This document shows positions 1 through 64,000 of a stretch of 64,000 nt of DNA, in pieces (position 1 is the first letter of the stretch; each line of letters starts with the position of its first letter). This stretch comes from Haematococcus lacustris. Taxonomy: Eukaryota; Chlorophyta; Chlorophyceae; Chlamydomonadales; Haematococcaceae. The stretch covers positions 6,001,912-6,065,911 of the forward strand of contig JASKMD010000006.1 in the NCBI GenBank assembly GCA_030144725.1, written 5' to 3'. Made by a program: the position numbers and the translations under genes. The notes beneath the pieces were generated by a model. It was not told the origin of the DNA, made no database searches, and was given only the letters and a program-made list of their open reading frames with translations.

Positions 1-1078
1 TAATGGATCATGCTACACAACTATCACATTCACCACAATCATCCCAGCATGCTTGCACATGTTATCTTGTTCGGAGGCTATGGACATTCAGGGTAGGAAT
101 GCTACATTACGGCCGACCCGCTGCCGCGCGTAGGATGCATCAGGCACGACGCTGGCGGGTGAGCACCATGTCATGGTGATGGCCAGTGGCTCAAGTAGAA
201 TGAGCCATAGGATCCATGTAGGGTTTTCGCGGTTTTACCGCATGGGTCCGGCCTGGAGGCTTGCATGCCACAGGTTTTAGCACTTGGCCGCCGCCAAGGA
301 TGTCAAGGGGTTTGGTATGGTAGACAGGTGCATTAGTTAGGTGATCACAAAATATGCATTTACTTATGCGCTGCTTCGTTTGCTCTCTTCCATCTGCCAC
401 ATGTCTTCGTTGCTCTGAGTCATCTTCACACATGCTTGCAGCTGGGGGGGGGGATTCCTTATCCTCTGCAGCGCACTATCATGTTTAGGAACATCTTATC
501 ACGTGACAGCTGTCACAACCATGAGCGTGACTGTGCGGAATGCGTGACATGGACGAGCCTTGCAAGCATGACAGGCGGTTGTATCACGGTAGATGGTGAT
601 TAGTGGATGATGGTTGATGTGACCTGGTCACTGTGGATGGATTTGTGTGTGTATCCTGCGACTTGCATAACAGTTCTGACATGGTTGCATGGGGGTTGGG
701 TATTTGTAGTGGATTGGTATGCTGCGGCGGCAGCTTAGAAGACCTTACCAGCTGTCCGATGTAATCACGGGCACCCAAGTCTGGAGGTATTCTCAGCTCA
801 CTGCCATCGGCATCTGAAGGCCGGCACCATCCTGGTGACGGGTATCAGCTTTGCCTTGCTTGCTGCTAGTCGAGGCGTCCTTACTCATTCCGTTTGCTAT
901 CTTACATTTCTTCTAAGCTCATTTCCCCGGAGGAAGGTTATCAATTGCCTTCAGCTGTCGACAGACGGACGTCTGGGCGTCAGCATCTTCACTTCGGCTG
1001 CAGTCCTGGGCACTCCGGGGTGTTCAGGCTGCAGCCAACCGTAGCTCCGCGGTGCGTGTTCTTTAACACGTTCGCCTA
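1..1078. other. No gene recognised; possible LTR/leader of the downstream retroelement
   Basis: I see no convincing coding region here; the short open frames lack codon bias and recognisable motifs. As the gag frame of the retroelement opens just downstream, part of this stretch should be its 5' LTR and untranslated leader. No second LTR copy is in the window (the 3' end is lost in the gap), so LTR borders cannot be set. A GGTATCAGC at about 840-848 weakly resembles an initiator-tRNA primer-binding site, but the match is too short to rely on. Confidence 0.4.
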
Positions 1079-1267
1079 GTGCATCAGCGCTTACATCCGC
1101 ATTCGTGCTTGCGCGAGGTGGCTGCCATAACTCAGCCGCCTGTACTGGGCACACCGTTGGAGCTTAACGGACCGTACAGCTCCACGGACAACCCAGTTTT
1201 CGACGCAGCAGCACCGCCCCAGGAACCAGCCCCAACCCCAGTCCGCAGCAGCCGCGCAGCTCAGCAC

Positions 1268-4200
1268 ATGGCGATTGTCTCCATGGCGGTGCCAGAACTT
1301 ACTGGCACTTCCCGGCTAGCTTTCAGAGCCTTCAGCCTCAAGCTGCGGGCTTACCTTGGCCTCAACCTCCACATACCGGTGAATGCGTTCCATCACTTGC
1401 TAGCTAGCTCTACCATGGATGGCGTCTTCTTTCAGTCCATCGCAGATGCTTATGAGCAGCTGGTAGATGGTTGGGGTGACGAGGCAGACAGGGCAGAAGC
1501 GTTAGAGGCCTTGCTAGACCTGGTGGAGGAGCAGCTGATAGACCCACCCAGCCACCAGGCAGGCCTAGACCCAGCTCTCGTGCTAGGGGGCAAAGGGTGC
1601 AGCAGCGCTAAGGCTTTTGCCACAGCCTTTGAGAGCGCTGTGAATGAGGCCATCAGGCGTGGCACGCTGACCCACTTCACTGCCATCAACCACCTCTTCT
1701 CTCATTGCCTGCAAGTGCCCACCATGCGCCAGGAGCAGCGCACCAAGCTCAGGGACGAGGCTGTCCGCCTATTCCACCAGGCTGTGCCGGATGCAGAGGA
1801 CCGGCAGGATCAGCGCGCCTTCAGAGCTGCCTTGCATGCAGTCAGTGCAGCGCATGAGAACCTGCTTGACAGCATGCGTTACGTGCCTGCCACTGCTGAT
1901 CGCCCACCGCTACGCGCAGAGCAGGACCTAGTGTCAGAGGAGGTGCTCCTGTTGCGGCAGCAGTTGGCTGAGCTTCAAGCTCGGGCGCTGCCTCAGCCCC
2001 CGCATCGCCAGCGTGCCCGGCAGCCCATGCCACAGCCCATGCCGCAGCCCATGCCACATCACCTGCAGCAGCCCATGCAGCAAATGGGTTACCCAATGTC
2101 GCACCCTGCCATGCAGCAGCCGTTGCCATCTGTCATGCCCATGTCCCAAGCTTTTGCTGCGCCACCAATGCAGCTGGGTTATGCAGCCATGCCTCAGCCT
2201 GCCTTGCGTAGTGCACCCATGCAGCATGCGCCCATGCAGACCCAGCGCTCGCGGCCTGCCAAGACCTGCCCTCTCCACCCCTATGCTGGCCATGATTTGG
2301 CTGAGTGCAGGCAGTTCCAGGCGATGCCACCTCATGAGCAGCAGAGAGTCATTGGTGGAAGTGCTCCGCGCGCAGCGCATGCCGTGGCTGCGCACCCGGC
2401 TGGCAGTGTGGTGTCCCGCGTCATCACTGACCCTAGGCAACGCACGCCTCTGCTGGACAGGGGGTATGTGCCTGATGCCCCAGCCCATGCGCAGCACACC
2501 TGCAGCTACTGCCACAAGCGCTACCATGCACCTGAGCGTTGCTTCAAGCTGTACCCCCACATGCAAGCAGCTCCTTCCCCCAGCCTGTCAGGTCCTGCTC
2601 GAGCCCACACCGTGTCAGCAGAGGGGTCCGGGTTGGGTGCATGGGACATGTCAGGGCATTGGGTGTCGCAGGATGCGCGGGTGCAGCCCCTCTCCTACCC
2701 TGAGCATGGCAGCTTCTGCATCATCACAGCTAATGCAGCCAGAGCAGTGCCATTCACGCCTATGTCTGCAGCCCTGCCTGCTGGTGCCACCCACACCCTG
2801 CCTAAGGCTGCAGCCCCTGCTCCTCCTGCTGCCCCAGCCACCACCCCCACCATGGGCTCTGTGTTTGCCACCCAGCCCGGCCTGCAGGAGCTATCTGTGC
2901 AGCTGCAGCACCTTGCTCAGCGTGTGACGCGTATTGAGCAGCACCTCTCGCCCAGTGTCGCACCTGTTGACACTGCTGCTCACATCGCTGCTGAACCTCC
3001 ACGAGCGGCCGCTGTGCGTGCTGCCTGCCACACCGCCGTGCCCAACCAACACCTCACCTACTTCTCCAACGTCACGGTGCAGTCAGGGTGTGCAGTGGCT
3101 GACAGTGAGGGCCAGCTGCATCTGCTCCAGGGTGTCATGCTGGACGGGGGCAGTGACAGCTGCCTTATTTCCCATGAGTGTGCAGCCGCGCTGAACCTGC
3201 CCCTCACCCCTTGCAGCCGTCGCTTGTCCACTGCGAGTGGTGCAGAGGCCTTAGCCACCCAGGTTGCCACCCTGCGCGTGAGTCTCAGCTATGGCACTCC
3301 CCATGCCATGGTGCACGACCTGGAGGCCATTGTCATGCCTCCTGGTAGCCCCCTTGCTTACGACCTGCTGCTTGGAGCCAACTTCCTCTCGCAGACCAAG
3401 GGCGTGTGCGATGTGTACGACCGGCAGTTCTCTTATTGCCCCCGGCTGCACAGCCATGGAGACGTCCGCACCTCTCACTCACTGCCAGTCACTGGGCCCA
3501 AAGGCTGCCTTCCCCTCCTATACTCAGCGCCCATGGGCAGCAGCCAGCTGCTTGTGGCTTGCACTGCCGTGTCCCACAGCCAGGTTCAGCCCTGTGCAAC
3601 CAGCGGCACCGCCTCTGCCATGATTCACACCTCGCCTTTGGTGCATGCGCAAGTGGGGACACCTCTTGCAGCGTCTGGCACCACCACACCCAGCGCAGTC
3701 AGCCGTGGGGGTGACCTAGCAGCTGTAGAGGGCGCCTTGAGCAGGGTGGCCGCCGGTGATGCACCCATACCAGCAGGATCAGGGGTGAAACCGGTGCGCA
3801 GCCCAGCCCAGCCAGTCACCCGCAGGGGGGGAGGGGCAGCTGTTACTTCTGTCCCCTCCTCAGCACTAGACCCTGCAGCTCGGCGCATGTCTATGCCAAC
3901 CAGCGCACCGCAGCCTTCAGCATCCCACCTGGCTGTGGGCACCGCTGCAGCCCGGCGCTCCGCCATCCCACTGACCACGGCCCCACCACCGCAAGTACCT
4001 CCTATGCCTCCGCTGCGCGCTTTCCCTCCACCTACGCCGCAGCGCTCCTCCAGGGAAGTGGCATGGGGATCTCTCTCACCGCTGCGGGTGGTTCTCTCTC
4101 TCCTCTTCCTCTTCTGGCTGCCCTCCATGGTGTCTTGCCTGCCACCCCCTGTGCCGGGCATGTGCTCACCTGCCATCACCTGCTCTGCCATCACCATGGT

Positions 4201-6613
4201 GCTGCCTGATGGTCCTGCTGTCAATCCCTCCCCACAGCAATACACCCAGCTGCCCAATGGTGTGCTGTTGGCTCAGCATGCGGCTCTATCCCAGCAGCAA
4301 GCACATCGCATGGCGGCTCTGGTTGCAGCTCATCCTGGTGCTTTTGCTCATTCTCTGAGTGACCTCACTGGTTACAAGGGCCCACGCGGTGCTTTTCGCA
4401 TTGAGCTGTCAACCACAGATCCCATCATCACCAAGCCCCGCCGCTATTCTGACCTGGAGCTGCAAGTAACGGACAAGAAGGTCCAGGAGCTGGAGGAGGC
4501 AGGCATCATCCAGCCCGTCACTGGCCCGTGCGACTATGCATCAGCACCCACCCTGCCCATGAAGAAAGATGCCCAGGGACAGTGGACAGACACCCGGTTC
4601 TGCATTGACTTCCGACGGCTCAACGACGCCACCAAGTCTGACCGGTATGGGTTGCCTCTGCCAGAGGAGATGTTTGCCAGGGTGGGCAGCGCCAGGTGGT
4701 TCAGCAAGCTGGACATGCGCTCAGGGTTCTTGCAAATCCCTGTGCACCCTGATGACCAGCTCAAGACTGCCTTCTGGGCACGCAACCGCCTGTACTGCTA
4801 CACTCGCATGCCGTTTGGGCTGAAAAATGCCAGCGCTGAGTACCAGCGTGTCATGGACGCAGCCATCACCAGCGCCAGCCTGTCCCATTGCTGCATGGCC
4901 TTCATTGATGATGTGCTTGTGTACAGTGACAGCTTTGAGGCACACTGTGAGCACGTGCAGGCCCTGCTGCAGATGTTGCAGACCATTGGCATGTTCGCGC
5001 ACCCTGAGAAGACCATCCTCGCCGCTGACCGTGTGGAATACCTCGGCCACGACGTCTCCGTCCATGGGCTTACCCCCACTCAGGCAAAGTGCCAGGCGCT
5101 GCGTGACATGCCTGCTCCCACTGATGTATCCAGCCTCCGCACAGCCATGGGTGTGTTCAACTACTATCGCTGCTACATTCCTGACTTCAGCATCATTGCT
5201 GCCCCCATCACCTCTCTCACAAGGAAAGGGGTAGCGTGGTGCTGGGGTTGTGAGCAGCAGGCCGCCTACAGCACACTCAAAGACAGAATCTGCACTCCTG
5301 GCTTAGTGCTGCGCCGCTTTGACCCTGAACGCCCCCTCGTCCTGCACACTGACTGGTCTCGGGAGGGCTGTGCGGGTATCTTGGGGCAGGTGGACACCAA
5401 CGGGGATGAGTACATGGTGGCTTGCTGCAGCCGCAGCTGCAACGTGCATGAGCGCAACTATGCCAGCTACACGGGCGAGATGCTAGCTGTGGTGTGGGCT
5501 GTCAAAACCCTCCGCTTCTACCTTCATGGCAGGCACTTCACCATTGTCACTGACCACCAGCCTTTGTCTTGGCTGATGTCTGGGCAACACCACTCTGGCC
5601 AGGTGGCACGCTGGGCCATGCAGCTGCAGGAGTACGACTTTACCGTCAAGCACCGTCCTGGGGTTACCCACCAGAATGCTGACTCCCTGTCACGCTTCCC
5701 CAGGCCCACCTGCGCGGATTCCACTGGCGCCTGCCTCGACCCGCCTCCTGCCCTTGCCTCCCTTATGCGTGGCGCTGCCACCACCAGCCCTCCTAACCTG
5801 CCCACACCTACCCTTTCAGCTGCCTTGGCCGCCATCACCTCTGACGACCTCCTGCTCGGCAACCAGGGAAGTGTGACAGATGCTTATCACCACGAACCCA
5901 ACACACACTCCTCCTATCCTTCCGCCGCTTACCACACTCTCACCCACCGTGCCACCAGCTGGGTCCGAGCAGCTCAGCACATTCTCATTGCAACCTCCCC
6001 CGCTACAGCCCAGTTGGGAGTCACTTCTGGCTTACCTGACTCTTGCGCTGTGCGCATGCCACTTGCCATCAACACTACATGTGTGGCCTCCTCTTTCTTT
6101 CCGGCAGTGGCAGCAGAAGGGGTGGTGCTGCTTGAGTTGCATGGGGGTCTTGGAGCTGGGTTAGAAATGCTGCTCCGCAATGGTGTACACATTCTGCGCT
6201 ACATCTACTGTGACACATCTCCTGCCTGCCAGCATCTCATCCTCCACCGTCTTTCTCAGCTGTCAGCTACCTTCCCTGGGCTGTTGCCCCCTGCTGCTTA
6301 TGCCTCTGCACTCACCTCTTTGCCCCAGGATGTGGTGCGCGCGGTCCACATCAGTGGCTGGTTGTGGCCGGGTGGGAGTATCCGCACCTTCCCAATCCTG
6401 GCAGCCTGGCTGGGCTGCATGGCCCGGTATCCAGCACCTTCCTTTCCACCATGCGGCTGGTGGGCTGCTTACAGCAGCTTCAACCCCTGCTACGCCCTGG
6501 GTATGTCCTTGTCAACACAACTCGCCAGCACAACTCCCAAACCAACCGCAGTCAATTCGCAGAGGTCTGCACCAGCATTGGCACCCCACTTTGCTTGGAT
6601 GCTGCACAGCTAG
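1268..6613 (+). CDS. Gag-protease-RT-RNase H polyprotein, running into a methyltransferase domain
   Basis: The frame is open from 1079, but the first ATG is at 1268, ahead of a gag-like helical region. A CCHC zinc knuckle (CX2CX4HX4C) lies at 2501-2542. A retropepsin-like site reads LDGGSDSCLIS near 3140, with LLLGANFL further on. A hydrophobic stretch (LRVVLSLLFLFWLPSM) near 4085-4130 is unusual for this position. The RT includes FSKLDMRSGFLQIPV and the catalytic FIDDVLVYSDS at 4901. RNase H follows with LHTD near 5342, GEMLAVVWAV and TDHQPLSWL, ending about 5700. A linker of about 140 residues leads to LELHGGLGAGLEMLLRNG at 6131, a methyltransferase motif I. The frame stops at 6613, but homology moves to another frame near 6350. 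Family assignment rests on the RT motifs; protease, RT and RNase H look intact. Confidence 0.8.
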   Translation: MAIVSMAVPELTGTSRLAFRAFSLKLRAYLGLNLHIPVNAFHHLLASSTMDGVFFQSIADAYEQLVDGWGDEADRAEALEALLDLVEEQLIDPPSHQAGLDPALVLGGKGCSSAKAFATAFESAVNEAIRRGTLTHFTAINHLFSHCLQVPTMRQEQRTKLRDEAVRLFHQAVPDAEDRQDQRAFRAALHAVSAAHENLLDSMRYVPATADRPPLRAEQDLVSEEVLLLRQQLAELQARALPQPPHRQRARQPMPQPMPQPMPHHLQQPMQQMGYPMSHPAMQQPLPSVMPMSQAFAAPPMQLGYAAMPQPALRSAPMQHAPMQTQRSRPAKTCPLHPYAGHDLAECRQFQAMPPHEQQRVIGGSAPRAAHAVAAHPAGSVVSRVITDPRQRTPLLDRGYVPDAPAHAQHTCSYCHKRYHAPERCFKLYPHMQAAPSPSLSGPARAHTVSAEGSGLGAWDMSGHWVSQDARVQPLSYPEHGSFCIITANAARAVPFTPMSAALPAGATHTLPKAAAPAPPAAPATTPTMGSVFATQPGLQELSVQLQHLAQRVTRIEQHLSPSVAPVDTAAHIAAEPPRAAAVRAACHTAVPNQHLTYFSNVTVQSGCAVADSEGQLHLLQGVMLDGGSDSCLISHECAAALNLPLTPCSRRLSTASGAEALATQVATLRVSLSYGTPHAMVHDLEAIVMPPGSPLAYDLLLGANFLSQTKGVCDVYDRQFSYCPRLHSHGDVRTSHSLPVTGPKGCLPLLYSAPMGSSQLLVACTAVSHSQVQPCATSGTASAMIHTSPLVHAQVGTPLAASGTTTPSAVSRGGDLAAVEGALSRVAAGDAPIPAGSGVKPVRSPAQPVTRRGGGAAVTSVPSSALDPAARRMSMPTSAPQPSASHLAVGTAAARRSAIPLTTAPPPQVPPMPPLRAFPPPTPQRSSREVAWGSLSPLRVVLSLLFLFWLPSMVSCLPPPVPGMCSPAITCSAITMVLPDGPAVNPSPQQYTQLPNGVLLAQHAALSQQQAHRMAALVAAHPGAFAHSLSDLTGYKGPRGAFRIELSTTDPIITKPRRYSDLELQVTDKKVQELEEAGIIQPVTGPCDYASAPTLPMKKDAQGQWTDTRFCIDFRRLNDATKSDRYGLPLPEEMFARVGSARWFSKLDMRSGFLQIPVHPDDQLKTAFWARNRLYCYTRMPFGLKNASAEYQRVMDAAITSASLSHCCMAFIDDVLVYSDSFEAHCEHVQALLQMLQTIGMFAHPEKTILAADRVEYLGHDVSVHGLTPTQAKCQALRDMPAPTDVSSLRTAMGVFNYYRCYIPDFSIIAAPITSLTRKGVAWCWGCEQQAAYSTLKDRICTPGLVLRRFDPERPLVLHTDWSREGCAGILGQVDTNGDEYMVACCSRSCNVHERNYASYTGEMLAVVWAVKTLRFYLHGRHFTIVTDHQPLSWLMSGQHHSGQVARWAMQLQEYDFTVKHRPGVTHQNADSLSRFPRPTCADSTGACLDPPPALASLMRGAATTSPPNLPTPTLSAALAAITSDDLLLGNQGSVTDAYHHEPNTHSSYPSAAYHTLTHRATSWVRAAQHILIATSPATAQLGVTSGLPDSCAVRMPLAINTTCVASSFFPAVAAEGVVLLELHGGLGAGLEMLLRNGVHILRYIYCDTSPACQHLILHRLSQLSATFPGLLPPAAYASALTSLPQDVVRAVHISGWLWPGGSIRTFPILAAWLGCMARYPAPSFPPCGWWAAYSSFNPCYALGMSLSTQLASTTPKPTAVNSQRSAPALAPHFAWMLHS

Positions 6614-6725
6614 GTGCTCGCACCCACCACATGCGTGACTGGTGGACCAACATTTGCGACCCCAACCACCTCAGTGCTGTCCTGCAGCATGCTCAGCCTC
6701 GGTCCGCTCATTCGCTGGTTGACAT
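6122..6725 (+). pseudogene. Cytosine-5 DNA methyltransferase domain, frameshifted and cut by gap
   Basis: C5 methyltransferases transfer a methyl group from S-adenosylmethionine to cytosine in DNA. Motif I (S-AdoMet binding) is seen as ELHGGLGAGLEMLL in the polyprotein frame at 6134. It is followed by IYCDTSPACQ and an HRLSQL..FPGLLP block typical of algal and retroelement-borne members. Near 6345-6362 the similarity moves to the frame starting at 6301, with VVAGWEYPHLPNPG at 6364, GLHGPVSSTF, PGYVLVNT and then DAAQLGARTHHMRDWWTN, matching late motifs (IX/X region) of the family. A one-base loss or a -1 shift would join the halves. In GWxC, where the catalytic Cys of motif IV is expected, the codon at 6379-6381 is TAT (Tyr), one transition from TGT. 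So this copy is probably catalytically dead. The C-terminal end is in the gap. Confidence 0.7.
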
Positions 6726-7225
6726 NNNNNNNNNNNNNNNNNNNNNNNNNNNNNNNNNNNNNNNNNNNNNNNNNNNNNNNNNNNNNNNNNNNNNNNNNNN
6801 NNNNNNNNNNNNNNNNNNNNNNNNNNNNNNNNNNNNNNNNNNNNNNNNNNNNNNNNNNNNNNNNNNNNNNNNNNNNNNNNNNNNNNNNNNNNNNNNNNNN
6901 NNNNNNNNNNNNNNNNNNNNNNNNNNNNNNNNNNNNNNNNNNNNNNNNNNNNNNNNNNNNNNNNNNNNNNNNNNNNNNNNNNNNNNNNNNNNNNNNNNNN
7001 NNNNNNNNNNNNNNNNNNNNNNNNNNNNNNNNNNNNNNNNNNNNNNNNNNNNNNNNNNNNNNNNNNNNNNNNNNNNNNNNNNNNNNNNNNNNNNNNNNNN
7101 NNNNNNNNNNNNNNNNNNNNNNNNNNNNNNNNNNNNNNNNNNNNNNNNNNNNNNNNNNNNNNNNNNNNNNNNNNNNNNNNNNNNNNNNNNNNNNNNNNNN
7201 NNNNNNNNNNNNNNNNNNNNNNNNN
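6726..7225. other. Assembly gap of exactly 500 N
   Basis: An uninterrupted run of N. The round length suggests a placeholder of unknown true size. It hides the 3' end of the methyltransferase retroelement and possibly the 5' exons of the acyl-CoA reductase gene. Confidence 0.99.
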
Positions 7226-7427
7226 CCCTCGCCCTCGCCCTCGCCCTCGCCCTCGCCCTCGCCCTCGCCCTCGCCCTCGCCCTCGCCCTCGCCCTCGCCC
7301 TCGCCCTCGCCTCGCCCTCGCCCTCGCCCTCGCCCTCGCCCTCGCCCTCGCCCTCGCCCTCGCCCTCGCCCTCGCCCTCGCCCTCGCCCTCGCCCTCGCC
7401 CTCGCCCTCGCCCTCACCCTCCCCCTG
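7226..7427. repeat. (CCCTCG)n hexanucleotide array
   Basis: About 30 near-perfect CCCTCG units directly abut the gap, with one phase slip near 7310 and a degenerate end. It lies in the intron before the first visible reductase exon and is the likely reason the assembly broke. It is open in several frames (alternating two-residue peptides), which is a composition artefact. Confidence 0.95.
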
Positions 7428-7462
7428 CATTGTTTGTCGGCATGTCAACTTGCGGGTTGCAG

Positions 7463-10400
7463 GCAGGCATGCGCTGCGCCATCGTGCGCCCCTCCATTGT
7501 TGAGAGCGCTGTCAGTGAGCCGCTGCCAGGCTGGCTGGAGGGGGTCAAGGTGGCGGAGCCACTCATCCTGGCGTACGGCCTGGGCAAGCTGGCCGGCTTC
7601 CCAATGAGCAGGTAACCACCCCATCTACCCCTCCCACCGGCCCCCTGCCTGCCTCCCCGGGTGCTTACCAGCCCGGCACACCCCCTTCAAGGGAGCCCCC
7701 CCACCGTGTACTGACATGTAACCCTCCAGGACCCCTCCATGCCTAACCCCCCACAGGGTCATTGAATGCAGGGCCTCTGCCTCCGCCTCTGCCTCTTCCC
7801 CCCTGGAGCATCACTGCCCCCATCCCTCCTCCCCCCGGCCCCTCCGGCCCCTAGGTCTCGATCCCCCTTTGGCTCCCCTAGGCCCTGACTGCCCCCCAGC
7901 CCTCCCCCCCCAGCCCGGCCTGCTCCCCGCCTCTTTTTGACACGCCTCAGGCCCCCTAGGCCCCCTGCCCCCCTGCCCCCCTGGCCCCCCTGCCCCCCTG
8001 CCCCCAGTGCCCTAGGCTCACAACCCCCCACCCACCCCTTGCCCTTGACTGCTCCGCTGACCCGGCTCAGGACCTCCTGCCTGGATGTGGTGCCAGTGGA
8101 CATGGTGGTCAACACGCTGGTGGGGGCGCTGTGGGCAACTGCCACAGGGGAGGGCACCCCCACACCCACACACCTCACCACCTCGGCCTGCCCTGACCCC
8201 CGCCCCGACCTCCCCTGGGCAAGCCAGCTGGGGAAAGGAGGCAGACTGGGGACTGGGGGAGGAGAAGTTGTCGTGAGGGCCTCAGCTGGCTCCCCCTCCC
8301 CCCCTGCCTCCCCCCCTGCCTCCCCCCCCCCTGCCCACCAGCTGCCCTGGCAGCCCTGCTCAGCCCCTCAGCACAGTCAGCAGCGTGACCCGGTGCAGCA
8401 GCAGCGAGGAGGTGGAGGCAGCAGCAGGGGGGGCCGGCTGGAGGGTCAGGGTCAGCAGGGGGGGGCGGGGGGGCCCCAGGGCCTAGGAGGGGCAGGCGGC
8501 CCCCCCTTGCGCGTGTACCAGGTGGCCACTGGGGCGGTGAACCCGCTGATGAACAGCCGCTTCCCCGGACCCCTACAGTGGGTGGCGCCTGACCCTGACC
8601 CTAACTCTGACCCTAACTCTGACCCTGACCCTGACCCTAACTCTGACCCTGACCCTGACCCTGACCCTAACTCTGACCCTAACTCTGACCCTGACCCTGA
8701 CCCTAACTCTGACCCTGACCCTGACCCTGACCCTGACCCTGACCCTAACTCTGACCCTGACCCTGACCCTGACCCTGACCTGACCTGACCTGACCTGACC
8801 TGACCTGACCTGACCTGACCTGACCTGACCTGACCTGACCTGACCTGACCTGACCTGACCTGACCTGACCTGACCTGACCTGACCTGACCTGACCCTGAC
8901 CTGACCTGACCTGACCTGACCTGACCTGACCTGACCTGACCTGACCTGACCTGACCTGACCTGACCTGACCTGACCTGACCTGACCTGACCTGACCTGAC
9001 CTGACCTGACCTGACCTGACCTGACCTGACCTGACCTGACCTGACCTGACCTGACCTGACCTGACCTGACCTGACCTGACCTGACCTGACCTGACCTGAC
9101 CTGACCTGACCTGACCTGACCTGACCTGACCTGACCTGACCTGACCTGACCTGACCTGACCTGACCTGACCTGACCTGACCTGACCTGACCTGACCTGAC
9201 CTGACCTGACCTGACCTGACCTGACCTGACCTGACCTGACCTGACCTGACCTGACCTGACCTGACCTGACCTGACCTGACCTGACCTGACCTGACCTGAC
9301 CTGACCTGACCTGACCTGACCTGACCTGACCTGACCTGACCTGACCTGACCTGACCTGACCTGACCTGACCTGACCTGACCTGACCTGACCTGACCTGAC
9401 CTGACCTGACCTGACCTGACCTGACCTGACCTGACCCTGACCTGACCTGACCTGACCTGACCTGACCTGACCTGACCTGACCTGACCTGACCTGACCTGA
9501 CCTGACCTGACCTGACCTGACCTGACCTGACCTGACCTGACCTGACCTGACCTGACCTGACCTGACCTGACCTGACCTGACCTGACCTGACCTGACCTGA
9601 CCTGACCTGACCTGACCTGACCCTGACCTGACCTGACCTGACCTGACCTGACCTGACCTGACCTGACCTGACCTGACCTGACCTGACCTGACCTGACCTG
9701 ACCTGACCTGACCCTGACCTGACCTGACCCTGACCTGACCTGACCCTGACCTGACCTGACCTGACCTGACCCTGACCTGACCTGACCTGACCTGACCCTG
9801 ACCTGACCCTGACCCTGACCCTGACCTGACCTGACCTGACCTGACCTGACCCTGACCTGACCCTGACCTGACCCTGACCTGACCCTGACCTGACCCTGAC
9901 CTGACCCTGACCTGACCCTGACCCTGACCTGACCTGACCTGACCTGACCTGACCTGACCTGACCCTGACCTGACCTGACCCTGACCTGACCTGACCCTGA
10001 CCTGACCCTGACCTGACCCTGACCTGACCCTGACCTGACCCTGACCTGACCCTGACCTGACCCTGACCTGACCTGACCTGACCTGACCTGACCTGACCCT
10101 GACCTGACCTGACCCTGACCCTGACCCTGACCCTGACCTGACCCTGACCTGACCCTGACCCTGACCCTGACCTGACCCTGACTCTGACCCTGACCTGACC
10201 CTGACCTGACCTGACCTGACCTGACCTGACCCTGACCTGACCTGACCTGACCTGACCCTGACCTGACCTGACCTGACCTGACCTGACCCTGACCTGACCT
10301 GACCTGACCTGACCTGACCTGACCTGACCTGACCTGACCTGACCTGACCTGACCCTGACCTGACCTGACCTGACCTGACCTGACCCTGACCTGACCTGAC

Positions 10401-13400
10401 CCTGACCTGACCTGACCCTGACCTGACCCTGACCTGACCCTGACCTGACCCTGACCTGACCTGACCTGACCTGACCCTGACCTGACCTGACCTGACCTGA
10501 CCTGACCTGACCCTGACCTGACCTGACCTGACCTGACCTGACCCTGACCTGACCTGACCTGACCCTGACCTGACCTGACCTGACCTGACCTGACCTGACC
10601 TGACCCTGACCTGACCTGACCCTGACCTGACCTGACCCTGACCTGACCTGACCTGACCTGACCTGACCCTGACCTGACCTGACCTGACCTGACCTGACCC
10701 TGACCTGACCTGACCTGACCTGACCTGACCTGACCTGACCTGACCCTGACCTGACCTGACCTGACCTGACCTGACCTGACCTGACCTGACCTGACCTGAC
10801 CTGACCTGACCTGACCTGACCTGACCTGACCTGACCTGACCTGACCTGACCTGACCTGACCTGACCTGACCTGACCTGACCTGACCTGACCTGACCCTGA
10901 CCTGACCTGACCTGACCTGACCTGACCTGACCTGACCTGACCTGACCCTGACCTGACCTGACCTGACCTGACCTGACCTGACCTGACCTGACCTGACCTG
11001 ACCTGACCTGACCTGACCTGACCCTGACCTGACCTGACCTGACCTGACCTGACCTGACCTGACCTGACCTGACCTGACCCTGACCTGACCTGACCTGACC
11101 TGACCTGACCTGACCTGACCTGACCTGACCTGACCTGACCTGACCTGACCTGACCTGACCTGACCTGACCTGACCTGACTCTGACCTGACCTGACCTGAC
11201 CTGACCTGACCTGACCTGACCTGACCTGACCTGACCTGACCTGACCTGACCTGACCTGACCTGACCTGACTCTGACCTGACCTGACCTGACCTGACCTGA
11301 CCTGACCTGACCCTGACCTGACCTGACCTGACCTGACCTGACCTGACCTGACCTGACCTGACCTGACCTGACCTGACCTGACCTGACCTGACCTGACCCT
11401 GACCTGACCTGACCTGACCTGACCTGACCCTGACCTGACCTGACCTGACCTGACCTGACCTGACCTGACCTGACCCTGCCCTTAACTCTGACCCTGCCCT
11501 TAACTCTGACCCTGCCCTTAACTCTGACCCTGCCCTTAACTCTGACTCAACCCTACTCCTAGCCCCCTGCAGAGCGTGCCTCATCAGCTGGCTGGCAATG
11601 ATGGGCTGAGGGGGGCTAAGGGGGGGGGAGGGCAGCACTGCTTAGACCGCTGACGGTCCCCTTACCCCCCACCCCGCTGTACACCCACCCCCTGCTCTCA
11701 CCTCCCTGCCACCCTCACCCCCCTCTTCACCCCCCCCCTGCCCCCCCCTGCCCCCCCTGCCCCCCAGGCGGGCCCTGCAGCAGTACCCCCTGAGGGACCG
11801 GCGCAGCGGGCTGCTGCTGAAAGTGGACGCCCCCTTCAAGCTGTACGCCGACACCGCCTCCTTCATGCGAGAGGTGGAGGGGGCCCTGCCGCCTCGCTGG
11901 CTGGCCAGACTCACAGGTGGCTGGGGAGAGGAGGGGGGAGGGGGAGGAGGGGGGGAGTGGGGGAGTAGGAGGAGGAGGGGGGGAGAGGGGGAGGGGGGAG
12001 GGGAGGGGTAGATATTGGGGGCGAGGCCGGGGACCCAAAGTTTGCAGGCAGCAGTGACAGTCAGTGCCCCCCCGTGCGCCCCCTGTCCGCCCTCCTCCCA
12101 CCTGCCCCCCTTCCCCTCACCTCCGCCCGGCTTGCCCCTGGCCAAGGTGCCCGCCCCCTGGACCCCCTGAACCCCCTGGTGCAGGCCAGCTGGGCAGGCT
12201 GGATCAGGGCCTGGCCAAGCTGCGGCGCATGACTGGGCTGTACACCCCATACACCTTCAACCAGTGCAGGTGGGGCGGCAGGCCCGGGGGGGGCCCGGGG
12301 GGGAGGGGAGGGGGCCTGGCTGGGTTGGCGGCAGCAGTCTGGCGGGGTTGGCTGCCCAAGGCAGAGCCAAGGGCGGTGTGTGGGTGAGCGTGATGCTGAC
12401 CGGACGCTTTGCTCACTGAGGACTGGTTGGAAGGTGTGGTGAGAGTGACCCCACCTGGTTGGAAGGTGTGGTGAGAGTGACCCCACCTGGTTGGGAGGTG
12501 TGGTGAGAGTGACCCCACCTGGTTGGGAGGTGTGGTGAGAGTGACCCCACCTGGTTGGAAGGTGTGGTGAGAGTGACCCCACCTGGTTGGGAGGTGTGGT
12601 GAGAGTGACCCCACCTGGTTGGGAGGTGTGGTGAGAGTGACCCCACCTGGTTGGAAGGTGTGGTGAGAGTGACCCCACCTGGTTGGGAGGTGTGGTGAGA
12701 GTGACCCCACCTGGTTGGGAGGTGTGGTGAGAGTGACCCCACCTGGTTGGAAGGTGTGGTGAGAGTGACCCCACCTGGTTGGGAGGTGTGGTGAGAGTGA
12801 CCCCACCTGGTTGGGAGGTGTGGTGAGAGTGACCCCACCTGGTTGGAAGGTGTGGTGAGAGTGACCCCACCTGGTTGGGAGGTGTGGTGAGAGTGACCCC
12901 ACCTGGTTGGGAGGTGTGGTGAGAGTGACCCCACCTGGTTGGAAGGTGTGGTGAGAGTGACCCCACCTGGTTGGGAGGTGTGGTGAGAGTGACCCCACCT
13001 GGTTGGGAGGTGTGGTGAGAGTGACCCCACCTGGTTGGAAGGTGTGGTGAGAGTGACCCCACCTGGTTGGGAGGTGTGGTGAGAGTGACCCCACCTGGTT
13101 GGGAGGTGTGGTGAGAGTGACCCCACCTGGTTGGAAGGTGTGGTGAGAGTGACCCCACCTGGTTGGGAGGTGTGGTGAGAGTGACCCCACCTGGTTGGGA
13201 GGTGTGGTGAGAGTGACCCCACCTGGTTGGAAGGTGTGGTGAGAGTGACCCCACCTGGTTGGGAGGTGTGGTGAGAGTGACCCCACCTGGTTGGAAGGTG
13301 TGGTGAGAGTGACCCCACCTGGTTGGGAGGTGTGGTGAGAGTGACCCCACCTGGTTGGGAGGTGTGGTGAGAGTGACCCCACCTGGTTGGGAGGTGTGGT

Positions 13401-14125
13401 GAGAGTGACCCCACCTGGTTGGAAGGTGTGGTGAGAGTGACCCCACCTGGTTGGGAGGTGTGGTGAGAGTGACCCCACCTGGTTGGGAGGTGTGGTGAGA
13501 GTGACCCCACCTGGTTGGAAGGTGTGGTGAGAGTGACCCCACCTGGTTGGGAGGTGTGGTGAGAGTGACCCCACCTGGTTGGGAGGTGTGGTGAGAGTGA
13601 CCCCACCTGGTTGGGAGGTGTGGTGAGAGTGACCCCACCTGGTTGGGAGGTGTGGTGAGAGTGACCCCACCTGGTTGGAAGGTGTGGTGAGAGTGACCCC
13701 ACCTGGTTGGGAGGTGTGGTGAGAGTGACCCCACCTGGTTGGGAGGTGTGGTGAGAGTGACCCCACCTGGTTGGGAGGTGTGGTGAGAGTGACCCCACCT
13801 GGTGCTGCCCACCTTGCCCCCTGGCTCCTGGGAGGTGCGGGGCAGGGGGGGAGGGGGGCTTGGGCACTGCTGAGGGTCTGACTGCCCCCACCCGGCCTCC
13901 TCGCCAGCCCTGCTGCTGCTGCTGCTGCCCAGCTGGCCTGGCCTGGCTGCCGTCTGCAGGTTTGAGTGCAGCGCCACCGAGCAGCTGATGGCGGCAGTGG
14001 CGGGTGCAGGGGGGGAGGGGTGCGGCCTAGGCTGGGGGCTCAGGGAGCTGGACTGGGAGCAGTACATCACGCAGGTCCACGTGCCGGGCGTCAGGAGATA
14101 TGTGCTGAAGCAGAAGGAGCTGTAG
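7463..14125 (+). CDS. Fatty acyl-CoA reductase (male-sterility-2 family), 3' five exons
   Basis: Reduces fatty acyl-CoA (or acyl-ACP) to a fatty alcohol with NADPH. Exons by splice consensus and phase: 7463-7611, 8071-8577, 11768-11916, 12185-12269 and 13960-14125, all joining in frame (agg, cag, ggc, agg codons across junctions). Diagnostic blocks are [40 protein letters not shown] and [19 protein letters not shown] (end of the Rossmann reductase domain), then [18 protein letters not shown]. The C-terminal 'sterile' domain has [33 protein letters not shown] and [20 protein letters not shown]. It ends LKQKEL-stop at 14123-14125. The N-terminal half with the nucleotide-binding GxxGxxG is missing, in or beyond the gap. 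Exon two carries about 115 low-complexity residues, either a genuine insertion or a missed intron. Two introns are packed with satellite DNA. Confidence 0.85.
8586..11555. repeat. (TGACC)n satellite with CCTGAC hexamers, in a reductase intron
   Basis: The intron at 8578-11767 starts with CCTGAC and CCTAACTCTGAC units (8586 to about 8775). It becomes almost pure TGACC pentamers to about 11473, with scattered extra-C hexamers (CCTGAC) that are denser around 9700-10700. It closes with four CCTGCCCTTAACTCTGA units. The mix of pentamers and hexamers suggests replication slippage with local homogenisation. The very long open frame on the minus strand is a product of the repeat, not a gene. Confidence 0.97.
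12425..13802. repeat. 32-bp minisatellite, about 43 copies, in a reductase intron
   Basis: The unit is 32 bp, read from GTTGGGAGGTGTGGTGAGAG followed by TGACCCCACCTG. Copies differ mainly at one site (GGAAGG versus GGGAGG). Through much of the array the variant recurs every third copy, giving a 96-bp higher-order period. As 96 is divisible by 3 and the unit lacks stops, all minus-strand frames stay open for hundreds of codons. The array fills most of the intron at 12270-13959. Confidence 0.95.
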
Positions 14126-14126
14126 A

Positions 14127-15840
14127 AGGGAGGGAGGGGGAGGAGGGGAGGAGGGGAGGAGGCGGAGGAGGCGGAGGAGTTGCCTTGCCTGGGCAATGCT
14201 TGCCTGGGCCAGCAGCCTGGGTGGTCAGCCTGGAGGTGCAGGCCAGCCCTGCCTTCCTGCTATTGCCCGGCTCTGCGGAGGGGTGCACATGCCATGAATG
14301 AATCCGTCTACCCAATGCCATGAATGAACCAGCCTGCCTGCCTGCCTGCCTGCTTGCATGTCTGTCTGCGCATGTTGAGGGGTGCGTGCACCAAGGCCTA
14401 GCTGTATGCCGCTGCTGGTAGCTGTGACGTGATGTTGCTGCAGCTGGCATCCCATGTGCATGGCCTTCAGCTGCATCTCAGGCCCAACGTGGCTCTGACT
14501 GCCTGGACCTACCGTGCGGTGGCAGGTTGCTGCATCATGTGCTGCATGCCTGCATATGTTTGGTGTCTGTGTATGGGTTCGTTGAGCTAGAAAGTTGGCT
14601 CCCCTAGGTTTGGCATTACTGGAGGCCGTAGCTAAGTATGATGACACGCTGTGGCGCTGGAAGCTGTGCCCGCCCCTGGCTATCTAATATCTTATTTCTA
14701 TACCCGGCAACTGCATACAGCGCTCAAGCTGATGCCTAGGACAGCAGCTGGTGGTGCTGCGGCTGGCGCTGCTAGTGCTGCTGCTTGCTGTGTCTGCAGA
14801 CCTATTTCGTTAGTGTCCATGTGCTGTTGCAGTGTTGCCCAAGGTGCCTGGTGTTGTCGGTTGTAACATGTTGTACCATAGCCGGTCTGCAGGCCACATG
14901 GTGCCTGCACCTCAATCATGAGTCATGGCTCGATGTGTTGAAGCTCACGGGCTGCCGTCTATGTAAGCAAGAAGACGGGTTGGTACAATGCAAGCTTGCA
15001 TGCCCCGTTCCTTGGTGGATGGCTCCCGTTAGCCACCGTAATTTCAACGGCCCAACCTCTCGAGATGAAATCAAAGAGTGCTAAATCGATACAGCTTAGT
15101 TTCACGGGAGAGAAGAGATCCGTATAGCTGTGCGAGGTCAAGATCACAAGTGGCCCCCCCCGCGGTTGGCCCACCCCCCATGGCACAAGCGATGGCAACT
15201 AACTCATTTCTGCACGGATGAGGCCGCGATATACTTGCGATATACTTGGGATGGCCTGCCTAGAGTGCAGCCAGCCCCAGCGGTTTGCAGCCAGCCCCAG
15301 CCCCAGCCCCTAACAGCCCGTTCCCATCCCCATGGGGTTGGTAATCTTCTTGCATATTCTCGCTCAATACTGCACCGTTCTTGATAGCGTTTGTCACATT
15401 AGCAGCTGCAAAGTAGTGCGCATTCACTGGCAAGCGGCGCGTTTACTCTTGCGAGTGAGGCCATGCCGGCGCAAGCGATCGCGGACACACCTCAGCTGCT
15501 CACTATCGATTGTTCTAGTGGTGAGTAGCGGCATCAATGAGCGAACTGTGCTTGGCATCGAGCCGTAAGAACTCCGCGACCCTTTGCAGGCGGTGTCGGA
15601 GGGCCATCGTTGGGCTAGAAATGACTCGACATTGCATCAAACGCGCAGGGTTGTGTGGGAGGTGCGTTCCTCTATAGCCAGTCACACAGTAAAGGACAAA
15701 TCGGCATGTTGTGAGCTGGCACAAATTGCACAAATCGGCATGTTGTGAGCTGGCCACTGTGATTTCTAGAGTTTCGAGTCATTTTATTGTACGTAACTCA
15801 ACGACTCTGCTGGAAAAGAAAGCACGGCAATCCATCAATC
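14127..15840. other. Reductase 3' UTR and intergenic sequence; no gene recognised
   Basis: After the reductase stop there is a G-rich, then ordinary noncoding stretch. A TGTAA at 14862-14866 could be its poly(A) signal. Beyond that I find no supported gene. A diverged copy of the inverted-repeat motif seen at 15855 lies near 15155-15187. A short direct repeat containing AAATCGGCATGTTGTGAGC occurs twice at about 15697-15752. Confidence 0.5.
14862..14866 (+). terminator. TGTAA poly(A) signal candidate for the reductase gene
   Basis: TGTAA is the usual polyadenylation signal in Chlamydomonas-type algae. This one lies about 740 bases after the stop, an ordinary 3' UTR length in the group. Position and motif only; no transcript evidence. 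Confidence 0.35.
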
Positions 15841-16447
15841 AGGGTTGCCGTAAATGGTCACCCCCGCCATTGGCTGCACCCCTGATAAAATCTTTCTGGT
15901 CTTTAAGAGTTTTCCAACGATTCCTGCGTAGGGCGGTGCAGCTCATCAAGGCGAAGCTAGCGAAATGCTCGGGCTCATGTGCATCTGTGCCGGGGCGGGC
16001 GGGGGTGCTGGAAGATTGGGTCGCGTTGTGCCGGGGACAGCCTGCTTAGTGGGGCTGTGCTCGGCAAACAGCTATCGCGCTCAGCGGCCCAACTTTTCAA
16101 CTTTTTGAATTTCTGTCGGGCGCAGGACCTCCCTTGACATGTGTTCTAGTGCTAATGCTAGTGCTGATGATGTGCTTCAGAGTGCTGGTATGTCTTGTGG
16201 GCTGTCCCTGCAATTCAACAGCGTGCGGCTCGTGTCACGTGAAACCATGTCAAATTCTCATGAAATGGGCACTTTTCCGGCCGTTCTCACTGTCCAACCA
16301 GGGCGGCAGGATGTGAACTGCCAGTTCTGTGCGGCTCGTTGTGTGGGCGTCTATCGTGTAATCAGGACATAAACGCGTTGTGTTCATGTTTGGTCCGTTT
16401 GTGATGCTCCAAAGTAGACCCCCATGCACCTTACATAACCAGCCAAA

Positions 16448-16771
16448 TCAGCCATATAAACGCTTCACCTCATATTCAAACTCCAGCTGCTCACTCCTTA
16501 GGTCCCTCACCACTAAACGACGCAGTTTCCGACGTTCCTTTGGCCTATCCAACCCCATGTGCTTGCCGAGCTGGTCTAGCAAGAGCTCGCAGGTCTCACA
16601 GGGAATGCACACACACACTTGCTTATGAGCAGCGGTGATGCGCTTGACCCACGGCGGGCGCAACATCTCAAAGGTGGTGCTACCCACTTTGAGATTTACT
16701 GGGCACTCCCGCTCGTACTCCAGGTACAACTTCTTGAGGGAGCGGTCCACGTAGCGTCGTGACATGCGCAC
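16448..16771 (-). CDS. Small conserved-looking ORF with a CxCxxCxxC cluster, possible exon of a transposon gene
   Basis: The frame reads ...RYVDRSLKKLYLEYERECPV, then VGSTTFEMLRPPWVKRITAA and VCVCIPCETC, and ends in a charged K/R-rich tail. The 'LRPPWV' block followed by closely spaced cysteines looks like proteins found near algal DNA transposons, but I cannot name the family. It lies inside the 28-bp inverted repeats, downstream of and on the same strand as the coiled-coil ORF. A GTTAGT donor near 16918 could mark the start of an intron linking the two, but I could not find an acceptor that keeps phase. Function unknown. Confidence 0.4.
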   Translation of the reverse strand: MRMSRRYVDRSLKKLYLEYERECPVNLKVGSTTFEMLRPPWVKRITAAHKQVCVCIPCETCELLLDQLGKHMGLDRPKERRKLRRLVVRDLRSEQLEFEYEVKRLYG

Positions 16772-16921
16772 CTCGCTCTTCTTACTGCTCCTGCCACGAC
16801 ATCAACAGTGGTGGGCAGCTGTGGGGGGGGCTGTGGGCATGTCAGCCAGGCATTTCAGCCAGCGGTTATGCAGCCAGCCTACCCTACCCATGCAGCCCTA
16901 CCCATGCAGCCACCCAGCCAA

Positions 16922-17674
16922 CTAACCTGCAGGAGGCCAGCCAACCCATGCAGCCCTACAAGCCCTGGGGTGTTGCTCCCTCTGCTGCAGGTCCGCCTGC
17001 TGCTGCTGCAGGTGGTGCTGCTGCTCAGCCACGTGTTGCTCCCTCAGCTGCAGGTCTGCCTGCTGCTGCTGCAGCTGGTGGTGTTGCTGAGCCACATGCT
17101 GCTCCCTCAGCTGCAGGTCCGCCTGCTGCTGCTGCACCTGTTGCTGCTGCTGAGCCACCTGCTGCTCCCTCTGCTGCATGTCTGCCTGCTGCTGCTGCAG
17201 CTGGTGTTGCTGCTCAGCCAACTGCTGCTCCCTCAGGTGCATGTCTGCCTGCTGCTGCTGCAGCTGCTGTTGCTGCTCAGCCACCTGCTGCTCCTTACGT
17301 TGAAGTTCATCCTGCTGCAGGTCCTGCAGCTGTTGCTGTAGATGTTGCAAGCGTTGGGTGTCAGTAGCTGGTTGCTCCCTCTGCTGCAGTTCAGGCTGCA
17401 GCTGGTGCAACTGTGCCTCATAAGCACGAGCATCAGCCTGTGCCTGGGCCTCAGCCTCATAAGCACCAGCATCAGCCTCATAAGCACCAGCCTCATCAGC
17501 ACCAGCCTCATCAGCCTCATAAGCACCAGCATCAGCCTGTGCCTGGGTCTCAGCCTCAGCAGCACCAGCCTGGGCCTTGGCCTCAGCCTCAGCAACCCTG
17601 CGCCGTGCCATAACCTCCCTCGCTTTTTGCGCACCGGCACATCTAGCCATCACCCCCCTTTTCTTGGTAACCAT
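16922..17674 (-). CDS. Q-rich coiled-coil protein with about 30-residue internal repeats
   Basis: Starting at the ATG at 17674 (MVTKKRGVMARCAGAQKARE), the protein has a basic head. An Ala/Glu/Tyr-rich section (AYEADEAGADEAGAYEAD) follows, then a long heptad region built of repeats like LQLREQHVAQQHHQLQQQQAD. At DNA level these are units of about 90 bases, suggesting recent internal duplication. An upstream extension to 17821 is open but less protein-like. It lies in the inverted-repeat element with the 16448-16771 ORF on the same strand. I do not recognise the protein; it may be an accessory transposon protein or an expanded low-complexity ORF. Confidence 0.4.
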   Translation of the reverse strand: MVTKKRGVMARCAGAQKAREVMARRRVAEAEAKAQAGAAEAETQAQADAGAYEADEAGADEAGAYEADAGAYEAEAQAQADARAYEAQLHQLQPELQQREQPATDTQRLQHLQQQLQDLQQDELQRKEQQVAEQQQQLQQQQADMHLREQQLAEQQHQLQQQQADMQQREQQVAQQQQQVQQQQADLQLREQHVAQQHHQLQQQQADLQLREQHVAEQQHHLQQQQADLQQREQHPRACRAAWVGWPPAG

Positions 17675-18751
17675 GGCGTTTACAGGCCTGCACAACGGCA
17701 AACACTTCTCACAGCTCAGTGTCTGCATGTTTTTCACTAATTCTTGCCGTTCGTGGTTGCTCAGAAGCCACAAGCACCAGTAATCAGGAACTCTTGAGCA
17801 ACCTAAAAATGGCTGCAACATGTGGACTGAACCTGTTTTCAGCGACTATCCGCAATCGCGGTCACGCTCCCAACCCACAATGCCATCGACCTGCAGAGGC
17901 GCCGTTTGATAACAAAAGGTGACACTTTGGAGCGGGGGGCAAGGAAGCAGGCCGGGAAGCAGCAGGTGAGCTTGGGAGTGGGTCTCGATTCGTGCTAGGA
18001 CGTTGCAGCACTGATGCGTGCTAACCTGAAAAGTTGGCATGTCCAGTCAGGATGCGCCATTCACGCCGCTCTGGGTCAAGGCTGCCTAATGCCGTCGCTA
18101 CATGTGTCTGCGACGCTCCATAACACGTCGCGTGTTGGGGGCCAGCCACCCGGCAAACCGCTGGAGCTGTCTGCACTCTATTCGGGCCATCGCCAGCTCA
18201 TCGCACAAATCGGCGGCCTCATCCGTGCAGAGATGAGCAAGTTTTTATCTCATGAGCCATGGGGGTGCAGCCAATGGCGGGGGTGACCAAATGACTTTGG
18301 GGTGACCCGACTCTGCCATGCAGGATTGACTAGCCTACTCCGATCGCCCGGACCCTGCCCCCTCGCACCCCCTTGAAGCCCCACCACCTCCCAGCCCCCG
18401 CAGAAGCCACATATGGAATGCTGGGGGTTCAGCGGTTGGGTAGGGAGAATAAGGGACTCGGGGTATGCACTCGCTGGAGATGGCAGCCCTCAGCCTCGCG
18501 GCACAGGCCCTCCCAACTCTGATGTTTTGGCATGTAAAACCGTCACATGCGACCGATTGCTCCGGGAGCAGGCCGATGGCTTTAGCCCCGCGCGGCATGG
18601 CTTATACGCGGACTCTAGTTGCGGCAGCAACCAGCAGCTGCTTCGATTGTGGTCGATAGGGTGGTTGGGATCCGCCGGCCACCCTCAAGACATCGCGCAG
18701 TGCAGGCGTGCTGTTGGTGCTCTACGCATAGGCGCTGCTGCCAGCCCGCGA

Positions 18752-19240
18752 GGTGAGGTGCACGCAGCAGTTGCCACCACTCCTGCGCCAGCACATGTTA
18801 CCCGACGAACATTTGATGATGCAGGAGTTTCCGAGTACACCACAGCAAACCAGAACAGGTCTTCTTAGCTACGGCTGCGGCTCAGCTGAGCAGGTAGAAA
18901 TTCAGCCAAAACAGCAAATCCAGCCAAAAATCACAGAGATGTCTTATTTTTGTGCTGACACTTGTATCAAGGGCTACTCTACTCATATGCACAGCTGTGA
19001 CAGAAGAAATGATATTACTCTCAAAGCTCAGTGAGCCATGGCCTGTCAATCGCAGGAGCTACTTACAAAGCTCAGTGAGCCTTGTCGTGTCAACTGCAGG
19101 AGCCCAAACACCACAGGCCCTTCTTGCCCACAGTACCTGCCAGCAGCCCACCCAAGCAGGCTCAGCTGCCTACCCACCACCTCCCAGCACCTCCGCACTT
19201 CCCTTCTGCCTGACATGCCACGCGACAAAAGCCACAAGAT
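18752..19240. repeat. Segmental duplication, copy 1
   Basis: This segment (GGTGCACGCAGCAGTTGCCA ... CTTCTGCCTGACATGCCA) is repeated with moderate divergence at 19629-20065. The second copy ends exactly at the ATG of the coiled-coil ORF at 20045, so copy 1 looks like a duplicate of that gene's 5' flank. Shared blocks include GATGATGCAGGAGTTTC and CACAGTACYTGCCAGCAGCC. Confidence 0.7.
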
Positions 19241-19270
19241 AGCAAGCAAGCAAGCAAGCAAGCAGAGTGT

Positions 19271-19630
19271 CCGGACAGCTCGTCATACCCAGCTGTTCAG
19301 CAGTTTGTGGACGTCTGCAGGAAGCAAGGGGTATGGACGTCTCTAGCCAGCATCACAGTGGACAGCGCAGCTGACAATATTGGGCGCATCAGCGGGCTGG
19401 CTGTCAGCATCAATGCCTTGCGCAGACAGCAGGGGCTGGCCCTCATCATCTTTTGGCCATGTGTCAGCCACCAGATTCACAACGCGTTGCACAAGGCAAT
19501 GACAACATGGGGCAAGGCAGAGGGCTGGGGCAGACAAGGTTTGCAAGCGCAGCTAGCCCTCAGCATTGAGCAGCTGTGCAGCCTCACCAAGAAGCACTAC
19601 GACCTGCTGGGGCTCAGTGTCCAGCACTGA
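19271..19630 (+). pseudogene. hAT/DUF659-like transposase fragment
   Basis: The frame reads YPAVQQFVDVCRKQGVW, SITVDSAADNIGRISGLAV and IIFWPCVSHQIHNALHKAM. The order VDSAADN ... WPCVSHQIHN resembles the DUF659 / hAT transposase block with a catalytic-type Asp, then C..H before the insertion domain. It stops at 19628-19630 and is boxed in by the two copies of a segmental duplication, so it appears to be an isolated piece of a larger gene. No complete hAT domain set is seen on either side. The family call is by motif resemblance only. Confidence 0.4.
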
Positions 19631-20065
19631 GGTGCACGCAGCAGTTGCCACTATTCCTGCGCCGATGGCCGCCAGCACAGGTTACACGACGAACATCTGA
19701 TGATGCAGGAGTTTCTGAGTACATCACGGCACACCTAAATGGGCTTTACAAGCTTCAGCTGCGGCTCCGCTGAGCAGGTAGGATTTGCAGCAATCCAGCC
19801 AAAACTCAGAGAGATGTCGTATTTCTTTGCTGACCGCCAAATCAAAGGCTACTCTACTCATATGCCCAGTTGAGACAGAAGAGTCAATATTACTCTCAAA
19901 GCTCAGTGAGCCATGGATTGTCAATTGCAGGAGCCCAAGCACCACTAACCCTTCCTGCCCACAGTACTTGCCAGCAGCCCACCCTAGCAGGCCCAGCTGC
20001 CTACCACCACCTCCAAGCACCTCCCCACTGCCCTTCTGCCTGACATGCCACCCGTCAAAAAGCAC
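19629..20065. repeat. Segmental duplication, copy 2
   Basis: Second copy of the 18752-19240 segment, in the same orientation about 870 bases downstream. It leads directly into the coiled-coil ORF that starts at 20045 (copy 2 CTGACATGCCACCCGTC versus copy 1 CTGACATGCCACGCGAC). Confidence 0.7.
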
Positions 20066-21015
20066 ACGAGAGCAAACAGACCCAATGGGGCAAAGGCCCA
20101 GGCTCAGTACGAGGCAGCCAAGAGCATGGAGCAGCTCACCGCTGCGCATGCAGCCCTCACCGCTGCACATGCAGCCGTCACTGCTGACCTTGTACGCTCC
20201 CAGCAGCTGTACAGCCAGCTGAGGGAGCTGCACTGCAGCCTGCTGGTCTCTGCTTGTCAGCGTGAGCAGCAGTGGGAGTTAGACCTGCTGGGGTTTATGC
20301 AGCAGGTCGACCAGCAGGAGGAGGCGTTCTTGCAGCAGCTGCAGGGCACACAAGCCCAACTCACTGACACAACGGCTGCCCTGGAGGCCGCCCTGATAGA
20401 CCTGGCAGCGGCCCGCACTGAGGTGGCCCACACCAAGCAGCAGCTGACCACCACCAACATTGTAAGAGTACACGATTGCACGGTAGGATGCATGAACAAA
20501 TGTTGTTTTTCTTTTGCATGAAGTGCCACGTTGCCTAATGACGTTGTTTCTCATTGAATGACGTCGGTAGGTTTTAAGCAAGTTGTTGTAGTGTTTACGG
20601 GGGAGAGAAGAGACTGAACCACAAGAGTCCTTTGTACACGGAATACTGTAAGACACTTGTCTCTCTATAACGGTCGTAGTGCTTCGCACATACGAGTTCA
20701 CGGTTCTCCTACGGGTCTCGATAGTTTCGGTCGCTGAGACCCTAGCCGTAGTTGGTACTACGAGACTTCTAGAAGTCAGCCTTAGGCTGACAGAAGTCCA
20801 TAGACCCATTGTGCTTGCATTTACGAGTTTTTCCGGGCCCACGCATTACAACTGTTGCAAACATCAAGTTGGAGCAGCTGCGGGCACAGGTGGCCGCAGC
20901 CAACAAGGGCTTCAGCAAGGACCTCAAGGACAAGTGGAATCTCCTGATGCGCTCGAGGGTGTCACTGCCCTTCTTGCGAGGCATGCTCAGCAGCCAAGGC
21001 ACCAAGCCAGCCACG
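20045..21015 (+). pseudogene. 5' part of a gene split by the 13.6-kb retrotransposon (coiled coil)
   Basis: The first exon starts at ATG 20045 (MPPVKKHTRANRPNGAKAQA) and continues as an Ala/Gln/Leu-rich coiled coil. A GTAAGA donor follows ACCAACATT at about 20461. An AG acceptor near 20867 leads to LEQLRAQVAAANKGFSKDLK and LPFLRGMLSSQGTKPAT, where the outer LTR begins at 21016. The intron of about 407 bases contains a small palindrome (GTCAGCCTTAGGCTGAC). The remainder of the locus appears after the element at 34626. Joining the flanks at the TSD does not keep this frame in register with the downstream ORF, so there is either another intron or a disabling indel. I do not recognise the protein. 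Confidence 0.45.
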
Positions 21016-21223
21016 TGTAGCGTGCAAGACACCACGCTGACAACCGTTAACTACCTTCGTTCCCACAGCGTGACACGGCCAGGGTTTAGAACGTTTCCCC
21101 CGAGGAGTCGAACCTCTGAAGCAGGTGTGCGCGAAGGCCCACCTGCCCCTTTCGCCCACCATGTCACACTGCAGTACAGAAGTACCGTGAGGCGAGCTAG
21201 GCTTCGAGGAGCCGTTCGCTACA
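21016..21223 (-). repeat. 3' LTR of outer chromovirus
   Basis: 208 bp, TGTAGCGTGCAAGACACCAC ... GAGCCGTTCGCTACA on the plus strand, matching the copy at 34418-34625. Preceded by TSD CCACG. On the element's sense strand it contains GAGGTTCGACTCCTC, a tRNA T-arm-like hairpin with a perfect B-box (see 21102-21116). Confidence 0.95.
21102..21116 (-). promoter_or_regulatory. T-arm / Pol III B-box-like hairpin in outer LTR
   Basis: On the sense strand: GAGGTTCGACTCCTC, a 4-bp stem with a 7-base TTCGACT loop. It contains GGTTCGACTCC, which fits the GGTTCGANTCC B-box consensus. The same sequence is in the other LTR at 34504-34518. Function unknown. Confidence 0.5.
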
Positions 21224-21236
21224 TTCCTCCCCCTCC
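21224..21236 (-). other. Polypurine tract of outer chromovirus
   Basis: The minus-strand purine run GGAGGGGGAGGAA directly abuts the 3' LTR, the normal place for plus-strand DNA priming. Confidence 0.8.
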
Positions 21237-21295
21237 AAAGAGGAAACGTTCCGCCCTCGTGAGAACACGAGGACTCGCAACACTAATTAGTGATG

Positions 21296-24200
21296 CTAGG
21301 ACAAACCATGCACTGCATTATATGCAGTCAACACTTCTAGGCAGTTCACAAGGTTATTCCTTGGCTCCCATGTGTTGTAAGAGTCATCATAACCCTGCCA
21401 CTTGACTAAGTAGCCTCGTGCTTTACCAGCACGCACGCCACGATGGGCAAGCAACTTCTCCACCTCATACAGAGGCGCCTCATCCAACCACTCCACAGGA
21501 GGAGGCAGGTGAGGATGCTCACTGGTGTAGGGTCTCAGAAGAGACACATGAAACACAGGGTGCATGCGCGCCATGGCTTGTGGCAGGTCCAGGCGAACAG
21601 CAACAGGACCTACATGCTCTAGCACCTTGAAAGGTCCTATGAACCTAGGCAGCAGCTTCTTAGCCTTACCTGGCTTCATCCTGAGGTTCTTAGTGCTAAG
21701 AAGCACCAACTGACCAGTGTGGTACTCCACCTCCTGACGTCCCTTGTTGGCCATATAGGCCTGTCGCCGCTGAGCCAGTTCCATGAAGTGGCGAGCCTGC
21801 TTGACATTGCTCTGCCACCACTCAGACAGTCTCCTGGCAGTGGGACAGTACACCTCGCCAGGCAGCTCCAGCAGGGCAGGTGTCAGAGGTGACTGGCCAG
21901 TATTGACCAAGAAGGGCGTGGACTGGATGGACTCCTGCCAACTATTGTTGACAGCAAACTCAGCCAGAGATAGGAAGAAGGGCCAGTCAGACTGAGCAGG
22001 TGAGATATAATGGCGAAGCATTTCCTCTAGGGTACGATTGTACCTCTCAGTCTGACCATCAGACTGTGGATGATAGGCACTAGACTTACATTCCTTTACA
22101 CCAAGAATGGTCATAATTGACGCCCAGAAATGATTAGTAAAATGGGAGCCCCTATCAGAGATGATTTCTCTAGGTACTCCATGGTGTTTAAACACATTGT
22201 CAATGAAGAGACGGGCAAAGCTCTCAGCATTCATAGACTCACGGCAAGGCACAAAGTGCACCATTTTAGATAGCCTGTCTACAAACACGGCAATGGCATC
22301 AAAGCCATGCTCACCAGGAGGTAGCTTAGTAATTAGGTCCATTGAAATAGACTCCCATCTGTCATAGGGTATGGCCAGAGGCGTGAGCAGGCCTCCAGGT
22401 TTGGTATTAACAGATTTGTTACGCTGGCAAGCATCACAGTTGGCCACATAATGGCGTACCTCAGACCTCATGCGGGGCCACCAGAACATCCTGGAGATAC
22501 GCTCCAGCGTTTTGGTAATGCCCACATGACCTGCAAACTGCGCATCATGCATCTCCACCAATATCCTGGTTTTGAGCTCTGGGCAGTTAGGGACCACTAT
22601 CTGGTTCCTTTCTCTGGTGCGATACAGCCCATGCTGATCCTGATCATACTGATCCACCATGCTGGCAAAAGCCTCATCTGCTGCATACGCTGCCAGCAGC
22701 TGCTCTGTCATATTGACAGCATGCAGAGGGTGCAAAGGCACAGGGGGTGGGGGCAGAGGCTGCTCCAGCACCAGCTGTGGCTGCGGCTCCTGCTGCGGCT
22801 GCTGCATAACTGGCTGCTGCTGCTGCACAGTAGCTTCCTCCCCCTCCAAAAGGCGCTTCCTGCTCCTGGTCATAACCATGACAGGGTTTGTGACAGGAGC
22901 ATCAGGTATGCGTGACAGGGGGTCAGCAGGGTTAGTATCACCAGGCAGGTATTCTATGGTAAAATTATAGCGTGAGAGGAACTCTAACCATCTGGTTTGG
23001 CGTCTTGATAAGACTTTCTGTGTTTTCAGAGCCACTAAGGGCTTGTGATCTGTATACAGAGTGAAAGGGACACCCTCCAGGTAGCAACGCCACTCTTTAC
23101 ACGCAGTAATGATAGCAAGTAATTCCTGCTCTCCAGTGGTGTAATTCTTCTCAGCTGGAATCAGCTTTTTGCTTAAATAAGCCAGAGGGTAACCCTCTTG
23201 CATGAGCACAGCTCCAACGCCTTGCAAAGAGGCATCACAGTATACCTGGAAAGGCTTAGTGATATCGGGTATTTTAAGTAGAGGTACTTTAGATATTGCA
23301 TGCTTGAGAGCATCAAAAGCCTGTAATTTATCATCAGGCCACTTATGCCAGTTAAACTCAATGCCGACTTTACCAGTCAGATCAGTGAGCGGTGCTGCAA
23401 GAGCACTAAAATTGTGTACAAATTTGCGCACAAAATTGGCTGCACCCAGGAATTGCTGCATTGCAGTCAAGCTGCGTGGCACAGGCCAGGAGGTGATGGA
23501 TTTCACCTTATCAGGGTCAACAGCAATACCCTGGTCGCTGACTATGTGACCCAGAAACTTCAGGGCAGTTTTTAGAAACTCACATTTTGACAGCTTGGCT
23601 TGGAACTGATGTTTCCTTAGCAGCTCCAAGACCCTCCTGAGATGATTGAAGTGATCTGGAACTGATTTGGACATGATGAGTATATCATCAATATACACCA
23701 GGGCACAGTCATTAATGACATCAGCAAAGGCATTATTCATAACACGCTGAAACGTGGCAGGGGCATTGGTTAAGCCAAAGCATAGCACCTTAAACTGGTA
23801 CAAGCCAGTAGGTGTCCTGAAAGCTGTCTTGGGCACATCCTCATCAGGGATCCTAATCTGGTGATAACCAGCCTGTAGATCAAGTGATGAGAACACCGTG
23901 CAACCAGCTAACCTGTCAAACAGGTCATCCACTCTAGGCAGTGGGTACTGATCCCTCAAGGTAATCTTATTGAGCTGGCGGTAATCCACGCACATCCTTA
24001 ACTCACCTGACTTCTTTTTCACAAAGAGGACAGGTGCAGCATAGGGTGAGGATGACGGCTCAATGATGCCCTGTTCCAGGAAAGCAGCAACCTGCTTCTT
24101 CATCTCCAGCAGCTCAGGTTGGCTCATCTTATAAGACGGCAGAGCTGGTGGCTTACAGCCAGGCTGAAGAGGGATGGTATGTCCCACTGGACGTTGAGGG

Positions 24201-24443
24201 GGCAGTTTGTTGAAGGGTGCGAAGACGTCCTCAAACTCAGATATGAGCGCTGTCAGCTGAGCTGCCACAGCATGGGGAATGTTGGTAGGGTAATTGATAG
24301 GTGTGTCAGGGGGTGAGGTTGTTGTTTGAGTGTGAGGGACAGGGTCATTGGACAGCAGATTTGCTGGAGAAGGGGTAGGGTGCACGGACAGCAGATTTGC
24401 TGGAGGGGGGGTAAGGTTGACGGGTTGAGAGGATATCAGAGCG
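21296..24443 (-). CDS. Outer chromovirus pol, 3' portion: RT, RNase H, integrase, chromodomain
   Basis: This is the downstream part of a pol frame interrupted by the nested element; reading resumes at 24443. RT motifs include RMCVDYRQLNKITLRDQYPL, SSLDLQAGYHQIRI and LVYIDDILIMSKS near 23680. RNase H has YCDASLQGVGAVL, TGEQELLAII and YTDHKPLVAL. The integrase has a zinc-binding HHCC (HDAQFAGHVGITKTLERI ... CDACQRNK) and the DDE core (AVFVDRLSKMVHFVP, IISDRGSHFTNHFW, AYHPQSDGQTERYNR). It ends with a chromodomain: YEVEKLLAHRGVRAGKARGY, LVKWQGYDDSYNTWEP. The final stop is at 21296-21298. The protease segment at 31912-32501 is in register once the nested element and one TSD copy are removed (codon GTC across the junction), so pol was intact when it was interrupted. 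Confidence 0.93.
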
Positions 24444-24448
24444 ACCAG

Positions 24449-24641
24449 TGTTACGTGTTAAACCAGCGAATAATAGGACGTGTGGCTCAAGATCCCAGGG
24501 CGTAGTCAACGGAGAGATCTCCGGGAGTCGAACCCGGCTTTTGACACCGGTCACCACACTTCCTACTACACACTGGTTATTAGAGGGTATACGAACGGGT
24601 GGCCTTATTGGCATAATAACCTGACGCATTCCCACGTTACA
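24449..24641 (-). repeat. 3' LTR of inner chromovirus (uninterrupted)
   Basis: 193 bp, TGTTACGTG ... CCCACGTTACA. It serves as the empty-site reference for the insertion in the other LTR: here GGTTAT runs directly into TAGAGGGTATACG. Confidence 0.95.
24531..24547 (-). promoter_or_regulatory. tRNA T-arm mimic / B-box in inner LTR
   Basis: The sense strand reads CCGGGTTCGACTCCCGG: a perfect 5-bp stem and a 7-base TTCGACT loop, exactly the geometry of a tRNA T-psi-C arm, with GGTTCGACTCC matching the Pol III B-box. The second copy is at 31075-31091. The outer family carries the same 11-base core in an otherwise different LTR. Confidence 0.55.
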
Positions 24642-24650
24642 TTCCCCCCC
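24642..24650 (-). other. Polypurine tract of inner chromovirus
   Basis: Minus-strand GGGGGGGAA lies immediately upstream of the 3' LTR. Confidence 0.8.
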
Positions 24651-24783
24651 ACCAGGTTCATTGTTGAATCAGCTGTCCTCAGCTGGTGTGTCTAGGTGAT
24701 TGCCCCGCCCCGGCTACTTGCAGTAGCGACGGGACTCGCGCCTTCGCGCTTAGTGTCAAAAGCATTAGTAAAGAGTATGAGAT

Positions 24784-27700
24784 CTAGAGCTCTGGCAGTG
24801 CTCCATGTTCTTCAATGTAAGCTTGCATTGCCTCTTCACAGTTCAGGAGGTTCTTTTGTGGCTCCCACGTGTCATGCTCCTCCGAGTAGCCAGCCCACCG
24901 AACTAGGAACTCCAAGCCTTTCTTCGCCTCTTTGCTCTTGGGCCGGCCCTTGCCCCGGTTGCGGCCTTTGAGCTTCACGACCCTGTGAGCCAGCAGCTTC
25001 TCAACCTCATAGACAGGTTCTCCTTCTAGCCACTGCACAGGAGGCGGTGCCGCTAAGTTAGGCGTTTGGTTCCCACAGTAGGGCTTGACTAGGGACACAT
25101 GGAACACGTTGTGCATGCGGTTCCAGCTAGGGGGCAGATGCAGTTGTACTGCCACCTTGCCAATCATTCGCAGCACTGTGAAGGGCCCCACATATCGTGG
25201 TTTCAGTTTTCGCACTCCTTGCTCATTTTGGTTGTTTCTCATGTTGACAGTACTGAGCAACACCTGTGCACCCGGGTGATACGAGACTTCACGTCGCTTG
25301 CCATCGACCAAAGCTTTCATCCGCTGCTGAGCCACTCACCAGCATTGTTTGGCTTTCCGCACAGCCTTTTCGATACCCTCCACAAACTCAGCTGCCTTAG
25401 GCACTTTGCGTGGTAGGTCCATCACAGCTGGCGTCAGCGGATGCTGGCCATAATTGAGGAAGAATGGCGAATTGCGCACCGTCTCGTGCCATGAGTTGTT
25501 TATGGCGAACTCAACCCAGGGCAAGTGGTCTGCCCAGTCACTGTGGTTCTCATCGACATAATGTCTTAGCATTTCTTCAATGATTCTGTTAGCTCTTTCG
25601 GTCTGGCCGTCAGTCTCAGGATGGTAGGCACTGGACATACACAGCTGGGTGTGGCACAGCTCGCACACATGCCTCCAGTACTGGCTGTTGAAGATAGGAC
25701 CACGGTCACTCACGACCGAGGCCGGCAGGCCATGTAGCCGCACCACTTCACGATAGAACAGCCGGGCAGCGTCTGCAGCACTGATTGCCTCGTGTGTAGG
25801 GACCAGATGCACCATCTTGCTGAGCCTGTCGACATAGACCATGATGCTGTCATAGTTTTGCTTCCCACTCTTGGGCAGTTTTACAATCATGTCCATACTT
25901 ATGCTTTCCCAGCGACGACCAGGTATAGACAGGGGTTGGAGCTTGCCGGCCTTGAGGCGGGTGCTGGGCTTGTTGCGCTGGCAGGCATCACATTGCCGCA
26001 CATAGTCCTCCACATCCTTGCGCATGCCTGGCCACGTGAAGTAGCGGTTCACGCCATGCCATGTTTTGCTGATGCCCATGTGACCAGCATAGTTGGCATC
26101 ATGGCATGACTCAAGCACCTGCCTCCTGACAAGGGGGCTCTTAGGCACAACCACCTTGCCACCGGACATCCATAGCCCCGCTTCACTCAACTCATAGGCT
26201 TGTGTGTAGGCACGATCAGCGAACCGCTCATCGGTGCTGTAGCCTTTAATGATTGCCTCTATGAGTGAGTCACCTGTTGTCGTGCTGTACTCGGTGCTCG
26301 CCGCAGGTGTGTGTGTGGCCGAGTCCAGCTGGGTCTCCCCCCCACCAGGCCACTCATCACATGGGGCAACAGGGTAAGGGACGACAGCCCGGCCATCAGC
26401 GCATGGGCGTCTGTGGCGGCGTGTATCAGCTGGAGGGCATGGCGCAGCCGGTGGAGGCTGACCAGTGGACTGCTGTTGCAGCAGCCCAGCTTGGCGCCGT
26501 GTCAACACCAAGGCATACACGCCAGACACACATAGGGCGGCACCAACGGAGACCATGATAGGCTCTCCGTCATCGTCATCACTGCCAGTGCTGGTCATCT
26601 GGTATGTCAGAGCAGGATTGCGACTCAGCGGATCTGCCACATTGCCCTTCCCTGGCTTGTACTCAATGTGATGGTTAAAGCGTGCCAGAAACTCCATCCA
26701 TCGGGCTTGCCGCCTGGAGAGATTTGTCTGTGTCTTGAGATAGATCAATGGGTTGTGGTCAGTCACGATGGTCACATGCACGGCCCCGTCAAGGTAGCAG
26801 CGCCATTCTTGCAGTGCTCTGATGATACCCAGAAGTTCTTGCTCTCCTGTGGTGTATTTCATCTGTGCAGGGGAGAATTTGTGGCTGGTGTATGCCACCA
26901 CTCTACCACCCTGCAAGAGAACACCTCCCGTGCCGACCAGTGAGGCATCAGACCACACTTCAAACGGCTGGTTGGGATCAGGGAGCGCCAGCACTGGAGT
27001 GGAGCATAGAGCTTGCTTGAGAGCGTTGAAAGCTCTTAAAGCAGGCTCTCCCAGTTGTTGCCAGTTGGTACCGGCAGCCACTTTCTCACCGGTCAAGTGT
27101 GTTAGTGGGGCCGCGATGGTGCTATAACCAGCAATGAACCGCCGGAAGAAGTTGGCCAACCCCAGGAAAGCTTGTAGCTCTTTGAGGGATGTAGGGACAG
27201 GCCACTCCTTGATGACTTGCACCTTGGCAGGGTCTACTGCAATGCCTTGCCTGCCGACGATATGCCCCAAGAACTTCAGTTCTGGTCTGTTGAAGTCACA
27301 CTTGCTCAGTTTGGCATACAACTGGTTGTCTTTCATTACTTGCAGTACTTCTTTTAAATGAATAGCATGCTCTTCTGGTGAGCTGCTCATCACCAGGATG
27401 TCGTCTAGATACACGAGCACAAAGCCCTCTTTGAGCTGTTTCTCAAACACACGGTTCATGACACGTTGGAATGTAGCCGGTGCATTTGTCAACCCAAAGC
27501 TCAGCACTTTGTACTGGAACTGGCCCTCAGGGGTCACAAATGCTGTCTTAGGCACATCTTCAGGTGTGATACGGATCTGGTGGTAGCCACTTTGCAGATC
27601 CAAAGAGCTGAAAATTGTCTTGCCTTGCAGTTTGTCAAAGAGGTCATCGATGCGTGGCAAGGGATACCTATCCCGCACCGTGAGCTTGTTCAGTGCTCGG

Positions 27701-28788
27701 TAATCTACACACATCCTCAAAGTCCCATCACGCTTTTCCACAAATAGGACTGGAGCGCCGTAAGGACTGCAGCTAGGCTCAATGAGCTTTTTAGCTAGCA
27801 GCTCGGCCACTTGCTTTTTCATTTCATTCATTTCTCTGAAGGTGTAGCGCCTAGAACGCTGATAAGGTGGCACGTGATCAGGCACCATGCGAATGGTATG
27901 CCCAACTCCACGGTCAGGTGGCAGCCCTGATGGCATGTCTTGGAAGACCTCGGGATACCTGTCATGTACCAAGGAATCCACCTCACTCTGGGGCATGAGC
28001 CCATGCACATGTTGTTCAGTTTTTGATTTTTTAGCACTGCCCGCAATCACCGAAGCAAGCGACCCACTGTGCCATCCTTCATCAGCATCGCCATCATCAG
28101 GTTGCACCAACACCAAGACACTTGGGCAGCCTTTCCTGAGTGCTCGCGCTGCTTGCTGCGCGCTGCACTGCTCCACAGGCTTGTTGCTGTTTGCCATGTG
28201 GGTCAAGACTGCAATGCCAGGTTGAAATTTGAGATGTTGAGAATGAAGCTTGTGTTTTTTGCCTTGTACTTGGATGTGGCAGATGTTAGTGCTGACGTCT
28301 AGTAGCGCGTTATGCGATTTTTGCCAATCAGCACCAAGAATTAGATCAATGCCATCAAGCATTTGAGGCAGAATTTTAGCCACGACAGGTGTCAACGACT
28401 TTTGCATGCACACCATTCCATGCACCTGGCTGGTAATGGGTAGCACAGCATTGTTTGCTGCAAGCACCTGCACCTTGTGCTCCAATGGTGCTAGAGTGAC
28501 GTCTGCTGTGGGGTTGGTATTCAGCCACTTCTCAGACAGGATTGTGTACGTGGCGCCTGTGTCAATCATAGCCACACACTCTCTGCCTCCAAGCCTTGCT
28601 GTGAAGACAAAGGGGAGGGCTAGCTGCTTTGTTTTTATTGGCGTGCAGACAGCGCCAAGGATATTGGGAGTCAGGAACGGTTGCTGAGAGACATCATTGT
28701 GTACATCTCTTACATACAGCAATGTGTTAGGCAACTGGCCCTGCTCAATACCTGGTAAGTCACATCCATAACTAGTCCAGGCAAATTC
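24784..28788 (-). CDS. Inner chromovirus pol: protease, RT, RNase H, integrase, chromodomain (one in-frame TGA)
   Basis: The frame opens directly after the gag stop (TAG 28789-28791) in the same register; no ATG is needed if the stop is read through (first candidate start near 28734). Protease: CVAMIDTGATYTILSEKWL. RT: RMCVDYRALNKLTVRDRYPL, SSLDLQSGYHQIRI and [13 protein letters not shown]. RNase H: WSDASLVGTGGVL and VTDHNPLIYL. Integrase: HDANYAGHMGISKTW ... CDACQRNK, VYVDRLSKMVHLVPT, VVSDRGPIFNSQYW and [19 protein letters not shown] at 25336-25338 follows KAKQCW and interrupts the frame before the C-terminal portion. The same frame then continues to a chromodomain (PVYEVEKLLAHR ... LVRWAGYSEEHDTWEP) ending at 24784. 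Unless that TGA is suppressed, the integrase loses its GPY/F-type region and chromodomain. Confidence 0.9.
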
Positions 28789-30702
28789 CTAGCAATCAGC
28801 CTCATAAGGGCACTGGCACTCAGGGTACGGATAGCCGCAACCCTCGCACAGCTCAGGCTGGTACACAGGGGCTGCTGCCACAGGCCAGGTCTCAGCTGGC
28901 TGCCAGGTAACCTGACGCGGGTATCCACGGCCCCTGCCTCGGCCCGGTGGCATTCCCCGGCCTGACGCTGATCCTGAAGGCTGGCCACCACGCCCCCTGC
29001 CACGCCCCATGGGCGGCGGTGCTGCGTACGGGTTGTACCGGTACTGACGTGCACCCCTGACACCCCTTGCATGGTGCGGAGCTGACTCATGCTGAGGCGC
29101 AGCTGCGCTAGAAGGGTGGGTTGGCGGGTGGGTTGGAGGGTGGGAGGGCTGAGCCGCTGGGCCATAACGCTGCTGCGCAGGCTGACCACCCACTTCACGC
29201 CAGCTGCCATCCACATTCTGGATGTGGCGGCCATCATCCGACACTGACATGCCCTGCGCATTGCGAGCAGCAAAGGCTCTTTGAGAGAAACCACCACGGC
29301 CACTAGACCGATCACCCCTGTTCCACTTGGGCAAAGCAGCTACAGCATTGTGCTGTGCATCTGGTGCTTCTGCCACAACAGGTTTGGTGGTGCTGGCCAT
29401 GCCTGCCTCTTTGCCTGCAGCATACTGGATGCATGCATTCAGATCAGTCCATACTAGACCGTCACTATCTCGTGCGCACTTCTGACGCAGGTCGGGTGTG
29501 AGACCTCTGACAAACATGTCACAGAGGATGGGCTGCGGCACTTCAGCAGCCTTGAGGGCCTCTAACCTGAACGCTACTGCGTACTCTAGCACGGCTTGGC
29601 CTGGTTGCTGCTTCACAAGGCCTTGCACAAGCCGATTCATGGCAATGTGCTTGGTGTCATGCAGGTGGTACCCTATCAGCTCTTTCATGTAAGTTATCAC
29701 TTCATCGGCTGTCATAGCCTTGCCCTGGCTGTGGGCTTGGCTCACCTTGACACCAACCACCTTGCGCAGGTCATCTGTTGTGTGGAGCATGAGAGTCTCA
29801 GTGAGCTCCTGGTTCAAAGCAGACGCATAGCGCCGTATGTCAGTGACAAACATGTCAAAGTCCCTGCCCTCTAGCAAGTCTTTGCTGCTCCATTTCTTAA
29901 TCACAGGGAGCGTAACTCTTACATTGCTTCTGGCCACTTGGGTGGGCTCTACATGCAAGGCTGCAGATTCTGCACGGCTCACCGGCTCTACAGCGTGCAG
30001 GCGCCCAGCTGCATTCAGCAGCTGTTGGGCTGAGGTTGTGAAGGCATTAATTGCCGCTGTTTTGGCCTCTCCTGGCCCGGCCGCTGCGACCACTGTCGCT
30101 GCAGCGGCGACCTCTTGGGCCAACTGCTGTACAGGCTGAGGCTGAGGTTGGGCATGTGGTTGGGGCTGGGGTGCACTGGGCACCGCGGTCGGCACTGCGG
30201 TCGACAAGAGAAAGGTGTTATCAATTGCGGGTGCTGCTTCGCATTGCACACCCATTTGCGAAATTGGCATACCTGCAATGGGCGTGAAGCTAAACAGCGG
30301 AACGCTGCTGGCAGCATTTTGCTGTCCCGCGCCTATGGCCGCGTTACTGGGTTGTTGGGCTGCTACATTCTGCTGCCCCGCGCCTAAGGCCGCGAAATTC
30401 TGCTGCTCAGCTGCTTGCGCGCCATGGGCAGCAACATTTTGCTGTGGTACAGTGCTCAGGTTTGCTAACCTCTGTTGCACCTGTTGTACCTGCTGCTGGT
30501 TTGAGGCCGAATGAACAAGCTGATTCCGGGCATCTGTATCGATTTCTGAAAGCAAGGCATCACCATACAAGAAGCAAAGCATGTCACGGAATTCCTTCTT
30601 TGTGCGACATGTCAACAGCTGTTGGTGTTGTGCACGCGTCAAGCAACTCAGTGCACCGCTCATTGAACGCACCTCAACGGCTGTAAATAGCAAGTTGGAC
30701 AT
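28789..30702 (-). CDS. Inner chromovirus gag
   Basis: The chosen start is ATG 30702 (MSNLLFTAVEVRSMSGALSC); the frame is open a few codons further. It has an N-terminal region with a Q/A-rich linker (FAALGAGQQNVAAQQ). A capsid-like segment follows (KKWSSKDLLEGRDFDMFVTD ... YAVAFRLEALKAAEVPQ). The C-terminus is an Arg/Gly-rich nucleic-acid-binding tail (MGRGRGRGGQPSGSASGRGM). It ends in a Cys-rich tail, CEGCGYPYPECQCPYEADC, which is not a standard CCHC knuckle. The stop is TAG at 28789-28791 with pol continuing in the same frame, which suggests gag-pol made by stop readthrough. Confidence 0.85.
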   Translation of the reverse strand: MSNLLFTAVEVRSMSGALSCLTRAQHQQLLTCRTKKEFRDMLCFLYGDALLSEIDTDARNQLVHSASNQQQVQQVQQRLANLSTVPQQNVAAHGAQAAEQQNFAALGAGQQNVAAQQPSNAAIGAGQQNAASSVPLFSFTPIAGMPISQMGVQCEAAPAIDNTFLLSTAVPTAVPSAPQPQPHAQPQPQPVQQLAQEVAAAATVVAAAGPGEAKTAAINAFTTSAQQLLNAAGRLHAVEPVSRAESAALHVEPTQVARSNVRVTLPVIKKWSSKDLLEGRDFDMFVTDIRRYASALNQELTETLMLHTTDDLRKVVGVKVSQAHSQGKAMTADEVITYMKELIGYHLHDTKHIAMNRLVQGLVKQQPGQAVLEYAVAFRLEALKAAEVPQPILCDMFVRGLTPDLRQKCARDSDGLVWTDLNACIQYAAGKEAGMASTTKPVVAEAPDAQHNAVAALPKWNRGDRSSGRGGFSQRAFAARNAQGMSVSDDGRHIQNVDGSWREVGGQPAQQRYGPAAQPSHPPTHPPTHPSSAAAPQHESAPHHARGVRGARQYRYNPYAAPPPMGRGRGRGGQPSGSASGRGMPPGRGRGRGYPRQVTWQPAETWPVAAAPVYQPELCEGCGYPYPECQCPYEADC

Positions 30703-31002
30703 GTCGACTAGCAAAGGGCTGACGAACGGCTGTGAACGGCAGACGAACGGCTATTGAAGCGCTCACTTACCCATTTGATGCTTGCGTTTCCACCAATCCC
30801 ACAGTTGGTCGCGATATTGCTGGAGAATTAGCTCTTGATGCGGCTCCCACGGAAAACTGAGTTTACCGCGGCAGTTTGCGAGCCAATTATGCTGCTCCAC
30901 ACGGCTGAAAAACTCGGGGTATTCTGAGCAAGCGGTTTCTACGACGAACGCCTCGAAATCGATTTTTGTGACCCGGAGGCGTCAGCCTCGGTCGGAAAGC
31001 AT

Positions 31003-31911
31003 TGTTACGTGTTAAACCAGCGAATAATAGGACGTGTGGCTCAAGATCCCAGGGCGTAGTCAACGGAGAGATCTCCGGGAGTCGAACCCGGCTTTTGACA
31101 CCGGTCACCACACTTCCTACTACACACTGGTTATGTAATGGATAATCGGCGGGCCGAGTACATTATGCGAAAATAATGGACGAGTCCTAGGCGAGGCGGC
31201 CATATACACCGAGGCGCAGCCGAGGTGTATATGGCCGCGGAGACGAGGACGAGTCCATTAGATTCGCGTAATGTGCGAGGTGGAGGCGATTATCTGGTAT
31301 ATCTGAGGTCCGCGGCCCGTCAATTATACAAAAGCGTACCCCGCGGCCCGCCAATTATACAAAAGCGTACCCCGCGGCCCGTCAATTATACAAAAGCGTA
31401 CCCCGCGGCCCGGCAATTATACAAAAGCGCGGTCAACGTTAGGTCAAATATCTGAAGTTTTTGACAACGAAGTAGCTTAGCAGCAACGACAAAGCGTTCC
31501 CTTTGTCTTTCCGCTATGAGCGCGGCCTGCCCAAAGCCCGAAGCTTCTAGTCAACATGCCAGCCTGGCAAATATAAGTATACATGCCAGCCTGGCAACAT
31601 GTCCGCTAAGCTACCGCGCTTTGCTGCAATTGCCGCGTTGAGGTTGCAATAGTTGCGTAGGCGAGCTCTTTCGGGAAACTCGCGACTTGCAGGTTTCGAC
31701 GTGCAAGCCTTACATGCAACTAGCACACTCGCGACTTGCGGTACACTTGCGGAACACGCGGAGCTAGCTGCTCGCCCTTTGCAGCCTTGATATACTCATC
31801 CGAGTTATGGAAAATTATTTGATCCTGTATTTTGCATACACTTCAGATATTAGAGGGTATACGAACGGGTGGCCTTATTGGCATAATAGCCTGACGCATT
31901 CCCACGTTACA
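31003..31911 (-). repeat. 5' LTR of inner chromovirus, split by a 716-bp insertion
   Basis: The LTR sequence at 31003-31134 and 31851-31911 together equals the 193-bp copy at 24449-24641 with about one substitution. The T-arm motif is at 31075-31091. Splitting of the 5' LTR probably disables or rewires the promoter of this copy. Confidence 0.93.
31135..31850. mobile_element. Unclassified 0.7-kb insertion with hairpin and 31-bp tandem repeats
   Basis: The insertion is defined by comparison with the intact LTR at 24449-24641. A possible 3-bp target duplication TAT flanks it (31132-31134 and 31848-31850). Contents: a long imperfect hairpin around 31171-31262, whose arms include GGCGGCCATATACACC and GGTGTATATGGCCGC; then about four copies of a 31-bp unit (CCGCGGCCCGTCAATTATAC...) at roughly 31312-31430; then an AT-richer part. 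That part has an inverted pair, ATATCTGAAGT near 31448 and ACTTCAGATAT at the right end. No ORF of note. I cannot assign a superfamily. Confidence 0.6.
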
Positions 31912-32501
31912 ACCAGAGATTGGCCTCCTTTTCTTAACCACTTGTAGGCAACCTTAGCTGACACTGTAGCATGACTATGCTTGGCCAGTATATGGGCACA
32001 GTGTGGGGCCAGAATTGGCGCTGCAGGCTCACACTTGAGCACGGTCTTGTTAGCTGACATCTGCAGGGTCACTGTACGCGCCAGGTAATCCAGCAATGCA
32101 CCATTGGACTGCAACCAGTCGCTACCCATTAACACATCAAAAGCAGAGAACATCTCTGGCATAACTAACAAGTCTACTTGGCAGTTCAAAGACTGGACCT
32201 GCAGCTGTACAGTGCATGCATGTGTGCACATGACAGGCTGGCCATTTGCAACCTGGAACTCCCTAGGCTGATGCAGTCTGTAGCTACTCAGAGAGTACAT
32301 CTCAACAGCTGCACAGTTAATGAAACTTGCTGCTGCACCGCTATCAAAGAGCATGGTGCAGTCTCTACCATTCACCTTGCCAGAGAACGAGAAGTGTAAA
32401 ACACTGTCGTCTGCAGCACTGTCCCTTGGCAAACATGCCTGCTTAACTGGCACAGTCCCACAGGCACCAACACAGGCCTGGCGCACTGGTTGGGCAAAGC
32501 C
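31912..32501 (-). CDS. Outer chromovirus pol, 5' portion: aspartic protease
   Basis: Begins directly after the in-frame gag stop (TGA 32502-32504). The retropepsin site is MLFDSGAAASFINC, followed by SAFDVLMGSDWLQSNGALLD, a typical distal protease block. The frame runs to GGQSLV, where the nested element enters at 31911. It continues as VALISSQPVNLTPPP from 24443. This order (protease, then RT) is standard for Ty3/gypsy. No separate ATG is evident at the start, again favouring readthrough from gag. Confidence 0.85.
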
Positions 32502-34367
32502 TCAACGGCGCCGGTCACCCCTGGAGCCTTGCTGCTTCCAGCCCCCTTTGCCAAGGGGGCTGCGGTCTCGCTTCTGGGGCCGTGGGGGAAGATCCCCAGG
32601 AGGGTTGGCATGGCGGGAAGGGGGGCCCAGGGAAGCAGGGCGGGGGTAGCCGCTGACCCGGCGGGCCTCATCTGCTGGCAGGTGCTTCAGGTTGCAGTAG
32701 TCACGGAAGTGGTTGGGGTTCCAGCAGTGATGGCACGCATAGCCAGGAATTGGCAGGGTGGACCCGCCAGCAGCAGGTGCTGGGCACACAGGGGCCGTGG
32801 CAGGGGGAGCCTGGGCAGCACGGCCAGCATGGCGACCCCCACCTTGGCTGCTGTGGCGGCTGCCACGGTGTCCTCCACTGCTGCTGCTGCTGGACACGTC
32901 CCAGTAAGGGCCACGATGGGCAGGAGGGGGTGGTCCTCCAGCAATGCCAGGGGGAGTCCTGAGGCGGTTCATCTGCTTAGGGGGCACAAAGGCAGCCACA
33001 TGGGGAGCAGGTGGGCGACGTCCCACATGGTTGGTAGCTACTGCAAACAGTACCTTCTGTGCATTCACAGCAGCCTGAATGGCATCGTTCAGGGTGGGGT
33101 CACGCATCAGGGCAAGATCATGCACCACCGAGGACTGCAGCTCAGATGTGAGCCCCCTAATGAAGGTGGCCACCAGCATAGCTGGTGCCATGCAGGTAGA
33201 ACCTGCCACCGTCAGAGTGTTCCTGAAATCAGTGATGTAAGCATTCAAAGTGGAACCAGCCGACATGCGCAAGGCATTGGGATCCAGGAGTTTCCTGCGG
33301 TGCACATCTGACTCATTGCGCAGGTCATCACCAGCCATTTCCTTAAAGGAAGCACGCAGGTGGACCCATGTTGGTCTAGAGCCATGGGCAAGAATGTGAG
33401 CATTCCTGGTTGCAGGGTACCACACCTCTCTGGCTTTGCCTGTCAAGAAATTGGGCAAGGCATCAGCAGGGTCTATGCGCAAATATGCGCAGTGCACCTC
33501 AAGATCCTCACAGAAGATTTCTGCTACTCGGGAAGTGGCAAGGCACTGGTCCGTCCATTTGTCAGGACCTGGGATCTTAACCCTGGACATAGGGACTGGT
33601 GCAGCAAGTGTTGCATTGGCAGGAGGTGCAACCTGAGACAGAGGTGTCTGTCTGCCTGACAGCGGGGCCACAGGTGCAACAGTGCCTGACAAGGCTGGCG
33701 CAGCACCAAGAGCAGGTAACGCGGCAGAGGTGCCACTGCTTCTGTTCACAACAGGCCTGTCTGACTGGCTGCGAATGGCTGCAACACCTGGCTCTCCACT
33801 CACCACCACATTCTGGCGGTCCTGCAGGCTTTCCATCTCCGAGAGCTCAGCTCGCACGCGGACAGCCTCGTTCTGGGCAGCCTCCAGGTGCGCAGTGACC
33901 CCCACCAGCTGCTGGCGCAGGCGCTGAATCTCATCAGCTGCAGCTGCTGCGGCAGAAGTGCCGACTTCGGGGAGGATGGGCGCAGCTGTCAGGGCTCCCG
34001 CATACGAGAGAGAGCCAACGCCAGCAGCAGTCGCAGGAGGAGCAGGAGCAGCCTGAGGCTGAGCAGAAACGATGTTGTTCAGAGAAGTCAGAACAGATCT
34101 CAGCAAGTTCAGCGCCTGGGCGGGCTGCAGGCCTGTGATCTTCTCGACGTCTGCGAAAACAGGGGCTGCGGCAGAAAGAGAGGGCGTGTTGTTGACAGCA
34201 GGTGCCGTGCCAGTATTTGGCGCCCCAGCTGCAACAGGAACTCCTGCTGGGACCCCAGCGGCAGTGCTTGGAGTCGCTGGAAGCGGGGAACCAGGAGTCT
34301 GGCCCCCTGGAGCGGGACGCTCAGCCCGTTTGTCTCCGCCAGGCGGAGGTTCCTTGTTAGCAGTCAT
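32502..34367 (-). CDS. Outer chromovirus gag
   Basis: The chosen start is ATG 34367 (MTANKEPPPGGDKRAERPAP), about 50 bases inside the 5' LTR; the frame is open into the LTR but that part is unlikely to be translated. A Pro/Ala-rich head is followed by a heptad-like stretch (AADEIQRLRQQLVGVTAHLE). A capsid-like region follows (GPDKWTDQCLATSRVAEIFC ... FRNTLTVAGSTC). A CCHC zinc knuckle CHHCWNPNHFRDYC lies near 32700, and the tail is basic. It ends RGDRRR-TGA at 32502-32504, with the protease continuing in the same frame. Confidence 0.87.
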   Translation of the reverse strand: MTANKEPPPGGDKRAERPAPGGQTPGSPLPATPSTAAGVPAGVPVAAGAPNTGTAPAVNNTPSLSAAAPVFADVEKITGLQPAQALNLLRSVLTSLNNIVSAQPQAAPAPPATAAGVGSLSYAGALTAAPILPEVGTSAAAAAADEIQRLRQQLVGVTAHLEAAQNEAVRVRAELSEMESLQDRQNVVVSGEPGVAAIRSQSDRPVVNRSSGTSAALPALGAAPALSGTVAPVAPLSGRQTPLSQVAPPANATLAAPVPMSRVKIPGPDKWTDQCLATSRVAEIFCEDLEVHCAYLRIDPADALPNFLTGKAREVWYPATRNAHILAHGSRPTWVHLRASFKEMAGDDLRNESDVHRRKLLDPNALRMSAGSTLNAYITDFRNTLTVAGSTCMAPAMLVATFIRGLTSELQSSVVHDLALMRDPTLNDAIQAAVNAQKVLFAVATNHVGRRPPAPHVAAFVPPKQMNRLRTPPGIAGGPPPPAHRGPYWDVSSSSSSGGHRGSRHSSQGGGRHAGRAAQAPPATAPVCPAPAAGGSTLPIPGYACHHCWNPNHFRDYCNLKHLPADEARRVSGYPRPASLGPPSRHANPPGDLPPRPQKRDRSPLGKGGWKQQGSRGDRRR

Positions 34368-34394
34368 ATTGCTTAGGAAAGAAGGTAACGTTAA

Positions 34395-34417
34395 GCAACG
34401 TCGGTCGGAAACCAAAA
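34395..34417 (-). other. Primer-binding region of outer chromovirus
   Basis: On the sense strand the bases after the 5' LTR read TTTTGGTTTCCGACCGACG. The inner element has ATGCTTTCCGACCGAGG at the same place (30986-31002). The shared TTTCCGACCGA suggests both use the same tRNA primer, with TGG pairing to a CCA end in the outer copy. The tRNA is not identified. Confidence 0.45.
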
Positions 34418-34625
34418 TGTAGCGTGCAAGACACCACGCTGACAACCGTTAACTACCTTCGTTCCCACAGCGTGACACGGCCAGGGTTTAGAACGTTTCC
34501 CCCGAGGAGTCGAACCTCTGAAGCAGGTGTGCGCGAAGGCCCACCTGCCCCTTTCGCCCACCATGTCACACTGCAGTACAGAAGTACCGTGAGGCGAGCT
34601 AGGCTTCGAGGAGCCGTTCGCTACA
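34418..34625 (-). repeat. 5' LTR of outer chromovirus
   Basis: 208 bp, same as 21016-21223; followed by the second TSD copy CCACG at 34626-34630. T-arm/B-box motif at 34504-34518. Confidence 0.95.
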
Positions 34626-34631
34626 CCACGC

Positions 34632-35840
34632 AGCCAGCCTGCCACCCAGCCACCCGGGTGGGTGGCCACAGAGGGCGGCATGCACGCCTTTGAGGTTGCA
34701 CGGCATGTGGGGCAGCTGTTGGACAACCTTCTGGACGCTTCAACGCAGGACGCGGAGGAGCGCTTCCCCTACATCTTCAAGCATGCTCAGGGGCTCTTTG
34801 TCGCCACAGCCCCTTCCGCCCATACAGTTGCTGGTTCCCTCCTCACAGCTGCTGCCTCTGCCCCCAACCCCATGGCCTTGGAAGGGCCCCAACAATGGGC
34901 GGCTGCCAAGCCAAAGCTCGTTGTGCTCATCAACAAGCACATCCAGGCACTGTACGAGTACTTGTACGAACACAGCCAGCTATTCTTCCAGCTCCCTCAC
35001 CTGCTGGCAGCCATGGGCTCTTCAAACGCGTTGTACGCACAGAAGGCAGCTGAGCAGGTGCTGAAACAGCGGGACATGAGGCTGCAACAGTGGGACGTGC
35101 ACCTGCGGCAAAAGCATCAGCAACAACAGGGGGGGCGGCGGCAGCCACCAAGCGGGCAGCAGTTTCTGCCATTCGACCCAGCCGTCTTTGACCCGTATGG
35201 CACGCTAGAGGATTTCCTTGATGACATCCGGGAGCTGGCAGCTGGCCAGCCGTGCAGTCTAGGCCTACGCACGCACCTAGTGGAGTTCTTTGGGGCAGCA
35301 CCCATCTCAAACCACGCAGTGGAATCCAGCCTGCAACACACAAAGCACGGCAACAGTGCCAAGCAGGGGCTGGATGCCATGATCGGCAGCATCAACAACA
35401 AGCTCGACCCCGGGGCACTCACCAACATCAACTTGGCAGACTTTGAGGCTCGGCTCCTCACGCTCCGCAAGCAGAAGCGTGACAAGGAGACAACCTCAGC
35501 AGCCGACAACCGGGAGGCCAAGGCAGCACGCAAGGCGGAGGAGGCAGCATGCATGGTAGACGGGAACGCCAAGATGGTGTTGAACGTGCCCACCCAGGCC
35601 CCCCTGCAGCAGCTACAGCAGGCATTCCAACAACATGCACGGGGTGCAGACTACAGCAATACCTCAGCCAAGGAGGCAACCCGGTTCACACGCGAGCAGC
35701 TCAGGGCCTACCTCCTTTACCACAAGGTGCCGCCCAGGGATCAGCCAGTCGGCAACACCCTGGTGGCAGGCTGGCAGAAGGCCGTGCAGAACCACATTGC
35801 TGAGCGTGGCAGCCCCACCCGGCATGGGGTGTTGCCATAG
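34632..35840 (+). CDS. 3' part of the gene split by the retrotransposon; unknown protein
   Basis: A long plus-strand frame resumes just after the TSD (SQPATQPPGWVATEGGMHAF) and runs to a stop at 35838-35840. It contains VARHVGQLLDNLLDAS, a helical segment LVVLINKHIQALYEYLYEHS, and PYGTLEDFLDDIRELA. It also has ISNHAVESSLQHTKHGNSAK and a basic/Ala-rich coiled segment (LRKQKRDKETTSAADNREAK). The end, with AYLLYHKVPPRDQPVGNTLV, looks SAP-like. The mix of a Q-rich upstream coil and this region resembles algal transposon-borne proteins, but I cannot name the family. It is offset in frame from the upstream exon across the empty site. Without the insertion the locus would span about 2.2 kb. Confidence 0.45.
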   Translation, partial: SQPATQPPGWVATEGGMHAFEVARHVGQLLDNLLDASTQDAEERFPYIFKHAQGLFVATAPSAHTVAGSLLTAAASAPNPMALEGPQQWAAAKPKLVVLINKHIQALYEYLYEHSQLFFQLPHLLAAMGSSNALYAQKAAEQVLKQRDMRLQQWDVHLRQKHQQQQGGRRQPPSGQQFLPFDPAVFDPYGTLEDFLDDIRELAAGQPCSLGLRTHLVEFFGAAPISNHAVESSLQHTKHGNSAKQGLDAMIGSINNKLDPGALTNINLADFEARLLTLRKQKRDKETTSAADNREAKAARKAEEAACMVDGNAKMVLNVPTQAPLQQLQQAFQQHARGADYSNTSAKEATRFTREQLRAYLLYHKVPPRDQPVGNTLVAGWQKAVQNHIAERGSPTRHGVLP

Positions 35841-37073
35841 GGCTCTGCTTTGTTGCCATGGGCGTGTAGCTAATGGACAAGAGACCAGGCCCAGCTATGG
35901 AGTGTACAGACCTTGCCCTGGCAAGAGTTGCAGTTGCGCGGGAAGGGTGTTCTGCAACCACATCTGCGATGGGTGCTTGCAGTCCTACTAGATGTTTGCC
36001 TTTAGATACTTGTTGCCCATCTATTGTACCCAGCCAGTGGGGTATGCACGTTGCCAGTGTTCTAGGGCTCAGTGTCCACCAGTCCTACTAGATGTTTGCC
36101 TTTAGATACTTGTTGCTCATCTATTGTACCCAGCCAGTGGGGTATGCACGTTGTGGCATGGACCGAAGCACATGTCTCAGTGGTGATGTCCCAAAACGAT
36201 GTAGCGACACAACGAAGGCTTCGCACCTACGCATATGCTCTTGCTACAACGATTAAAGCACATAACCAGGGGAACGAGCAGAAAAGGCTCAAGTATGAAG
36301 AGTCCCGCGGTCAGTTTGACTATCAGGCCACATAGTCTACTGTAATAAGAGGTGAAGGGTGCATATAGATGCTTGATGGATCGCTAGAGCATACAACCAC
36401 TCCGCCTCTCGCTTGACAGCGCGAGCGACACAAATGACAAGTTAGTAGGAAGCTAATCGATGCTAAGAAGTATGCGGCTGTTATAATCGCAGCATCAGCA
36501 GTGGTGTGGGTGCGTTAAAGAAGCATTTCAGCTTGTTAGGTTTCAAACTCGCGTTTCCGGCCATCGCAACACAAAGCGCGACCGCACACATACTTGCGTT
36601 TGCTTCATCACGGCATCATTAAGAAGGTCGAGGGTGGAGGAGGCGTGCATGGTGATATCTGCCCACAAAATGTAGGCCGGGTTCACGCCTAAGCAGTGCA
36701 TCATGTACATAGTCATGGACGCTCAGGACAGCCGTAGCGTGTAGCCAAGCGAGTCCTCAACATACAGATGTGCTTCGTTGATCAATCCGCTAACTGTACG
36801 AGAAATAAACCGCGTGAAACGGACACACCCCCTTTTCAAGGGGGTTGGGAGGCCCTGACACAGGGCAAGGCAATACGGTAGGCACACTAGCAGTAGCCCT
36901 TACAACGATGAGGTCGCAGCCTGAGCTTGATTACGACTCATTACTGTTTTTTGGAGTAGGATGAGGGCTGTACGGATCGAACGTTGGGCCAGCATCAATA
37001 GTGTTTTGGTCTCACTCTCACACATTTAGCGTTCTCTTCTGCTTCTCTCCCGCTAGCTCCGTATTTGCTCGCC
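35841..37073. other. Intergenic; no gene recognised
   Basis: Apart from a direct duplication at 35977-36153, I see no supported gene. The last few hundred bases should include the promoter and 5' UTR of the thylakoid-protein gene at 37074, but no clear TATA element stands out. Confidence 0.5.
35977..36153. repeat. Direct repeat of about 74 bp, spaced 103 bp
   Basis: CAGTCCTACTAGATGTTTGC ... GGGGTATGCACGTTG occurs at 35977-36050 and 36080-36153, with one or two differences (GCCCATC versus GCTCATC). Confidence 0.85.
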
Positions 37074-39182
37074 ATGATCGCCGTCCAGCAGCGCAGTGGA
37101 ATGTTGACGTCCGGCTTGCGTCAGCGCATGTCGTCAGTGCCGGGCAGCCTTCGAGCGCGCAGGACAGCTGTGCGGGTGGTGGCGTACCGAGAGGGCAGCG
37201 AGGCTGGGGAGGGCCGTATCGCACGGGATGCCCCGCTAACAGGCTACCCACAGCTAAACTTGAGCTCTACTCCCAGCACTGCCGCTTACGACGACGAGGC
37301 GACGTCCGAGCTGTGGGATCGCTTGAAGGTGCGCAGGGGGAAATCTAGGGGCAGATCGGAGTGAACGTAAAGGGTGTCAGGGCGCGAACGCCCAGTCGCG
37401 TAAGGCCACGGCGCCGCACGTATGCGAGTGCAGTGTCTGTGGGATACAACAGCAGGAGCAGCAGCAGCTGCAGCAGCAGCAGCAGCAGCACGGTGGTGTG
37501 GGGGCAGCACGCCCTCGCGGGCGAGGCAGCGCGATTGGGTGCAACATCTCCGCACGCCTGCCAGTGTCCCCGTTCCCCTGCCTGTGTAGCTCTGCTTGAC
37601 ACAGCTTTGACTGCTGTACCTGCTAGTCACTTTGTGCCTGAAGATGACAAATGGCCCTGCCCTGCTGTGGCACGTGGTGCCTGTTGTGCCCTGCCCTGCC
37701 TGTCCTGCATAGCCTGTCCTTAGGACCTGCAGACTAACCTCAGCCCGCTGTGCTCCTGGCCCAACAGCAAACCAGGGCCCCTTGAGGGTACACTACCTGG
37801 CCCTGGCTGCACTCAAGCTGGACTGCAGCTAACGGGGCACCACCCACTTCCCTCCCCCTGCCTGCCTTCCACGCACCCCCCTGGCCCCGCCCCCTGCCTC
37901 CCCCATCACCTTCATCCCTCTCCCCACCCACCCTCACCTCTTGGCCCTGACTGGCTACAGGCTCGCTGGGAGGGTGTGAAGTACAAGCGCAGCTGGCTGG
38001 TGGGCGCGGCTGGCCTGCTGTTTGGCTCCTGGATCTGCAGCGCGGTGCTGGACAGGGTGGAGCACCTGCCCCTGCTGCCCAACCTGCTCCTGTTCATTGG
38101 CCTGCTGCAGTCGGGCCAGTTCTTCTGGAGGTGCGCCAGGGCCAGGCCAGGCCAGGCCAGCCTGTGCCCAGCTGAATGCAAGGGGGTCCTGGGGGATGTG
38201 AGCTGGCAGCTGAGCAGTGCAGGAGTGAGGGGTGGTGGGGCGCAGGGGGGTAGGGGTAGGGGTAGGGGTAGGGGTAGGGGTAGGGGTAGGGGTAGGGGTA
38301 GGGGTAGGGGTAGGGGTAGGGGTAGGGGTAGGGGTAGGGGTAGGATATCCTTACACGGTAACGCTGGGTACGGTAAGGCTTCTTGCAGGGTTGGGGCGTG
38401 GCCGGGGAGGGGTATGCGGCGTGGTTTGAGCCTGGTGCCATGGCTCAGTGGCAATGCCTCGGTTGTGATGGGTCTGGCGTGTGGGTGTGTAGGGCGGTGC
38501 GGGTCGGCTGCCTGACCTGTAGACCAGGTGGTGATCCGCTACCAGCAGAGGGGAGCTACCTGGCCCAGCTCAAGCAGTGTGATGGCGTTCATCTGCTGCT
38601 TGAGTGCGCTGCTGTGCCCTGAGTCCAGCCCCCCGCTGCTTGTGCCGCCTGTGCTGCAGGTACGTGCTGTTTGGGGAGGGGCGGGTGGAGCTGCGTGGTA
38701 AGCTGTCCAGCGCGTTTGAGCAGTTTCGAGACGCGGTGGAGGGCCAGGGCACGCCGTTCTCACAGTTTGTGTCCAGCGGTGGGGTTGACGATGGTGCCAG
38801 CAACGGAGCCGCCAGCTCCTTCGCATCCAGCCCTGTCACGCCAGCCGCCAGCACCACCAGCAGTACCGCCAGCACCACCAGCAGCGGCAGCAAGGGCGCG
38901 GCGATCGGCAGCGTGTTGAGCGGCGACACGGGCGGCAGCAGCGAGCCGAGCGCGGCCCAGCTGCAGGACGCCACCCCGATTCCGCCTTACCCAAGCTTAA
39001 GTGCCGCGCTGCGGTCGCTCCCGCAAGAGGACACGCTGCCGCCATCCACGGGCGCGTTCATGCTGACAGAAGACGCCGCCAAGAACCCTGCAGCTATATC
39101 TTTGGGGTCTGAGGGCGCTCACAAGCCAGGCAAGGCTGGCTCACCTGTTTCGTTTCGGCAGGGAGGCGATAGCAGCGAATAG
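37074..39182 (+). CDS. CAAD-domain / CURVATURE THYLAKOID 1-like chloroplast membrane protein
   Basis: Three exons: 37074-37328, 37961-38130 and 38660-39182, giving 315 residues; phases match (0, then 2). Members of this family sit in thylakoid membranes and bend them at grana margins; the CAAD domain also anchors some cyanobacterial tRNA synthetases. The N-terminus (MIAVQQRSGMLTSGLRQRMS) is rich in Ser/Arg with few acids, as in a chloroplast transit peptide. The core ELWDRLKARWEGVKYKRSW is followed by two membrane spans (LVGAAGLLFGSWICSAVL and LPLLPNLLLFIGLLQSGQFF) and an amphipathic YVLFGEGRVELRGKLSSAFE. A Ser/Ala/Thr-rich tail of about 140 residues is much longer than in typical CURT1 and is probably disordered. 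The second intron contains a (GGGGTA)n array. A TGTAA at 39603-39607 may be its poly(A) signal. Confidence 0.7.
38247..38343. repeat. (GGGGTA)n array in an intron
   Basis: About 16 near-perfect GGGGTA units lie in the second intron of the CAAD-domain gene. It is telomere-like in composition but not TTTTAGGG or TTAGGG. Confidence 0.95.
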
Positions 39183-39819
39183 AGGCCTAGAAAATACTGG
39201 GAGAGCTTTGTGCAACAAGATGTGGCCGCCATGTTTTTTGTTGCGCTGCGAGTTGTTATGGGCGTGGGGTGCCGGGTAAAATTTTGTAGTTGGCGGGTTG
39301 TTGAGTTGAGATAGAGAGTTGAGACGAATGATTGATCACACAACCCTCCGCTACTGTGGCAAAGCTTAGGAAAATGTGATGCTCAACGAAAGTGTCGTGT
39401 TATCAGTACTGTTGCCGAACATGCCATATACTATATGCTCTACCATTGGTGATGTCACGATGCGTGCCTAAGGTACTATGATGCTTAAAGACTTGAAAGC
39501 AACGCAAAGCAACCACAGCCTCGCCCGTCATGATCCGCCAGCCTATTCGTTCGGTTAGCTGCTGCCAGAGTGCGTTCCAGTGCCCCGCTCCTGCATGCCC
39601 CGTGTAATTGTAGATGCGCTTCTGCTTGCGCTCCCGCCCCTGCGCTGCGCGACGGGTATGACCCTTTGCTGGGGCACCAGACAGCTGCTCGTTCCTGATC
39701 AGAGCGCCAACCACACCGCCTCCGTACTCCCGCCCTGATCTCGACATGAGGGCTAGCGATAGAGTGGCAATAGCTACGCACAGCGCGTATTGCAGCTCCG
39801 TGGCGCGGCGCCGTCGCCA

Positions 39820-42181
39820 TTAGTGGAGCAGGTTGACCGAGGCAGGGACCGGCGGCGCAATCGCGGCGGGTAAGCTGCGAGCCGCTCGGGCCGCTCGGTA
39901 CTCCGGGTCGTTGCTCCAGCGCACGTAGTCGTCGGCCAGCTGGCGCATGAACAAGGGCAAGAGCGTGCCCACCAGCGCACGCAGCACCGTATTGCAAGCG
40001 GCCTGGGGCAGCAAGGAAAGCGAGGGGATGGGGATAGCTGGTGGACCGGTGTACCAAGTGTATCAGGTGTAACCAAGTGTATCAGGTGTAGCGCACATGT
40101 CAGTTCTCACATGCAGGTGCATGCCAGCCACCGCAATGAAGGAGCAGCAGCAGCAACAACAGCAGCAGCAGCAGGACAGCGGCCTGGGCTTACCACCAGG
40201 GCAGAGCGAGGCATGTGGTGGAAGGGCGGCACCACCTCGCACCACACGTCCAGCTGGGAGTTGCCTTGAATCTGGCCACTGGGGCCAGCGCTACGAGGCA
40301 GATGGGGAAGAAGGGACGTGACAGGACACCAAAGCTTGAGGTTGGCAGTGAGTGGGGAGCATAGGGTGCAAAGCAAGGAGGGTCCGAGTACCAACATGAC
40401 ATCAGGGGAGAGGGGCCAGCTGGGGCGTAGCTTACGCTTGGATAGCAGGGGGTAGGGTTAGGAATAGGGTTAGAGTTATGCAAACCTTCCCACCTTGATA
40501 CACTCACATGGTATATTACTACAGTTTATTATTGTAAGGGTAAGGGTCAGACTGGCCTCTAAGGTCAGGCTGACCTACCTACCTTCATAACCTATATATT
40601 TCTGTAATTGTAATAGTTATCATGTGTTTAGACGTGGCACCTTGTACCATAGGGTGCCCTCCTAGACTGACAGAGCCATGCTGCAGCCCCAGCACCAGCA
40701 GCCTTGAGCCAGCACCAGACACCCCCTGAGCCGAGCCCACCTTGCACCGTCCTGGCCCTGTACCTCCTGCTGCAACCCGCTGCTCCAGGTCAGCTGGGTC
40801 ACGAAGCGCATGCAGAAGCGCGAATTGAGCTGCAGCCGCTCCACCTGCTCGCTACCCCTGCACCACAACCAGGACGTAATCACAACACAGAAAGCAGCGT
40901 GCAAGTCAGCTGCACCACGCAAGATGGGTTAAGGTTAGGGAAAGGGTTAGGGCTAGGGTTGGGGTTAGGGCTAGGGCTGGGGTTAGGGCTGAGCCTCAGC
41001 CACTGCGGCCCTCTCTAGCCCAGCATCGCCTGCCACACTGAACACCCCTGCTGCCTGGGACACCCTGCCCCCCTCTCCTCCAGATGCTGCCTGCAGAAGG
41101 CCACACAGGGTGGCGTCACCCGCTGTTGAGCTGCTCCCTAGGCTGGGCGTGAACTGTTCAGCCGCTAGGGGATGGGAGCAGGCCGTGCCCCAGGCAAAAG
41201 CTCAACCCTTGATGCAAGCCAGATCTGCCGGAATAGTTTTCTCCTTCTGTTGTGTTCAGCAGCTGCTGCAGGCCGGGTGCTGCTGGCGGGCATATCTAAC
41301 AGTGGAGTAGCAGGAGCCAACTTGGGGAGCATGTACTCTGCCGGGCAGGCGGGCACTGCTCAGAGGATGGGCGCTCTATGCAACACTTACTTCATGCGAC
41401 AATGCTCCGCCTGCAGCACCACTCGCCCGGGCTGCTTCTCTGTCGTCACCGTCACTTCCACCTCAGGCTCCAACCAGATGTTAAAGATCTGGCAGTGCAG
41501 GACGATGACATGGTGTGAGCAGTGACACAAAAATGTGGCTGGAGCACATCCCCCTGACTATCGTAGGAGGCCAGGGAGATGTGCTCCAGTACCTGGCCTT
41601 GCACCATATGCACCAAACACAAACCATACACAGACACCACACAAAGACACAGACAGCTGGTGGTTGTGTCAGTTAGGCATGTGGTATGAGTGCAGGGCTG
41701 TCGTTGCGAGTCCGTGTGGTCAGCTGTTGCTCAGATGGTGACTCACAGAAATGCGTGGCACTAGCAGCACAAATCGGTTGCCATCCAGGTGCCTGATTTG
41801 CTTGGGATCCAGCACAAAGTATTGTTCCACTGGCAGGGTCATGTAAGTGCCCAAGGACACATCCTGGCCCGTGCATAACGAGCGTTCCTAGGCAGGCAGT
41901 AGTGCCACGCCATGTGACCTTTACGGTGCTGCGTAACTGCGTGCTGCCAAGGTTACGTAACGTACCTTGGCCTTTACGACGCAATGTGTTCGTGCACCAA
42001 TTTGTGCAGGGTCGTCCAAGTCCTCTGGCTGGCGTGCCTCCCGCTGCTGCCGAGGTTGCGGCGCTGACTGAGTGCCTGAGTGCGTGGCTATGCGACAGAT
42101 GTGCGACCGTCTATCGGCAGTCGCAGCGTACAGAGCAGGTGTGAACGCGCTACGGTTGAGCGCTTGACTACGGATGCGCAT
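39820..42181 (-). CDS. DUF1997-family protein, probably chloroplast-targeted
   Basis: Six exons on the minus strand: 42181-41966, 41887-41747, 41488-41391, 40857-40741, 40290-40194 and 40002-39820. They total 852 bp (283 residues) and every phase matches. The N-terminus (MRIRSQALNRSAFTPALYAA) looks like a transit peptide. The family blocks are YMTLPVEQYFVLDPKQIRHL, GNRFVLLVPRIS, IFNIWLEPEVEVTV, VERLQLNSRFCMRFVTQLTW, IQGNSQLDVWCEVVPPFHHM and then NTVLRALVGTLLPLFMRQLA with DDYVRWS. DUF1997 proteins occur in plants, algae and cyanobacteria; no biochemical role is assigned here. The gene is convergent with the CAAD-domain gene and upstream of it are the Rab5 3' sequences. The exon four/five junction has an alternative acceptor (CCCAG) that also keeps phase. 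Confidence 0.75.
40448..40480. repeat. Degenerate TTAGGG-like tract in an intron
   Basis: GGGGGTAGGGTTAGGAATAGGG and flanking bases lie between coding exons four and five's neighbourhood of the DUF1997 gene; short and impure. Confidence 0.6.
40926..40990. repeat. Degenerate TTAGGG/CTAGGG-like interstitial tract
   Basis: About ten TTAGGG-like units (GGTTAGGGCTAGGGTTGGGG and similar) lie in the DUF1997 intron before exon four. This may be fossil telomere sequence or simple-repeat expansion. Confidence 0.75.
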
Positions 42182-42943
42182 GACTCCAGAGGAGCGAAGA
42201 CAGGTGGTCAGTCGCCAAATGGGTATAGGAGCACTTTATGTGACTTGTCACAGGCATTTCGTTATCATAACATCGGTCAAGCAGCCTCACGGCTGACGGC
42301 TTAAGCGGTGTAAGCCACCTATCTATTTCGTTATCATAACATCACGTAGCTGGCGGCGCCCTGTGCATTACCATCCTAGTAGACATTCCCAGGCACAGCA
42401 TCAGGCTGCCCATCGATGGATCCTTCAGTTCAACTTGATGGTAGGATCATCCCGAGATCCACGCTCCAGACCTCTGCTAAAACACAGGACCTGACGAGGT
42501 TCCCGGAGTACACCAGGTGTGCACCTCTCCCATGAAGCCTTGCTGCACTTTACCTACTCCACAAACCTGGAAAGGGAACACAGCATGTCACGGTTGGGTG
42601 AGTGTGTAGAGGTGACCGCACTCATAGGGCACACCCAGACCATACTAACACCGAGTACAACCTGGTCTGACAATACCTCTCTATTCTATTTTCATCTTCT
42701 TTATGCATGTTGTATAATCCATGCTTTACAACCCAGCTTTGTGCCCATGCCTCGATAATGACAAGGTCTGGCCTGGCAGCTGACCTGGCACACACAAACA
42801 ATGCATGCCTGGCGTCACCCTTAACCTGACCCGTGTCTTCAATGCCTTCCAACCGCACCCTGCATTAATGTATGATGATCAATATGAACCTATCCTGTGT
42901 TGCTGCAATGCATGCTAACAATAACAATGGAGTTGGGTGCTTC
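42182..42943. other. Rab5 3' UTR and DUF1997 promoter region
   Basis: This is the spacer between two co-directional minus-strand genes. A minus-strand TGTAA (TTACA at 42726-42730) about 215 bases after the Rab5 stop is a candidate poly(A) signal. A short direct repeat containing ATTTCGTTATCATAACATC occurs twice near 42257-42342. No coding sequence is supported. Confidence 0.5.
42726..42730 (-). terminator. TGTAA poly(A) signal candidate for Rab5
   Basis: TGTAA on the minus strand about 215 bases past the Rab5 stop codon; motif and distance only. Confidence 0.4.
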
Positions 42944-43942
42944 CTAACAGCAGCCAACCTTTGCCGCTGCAGGGGGCTGGCTGGCAGCTGACAGCGCAAT
43001 GCTCCCTTGCTGCCCTGACTGTCCACCCGGCCCAGCAGCACTCGACTGCACGCGTGGAAGCTTGCGAGCTATGTCCATGAACAGCTCGCTGACATTTGCA
43101 GCTGTCTTGGCAGATGTCTCCAGGAAAAACAGGTTGTTCTCTGCAGCGTAGGCAGCTGCCTCCTCACTGCTCACTGCCCTCTGCTCCTCCAGGTCTGCCT
43201 TGTTGCCTGGGCCACACACAGCATGCCACAGAGCAGGACCTGTGTGGATTGAACACCTCCAGCTGCACCTGGTGCCAGCTGGTACTGCTTGCTCAGTCTC
43301 GCACCTGCCAGTGCCATGATAAGGTTGGGATTCCCTTGTCGCTGCAGCTCTTTGACCCAGGACTTTGCGCGTGTTAAGGACTCAGTGCTGGTGATGTCAT
43401 ACACAATCACGGCTGCCATGGCTCCCCTGCAACTCAAACAGGGGTTGAGCTGGCAGGCCTGTACCAAAAGGTCAAGACCACAGGCTGTTGAGCTCAGCAC
43501 CCATCCAACACCTGTAGTACATTGGTGCAAGGCTGTGGTACCGTTCCTGGCCAGCTGTGTCCCTGCAGAAAGCGTCAACCAGGGTTTGCTGAACTGTGAC
43601 AGCGGCTGCAGGTCCCGCTGCACACCCTACTAACCAAATCTCGAACTTCACATTCAGCTCAGGAATAGTTTTTGTCAAAAACGCAGCTCCGACCGTGGAA
43701 GCCTGCGACACGCCAGCGCACGAGGTAAGCTGGGAATGTGTATCCGTTGCGTGCCGAGAGGCTACACTGGAAGCCCATATGCTGTTATGCGCTCAGGAAT
43801 GGGAAGAGCCCTGGAAGAACCTGTCACGCACCTGGTAGTCGAAGAACTGGCCTTTGACGTAGCGCAGTACCAGGCTGCTCTTGCCACTACCCATCTCCCC
43901 GAGCAAGACCAGTTTCGCGACAGTCTGCTGCTGCACTTCCAT
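42944..43942 (-). CDS. Rab5-type small GTPase
   Basis: Controls early endosome fusion and traffic by cycling between GTP and GDP forms on membranes. Five exons: 43942-43832, 43702-43635, 43562-43512, 43426-43305 and 43206-42944; 615 bp, 204 residues, with all phases consistent. The start is ATG 43942 ([20 protein letters not shown]). The nucleotide-binding motifs are G1 GEMGSGKS, switch I with [13 protein letters not shown]3 [21 protein letters not shown]4 NKAD and G5 ETSAK. The region [20 protein letters not shown] and [12 protein letters not shown] is typical of Rab5/RHA1/ARA7. The C-terminus is KVGCC, a double-cysteine geranylgeranylation site, as in conventional (not ARA6-like myristoylated) Rab5. 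All key residues are present and the gene appears functional. A plain start with a short N-terminus fits the family length of about 200 residues. Confidence 0.93.
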
Positions 43943-44271
43943 TTATCTGCTCGTAAAAACGCTTGGCTGTTTGGCTTGACAGCGCGACGCTTTGGCGATG
44001 TCGAGGCGAAGAGCCACAAATCGATCATGTGGCATGGTGTCATGGCATGCAGCGTGTCTGATACCTACAACCCCTCCCACTCCTCCCAACCATAGAGAGT
44101 TCAGACGCGGCGTGCAGTCATAGCGTTCAGACACAGGGTACAATCAAAGCGTAATCAAGCACAGGTTACGTGCTCTGGTGTTTGGCCGGGGTGGGAGAAA
44201 GGTAGAAGGGTAAGCCCCCAAGCTGAAGGAGATAAACAGGCCCCAACTGACAATTAAGCCAACAATAGACT

Positions 44272-44380
44272 GCCCCTACCCCTACCCCTGCCCCTGCCCC
44301 TGCCCCTGCCCCTGCCCCTGCCCCTGCCCCTGCCCCTGCCCCTGCCCCTGCCCCTGCCCCTGCCCCTGCCCCTGCCCCTG
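44272..44380. repeat. (CCCCTG)n / (CCCCTA)n array, left remnant
   Basis: About 18 units, the first few CCCCTA, ending directly at the LTR of the third chromovirus. The same repeat resumes beyond the element's other LTR at 50636, so the element sits inside this array. Confidence 0.95.
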
Positions 44381-44381
44381 C

Positions 44382-44815
44382 TGTAACGGAGCTGAGACCA
44401 GGGAGCCTGTGAGGGCGGGAGAGCGAGACAGGACCCGGGGTCAGATAGAGTTCTGAGCCAAGGTTACAACATAGCAGAGATGACCAACAGAGCACGGCTT
44501 ACCTGTGAGGGCGGGAGAACGAGACAGGACCCGGGGTCAGATAGAGTTCTGAGCCAAGGTGCCTGTCTCTGCCCTCACAGAGCCTTAAGTACTCAAAACC
44601 ATTCACATTCTTAGTCATCCACGTGTAAAGGGAAAAGGTGTACGTAAACTGTGAACTTCTGTGCTCGGTGCATCCGCCTAGGTTCGGAGCACCTTGCACA
44701 GAGAACAACAGAAGCATCCACTGTAAGAAAAGAACAAGTACTCAGTTCGCTAAAGATCAGACATGCAAGTCAGTTTAAAAGATGCAAGCCGCCCATGCTG
44801 CGCAGGTCCACTACA
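44382..44815 (-). repeat. 3' LTR of third chromovirus
   Basis: 434 bp, TGTAACGGAGCTGAGACC ... GGTCCACTACA. No GGTTCGANTCC motif, unlike the LTRs of the other two gypsy families here. Confidence 0.95.
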
Positions 44816-44828
44816 TTCACCCCCCCTG
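44816..44828 (-). other. Polypurine tract of third chromovirus
   Basis: Minus-strand AGGGGGGG(G)TGAA abuts the 3' LTR; it is mostly G with one T near the LTR. Confidence 0.65.
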
Positions 44829-44856
44829 GAAAAAAGATGTTTAGCCTCTAAACATG

Positions 44857-47800
44857 CTACCTGCGCTTCTTGGGAGCCTTAGCTTGCTTGCACTGATGAC
44901 AACGAGGCACAGAACGAAGTGGGGGTGACAGGCACGTGATGTGAAAACCCTTGTCGCATTGATCACAAAGCAACATTGGAGGCCGCGGTGAACGGCTGGC
45001 GCAGACTTGGCAGGCAGGGTCGTCGTCAACTGGGGCATGGTGGCGGGCGGTGTAATCCCGGATTAAGGCGGCGACCGCGTCCTGCTGCGCGAGTGCTGGG
45101 CCCCACTCCCAGGAGTTGAAGGAGTCGTCGTAGCCAGCCCACTTGATGAGGTACTGAAAGGCGTGCTGCGCGTCGTTCCAGCGACGACCCAGGATGGCTT
45201 CCACCGTGAAGTAAGCCTCGCCGTCGATGATCACGGGCGAAGGCTGAAGCTCCACGGCGCGCTCAGGGAAAGAGGAGGAGGAAAGATAGGGCCGTAGGCG
45301 GCTGATGTGGAAGGTGGGGAGGATACGCATGGAGGAAGGAAGGTCGAGCTTGTAGGAGACTGGGGAGTGCTTGGCCAGGACCTTGAAAGGCCCCACAAAG
45401 CGAGGCTGGAGCTTGGCGCTGTTGACAGCAGTCTGCAGGTTCAGGTTGGCACAGCTGAGCAGCACCAGATCACCGACCTCAAACTCCTCATGGCGGCGGT
45501 GCTGGTCAGCATGCAGCTTCTGGGTGTCAATGGAGCGCTGCAGGGCTGAGCGGGCGGCGGTAAGGTTGTTGCGCATGGAGGTGACGAAGTCCTCAGCTGC
45601 CTGGCTGGGCACAAGGGTGGGAGGGGGGAGCAAGAGGGCAGAGGGTGTGGTGGGGTGTTGGCCGTAGTTGAGGTAGAAGGGGGTGAAGCCGGTGCCAACG
45701 TGCTCAGAGCTGTTGTAGGCAAACTCCACGGCTGCAAGGTGCTGGTCCCAGTCAGTCTTGTGGTCGTTGACGTAGGGCCGCAGCATGTCCTCCACGGTGC
45801 GGTTGGCTCGTTCTGTCTGGCCGTCGGTCTGGGGGTGGTAGGCAGAGGAGAGGAGGAGCCGGGTGCCGGTGAGGTGGAAGAGGGAGGTCCAGAAGTCGGA
45901 AGTGAACTTAGGGTCACGGTCAGAGATGATGGCCTCCGGCAGGCCGTGGTGCTTGAAGATGTGGTCAAAGAAGAGGCGGGCGGTGTCCTGGGCGGTGGCG
46001 GTGGTGGTGGTGGGGATGAGGTGGATCATCTTGCTGAGCTTGTCGACGATGGTGAAGATCATGGTGTGGCCGCGGGGAGTAGCTGGAAGGGGCCCAATGA
46101 AGTCCATGCTGACCTGCTGCCAATTGCGGGAGGGGATGGGGAGGGGCTGTAGCAGGCCAGGGGGCAGCTGGTTAGTGGCCTTGTTGCGCTGGCACTTGTC
46201 GCATGTGCGCACGTACTCCTGGACGGTCTTGTGCATCTGCGGCCAATAGAAGTGACGCTGCAACCGCTCCAGAGTCTTGGCACGCCCTAGGTGGGCAGCG
46301 GTGTGGGCGTCATGAGCTTCATGCAACAGCTGGGCGCGGAGAGGGGAGGAGGGGATGTAGAGGCGGGGAGGGGTGGAGGTGGTGTAGAGGCGGCCTTCAA
46401 TGACCTGCAGGTGGGTAGGGCTGGAGGGTGAAGGGGGGGAGAGGACCTGGGACAGGGCTGCTTGGTAGGCCGGGTCCTCGGGCGCATGGCGGTCAAAGGT
46501 GGAGAAGAAGGAGGGGTCAGGGTCAACGATGGAGAGGGCGGTGAGTTGGTGGTCAGGGCGACGGGAGAGGGCGTCCGGCACGGTGTGGTGCTTGCCAGCC
46601 TTGTGCACAAAGGTGATGTCGAACTCCGCAAGGCGCTGGGTCCACCGCATCTGGCGCCCGGTGAGGTTGGACTGGGTGAGCACATGGGTGGTGGCGCTGT
46701 TGTCAGTCTCCACAATGAAGGGACGACCCAGTAGGTAGTGGCGCCAGGTGGTGAGGGCATGGAGCACAGCCAGGAGCTCACGCTCATGGGCTGGGTAGTT
46801 GACCTGAGCCGGGTTGAGCTTGCGGCTCTCGTAGGCCACCACGTACTCGGCGCCGGAGGAGTCCTGTTGGGTAAGCACGGCACCAATGGCAAAGAGGGAG
46901 GCATCAGTCTTGACAGTGAAGGGAAGGGAGAAGTCAGGGGGACGCACGACGGGGGAGCTGGCCATGGCTGCCTTGATGTCGGCAAAGGCACGCTGCTCAG
47001 CCTCGCCCCAACGCCATGGCTGCTCATCACGCAGCAGGTCGGTGAGAGGGAGAACACGGTGGGCATGGTGGTGTAGGAGACGCCGGTAGTAGTTGGCGGT
47101 GCCGAGGAACGACCGTAGCTGGTGCTTGTCCTGTGGGGCAGGCCAGTCCAGCACAGCCTTGACCTTGGTGGGGTCTGGCTGGATGCCGGCGGCGGAGACG
47201 ATGTGGCCGAGGAAGTCCACGGTGTCCAGCCAGAATGCGCACTTGGTCAGGTTAGCGCACAGTTGGTGTTGCCGCAAGAGGGAGAGGGTAAGGTGGAGGT
47301 GGCGCTCGTGGTCAGCGGCTGACTTGGAGAACACAAGGATGTCGTCCAGGTAGACAAGCACAAAGTCGTCCAGGTGGGGCTTGAAGACATCGTTCATGAG
47401 CTGCTGGAAGGTGGCTGGGGCATTGCAGAGGCCAAAGGGGAGGACAGTGAACTCATAGTGCCCGTACCGGGTGCGGAAGGCGGTCTTGGGGATGTCCTCC
47501 TCAGCCACCCTGATCTGGTGATACCCAGACCGGAGGTCGATCTTGGAAAAGACCTGGGCACCTGACAGCTGGTCCAGCAGATCATCGATGCGGGGGAGGG
47601 GGTAACGGTTCTTAAGGGTCTGCTGGTTGAGGGCACGGAAGTCCACACAGAGGCGCAGGCTGCCGTCCTTCTTGCGCACAAACAACACAGGGGCAGCAAA
47701 GGGGGAGGTGGATGGCCGGATGAAACCCTTGGCCAGGAGGTCGTCCAACTGCTTCTTCAGCTGGTCCAGCTCTGGCTGCGACATGCGGTAGATGGGACGG

Positions 47801-49272
47801 GGGGAGGGGGCAGGGCCGGTGAGATGGATGGTGTGGTCCACGGAGCGGCGGGGCATGTCCTGGACTGCAGGCAGCTCCTTGGGAAAGACAGAGGGGTATT
47901 GCTGCACCAGTGCTGCCGCCTTGGGGTGGAGAGGGGGTGGATCAGGGGCAGGGGCGGAGGAACAGGGTGAGGTAGAGGGGTTGGGCTGCTGGGTGAGCAG
48001 GGCCATGAAGACCTCATCATGCCGCGCTGCCCGGCGGAAGCGTGGCGCCGACAGCAGGTTTAGCTGATCCGCTTGGAGTGGGGTGAGTGGGGGTGGGGTC
48101 AGGGTGTGGGTGGAGCCGGCGTGATCCAGGCGTACGACGTTGTTGATCCAGTCCACACACGGGTTCTTGGCTGCCAGCCACGGCTTGCCGAGGACGATGT
48201 CAAAGGAAGGGTTAGGGATGTTTGCCATGGAGAGCTGTAAGCGATCGCGGTAGGTACCCATGCGGATGGAGCACGGTGGGAGGGTGTAGGTGGGTAGGGT
48301 AGTGTGTTTGGGGCCTGGGAGGAGGAGGCGACGGGGGGAGAGGGTGGTAGCCAAGTGCAGCCCATTGCGCATGAGGTACTGCTGGCTGACGATGTTCCCG
48401 GTGGCGCCGCTGTCCACCATGAACCTGGCTGGGTGACCAGCAAAGGTGCCATGGAGGATGATCAGCTCTGAAGATGGGCCACTGGCAGACAGGGAAGTGA
48501 GCACGATGGGGGAGGGCGCAGCAGCGGGGGAAGGGGTGGGGGTGGGAGTGGGAGTGGGCGGGGAGGTGCGAAAAGGACAAGGAGCAGGAGGGGGACACAG
48601 AGGGGCAGGGGGAGGAGGTAAGGACCGAGGAGCGAGAGAATCGGCCGGCGGCTGGTCCTGAGCAGCCAGCACGGCAAAGGAGTTGACATGGAGGAAGGCA
48701 GGTGCATCAGCATTGGCACGCTGCAACACAGCTGGGCGGGCTGTCCGGCCAGGCTGGGGAGGGCGAGGAGGGCTGCCACCTAGAGCTGCAGGTAGGGGCA
48801 GGGAGAACCGCACGACCTTACGAGGTCGTCCCGGTGGCGTGGAGCCAGCCACAGAAGGCTGCTTCAGAATGCTGCCAGCAGGTCTAACATGCTGCAGGGA
48901 TAAGGGCATGGATCTGACAACCTGCAGGGAGGGCCGGCCAGCAGTGTCCACCTTACCAGTGTACGGCTGGCAGGTGGAATGCAGACCAGGGTAGGAGGGT
49001 GCAGGGGCAGGGAGGAGGAAGTAAGGTGCGCGGTGGGGACGAGCGCACCGGGGAGGACAAGGAGAGGAGGTGGAAAAGCAGAGGGGCTGGGAGGGGGTGG
49101 TGAGAGGGGGTGGGAGGGGGTGGGAGGGGGTGGTGGGAGGGGGTGGTGGGAGGGTCCGGAAGGCGACGTCTAGCGGCGGTCCCCCTTCCGTGGGCCGCTG
49201 CTGACGTTTGGGCGGGGAGGGCGGATGGGGCAGTCCTTCATGGTGTGCCCCGCCTTGCGGCAGTAGAAGCAC
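44857..49272 (-). CDS. Third chromovirus pol: protease, RT, RNase H, integrase, chromodomain and PHD finger
   Basis: A single open frame of 1471 codons that overlaps the 3' end of gag by about 100 bases in the -1 frame. Protease: [53 protein letters not shown] and [13 protein letters not shown]. RNase [14 protein letters not shown] and [12 protein letters not shown]. Integrase: [18 protein letters not shown] ... [38 protein letters not shown] and [15 protein letters not shown]. Chromodomain: [15 protein letters not shown] and [18 protein letters not shown]. Beyond it the C-terminus has [26 protein letters not shown] and CHQCKQ, the C4-H-C3 spacing of a PHD finger, ending in a basic KKRR tail at 44857. 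PHD fingers read histone H3 tails, so the protein may combine two chromatin readers. All catalytic residues appear intact. Confidence 0.93.
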
Positions 49273-50099
49273 GCCTTGCTGTCCCGCAGAGCCGCACGCT
49301 GAGCATCGGAGAGACGAGTGCCACGGCTGCGGCTTGGGCTGGTGTGGAGCATGGCGTCCAGCTCCATGGGCACCGCGGCAGTCTCAGGGCGGGGAGGGCG
49401 GGGAGTGGAGGGAGGGCGATAGGAGGAGCGGGAGGCTGAGGTGGAATAGGAGATGGCGTCCACCCGATCCGCGATGGTGGAGGCTTCGGAGAAAGAGGTT
49501 GGCTCGCGCAGCTCCAGCTCACGCCGCACTGAGGGCTTGAGGCCCCGGATGAACCGGTCGAGCTGTTCGGCGGGCGAGAGGTCCGTGACCTACAGGCAGA
49601 GCGCTGTGAACTCGCCAAGGTACCGCCGCACGGAGCTCGTTTGGGTGAGAGCTGCCAAGCGGTCCCTTGCATGGCGCAGCCGGTTGACAGGCGCGAACTG
49701 CCGCTCGAAGGCAGCGACAAAGCACGTCCAGGAGGTGAAAGAGCTGACGCTGCTGCGGTACCACAGGAGAGCATGGCCGGAGAGGAGGGTGGCGACGTAG
49801 ACGATCCGTTGGGCGTCCGTCAGCTCGGAGATTGTGAAAAAGAGATCCACTGCGAATAGCCAAGCCGCCACGTCCGTGGTACGGCTTCCAGAGAAAGTGG
49901 CGGGTGGATTGGCACGGGGCATACGCTGCTGTGGGGCAGGAGCGGGAGTAGGAGGAGGAGCAGGAGCAGGAGCAGGCGCGGGCGCCGCCGGAGTGGTTTG
50001 CTGCAGGGACAGTTGCGCGAGCTGCTGTTCCAGCCGCTGGATTGTGGCCTGCTGCTCCGAAAATACGCGTTGCATCTGAGCGATCTCTTCCGCGTTCAT
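49170..50099 (-). CDS. Third chromovirus gag, with an in-frame TAG
   Basis: Starts at ATG 50099 ([20 protein letters not shown]) with a short coiled coil. A capsid region follows ([20 protein letters not shown] ... [20 protein letters not shown]). A TAG at 49590-49592 interrupts it between FTALCL and [20 protein letters not shown]; a CAG-to-TAG change would explain it, as the same frame continues normally. A CCHC knuckle, [14 protein letters not shown], is near 49240-49281. It ends at 49170 inside the start of pol. The geometry implies a -1 shift to make gag-pol, unlike the in-frame arrangement of the other two families. As it stands this copy needs suppression of the TAG to make full-length gag. 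Confidence 0.82.
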
Positions 50100-50202
50100 G
50101 GCGGCGCGGGACTAGCGGTGAGAATGCGGAGTGGGAGAGAGGAACGGTGGAGTGGGAGAGACGAGGGAAGAGCACTGCGGTTCCCGAGAGAGAAGGCACC
50201 AA

Positions 50203-50635
50203 TGTAACGGAGCTGAGACCAGGGAGCCTGTGAGGGCGGGAGAGCGAGACAGGACCCGGGGTCAGATAGAGTTCTGAGCCAAGGTTACAACATAGCAGAG
50301 ATGACCAACAGAGCACGGCTTACCTGTGAGGGCGGGAGAACGAGACAGGACCCGGGGTCAGATAGAGTTCTGAGCCAAGGTGCCTGTCTCTGCCCTCACA
50401 GAGCCTTAAGTACTCAAAACCATTCACATTCTTAGTCATCCACGTGTAAAGGGAAAAGGTGTACGTAAACTGTGAACTTCTGTGCTCGGTGCATCCGCCT
50501 AGGTTCGGAGCACCTTGCACAGAGAACAACAGAAGCATCCACTGTAAGAAAAGAACAAGTACTCAGTTCGCTAAAGATCAGACATGCAAGTCAGTTTAAA
50601 AGATGCAAGCCGCCCATGCTGCGCATGTCCACTAC
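50203..50635 (-). repeat. 5' LTR of third chromovirus
   Basis: 433 bp; its outer end reads GTCCACTAC and merges straight into CCCTG satellite units, one base short of the other LTR's CTACA end. Confidence 0.93.
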
Positions 50636-52346
50636 CCCTGCCCCTGCCCCTGCCCCTGCCCCTGCCCCTGCCCCTGCCCCTGCCCCTGCCCCTGCCCCTG
50701 CCCCTGCCCCTGCCCCTGCCCCTGCCCCTGCCCCTGCCCCTGCCCCTGCCCCTGCCCCTGCCCCTGCCCCTGCCCCTGCCCCTGCCCCTGCCCCTGCCCC
50801 TGCCCCTGCCCCTGCCCCTGCCCCTGCCCCTGCCCCTGCCCCTGCCCCTGCCCCTGCCCCTGCCCCTGCCCCTGCCCCTGCCCCTGCCCCTGCCCCTGCC
50901 CCTGCCCCTGCCCCTGCCCCTGCCCCTGCCCCTGCCCCTGCCCCTGCCCCTGCCCCTGCCCCTGCCCCTGCCCCTGCCCCTGCCCCTGCCCCTGCCCCTG
51001 CCCCTGCCCCTGCCCCTGCCCCTGCCCCTGCCCCTGCCCCTGCCCCTGCCCCTGCCCCTGCCCCTGCCCCTGCCCCTGCCCCTGCCCCTGCCCCTGCCCC
51101 TGCCCCTGCCCCTGCCCCTGCCCCTGCCCCTGCCCCTGCCCCTGCCCCTGCCCCTGCCCCTGCCCCTGCCCCTGCCCCTGCCCCTGCCCCTGCCCCTGCC
51201 CCTGCCCCTGCCCCTGCCCCTGCCCCTGCCCCTGCCCCTGCCCCTGCCCCTGCCCCTGCCCCTGCCCCTGCCCCTGCCCCTGCCCCTGCCCCTGCCCCTG
51301 CCCCTGCCCCTGCCCCTGCCCCTGCCCCTGCCCCTGCCCCTGCCCCTGCCCCTGCCCCTGCCCCTGCCCCTGCCCCTGCCCCTGCCCCTGCCCCTGCCCC
51401 TGCCCCTGCCCCTGCCCCTGCCCCTGCCCCTGCCCCTGCCCCTGCCCCTGCCCCTGCCCCTGCCCCTGCCCCTGCCCCTGCCCCTGCCCCTGCCCCTGCC
51501 CCTGCCCCTGCCCCTGCCCCTGCCCCTGCCCCTGCCCCTGCCCCTGCCCCTGCCCCTGCCCCTGCCCCTGCCCCTGCCCCTGCCCCTGCCCCTGCCCCTG
51601 CCCCTGCCCCTGCCCCTGCCCCTGCCCCTGCCCCTGCCCCTGCCCCTGCCCCTGCCCCTGCCCCTGCCCCTGCCCCTGCCCCTGCCCCTGCCCCTGCCCC
51701 TGCCCCTGCCCCTGCCCCTGCCCCTGCCCCTGCCCCTGCCCCTGCCCCTGCCCCTGCCCCTGCCCCTGCCCCTGCCCCTGCCCCTGCCCCTGCCCCTGCC
51801 CCTGCCCCTGCCCCTGCCCCTGCCCCTGCCCCTGCCCCTGCCCCTGCCCCTGCCCCTGCCCCTGCCCCTGCCCCTGCCCCTGCCCCTGCCCCTGCCCCTG
51901 CCCCTGCCCCTGCCCCTGCCCCTGCCCCTGCCCCTGCCCCTGCCCCTGCCCCTGCCCCTGCCCCTGCCCCTGCCCCTGCCCCTGCCCCTGCCCCTGCCCC
52001 TGCCCCTGCCCCTGCCCCTGCCCCTGCCCCTGCCCCTGCCCCTGCCCCTGCCCCTGCCCCTGCCCCTGCCCCTGCCCCTGCCCCTGCCCCTGCCCCTGCC
52101 CCTGCCCCTGCCCCTGCCCCTGCCCCTGCCCCTGCCCCTGCCCCTGCCCCTGCCCCTGCCCCTGCCCCTGCCCCTGCCCCTGCCCCTGCCCCTGCCCCTG
52201 CCCCTGCCCCTGCCCCTGCCCCTGCCCCTGCCCCTGCCCCTGCCCCTGCCCCTGCCCCTGCCCCTGCCCCTGCCCCTGCCCCTGCCCCTGCCCCTGCCCC
52301 TGCCCCTGCCCCTGCCCCTGCCCCTGCCCCTGCCCCTGCCCCCACC
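50636..52346. repeat. (CCCCTG)n array, about 285 nearly perfect units
   Basis: A 1.7-kb hexanucleotide array with almost no variants. It is open in nearly every frame (alternating Pro-Ala, Leu-Pro, Pro-Cys, Arg-Gly, Gly-Ala), which explains the giant apparent ORFs here. A short (GGGCAA)n run follows at about 52362-52395. Confidence 0.97.
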
Positions 52347-52410
52347 CAAAGGCGAAGGCAAGGGCAAGGGCAAGGGCAAGGGCAAGGGCAAGGGCGGGGC
52401 AAGGGTCCTA

Positions 52411-53519
52411 GGGTGCCAGCCTGCCCCGCACCCTTCATCCTCACCTCCAATGCTAGGTTAGGTACTCTCTTCATCGCGATAGATAGCAGGGTCTTGCATG
52501 GGGTGTGCAGTCAGCTAGGCCTGACTGCGGCCACAGTGGCAGCCTTTGAGGCCAAGCAAGCTGCTCATAGTCATTGGACTACACCCCCCCCCCCCCTTAG
52601 CAGCCCAGTAGCAGGCCCCCCCCTTAGCAGCCCAGTAGCAGGCCCCCCCCTTAGCAGCCCAGTAGCAGGCCCCTTTGGCAGCAGCCCAGCAGCAGGCCCC
52701 TCTGACAGCAGCAGCAGCCACAATCGCCCTCCAGCTGACATAGGCAGCGGCCTGGCTGACAAGTGGGCGTTTCAGTTTGACCCAGCCACCCAGATGGGCA
52801 TGCGGTTTGACCCCGGCGCTATCTAGGCAGTCAGCGCAGCCTTGGGGGTGTGGACTGAGGATGGCTGCATGAAAAGCTCCCACAACAGCAAGCTGACCAG
52901 GAGCCAGGTGCAGCATGACAGCGCCCTGATCCAGGCTCGCCGCAACACTCAGCAGTGGAATGAGAACATTAAGCTCGATCTGCAGCACCTGGCAGCAGCC
53001 ACCCCAGCAGTCACCTCCCAGGTGGCCATCCATAGGCATGTGGCCGTCACCCTTGCCACCTGGGATGCAGTGTGGGGGGAGTACCTGCATCCCCAGTGGA
53101 CAGAGCGAAGGATAAGACTGTACGGCGTGCAGGAGAAGGTCCTGAAGCGCTACTTCAAGAAGGTGGGAGTGCCAAGGGTAGGGGGGAGGGGCAGGGCCAG
53201 ATGCTGATGACCGCCCTACATGTGACCTGCTAGGTGCCATGTCCCCAATCCTTTCAAGGATGTCATGCGCATTGTGTGCATTGTGTGCCATGCAGCTGGA
53301 GGAGGAGGCAGCCATGGTGTCCCAACAGCGGTGGGGACCCGCAAGCAGCTGGTGGTGTTCCTGCGGGCAGGGGAGAGCAAGTGGCGCCCACTGGAGCTGT
53401 GCAGGTGGCAACACCGAGGAGCGGCTCCTGCCAAGGGCGAGGAGTACCCAGCATTGGGCTTCAAGAAGCTGCAAGACAGAGCACTCAAGGCCCAAGCCCA
53501 GCTGCCTGTAGCACAGTAG
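52411..53519 (+). pseudogene. Fanzor-like (TnpB-related) relic with internal deletion
   Basis: The blocks match, from my knowledge of chlorophycean Fanzor/OrfB-like proteins, an N-terminal part VCSQLGLTAATVAAFEAK and MGMRFDPGAI-stop-AVSAALGVWTED. These are followed by VTLATWDAVWGEYLHPQW, RIRLYGVQEKVLKRYFKK and a 133-bp intron (53163-53295). LEEEAAMVSQQRWG and RKQLVVF come next, and the C-terminal tail is RAGESKWRPLELCRWQHRGA with KGEEYPALGFKKLQDRA, ending AQ-stop at 53517-53519. Breaks: TAG at 52824-52826 in place of an expected CAG; a one-base loss near 53336 shifting the frame before RKQLVVF; and a large deletion joining RKQLVVF directly to the tail. That deletion removes the RuvC-II/III and zinc-ribbon regions. 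In the intact family this is a transposon-encoded RNA-guided DNA nuclease; this copy cannot be active. No guide-RNA end or transposon terminus was identified. Confidence 0.6.
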
Positions 53520-53886
53520 TATGTGTTCACTAGGCAATGCTTAAGCTGTTGCTTACATCACTGCATGCGTTTCATGCCAACACCTATCGCCCCACCCTCG
53601 CAAGGGGGTGGGGGTTGGAAGTTAGGTAAATGTGACGGCTGTTTACCGGCTAGGTACTGACACTTCAGTTTTCAGATAAATCATCGCCTTGTCATTGGGG
53701 AATATGGCGCTGAGAAAACCAACTGCACCAGATTTGAATAGTGTTGAAAAGTGAAGGTGTAAGCTGAGTTTGCCACGCGGCACACGATTGTCTTTGCCAC
53801 CCCTATAGCAGTTATCAGTCAAAGTAGGCACATCTGGCTCTATAGCCTCGCCGCAGTTGAGGAGCAGCAAACTGCGCGGTGGCGTC

Positions 53887-54006
53887 ATGGACGCTACTCC
53901 TGATGCCAAGGTGAGCGCGTCGCAGCTGCGCCGAACCCTTGTGACGCAGGCCACGCTCGCAGCGTCCATCGCAGGGGGGAACCTGGACCGATGGGCAGTT
54001 GGGTAA
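53887..54006 (+). CDS. Possible first exon of a gene (tentative)
   Basis: ATG 53887 opens MDATPDAKVSASQLRRTLVT and QATLAASIAGGNLDRWAVG, then meets a GTAAGT donor. A following segment, KLSVPILSSARKSVEAMTSL before CAG/GTGATG near 54094, could be a second exon, but the phases do not fit cleanly. It may be the start of the coiled-coil gene whose exons begin near 55122, or a separate short gene. No homologue recognised. Confidence 0.3.
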   Translation: MDATPDAKVSASQLRRTLVTQATLAASIAGGNLDRWAVG

Positions 54007-55121
54007 GTCTCCGCCGGAGACATTCCAGAACGGGAAACTCTCTGTACCAATCCTATCCTCGGCGAGAAAGAGTGTGGAAGCGATGACCAGCCTGAAGCAG
54101 GTGATGGCGCGGCAACGGCTGCACAACGCAACGGTGATCCGAGGTTGAGGGGCATCTCGCCCGGCCCGGCCTTGGACAAAATCCCTGGCACGCCGGCTAT
54201 CACCAGGCATCAGGCCTCAGCCCGCCTCTTTAACACAGCGATGCCAGGGGTTCCAACCTGCAGCTTTAGCTTCAGACTAGGCAATCAAGCGCCGCCTGGG
54301 CGTAAGGGCATAAGGGCACAAGGGCGTGTCACACCCAGAGCAGATGTTAACATCACCAGGCGGCATGCACCCAGCTTACAGCCCAACACACAGCCTAGTG
54401 TCGCAGGTCGCTGGTAGTACAGAGCGTGAGGTAGCCTGCTACTCAAACCTGCTTGTTGCCCCAGTGCTAGGCAGCCCAGGGCAGCATGCAGCCACCGCCA
54501 CCCTAAACCCTGGACCTATGAAACACCCGTTCTTATCCTGGGGTACCTCAAATCCCCAGCTGCTGAGTGCCGGTAGCAGACTGCGCTCAAGCATTGCAGC
54601 CACAGCCTTCAGCACCGCTGCTAAACACCTCAGTGCTGCTGGCTACCAGCCATGTCATTATCTCCTGATGCCCAACGTTTAGTATTCAATGCCAAGCGAG
54701 TGATATTCAATGTCCAGCAGCCATTCAGGCTGGCTGCCATGCAGCGTAATGCAGCAACAACTGGCACCTGAGTATTGATGGCGACCAGCAGCGCGTTTCG
54801 AGCCAGGCCCCCCACCAGCCCCGGCAGCCATGCAGGCAGGCCTGAGCCAGCCCACCTGCCATTGCTGTGTCCCAGTCCCTGAGGACTGCCGGCTGGCCCG
54901 CCTCCGCATCTGCCTGGTGCCGGTTGGTTTGGCCTGCTGCCTGCTGCCCACTGCTCCGCCTGTGCCTGTGCCTGTGCCTGCTGCCTGCTGCTGCCTGGTC
55001 TGTGTGCACTCTTGCCTCAGCCTTGTTCACCCCACGCTGTCTTTGTCCTGCTAGCTTCCCTGCATGCCCTATGTCCTCTTGCCCCTGTGCTGCTGCCGGG
55101 TCTGTGCACTGCCGCCTCAGC

Positions 55122-58100
55122 CTAGCACTGGCTGAGGCCCGGTCTATGGCGCTGCAGGCTGAGCTGGAGCGCAAGTTCAACGAGGAGCTGGCCTGGCACA
55201 GACGGCGCGTGGAGCACCTGCAGGGGGAGCTGGACATAGCGCGGGCCAAGCGGCGCGAGGTGGAGGGGGAGCTGGAGGAGGTCAGAGCCAGGGCGGAGGC
55301 GCAGCTCAGGGAGGCCAGGGAGGAGGCCGAGGTGGGTGGGTGGGTGGCTGCTGGGGAGGCGGGGTCAGCAGAGGGGAACCAGGCCTAGGCAAGCCATGGT
55401 AAAGGAGGGGAAGGGGGCCGGGCGCAGTGGCCCGGGTCTGGTGGCCAGGCGTAGCGGCCTGGGGAAGTTCGCTGCCTTGTCGGCGTGCAGGGGGTAGGCA
55501 GGCAGGCAGGTGGGTGGGGGCCGGGAAGCCCGGGGGGGGGGTCCAGCAGATGAAAACCAGGCCGGGGCAAGACACTCATCCATGGCGAAGGAAGGGGGAG
55601 GGGTGTTGGGCGCAGCGGCTCAGGAAGTGGGTAGGCAGGCGACTAGTCTTTTGCAGCTGCCACCTGCATCGGTATAAGAGCAATGCAGGGCAGCAGGGGG
55701 CTGTAGGACAGCAGCAGGGTAGCAGGGGGCAGCAGGGCAGCAGCAGGGCAGCAGTGGGCGGCAGAGCTCCGTCCCCAGGGCTGCTCACTCAGCTCCAGCT
55801 TTGCTTCCAGTGGCGGCCTGCTGACCTGCCCAGCCACCTGCCCAGCCCAGCGGCCGCAGCCCAACCCTGGCGCAGCAGGCAGGCTGTCTTGGCTGCCAGA
55901 GGCGTCATCCTGCAGGCTAGGCAGGCCCACCCACTGCCAGCAGCCCCCCCTCCACACTCCCACCCCCACCCCCACCGACCCCTGAACTCATGTCAGCCGC
56001 CTGCCTAGCCCAGCAGCAGGAGCCAGGGGCCGGCAGCAGCATGGCTCTGGCTTAGCAGTCTGTAGCTCTGCAGTCATAGCGTTAAGAGGGAGTGTTAAGA
56101 GGGTCAAGGGTCAAGCGTGAAGAGGGTAGGGGTGCGGTGCAGCTACAGTGACGGTGTTTATTTGTGCTTGAGGCAGCGGCATTGACGTGCCAGCTTCCTA
56201 CAACCAGGCCATGTCCCCAGGCTGCTTACTTAGCGCTGTTTAGGTGACTGAAGCAGTGCGTCGTCTTCAGCGGCATTGCTTGTGCTCGAGGTAGTGACAT
56301 GGTGCTGCCTGCCTGCCATGGTGGGCACATGGTGGTGAAATGGTAGTCACATGATGGTCGCATGGTGGTCACATGGTGGTGGCATGGTGCTGGAGGTGGC
56401 GACTTGGTGCTGGTGCTTGGCTGGGCAGGTCTGCCGCCTGCTGCACGCTGTCCTTGCTCCTCCCGCTGGTGGTGGCGGCTGCAGCTGCTGCTGATTTCCT
56501 GGTGCTGTGTGGTGTGGTGCGGTGTGGCTGGTGCGGTGTGGGTGGGCCAGCTCAGGCGCCTGCTGCATGCTCTCACCAGCTGCTACCCCTCTCACCAGTT
56601 GCTACCCCTCTCACCAGCCGCTACCCCTCTCACCAGCTGCTACCCCTCTCACCAGCTGCTACCCCTCTCCCGCACCTTGCCTGGACCTTGCGTGAGCCGC
56701 TGATGGTGGCTGCTGCCGCGCTGCAGGACCTGCGCAGCCGTGGCGGTGAGCGTGGGCCCCGCGCCGAGTTGGAGGCGGCCCGGCGTGAGGTCGAGTCTCT
56801 CCGCTGCGAGCGGTCCCTGCTGCAGGCCCGCCTGGCTGACTCTTCCCACGCCTCGGCCTCCTACTCGCGTCAGCAGGGGGAGGCCAGGGAGCGGGCCGCT
56901 GTCGCTGAGCGGGCGTTGGCTGCATCGGAGAAGGCGCTGGCGGAGTTGACAGCGGAGCGGGCAGGCTGGGCAGGGCAGGTTGATCGGCTGCAGGCACAGC
57001 TGCGTGCGCAGCAGGCGACGGTGGGGACAGCGCAGGCTGAGCGGGTGGCGCAGCTGGAGGCCGCGGTGGTTGAAGCGCATCAGCGGGCGGCGGCAGCGCA
57101 GAGGAGGGCTGAGGAGGCGGAGCTGCAGCGGCGGGAGCTAGCTGGGGAGGTTGCGGGGGCGGGCAGGGAGGTGGAGGCGGCCAGGGCGGGGGAGAGGGCT
57201 GCGCAGGAGCAGGGGGCTGTGCTGAGGGGGCGGGTGGCTGGACTGGAGGCGGCGGCAGCCAAGGCTCAGGCAAGAGCACTGTCAGGCCGGGGTGTGGTGG
57301 AGGGCGGGTCAGGGGGCATGAGGGTGGGTGGGGAGTGCAGGCAGGGGGGAGGAGGGCCAGGGGGAGGGGTGCCGCCACGTTCGGGGTCGTGTGGGATGGG
57401 GCTGCAAAGCTGTGTCAGTGCCAGGCAGGGCCCTGCTAGGAGTGTGACTGCCATGCCACTGGGGAAGCTGCGGGCACTGAGTAGGGCAGCAGGGGCAGTA
57501 GCGCGTGCTTCAGGGCGGGGCGGGCTCTTGGCGGGCTAGCCTGCCTGCCCCCCCCACCTGCCTGCCTGCCTGCCTGCCTGGCTGTGCTGCGCTGCGCTGC
57601 TAGCACCCCACCTTGTTGTGCTTGCCTGCTGCCTGGCTGCTCTTCTAGTCATCGGCTGTACCCCCGCCAGGCCCTGCCAGCGCTCTCAGTCCCCCCCTCT
57701 CCCTTCACCCTCTCAACACCCCCATCCTTACTGTGCCTTCCTCTCAGAAGCCCGCCTCACTCTGTCTTACTCTTAGCACCGTCCTCGCTCTGTCTCACTC
57801 TCAGTACTGCCCCCACTCTGTTTTGCCCTCAATGGCTCCTGGAGTCATCTCAAGCAACCCTGGTTTCTGCCCAGGGCCAGAGTCATTGCCATGCAGCCTA
57901 ATGCACACTATTATGGAGGAGATGCCACTCGGCAGGTAGCGGCATGTAGACGAGCATGCTGGTGATGATGGTGGTGCTGCTGGTGGTGGTGGTGGTGGTG
58001 GTGGTGGTGGTGGTGATGCCTCATGATGCCTTGTATCCTACCTGCTGCTCCTCGTACTGCTGTTGGTGGTGATGGTGGTGTTGGTGGTGCTGGTGGTGGT

Positions 58101-60919
58101 GGTGGTGCTGGCTGCAGGTGGACATGGCCTGCCTGTCGGAGCAGCTGCGGGCGGTGACGGCTGAAGCCGAGGCGCTGCGGGCGGCAGGGGGCAGTGCGGT
58201 GGCTGTCACTGGCTTGCATGCGGCGCTGAGTCGCAGCCAGCGGGAGCTGACTGACCTGCAGACCGAGTACAGCAAGGTGGGTGCCTGCCCGCCTCCCGCT
58301 GCCCCCTCACCCTCAACACCCAGCACACTCTGGGTACTGGCACACCAGTGTCGCTTGTTTTTGCCTTTTTTCGTTTGCCCAGATGCCCGGGCACCTGCTC
58401 ACCGCCGCACCCGCATACCCACACATTCCTGCATCAACTCAATGCATGGCCAAAGTCGTGTGTTTCATGTCATATCTGCACACAAATGTCCCTTTTGTTT
58501 GCCCAGAAGCACATGGATGTGCGACTAGTGTAAAAACAAACTCACAGCTCAAAAGTCTAAAGCTTCGTCCATGGTCACAGCTGGGCTGTGAGGTGCCCCA
58601 TGCCCAGCTTAGGATCTGCATGGTGTGGAGCCGCTGGGGGCTGCTACTGGGCCTGGGCCTGGATAGGGGGCAGCTGCCCCTGGGGCCTGCTGCTGAGGCC
58701 TGCTGCTGCTGCTGCTGCTGCAGGGGTTAGGGCCAGGTGGGTGGTCTGGCTCGGGGTGTGATGTGTGAGGCTGGCTGCCTTGTCCTGCAGGCCGTGTATG
58801 AGATGACCAAGGCTAAGGCTGAGCACAGGGAGCTGGCTGGGCGGCTGGATAAGGTGGGCAGACGTGATGTTGTAATGGCATACTGAACCAAGTGAATTTA
58901 TATGAGATTTATGGGATTTATGGAAAGTTTAACTGCTGGGTTGGGTGATTACAGCTAGGTGGCCGGGGCTTACAGTCACTGCAGGTCCCTAGGGGCTAGG
59001 TGTATTGCACTGTATTGTACAGCTGGGTCAGCGGGCGGTGCCCAGCAGGTGGAGGGTGATATGATGTTAAGCGGGCGCTGCATTGGGGTTAAGAGGTGAT
59101 GGGACAATGGGCTAGTGAATGCGGGTGGTGATGAGCCGGTGAGCTACAGGTGAAGGATGATGGCAGCGTCTGCGCCTATTGGTGTGCTGATGGCGTGGCT
59201 GCTGGTAGCGTGGCCACTGCTGTGCACGCTGTGTTGGCTCACCTCCTGCTGCTGCCGCCGCTGCTGCCACTGCTGCTGCCTACCTGCTCCTGCAGCTTGC
59301 TTGCTGCTTTACGGCTCTTGCTGCGCTCTATTGCTACCATCAGCCTGCTGCTGCTCCCTGCTGCTGCTCCTGCTGCTGCTGCTGCTGCTCACTGCTGCTG
59401 CTGATGATGATGCTGCTGCGTGCTGCCTGCCTGCCCCCCTCAGTGGCGTAACGACAGCGGTCTGGACCCCAGCCACCCTGACCCCCTATCCCTGCTGCTG
59501 GAGCAACTAGCTACCAGCCAGGGCCGCGCCGCTGCCACTGACACCGCCCTCCAGCAGCTGCGGGTCGAGGCAAGCGCCGCCGCCGCCAGCGCTGCCCAGC
59601 AGCAGGCGCAGATGCAGGCACAGCTGGCAAGCCAGGCCAACGCCCTGCAGGACCTGCAGAGCCAGCTGGCAGCACTCCAGAAGCAGCAGCAGCAGCAGCA
59701 GGGTGCAGTGGCAGCAGAGAAAGCAAAGGAAGCGACAGTAGCAGCAGCAGCAGCAGAGTCGCAGCAGGCTGTGGGGGGAGCACAGGGACCAGGCCGGGGG
59801 GAGGGGGTGCAAGCGGTGCGCACGCCTGAGCAGGCGGGTCAGCGCCGCCCCTCCCTGTTCTTCACCTTGCAGCAGGAGGCCAACTGCAGCCCCAGCCCCG
59901 CCGCCCCCAGCTTGCTGCCCCCCAGCCCCCAGCCTGTTGAGCGCCAGCCGTCCCTCACCTTCATGCCCTGGTCGCTGCAGCCAGGGGCCAGCTCCCTCCG
60001 CTCCGCCCCCAGCAGCCGCCTGTCTGGGGACCACCACAGCAGCAGCAGCAGCCAGTGGGTGGGGGCGCCACTCAAACCCCAGTCCGCCCCCCTGGCCTCT
60101 GGGGCATCGGGCTCCATCCCCCTCGCAGCCGTCCTTGCCGCCCGCAGCAGCGGCAGTGGGCACCCCCCACCCCCCGCCCGCCCACCCTCCTCCTCCAGCA
60201 GCACCTCAGACCTGCCCCCCCAGGTCACCGCCCCACCCCCCACCCCCGCTGCCCCGGCCCCGGCCCCCGCCCCCGCCCCGGCCCCCGCCCCTCCCCAGGC
60301 ATCCCTCAGCCCCGCGGCAGCAGTGGCTCGGGCGATCGCCCACACTCCCTCCCACCCCAGGGGGCCCCGGCGCGGCGCCTCATTCTACCGGCCGGGCGGC
60401 AGCTTCCTGGCCGCCTCAGGGGGGGAGCCGGGCAGCAGCAGGGGCATGACCCCAGGGGTGCCCCTCCATGTGGGTGCGCTGGCCGTGGCCCAGGCCACCC
60501 AGCAGTGGCTGAACAGCCAGAGCGCGCTGCAGCAGCCGCCCCCCGGCAGCCCTGCCCTCAGCGCCAGCAGCCAGCAGAGCAAGCAGTGGCTGGCTGAGCA
60601 GATGAGCCTGCAGCAGGCAAGGGAGCTGGGCCAGGTGCAGCGGCGGGCAGCGGCAGGGGCAGGGGTGGAAGTAGGGGCGGGCAGCACTGGGGGGGAGGGC
60701 AGCGAGGGGTTCCAAGGGGCGGCTGGGCAGCTGGGCCTCGCTGAGTTGGATGGGGGGTGGGGGGCGGGCGGGGCAGGGGGGGAGGGAGGGGGGCAGGGCC
60801 TGGGGGCGGGGCAGTTGAGTCTGGCCACAGGGGTGGGTGCACCGCGCGCCAGCCCCTTGGCCTCTGGGGCAGTGGGCCGCCCCCGCAAGGCCCGCACCAG
60901 CAGCTTTGCGGTGTACTAG
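55122..60919 (+). CDS. Long coiled-coil protein, host gene, function unknown
   Basis: Supported exons: about 55122-55331, 56727-57269, 58118-58276, 58791-58853 and 59444-60919, all phase 0. Heptad-rich segments include LERKFNEELAWHRRRVEHLQ, AELEAARREVESLRCERSLL, LRAVTAEAEALRAAGG, VYEMTKAKAEHRELAGRLDK and QLRVEASAAAASAAQQQAQM. The last exon changes to a Ser/Pro/Gly-rich, probably disordered region (RRPSLFFTLQQEANCSPSPA ... PRKARTSSFAVY-stop). The intron after 57269 seems to use a GC donor (CAG/GCAAGA). Introns contain short simple repeats such as (GGT)n near 57970-58110. Upstream exons, including the true start, are uncertain. The architecture suggests a structural, centrosomal or tethering protein, but that is only inference from the coils. 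Confidence 0.65.
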
Positions 60920-62406
60920 GCTGCTGCTGGCCAGCGGCGCTGCAGCCCCCCGGGGGAGTGGGCAGGGGAGGGGAGAAGGGCAGGGCAGCAAGGGCAGCAG
61001 GGTAGGGCCAAGAGTGGGCGGCCGCACCCTTGCCTGAGGGCCTTCTCTGAGTGGAGCTAGACAGACAGCGATGGGGGGCAAGGGGGCAGGGGGCAGGGGG
61101 CAGGGAGTTCATGGTGCCCAACCTAACCACTACAACTTGCTGGAGGGAAGGGAGTGCGGCAGGGTGTGTTGCGACGTGTTTTCGTCCGTTATTCCCTTCT
61201 GAAGGCCCCACTCCTAGTCTCACCATGGGGTGCCGTTGTTGTGATGCTCAACAGGGCATGATGCCGCATGCACCTGTCTCACGTGCCTGCTGGGATGTGG
61301 AGCAGGGGTGGGGAGGCTCCTCGCAGCCAGTCGCACGTAGGTTAGTTGTTCTGAGCTGAAAATATGTGGGGGTCAGGGTGGGTTGGGGGGTCTCATCGCA
61401 GCCGGTCACATGTGAGACACGTGTCTTTGTGGGCGGGAGAGCTGCGCAAAGTGTGACTTGGTGCACAGGGCACCTTCCCCTCCCCTTGTCCCTTTGTGGG
61501 CGGGAGAGCTGCGCAGCCTTGTCAAGGTTGCCATCGCGGTGGAGTGCACATACACACACACACACCTCCCACCTGCCTGTGACCCCTTGCCCTTAATCCC
61601 TTTCACCGTCCTGGTTTTCTAGGTGAGCAAGACAAACGTGCACACCCTACCCAAGGCATTGGTCGTTGAGGGTGTTGTGGGTCGTTGCGTTGGGTGGACC
61701 AAGGAAGGGGTGCTCGCTGGTGCAAGCAGCATGCATGCAAGCATGTTGTCAAGTGTGCAGGAAGAGACGTGTGTGTGGCTGCACATTAGGCGGGCATCAT
61801 ACACTACAGTGTGGGCTGCTAGACAGAGAACGGGCATGGCAAGGAGTGCATGTGGCACAATGTTGCTTCTGGCACGCTGTAGCACAGCAGTGGTTAACAG
61901 AGGAGTAAAGGAAAGGCTGATGCCAGGCAATGGTGGCTGTGATTGGCGGGTACAACCATTTACGTTCAAATGCTACCACGCTCGCGTAAGAAAACAGCGG
62001 AATGTCATGAATGGCATCGCGTCAGCAGACCATGGCTAGCAGCGCCGGGATACTCGCATGGCAAACATGAGCTCTACGAACTTGACAATCAAGGTGTAGC
62101 TTGTAGGGTTTTCAGCCACGTACCCCACCGGAGCTGGACCTTGATCTCGGGCTATATCTAGAATTCAGGCTATATCTAGATTTAGATGTACATATCAGGC
62201 TAGATCTAGGTCTCAGGCTAGATCTCTGGCTAGATCTACATCTAGATCTAGATCTAGATCTAGCTTAGATACCGAGTACCGCGAGCTTACAGAGGGGTAG
62301 CTTGTACAACTCTGGGTTCAAAGTACCTCATAGCGAGATACGTTCCTCCCTCTTACAACATCTAGCTTTACGCATGCATGTTGTATGCTAGCGTGCATGC
62401 ACCATG
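60920..62406. other. 3' UTR and intergenic; no gene recognised
   Basis: Contains a duplicated stretch (TTTGTGGGCGGGAGAGCTGC at about 61429 and 61491), a (CA)n run at 61552-61564 and a CTAGATCT-rich tract at 62151-62268. No frame has motif support. Confidence 0.5.
62151..62268. repeat. CTAGATCT / TCAGGCTATATCTAGA-rich degenerate repeat
   Basis: Overlapping copies of CTAGATCTAGATCT and TCAGGCTAGATCT. The tract is strongly self-complementary and can form hairpins. Confidence 0.7.
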
Positions 62407-62414
62407 TGTATGCA

Positions 62415-63209
62415 TAAGGTTCCCAAATAGACATCTCTATGTCCATGTAGTAAATAGTATAGACTAGAGATAGTAAATAGTGTAGACTAGTCGACTATTT
62501 CGTCACCAAATCAGCTCGTTTCAGTCGCAACGGGGCGTACATTAGCTCACCAGACACGTCGTGCTAGTCTTAAGAACAGTCAGTATCAGTTGCTATTCTG
62601 TTGATCTGCCGGCCAAAAAATTGCCCACTTCCTTATCGACGAACTCCGATGGCTGCAGCTGCTGGCCCATCGGGCGGCACGCAGCCTAAGAGGAAGCTGG
62701 GAGCATTACAATTGCAGCTTCGAGATAGCATCTACAGCAAGCGCTTCTCATTTCAGGTCTCGTTTCAGGTGAGTTTTAAGGACAACGCATTTGCAAAGCC
62801 GTTTGCGGCGATTGTGACCAGTCCTATAGCTGCGTGAACATGTCTACCACAAATGAACACAAGTGCAAGCCAAAGCGACAGCGTGCGGACACGACACCAG
62901 ATGGACCAGCAGCAGCAGCCGCAGCCGTAGAGCTGCCTTTCCAGCGAATCGCGAAGTGCTGGAATGGTACGGCGACTCAACACTCGACTTTGACTCTACA
63001 TACTCGATTTTGACTCTATATAAATGTGCATATCAACTGCAACAATGATGACAACAAGTCTTCCCGTTGAAACTGCTAATAGCTCTGCAGTCGCCTAGGA
63101 CAAGATTTTTTTGCATGGAGCAACTAGACTATCTCTATTCTAGTCAAAAATAGTACTATTTCGACTAGTACTATATCTAGTCTATTTATAGTCTATTTTA
63201 CGAACCTTA
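62415..63209. mobile_element. Non-autonomous hAT-like element with an 8-bp target-site duplication
   Basis: The left end TAAGGTTCCCAAATAGAC (62415) and right end (reverse complement TAAGGTTCGTAAAATAGAC, ending 63209) are imperfect terminal inverted repeats. Both sides are flanked by TGTATGCA (62407-62414 and 63210-63217), an exact 8-bp duplication as made by hAT transposases. Next to the ends are TAGTAAATAGTATAGACTAG-like subterminal repeats. Length 795 bp. It lacks a transposase but holds a small ORF with an apparent splice donor, so it could be a deletion derivative of a full hAT element. Confidence 0.75.
62649..62768 (+). CDS. Small ORF/exon within the hAT-like element
   Basis: ATG 62649 gives MAAAAGPSGGTQPKRKLGAL and QLQLRDSIYSKRFSFQVSFQ, then CAG/GTGAGT, a strong donor at about 62769. 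A second small frame begins MSTTNEHKCKPKRQRADTTP at 62840. Both have basic, nuclear-localisation-like stretches (PKRK, PKRQR) and might be remnants of a transposase N-terminus. No family recognised. Confidence 0.3.
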
Positions 63210-63217
63210 TGTATGCA

Positions 63218-64000
63218 GCAGTCCTACAAGCTGTAATACGCGCATGCAACATGTACCGACCTGTGTGCAACTGCAACTAGCTATGCATATCAATGCTTAT
63301 CATTCGAACATGGCCTAACAATGCAACACCTATCCATGGGGTGGTCAATTGCAGCATGATCATTGACATCACATAGATCATGCATGTGTACCATTTCCGT
63401 CCGGCAGCCATGACATGTCAAGCGCGAAGCATGGCGAAAGCCTACCATGACACCATGAGCAGCCGTGAAACCGCGATGACGAACCATAGACAGCCATGCA
63501 TCAGCCATGCCAGCTCATTGCATACACAACATGCATGCAATGGTTCATGTATTTTGTCCCTTGTACCTTGTCCTAGAAAGCATGTGGTCTTGGCCATCGT
63601 CATGATACTAACTCACGGAATACCTGCAGCCAACACTTCCTTGCACACGATGTTGACGGCACAATGGATTAGCCACCGACTTCCCACCACCTGCAGCCAT
63701 GACAAGCCGAGGTGCAAGGGACATGGCTTGAGCTCTGCCCATGCGCCTAAGCCTTGGCTATCACCTGCCTGCACCGGGCAGCACCGGGCCACCTAGCCTC
63801 ACCAAGCCATGGTGACCTGGCCTGACTGCTGCTACGACATGAGCGTCACCAAGCAGCTTGGGCCATGACTGCCAAGGGCCAACCACCAAGGCTGTAACAG
63901 AGCACTTGTGTATTTTCACACAACCGTGTATTTTTCACGGGAAACCCAAGTTGCTTGAAAAGGCCACCGCCCGTCGCACTGCGCATCGCGTAATGGCTAA
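63218..64000. other. No gene recognised
   Basis: Ordinary-looking, less GC-rich noncoding sequence rich in CATG-containing words (for example GCATGCAA and CCATGACA). The open frame at 63380-63796 has no motif support. Confidence 0.4.

Follow-up and report, generated by a model that had tools for sequence, protein, structure and literature searches.

A Ty3/gypsy retrotransposon family of green algae with a Dnmt3-type DNA methyltransferase between RNase H and integrase, apparently intact in one lineage of Haematococcus lacustris and broken in another

What is a cytosine-5 DNA methyltransferase (DNMT) doing behind the RNase H of a retroelement, and is it still able to act there? The question is raised by a stretch of 64,000 nucleotides from the green alga Haematococcus lacustris (contig C373:6001912-6065911 of a 308-Mb assembly), which we refer to as the window. 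Positions 511-6723 of the window comprise the 5' part of a Ty3/gypsy LTR retrotransposon, interrupted by a gap of 500 Ns. A sequence-only reading had let the element span 1079..6725; it starts earlier, with a 5' LTR, and its sequence ends at the N gap. The following features were assigned to this copy:

511..912, + strand: 5' LTR of about 402 nt, starting with TG; blastn of the LTR from the C40 copy against the window gives 95.8% identity
1067..6613, + strand: Gag-Pol ORF of 1848 codons stop-to-stop, in which gene model P0003 begins at Met 1268
2267..2308, + strand: zinc-knuckle-like motif of Gag, CPLHPYAGHDLAEC (motif position, assigned by eye)
2501..2542, + strand: CCHC zinc knuckle of Gag, CSYCHKRYHAPERC, C-x2-C-x4-H-x4-C (motif position, assigned by eye)
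3134..3394, + strand: aspartyl protease (Pfam gag-asp_proteas, E = 1e-6, residues 690-776)
4550..5068, + strand: reverse transcriptase (RT) with FIDD at 4901 (Pfam RVT_1, E = 2e-26; family profile position; motif)
5243..5638, + strand: RNase H (RH; Pfam RT_RNaseH, E = 4e-32; family profile position)
6119..6340, + strand: N-terminal part of the DNMT remnant, carrying motif I and read in the Gag-Pol frame (positions 1-74 of the 314 in the family profile; independent profile E = 4e-31)
6331..6723, + strand: middle part of the DNMT remnant with motifs IV, VI and VIII, in another frame, ORF opening at 6214 (positions 83-215 of the 314 in the family profile; independent profile E = 1.8e-37)
6370-6402, + strand: motif IV, GWEYPHLPNPG, in the 6214 ORF of the window copy
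6502-6519, + strand: motif VI, YVLVNT, in the 6214 ORF of the window copy
6726..7225, no strand: 500-N assembly gap, the remainder of the element being outside the window

Protease, RT and RNase H of a Ty3/gypsy Pol are found by Pfam in the window itself, H2C2 and rve in the near-identical gene model P0002, and an integrase (IN) in the copies win_C40 and win_C373b. Because the window copy stops at the 500-N gap, the integrase is absent from the window and not from the element. The initial observation that no integrase precedes the methyltransferase is correct, but the absence is the window's alone: in relatives and in full-length copies of the same lineage, the integrase lies 3' of the methyltransferase. 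The window itself has a 5' LTR only. Direct LTRs are paired in six of eight fetched 15-kb regions, and two more pairs were found via the flanks, one of them truncated by a contig end. The flanks of five elements, inspected by eye, show no clear target-site duplication or tRNA primer site. DIRS-like repeats (an A-B-internal-B-A pattern in the copy on C476) were considered and rejected: A is missing next to two other copies, and the LTR lies within B, so that A is local flank.

Past the RNase H, the Gag-Pol frame runs into a DNMT-like segment, changes frame near 6335 and continues in the frame opening at 6214. Motif I (LELHGGLGAGLEMLL) lies at 6131-6175, as first read. The late block QLGARTHHMRDWWTN is indeed in the shifted frame, at 6607-6651 of the 6214 ORF, with the correction that the shifted-frame half starts at about 6331. 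Both halves match the DNMT family profile, which bears out the claim of a gypsy element with a C5 methyltransferase downstream of its RNase H. An independent profile, built from 11 relatives of which none comes from a source named Haematococcus, matches the 1067-6610 ORF with 103 bits (E = 4e-31) and the 6214 ORF with 125 bits (E = 1.8e-37), and the outcome that would have counted against the reading, no match of either half to C5 methyltransferases, did not occur. As a control, 20 shuffles of the window's 1170 ORF fragments yield at best 8.4 bits. The other family profile (314 positions) included members of the window lineage, making its window scores partly circular, and the 11-relative profile is the clean test. 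The search that had been suggested, Pfam DNA_methylase against the window's own translation, gives no match when taken literally. We do not take this as a refutation, because Pfam is also weak on P0007 (E = 0.38 for the polyprotein, 0.048 for the DNMT domain alone), whereas PF00145 is matched at E ≤ 10 by each of the 12 sequences in the domain alignment (best 6e-12). In the window copy, the DNMT is broken: the frame is split, the Cys of motif IV is gone (GWEYPH) and the Glu of motif VI is replaced by Val (VNT). These motifs and the frame split rule out, on sequence grounds, an active enzyme in this copy.

Motif damage extends to the whole set of 30 fetched loci of the window lineage. The split junction occurs in 12 of them (L001-L012, L007 being the window), and the junction is in frame in the remaining 18 (L013-L030); DNMT motifs are broken in 30 out of 30. 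Motif IV, instead of CQD, reads YPH in 15 loci and CPH, with the Cys kept, in 15. The Glu of motif VI is Val in 29, L015 not being caught by the search pattern, and profile matches stop at position 230 of 314 or earlier. Further relatives, some with stops (e.g., on C64, C147 and C373), lie outside this fetched set. A 349-residue query that crosses the break in the Gag-Pol frame is 100% identical over its length at eight places in the genome, including the window. Between the split L001 and the open L013 there is a single 34-nt gap, and 588 of 600 aligned bases are otherwise equal. The window copy ends at an N gap, where a separate methyltransferase gene could conceivably have been joined to a retroelement by misassembly. 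This artefact, which the sequence-only reading had itself named as a way to be wrong, is ruled out by the eleven other fetched copies with the same split and by the in-frame versions, to which L047-L063 add a further in-frame set and other sequenced samples the same order; we consider its probability negligible.

The two full-length split copies measure 9118 and 9115 nt. In both, ORF1 ends within the DNMT, the integrase is located in a 723-codon ORF2 in another frame, a PHD match is lacking and the C-terminal domain is matched only over the final 55 of its 197 profile positions. A copy of this lineage with an open frame (10,232 nt, 2817 codons) retains integrase, PHD and C-terminal domain. The split copies may accordingly be non-autonomous, with a Pol cut by deletion and a DNMT, perhaps also an integrase, borrowed from other copies, and copies with an intact DNMT are present in the same genome. 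Nonetheless, by their coordinates ORF1 and ORF2 share 400 nt, with ORF2 in the -1 register, and a ribosomal frameshift could still yield integrase in cis. Moreover, nine of the 18 unsplit loci hold a single frame of 2815-2828 codons. We therefore treat non-autonomy of the split copies as a possibility of some weight, while leaning against it.

Protein searches returned at least 10, at least 168 (120 listed) and at least 75 homologues. Relatives have the layout protease-RT-RNase H-DNMT-integrase-PHD-C-terminal domain (CT), an architecture that is established at the level of sequence. Of 125 long proteins, 78 have the complete order RT-RH-DNMT-IN-PHD-CT, 45 carry a subset in the same order (one of these the DNMT alone) and two have a PHD match ahead of the RT. 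No PWWP domain was matched in the four polyproteins scanned. Hosts named among the listed matches are H. lacustris, Cymbomonas tetramitiformis (P0196) and Closterium (P0174-P0176, P0178, P0179, P0188), and the code Chrzof1 of P0128 presumably stands for Chromochloris zofingiensis. No match named Klebsormidium occurs among those listed (10; 120 of 168; 75). Across 102 proteins, pairwise distances correlate between DNMT and RT (r = 0.48), DNMT and IN (r = 0.62) and RT and IN (r = 0.56), the observed value being reached in 0 of 999 permutations in each case. The fit of DNMT distances to those of RT and IN is comparable to the fit between RT and IN, which is what inheritance of the DNMT together with the element would predict. 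The proteins of Closterium sp. NIES-53/54 have a related DNMT with 29-36% identity to that of Haematococcus, but in their gene models, the only basis here, it follows a stretch resembling a protease (a sub-threshold Pfam match in P0175; judged by eye in P0176 and P0179), precedes the start of the RT (P0188) or is joined to a copia-type gag (P0178). This suggests a second placement of a related DNMT. Taken together, we find it probable that we are dealing with a Ty3/gypsy family that acquired a Dnmt3-type DNMT between RNase H and integrase before the compared lineages split.

By sequence, close relatives from this genome and from other algae appear to encode a functional DNMT. In the alignment of 115 homologous domains, the Cys of motif IV is conserved in 112, the Glu of motif VI in 111 and the Arg of AHR in 108. 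The true share of conserved Cys and Glu is slightly lower because 10 of the 125 proteins (matches of at least 700 residues) fall outside this alignment, including P0003-P0005 of the broken lineage and P0002, in which the DNMT is skipped. Searched against the PDB, a 12-member DNMT profile retrieves DNMT3A (E = 4e-14), a chain named just DNA methyltransferase (1e-10), DRM2 (1e-7), M.HhaI (7e-6) and DNMT2 (0.03). An AlphaFold2 model of the P0007 DNMT (pLDDT 88) has exclusively DNMT3-type structures (DNMT3A/3B) as its best 50 Foldseek rows, with a target TM of about 0.8 for catalytic-domain chains. The DNMT of this sister copy is accordingly modelled with a Dnmt3 fold. DNMT3A/DNMT3B and DRM2 are the closest solved relatives by profile, the former pair also by fold. 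They differ in that identity is 16-20% in the fold alignments given, and in that the aligned DNMT3A has PCN while most family members have ECQ: the residue before the catalytic Cys is Glu in 88 of 115 domains and Pro (PCQ) in 16. This unusual replacement of PCQ by ECQ could be a sign that the protein acts on RNA, as de Mendoza et al. suggest for SymbioLINE in their main text (PMC5890265), or that it serves as a nucleic-acid-binding tether, with DNA methylation not its main job. A mere tether, however, would not need the nearly invariant catalytic Cys and Glu, and the nearest solved families, DNMT3 and DRM2, are DNA enzymes, with DNMT2 far behind. We deem such a function doubtful.

Downstream of the integrase, the C-terminal domain of the relatives takes a class I SAM methyltransferase fold in its structure model. 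It is thereby modelled as a second methyltransferase, with N6-adenine enzymes nearest by VIA-align row order; the top Foldseek rows also include protein and small-molecule methyltransferases and spermidine synthase. A comparison with PDB sequences gives no strong match, the best being 0.17 (a ribosomal protein) and 0.19 (an N6-adenine methylase). The N6-adenine motif I, D-x-[FWL]-x-G, occurs in 44 of 86 domains, motif IV, [SATN]P[PWF][FWYP], in 29 and both in 23, P0014 being one of these, and neither is present in the C-terminal domains of Haematococcus P0005-P0007. Pfam MethyltransfD12 is found in 8 of 15 domains, the single score given (best E 2e-4) being below the cut-off. The green-algal gypsy clade might even carry a self-sufficient kit of mark writers and mark readers: in Pol, beside the integrase, a Dnmt3-like 5mC writer, then a PHD that reads histones, a module of tudor or chromo type and an N6-adenine-type C-terminal domain that is catalytically intact in some members. 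Such a kit would set 5mC and 6mA on the cDNA or the landing site, with one or both writers since lost in several lineages; we consider this far-reaching version rather unlikely. A PHD after the integrase also occurs in gypsy elements that have a chromatin reader and no DNMT, of which the window contains an example in a second gypsy ORF (44860-49383) without a match to the C-terminal domain profile.

A sister lineage in the same genome shows what the broken copies lack. The Cys of motif IV, the Glu of motif VI and the Arg of motif VIII are kept without a stop in 17 of 20 fetched loci (L047-L063), and in the other three (L064-L066) the DNMT is broken by frame changes or a stop. Two sister copies of 10,503 and 10,547 nt (2893 and 2879 codons) have all domains and a complete DNMT. 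Looking in other copies for an intact methyltransferase ORF and for what lies 3' of it, as had been proposed, hence yields both, the latter being the integrase in full-length copies. Of L047-L063, only five have an open frame longer than 2800 codons. In the sister lineage, omega is 0.17 for the DNMT (16 distinct sequences) and 0.13 for RNase H plus linker; in the window lineage, it is 0.57 for the DNMT remnant (eight distinct sequences from 17 unsplit loci) and 0.12 for RNase H plus linker. For these values, identical sequences were collapsed, L030 was dropped (omega of the remnant is 0.586 when it is kept), and L064-L066 and the 12 split loci were left out. A 400-codon RT-to-linker control upstream did not behave in the window lineage (omega 0.59-0.67), which we suspect is due to loci with an upstream break in frame or homology. 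In six elements, the paired LTRs share 99.5-100% identity (one right LTR adjoins an N run), and in another they are 100% identical over 620 nt, indicating that the measured copies are recent. By lineage, identity is 99.75-100% in the window lineage and 99.5-99.75% in two sister elements. On these dN/dS values, the DNMT is under purifying selection in the sister lineage and relaxed in the window lineage, although the copies measured there are young; both lineages share one genome, and the RNase H is constrained in both. Apparently, selection maintains the DNMT in one lineage, whereas the other can do without it in cis.

What, then, might the DNMT do? We propose that in intact lineages it travels in the particle beside the integrase, together with the RT, and would methylate either the fresh cDNA or the target DNA next to it, at integration or immediately afterwards. 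The insert would thereby be born CG-methylated, resembling a CG-depleted and probably methylated host genome, and integration would be steered to marked nucleosomes by the PHD finger together with a domain of tudor or chromo type. We advance this joint proposal tentatively, as something slightly short of an even chance. Self-methylation, the role first suggested, is not open in cis to the window lineage, as its motifs are broken in every fetched locus. Since this lineage has spread although its DNMT is broken, the step cannot be essential in cis: it may be helpful yet dispensable, or the intact sister lineage may supply the enzyme in trans. Against the proposal, CpG observed/expected is 0.48-0.55 in these elements versus 0.30-0.62 in six other stretches of the window. 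With a range of 0.30-0.62 over the 12 stretches measured, CpG depletion does not discriminate and was discarded as a mark of self-methylation. Changed sites by transition number 32 for 89 CG versus 39 for 229 GC in 17 intact-lineage loci, and 6 for 88 versus 16 for 229 in 14 broken-lineage loci, all small numbers. We also count against the proposal the Glu instead of Pro before the catalytic Cys in most members, the few long open sister frames, the inconclusive yeast result for KnitGypsy-Dnmt3 (see below) and the upstream dN/dS control.

The DNMT could, on the contrary, restrain the element or rival elements by setting marks for the host maintenance methylase and so limit host damage, the window lineage then being an escapee without a brake. 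Restraint is an idea raised in the main text of de Mendoza et al. (PMC5890265), and the broken lineage has many copies, with those measured being young (30 loci fetched; identity over 349 residues at eight places; LTR pairs 99.75-100%). A PF00145 search of the host gives nine exon-level matches on two contigs, including one exon pair that reads by eye as Dnmt1-like; the same search, which also missed the elements' own DNMTs, finds no spliced host Dnmt3. The intact lineage, however, is likewise young and numerous (17 of 20 fetched loci; LTRs 99.5-99.75% in two), so that no clear gain from the loss of a brake is seen, and we find restraint unlikely. The reading that we prefer remains methylation of the new insert.

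According to the main text of PMC5890265, dinoflagellates and the streptophyte alga Klebsormidium have retrotransposons with a DNMT, a gypsy element among them. The nearest published element is KnitGypsy-Dnmt3 of Klebsormidium nitens (de Mendoza et al. 2018, PMC5890265), likewise an LTR gypsy with a Dnmt3-related DNMT in Pol, for which purifying selection is reported (Ka/Ks < 0.2), as measured here in one lineage. Compared by published text alone, it differs in its streptophyte host and in its DIRS-like repeats, versus ordinary direct LTR pairs here, and the term PHD is absent from that main text. Its DNMT gave no methylation in yeast, a result called inconclusive by the authors, while that of SymbioDIRS-Dnmt3 methylates CG in yeast, and self-methylation of cDNA was proposed for the latter element in the same text (PMC5890265). 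SymbioDIRS-Dnmt3 and SymbioLINE-Dnmt of Symbiodinium are also many-copy retrotransposons with a DNMT, but they are a DIRS element (tyrosine recombinase) and a LINE of dinoflagellates and not LTR gypsy elements with an rve integrase (PMC5890265). In the accessible text of a review (PMC6338049), DAM- and DCM-encoding Ty3/Gypsy and DIRS elements are said to occur in green algae among others, without the present element being named. The consulted text of PMC12344493 reports DNMT3 in Copia and DIRS elements, with ChloroDNMTs separate, and that of PMC3627910 deals with DNA transposons. The words gypsy and methyltransferase appear nowhere in the main text of the Haematococcus genome paper (PMC7617258). 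In the open-access literature, figures and supplements aside, we found no description of the chlorophyte family, of this placement of the DNMT with a PHD or of the second methyltransferase-like domain.

The present family extends DNMT-bearing LTR retrotransposons to chlorophytes, with a recurring layout in which the DNMT is placed between RNase H and integrase and is followed by a PHD and a second methyltransferase-like fold. Two young lineages in a single genome, one with intact motifs under purifying selection and the other with broken motifs under relaxed selection, make the benefit of an own DNMT to a retrotransposon directly testable.

The public Haematococcus gene models P0003 and P0004 skip from 6334 to 6475 of the window and thereby span the frame break in the element that carries the Dnmt3-like cytosine-5 methyltransferase (DNMT) domain. 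As they cross this break, apparently by means of an invented intron, they should not be taken as intact proteins. Immediately 3' of the assembly gap lies a (CCCTCG)n-type array (7226-7425), followed at 8452-11641 by a long minisatellite, of which all three minus-strand frames translate as VRSGQ repeats. A further 1-kb stretch (51001-52000) contains no A on the given strand and is strongly biased towards C (GC 0.83, AT skew -1, GC skew -0.60).

Elsewhere in the genome, the DNMT element at G000:C476:18584400-18599300 (loci L045/L046) has an identical 712-nt direct repeat on either side. This repeat is missing in the flanks of two other copies, and the pair may represent a local duplication or an assembly artefact.

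Related DNMT domains occur in retroelement models of Closterium (P0174-P0176, P0178, P0179 and P0188), located behind a protease-like stretch or ahead of the reverse transcriptase (RT). In one Closterium model, the domain adjoins a copia-type gag.

The window holds further gypsy ORFs:

21299-24457, minus strand: gypsy, RT, RNase H and integrase
25339-28788, minus strand: gypsy, RT, RNase H and integrase
44860-49383, minus strand: Ty3/gypsy, RT, RNase H, integrase and PHD finger

The first two match neither DNMT nor PHD. The third comprises a PHD finger and no DNMT match; in this genome, carriage of a PHD finger is not bound to that of the DNMT.
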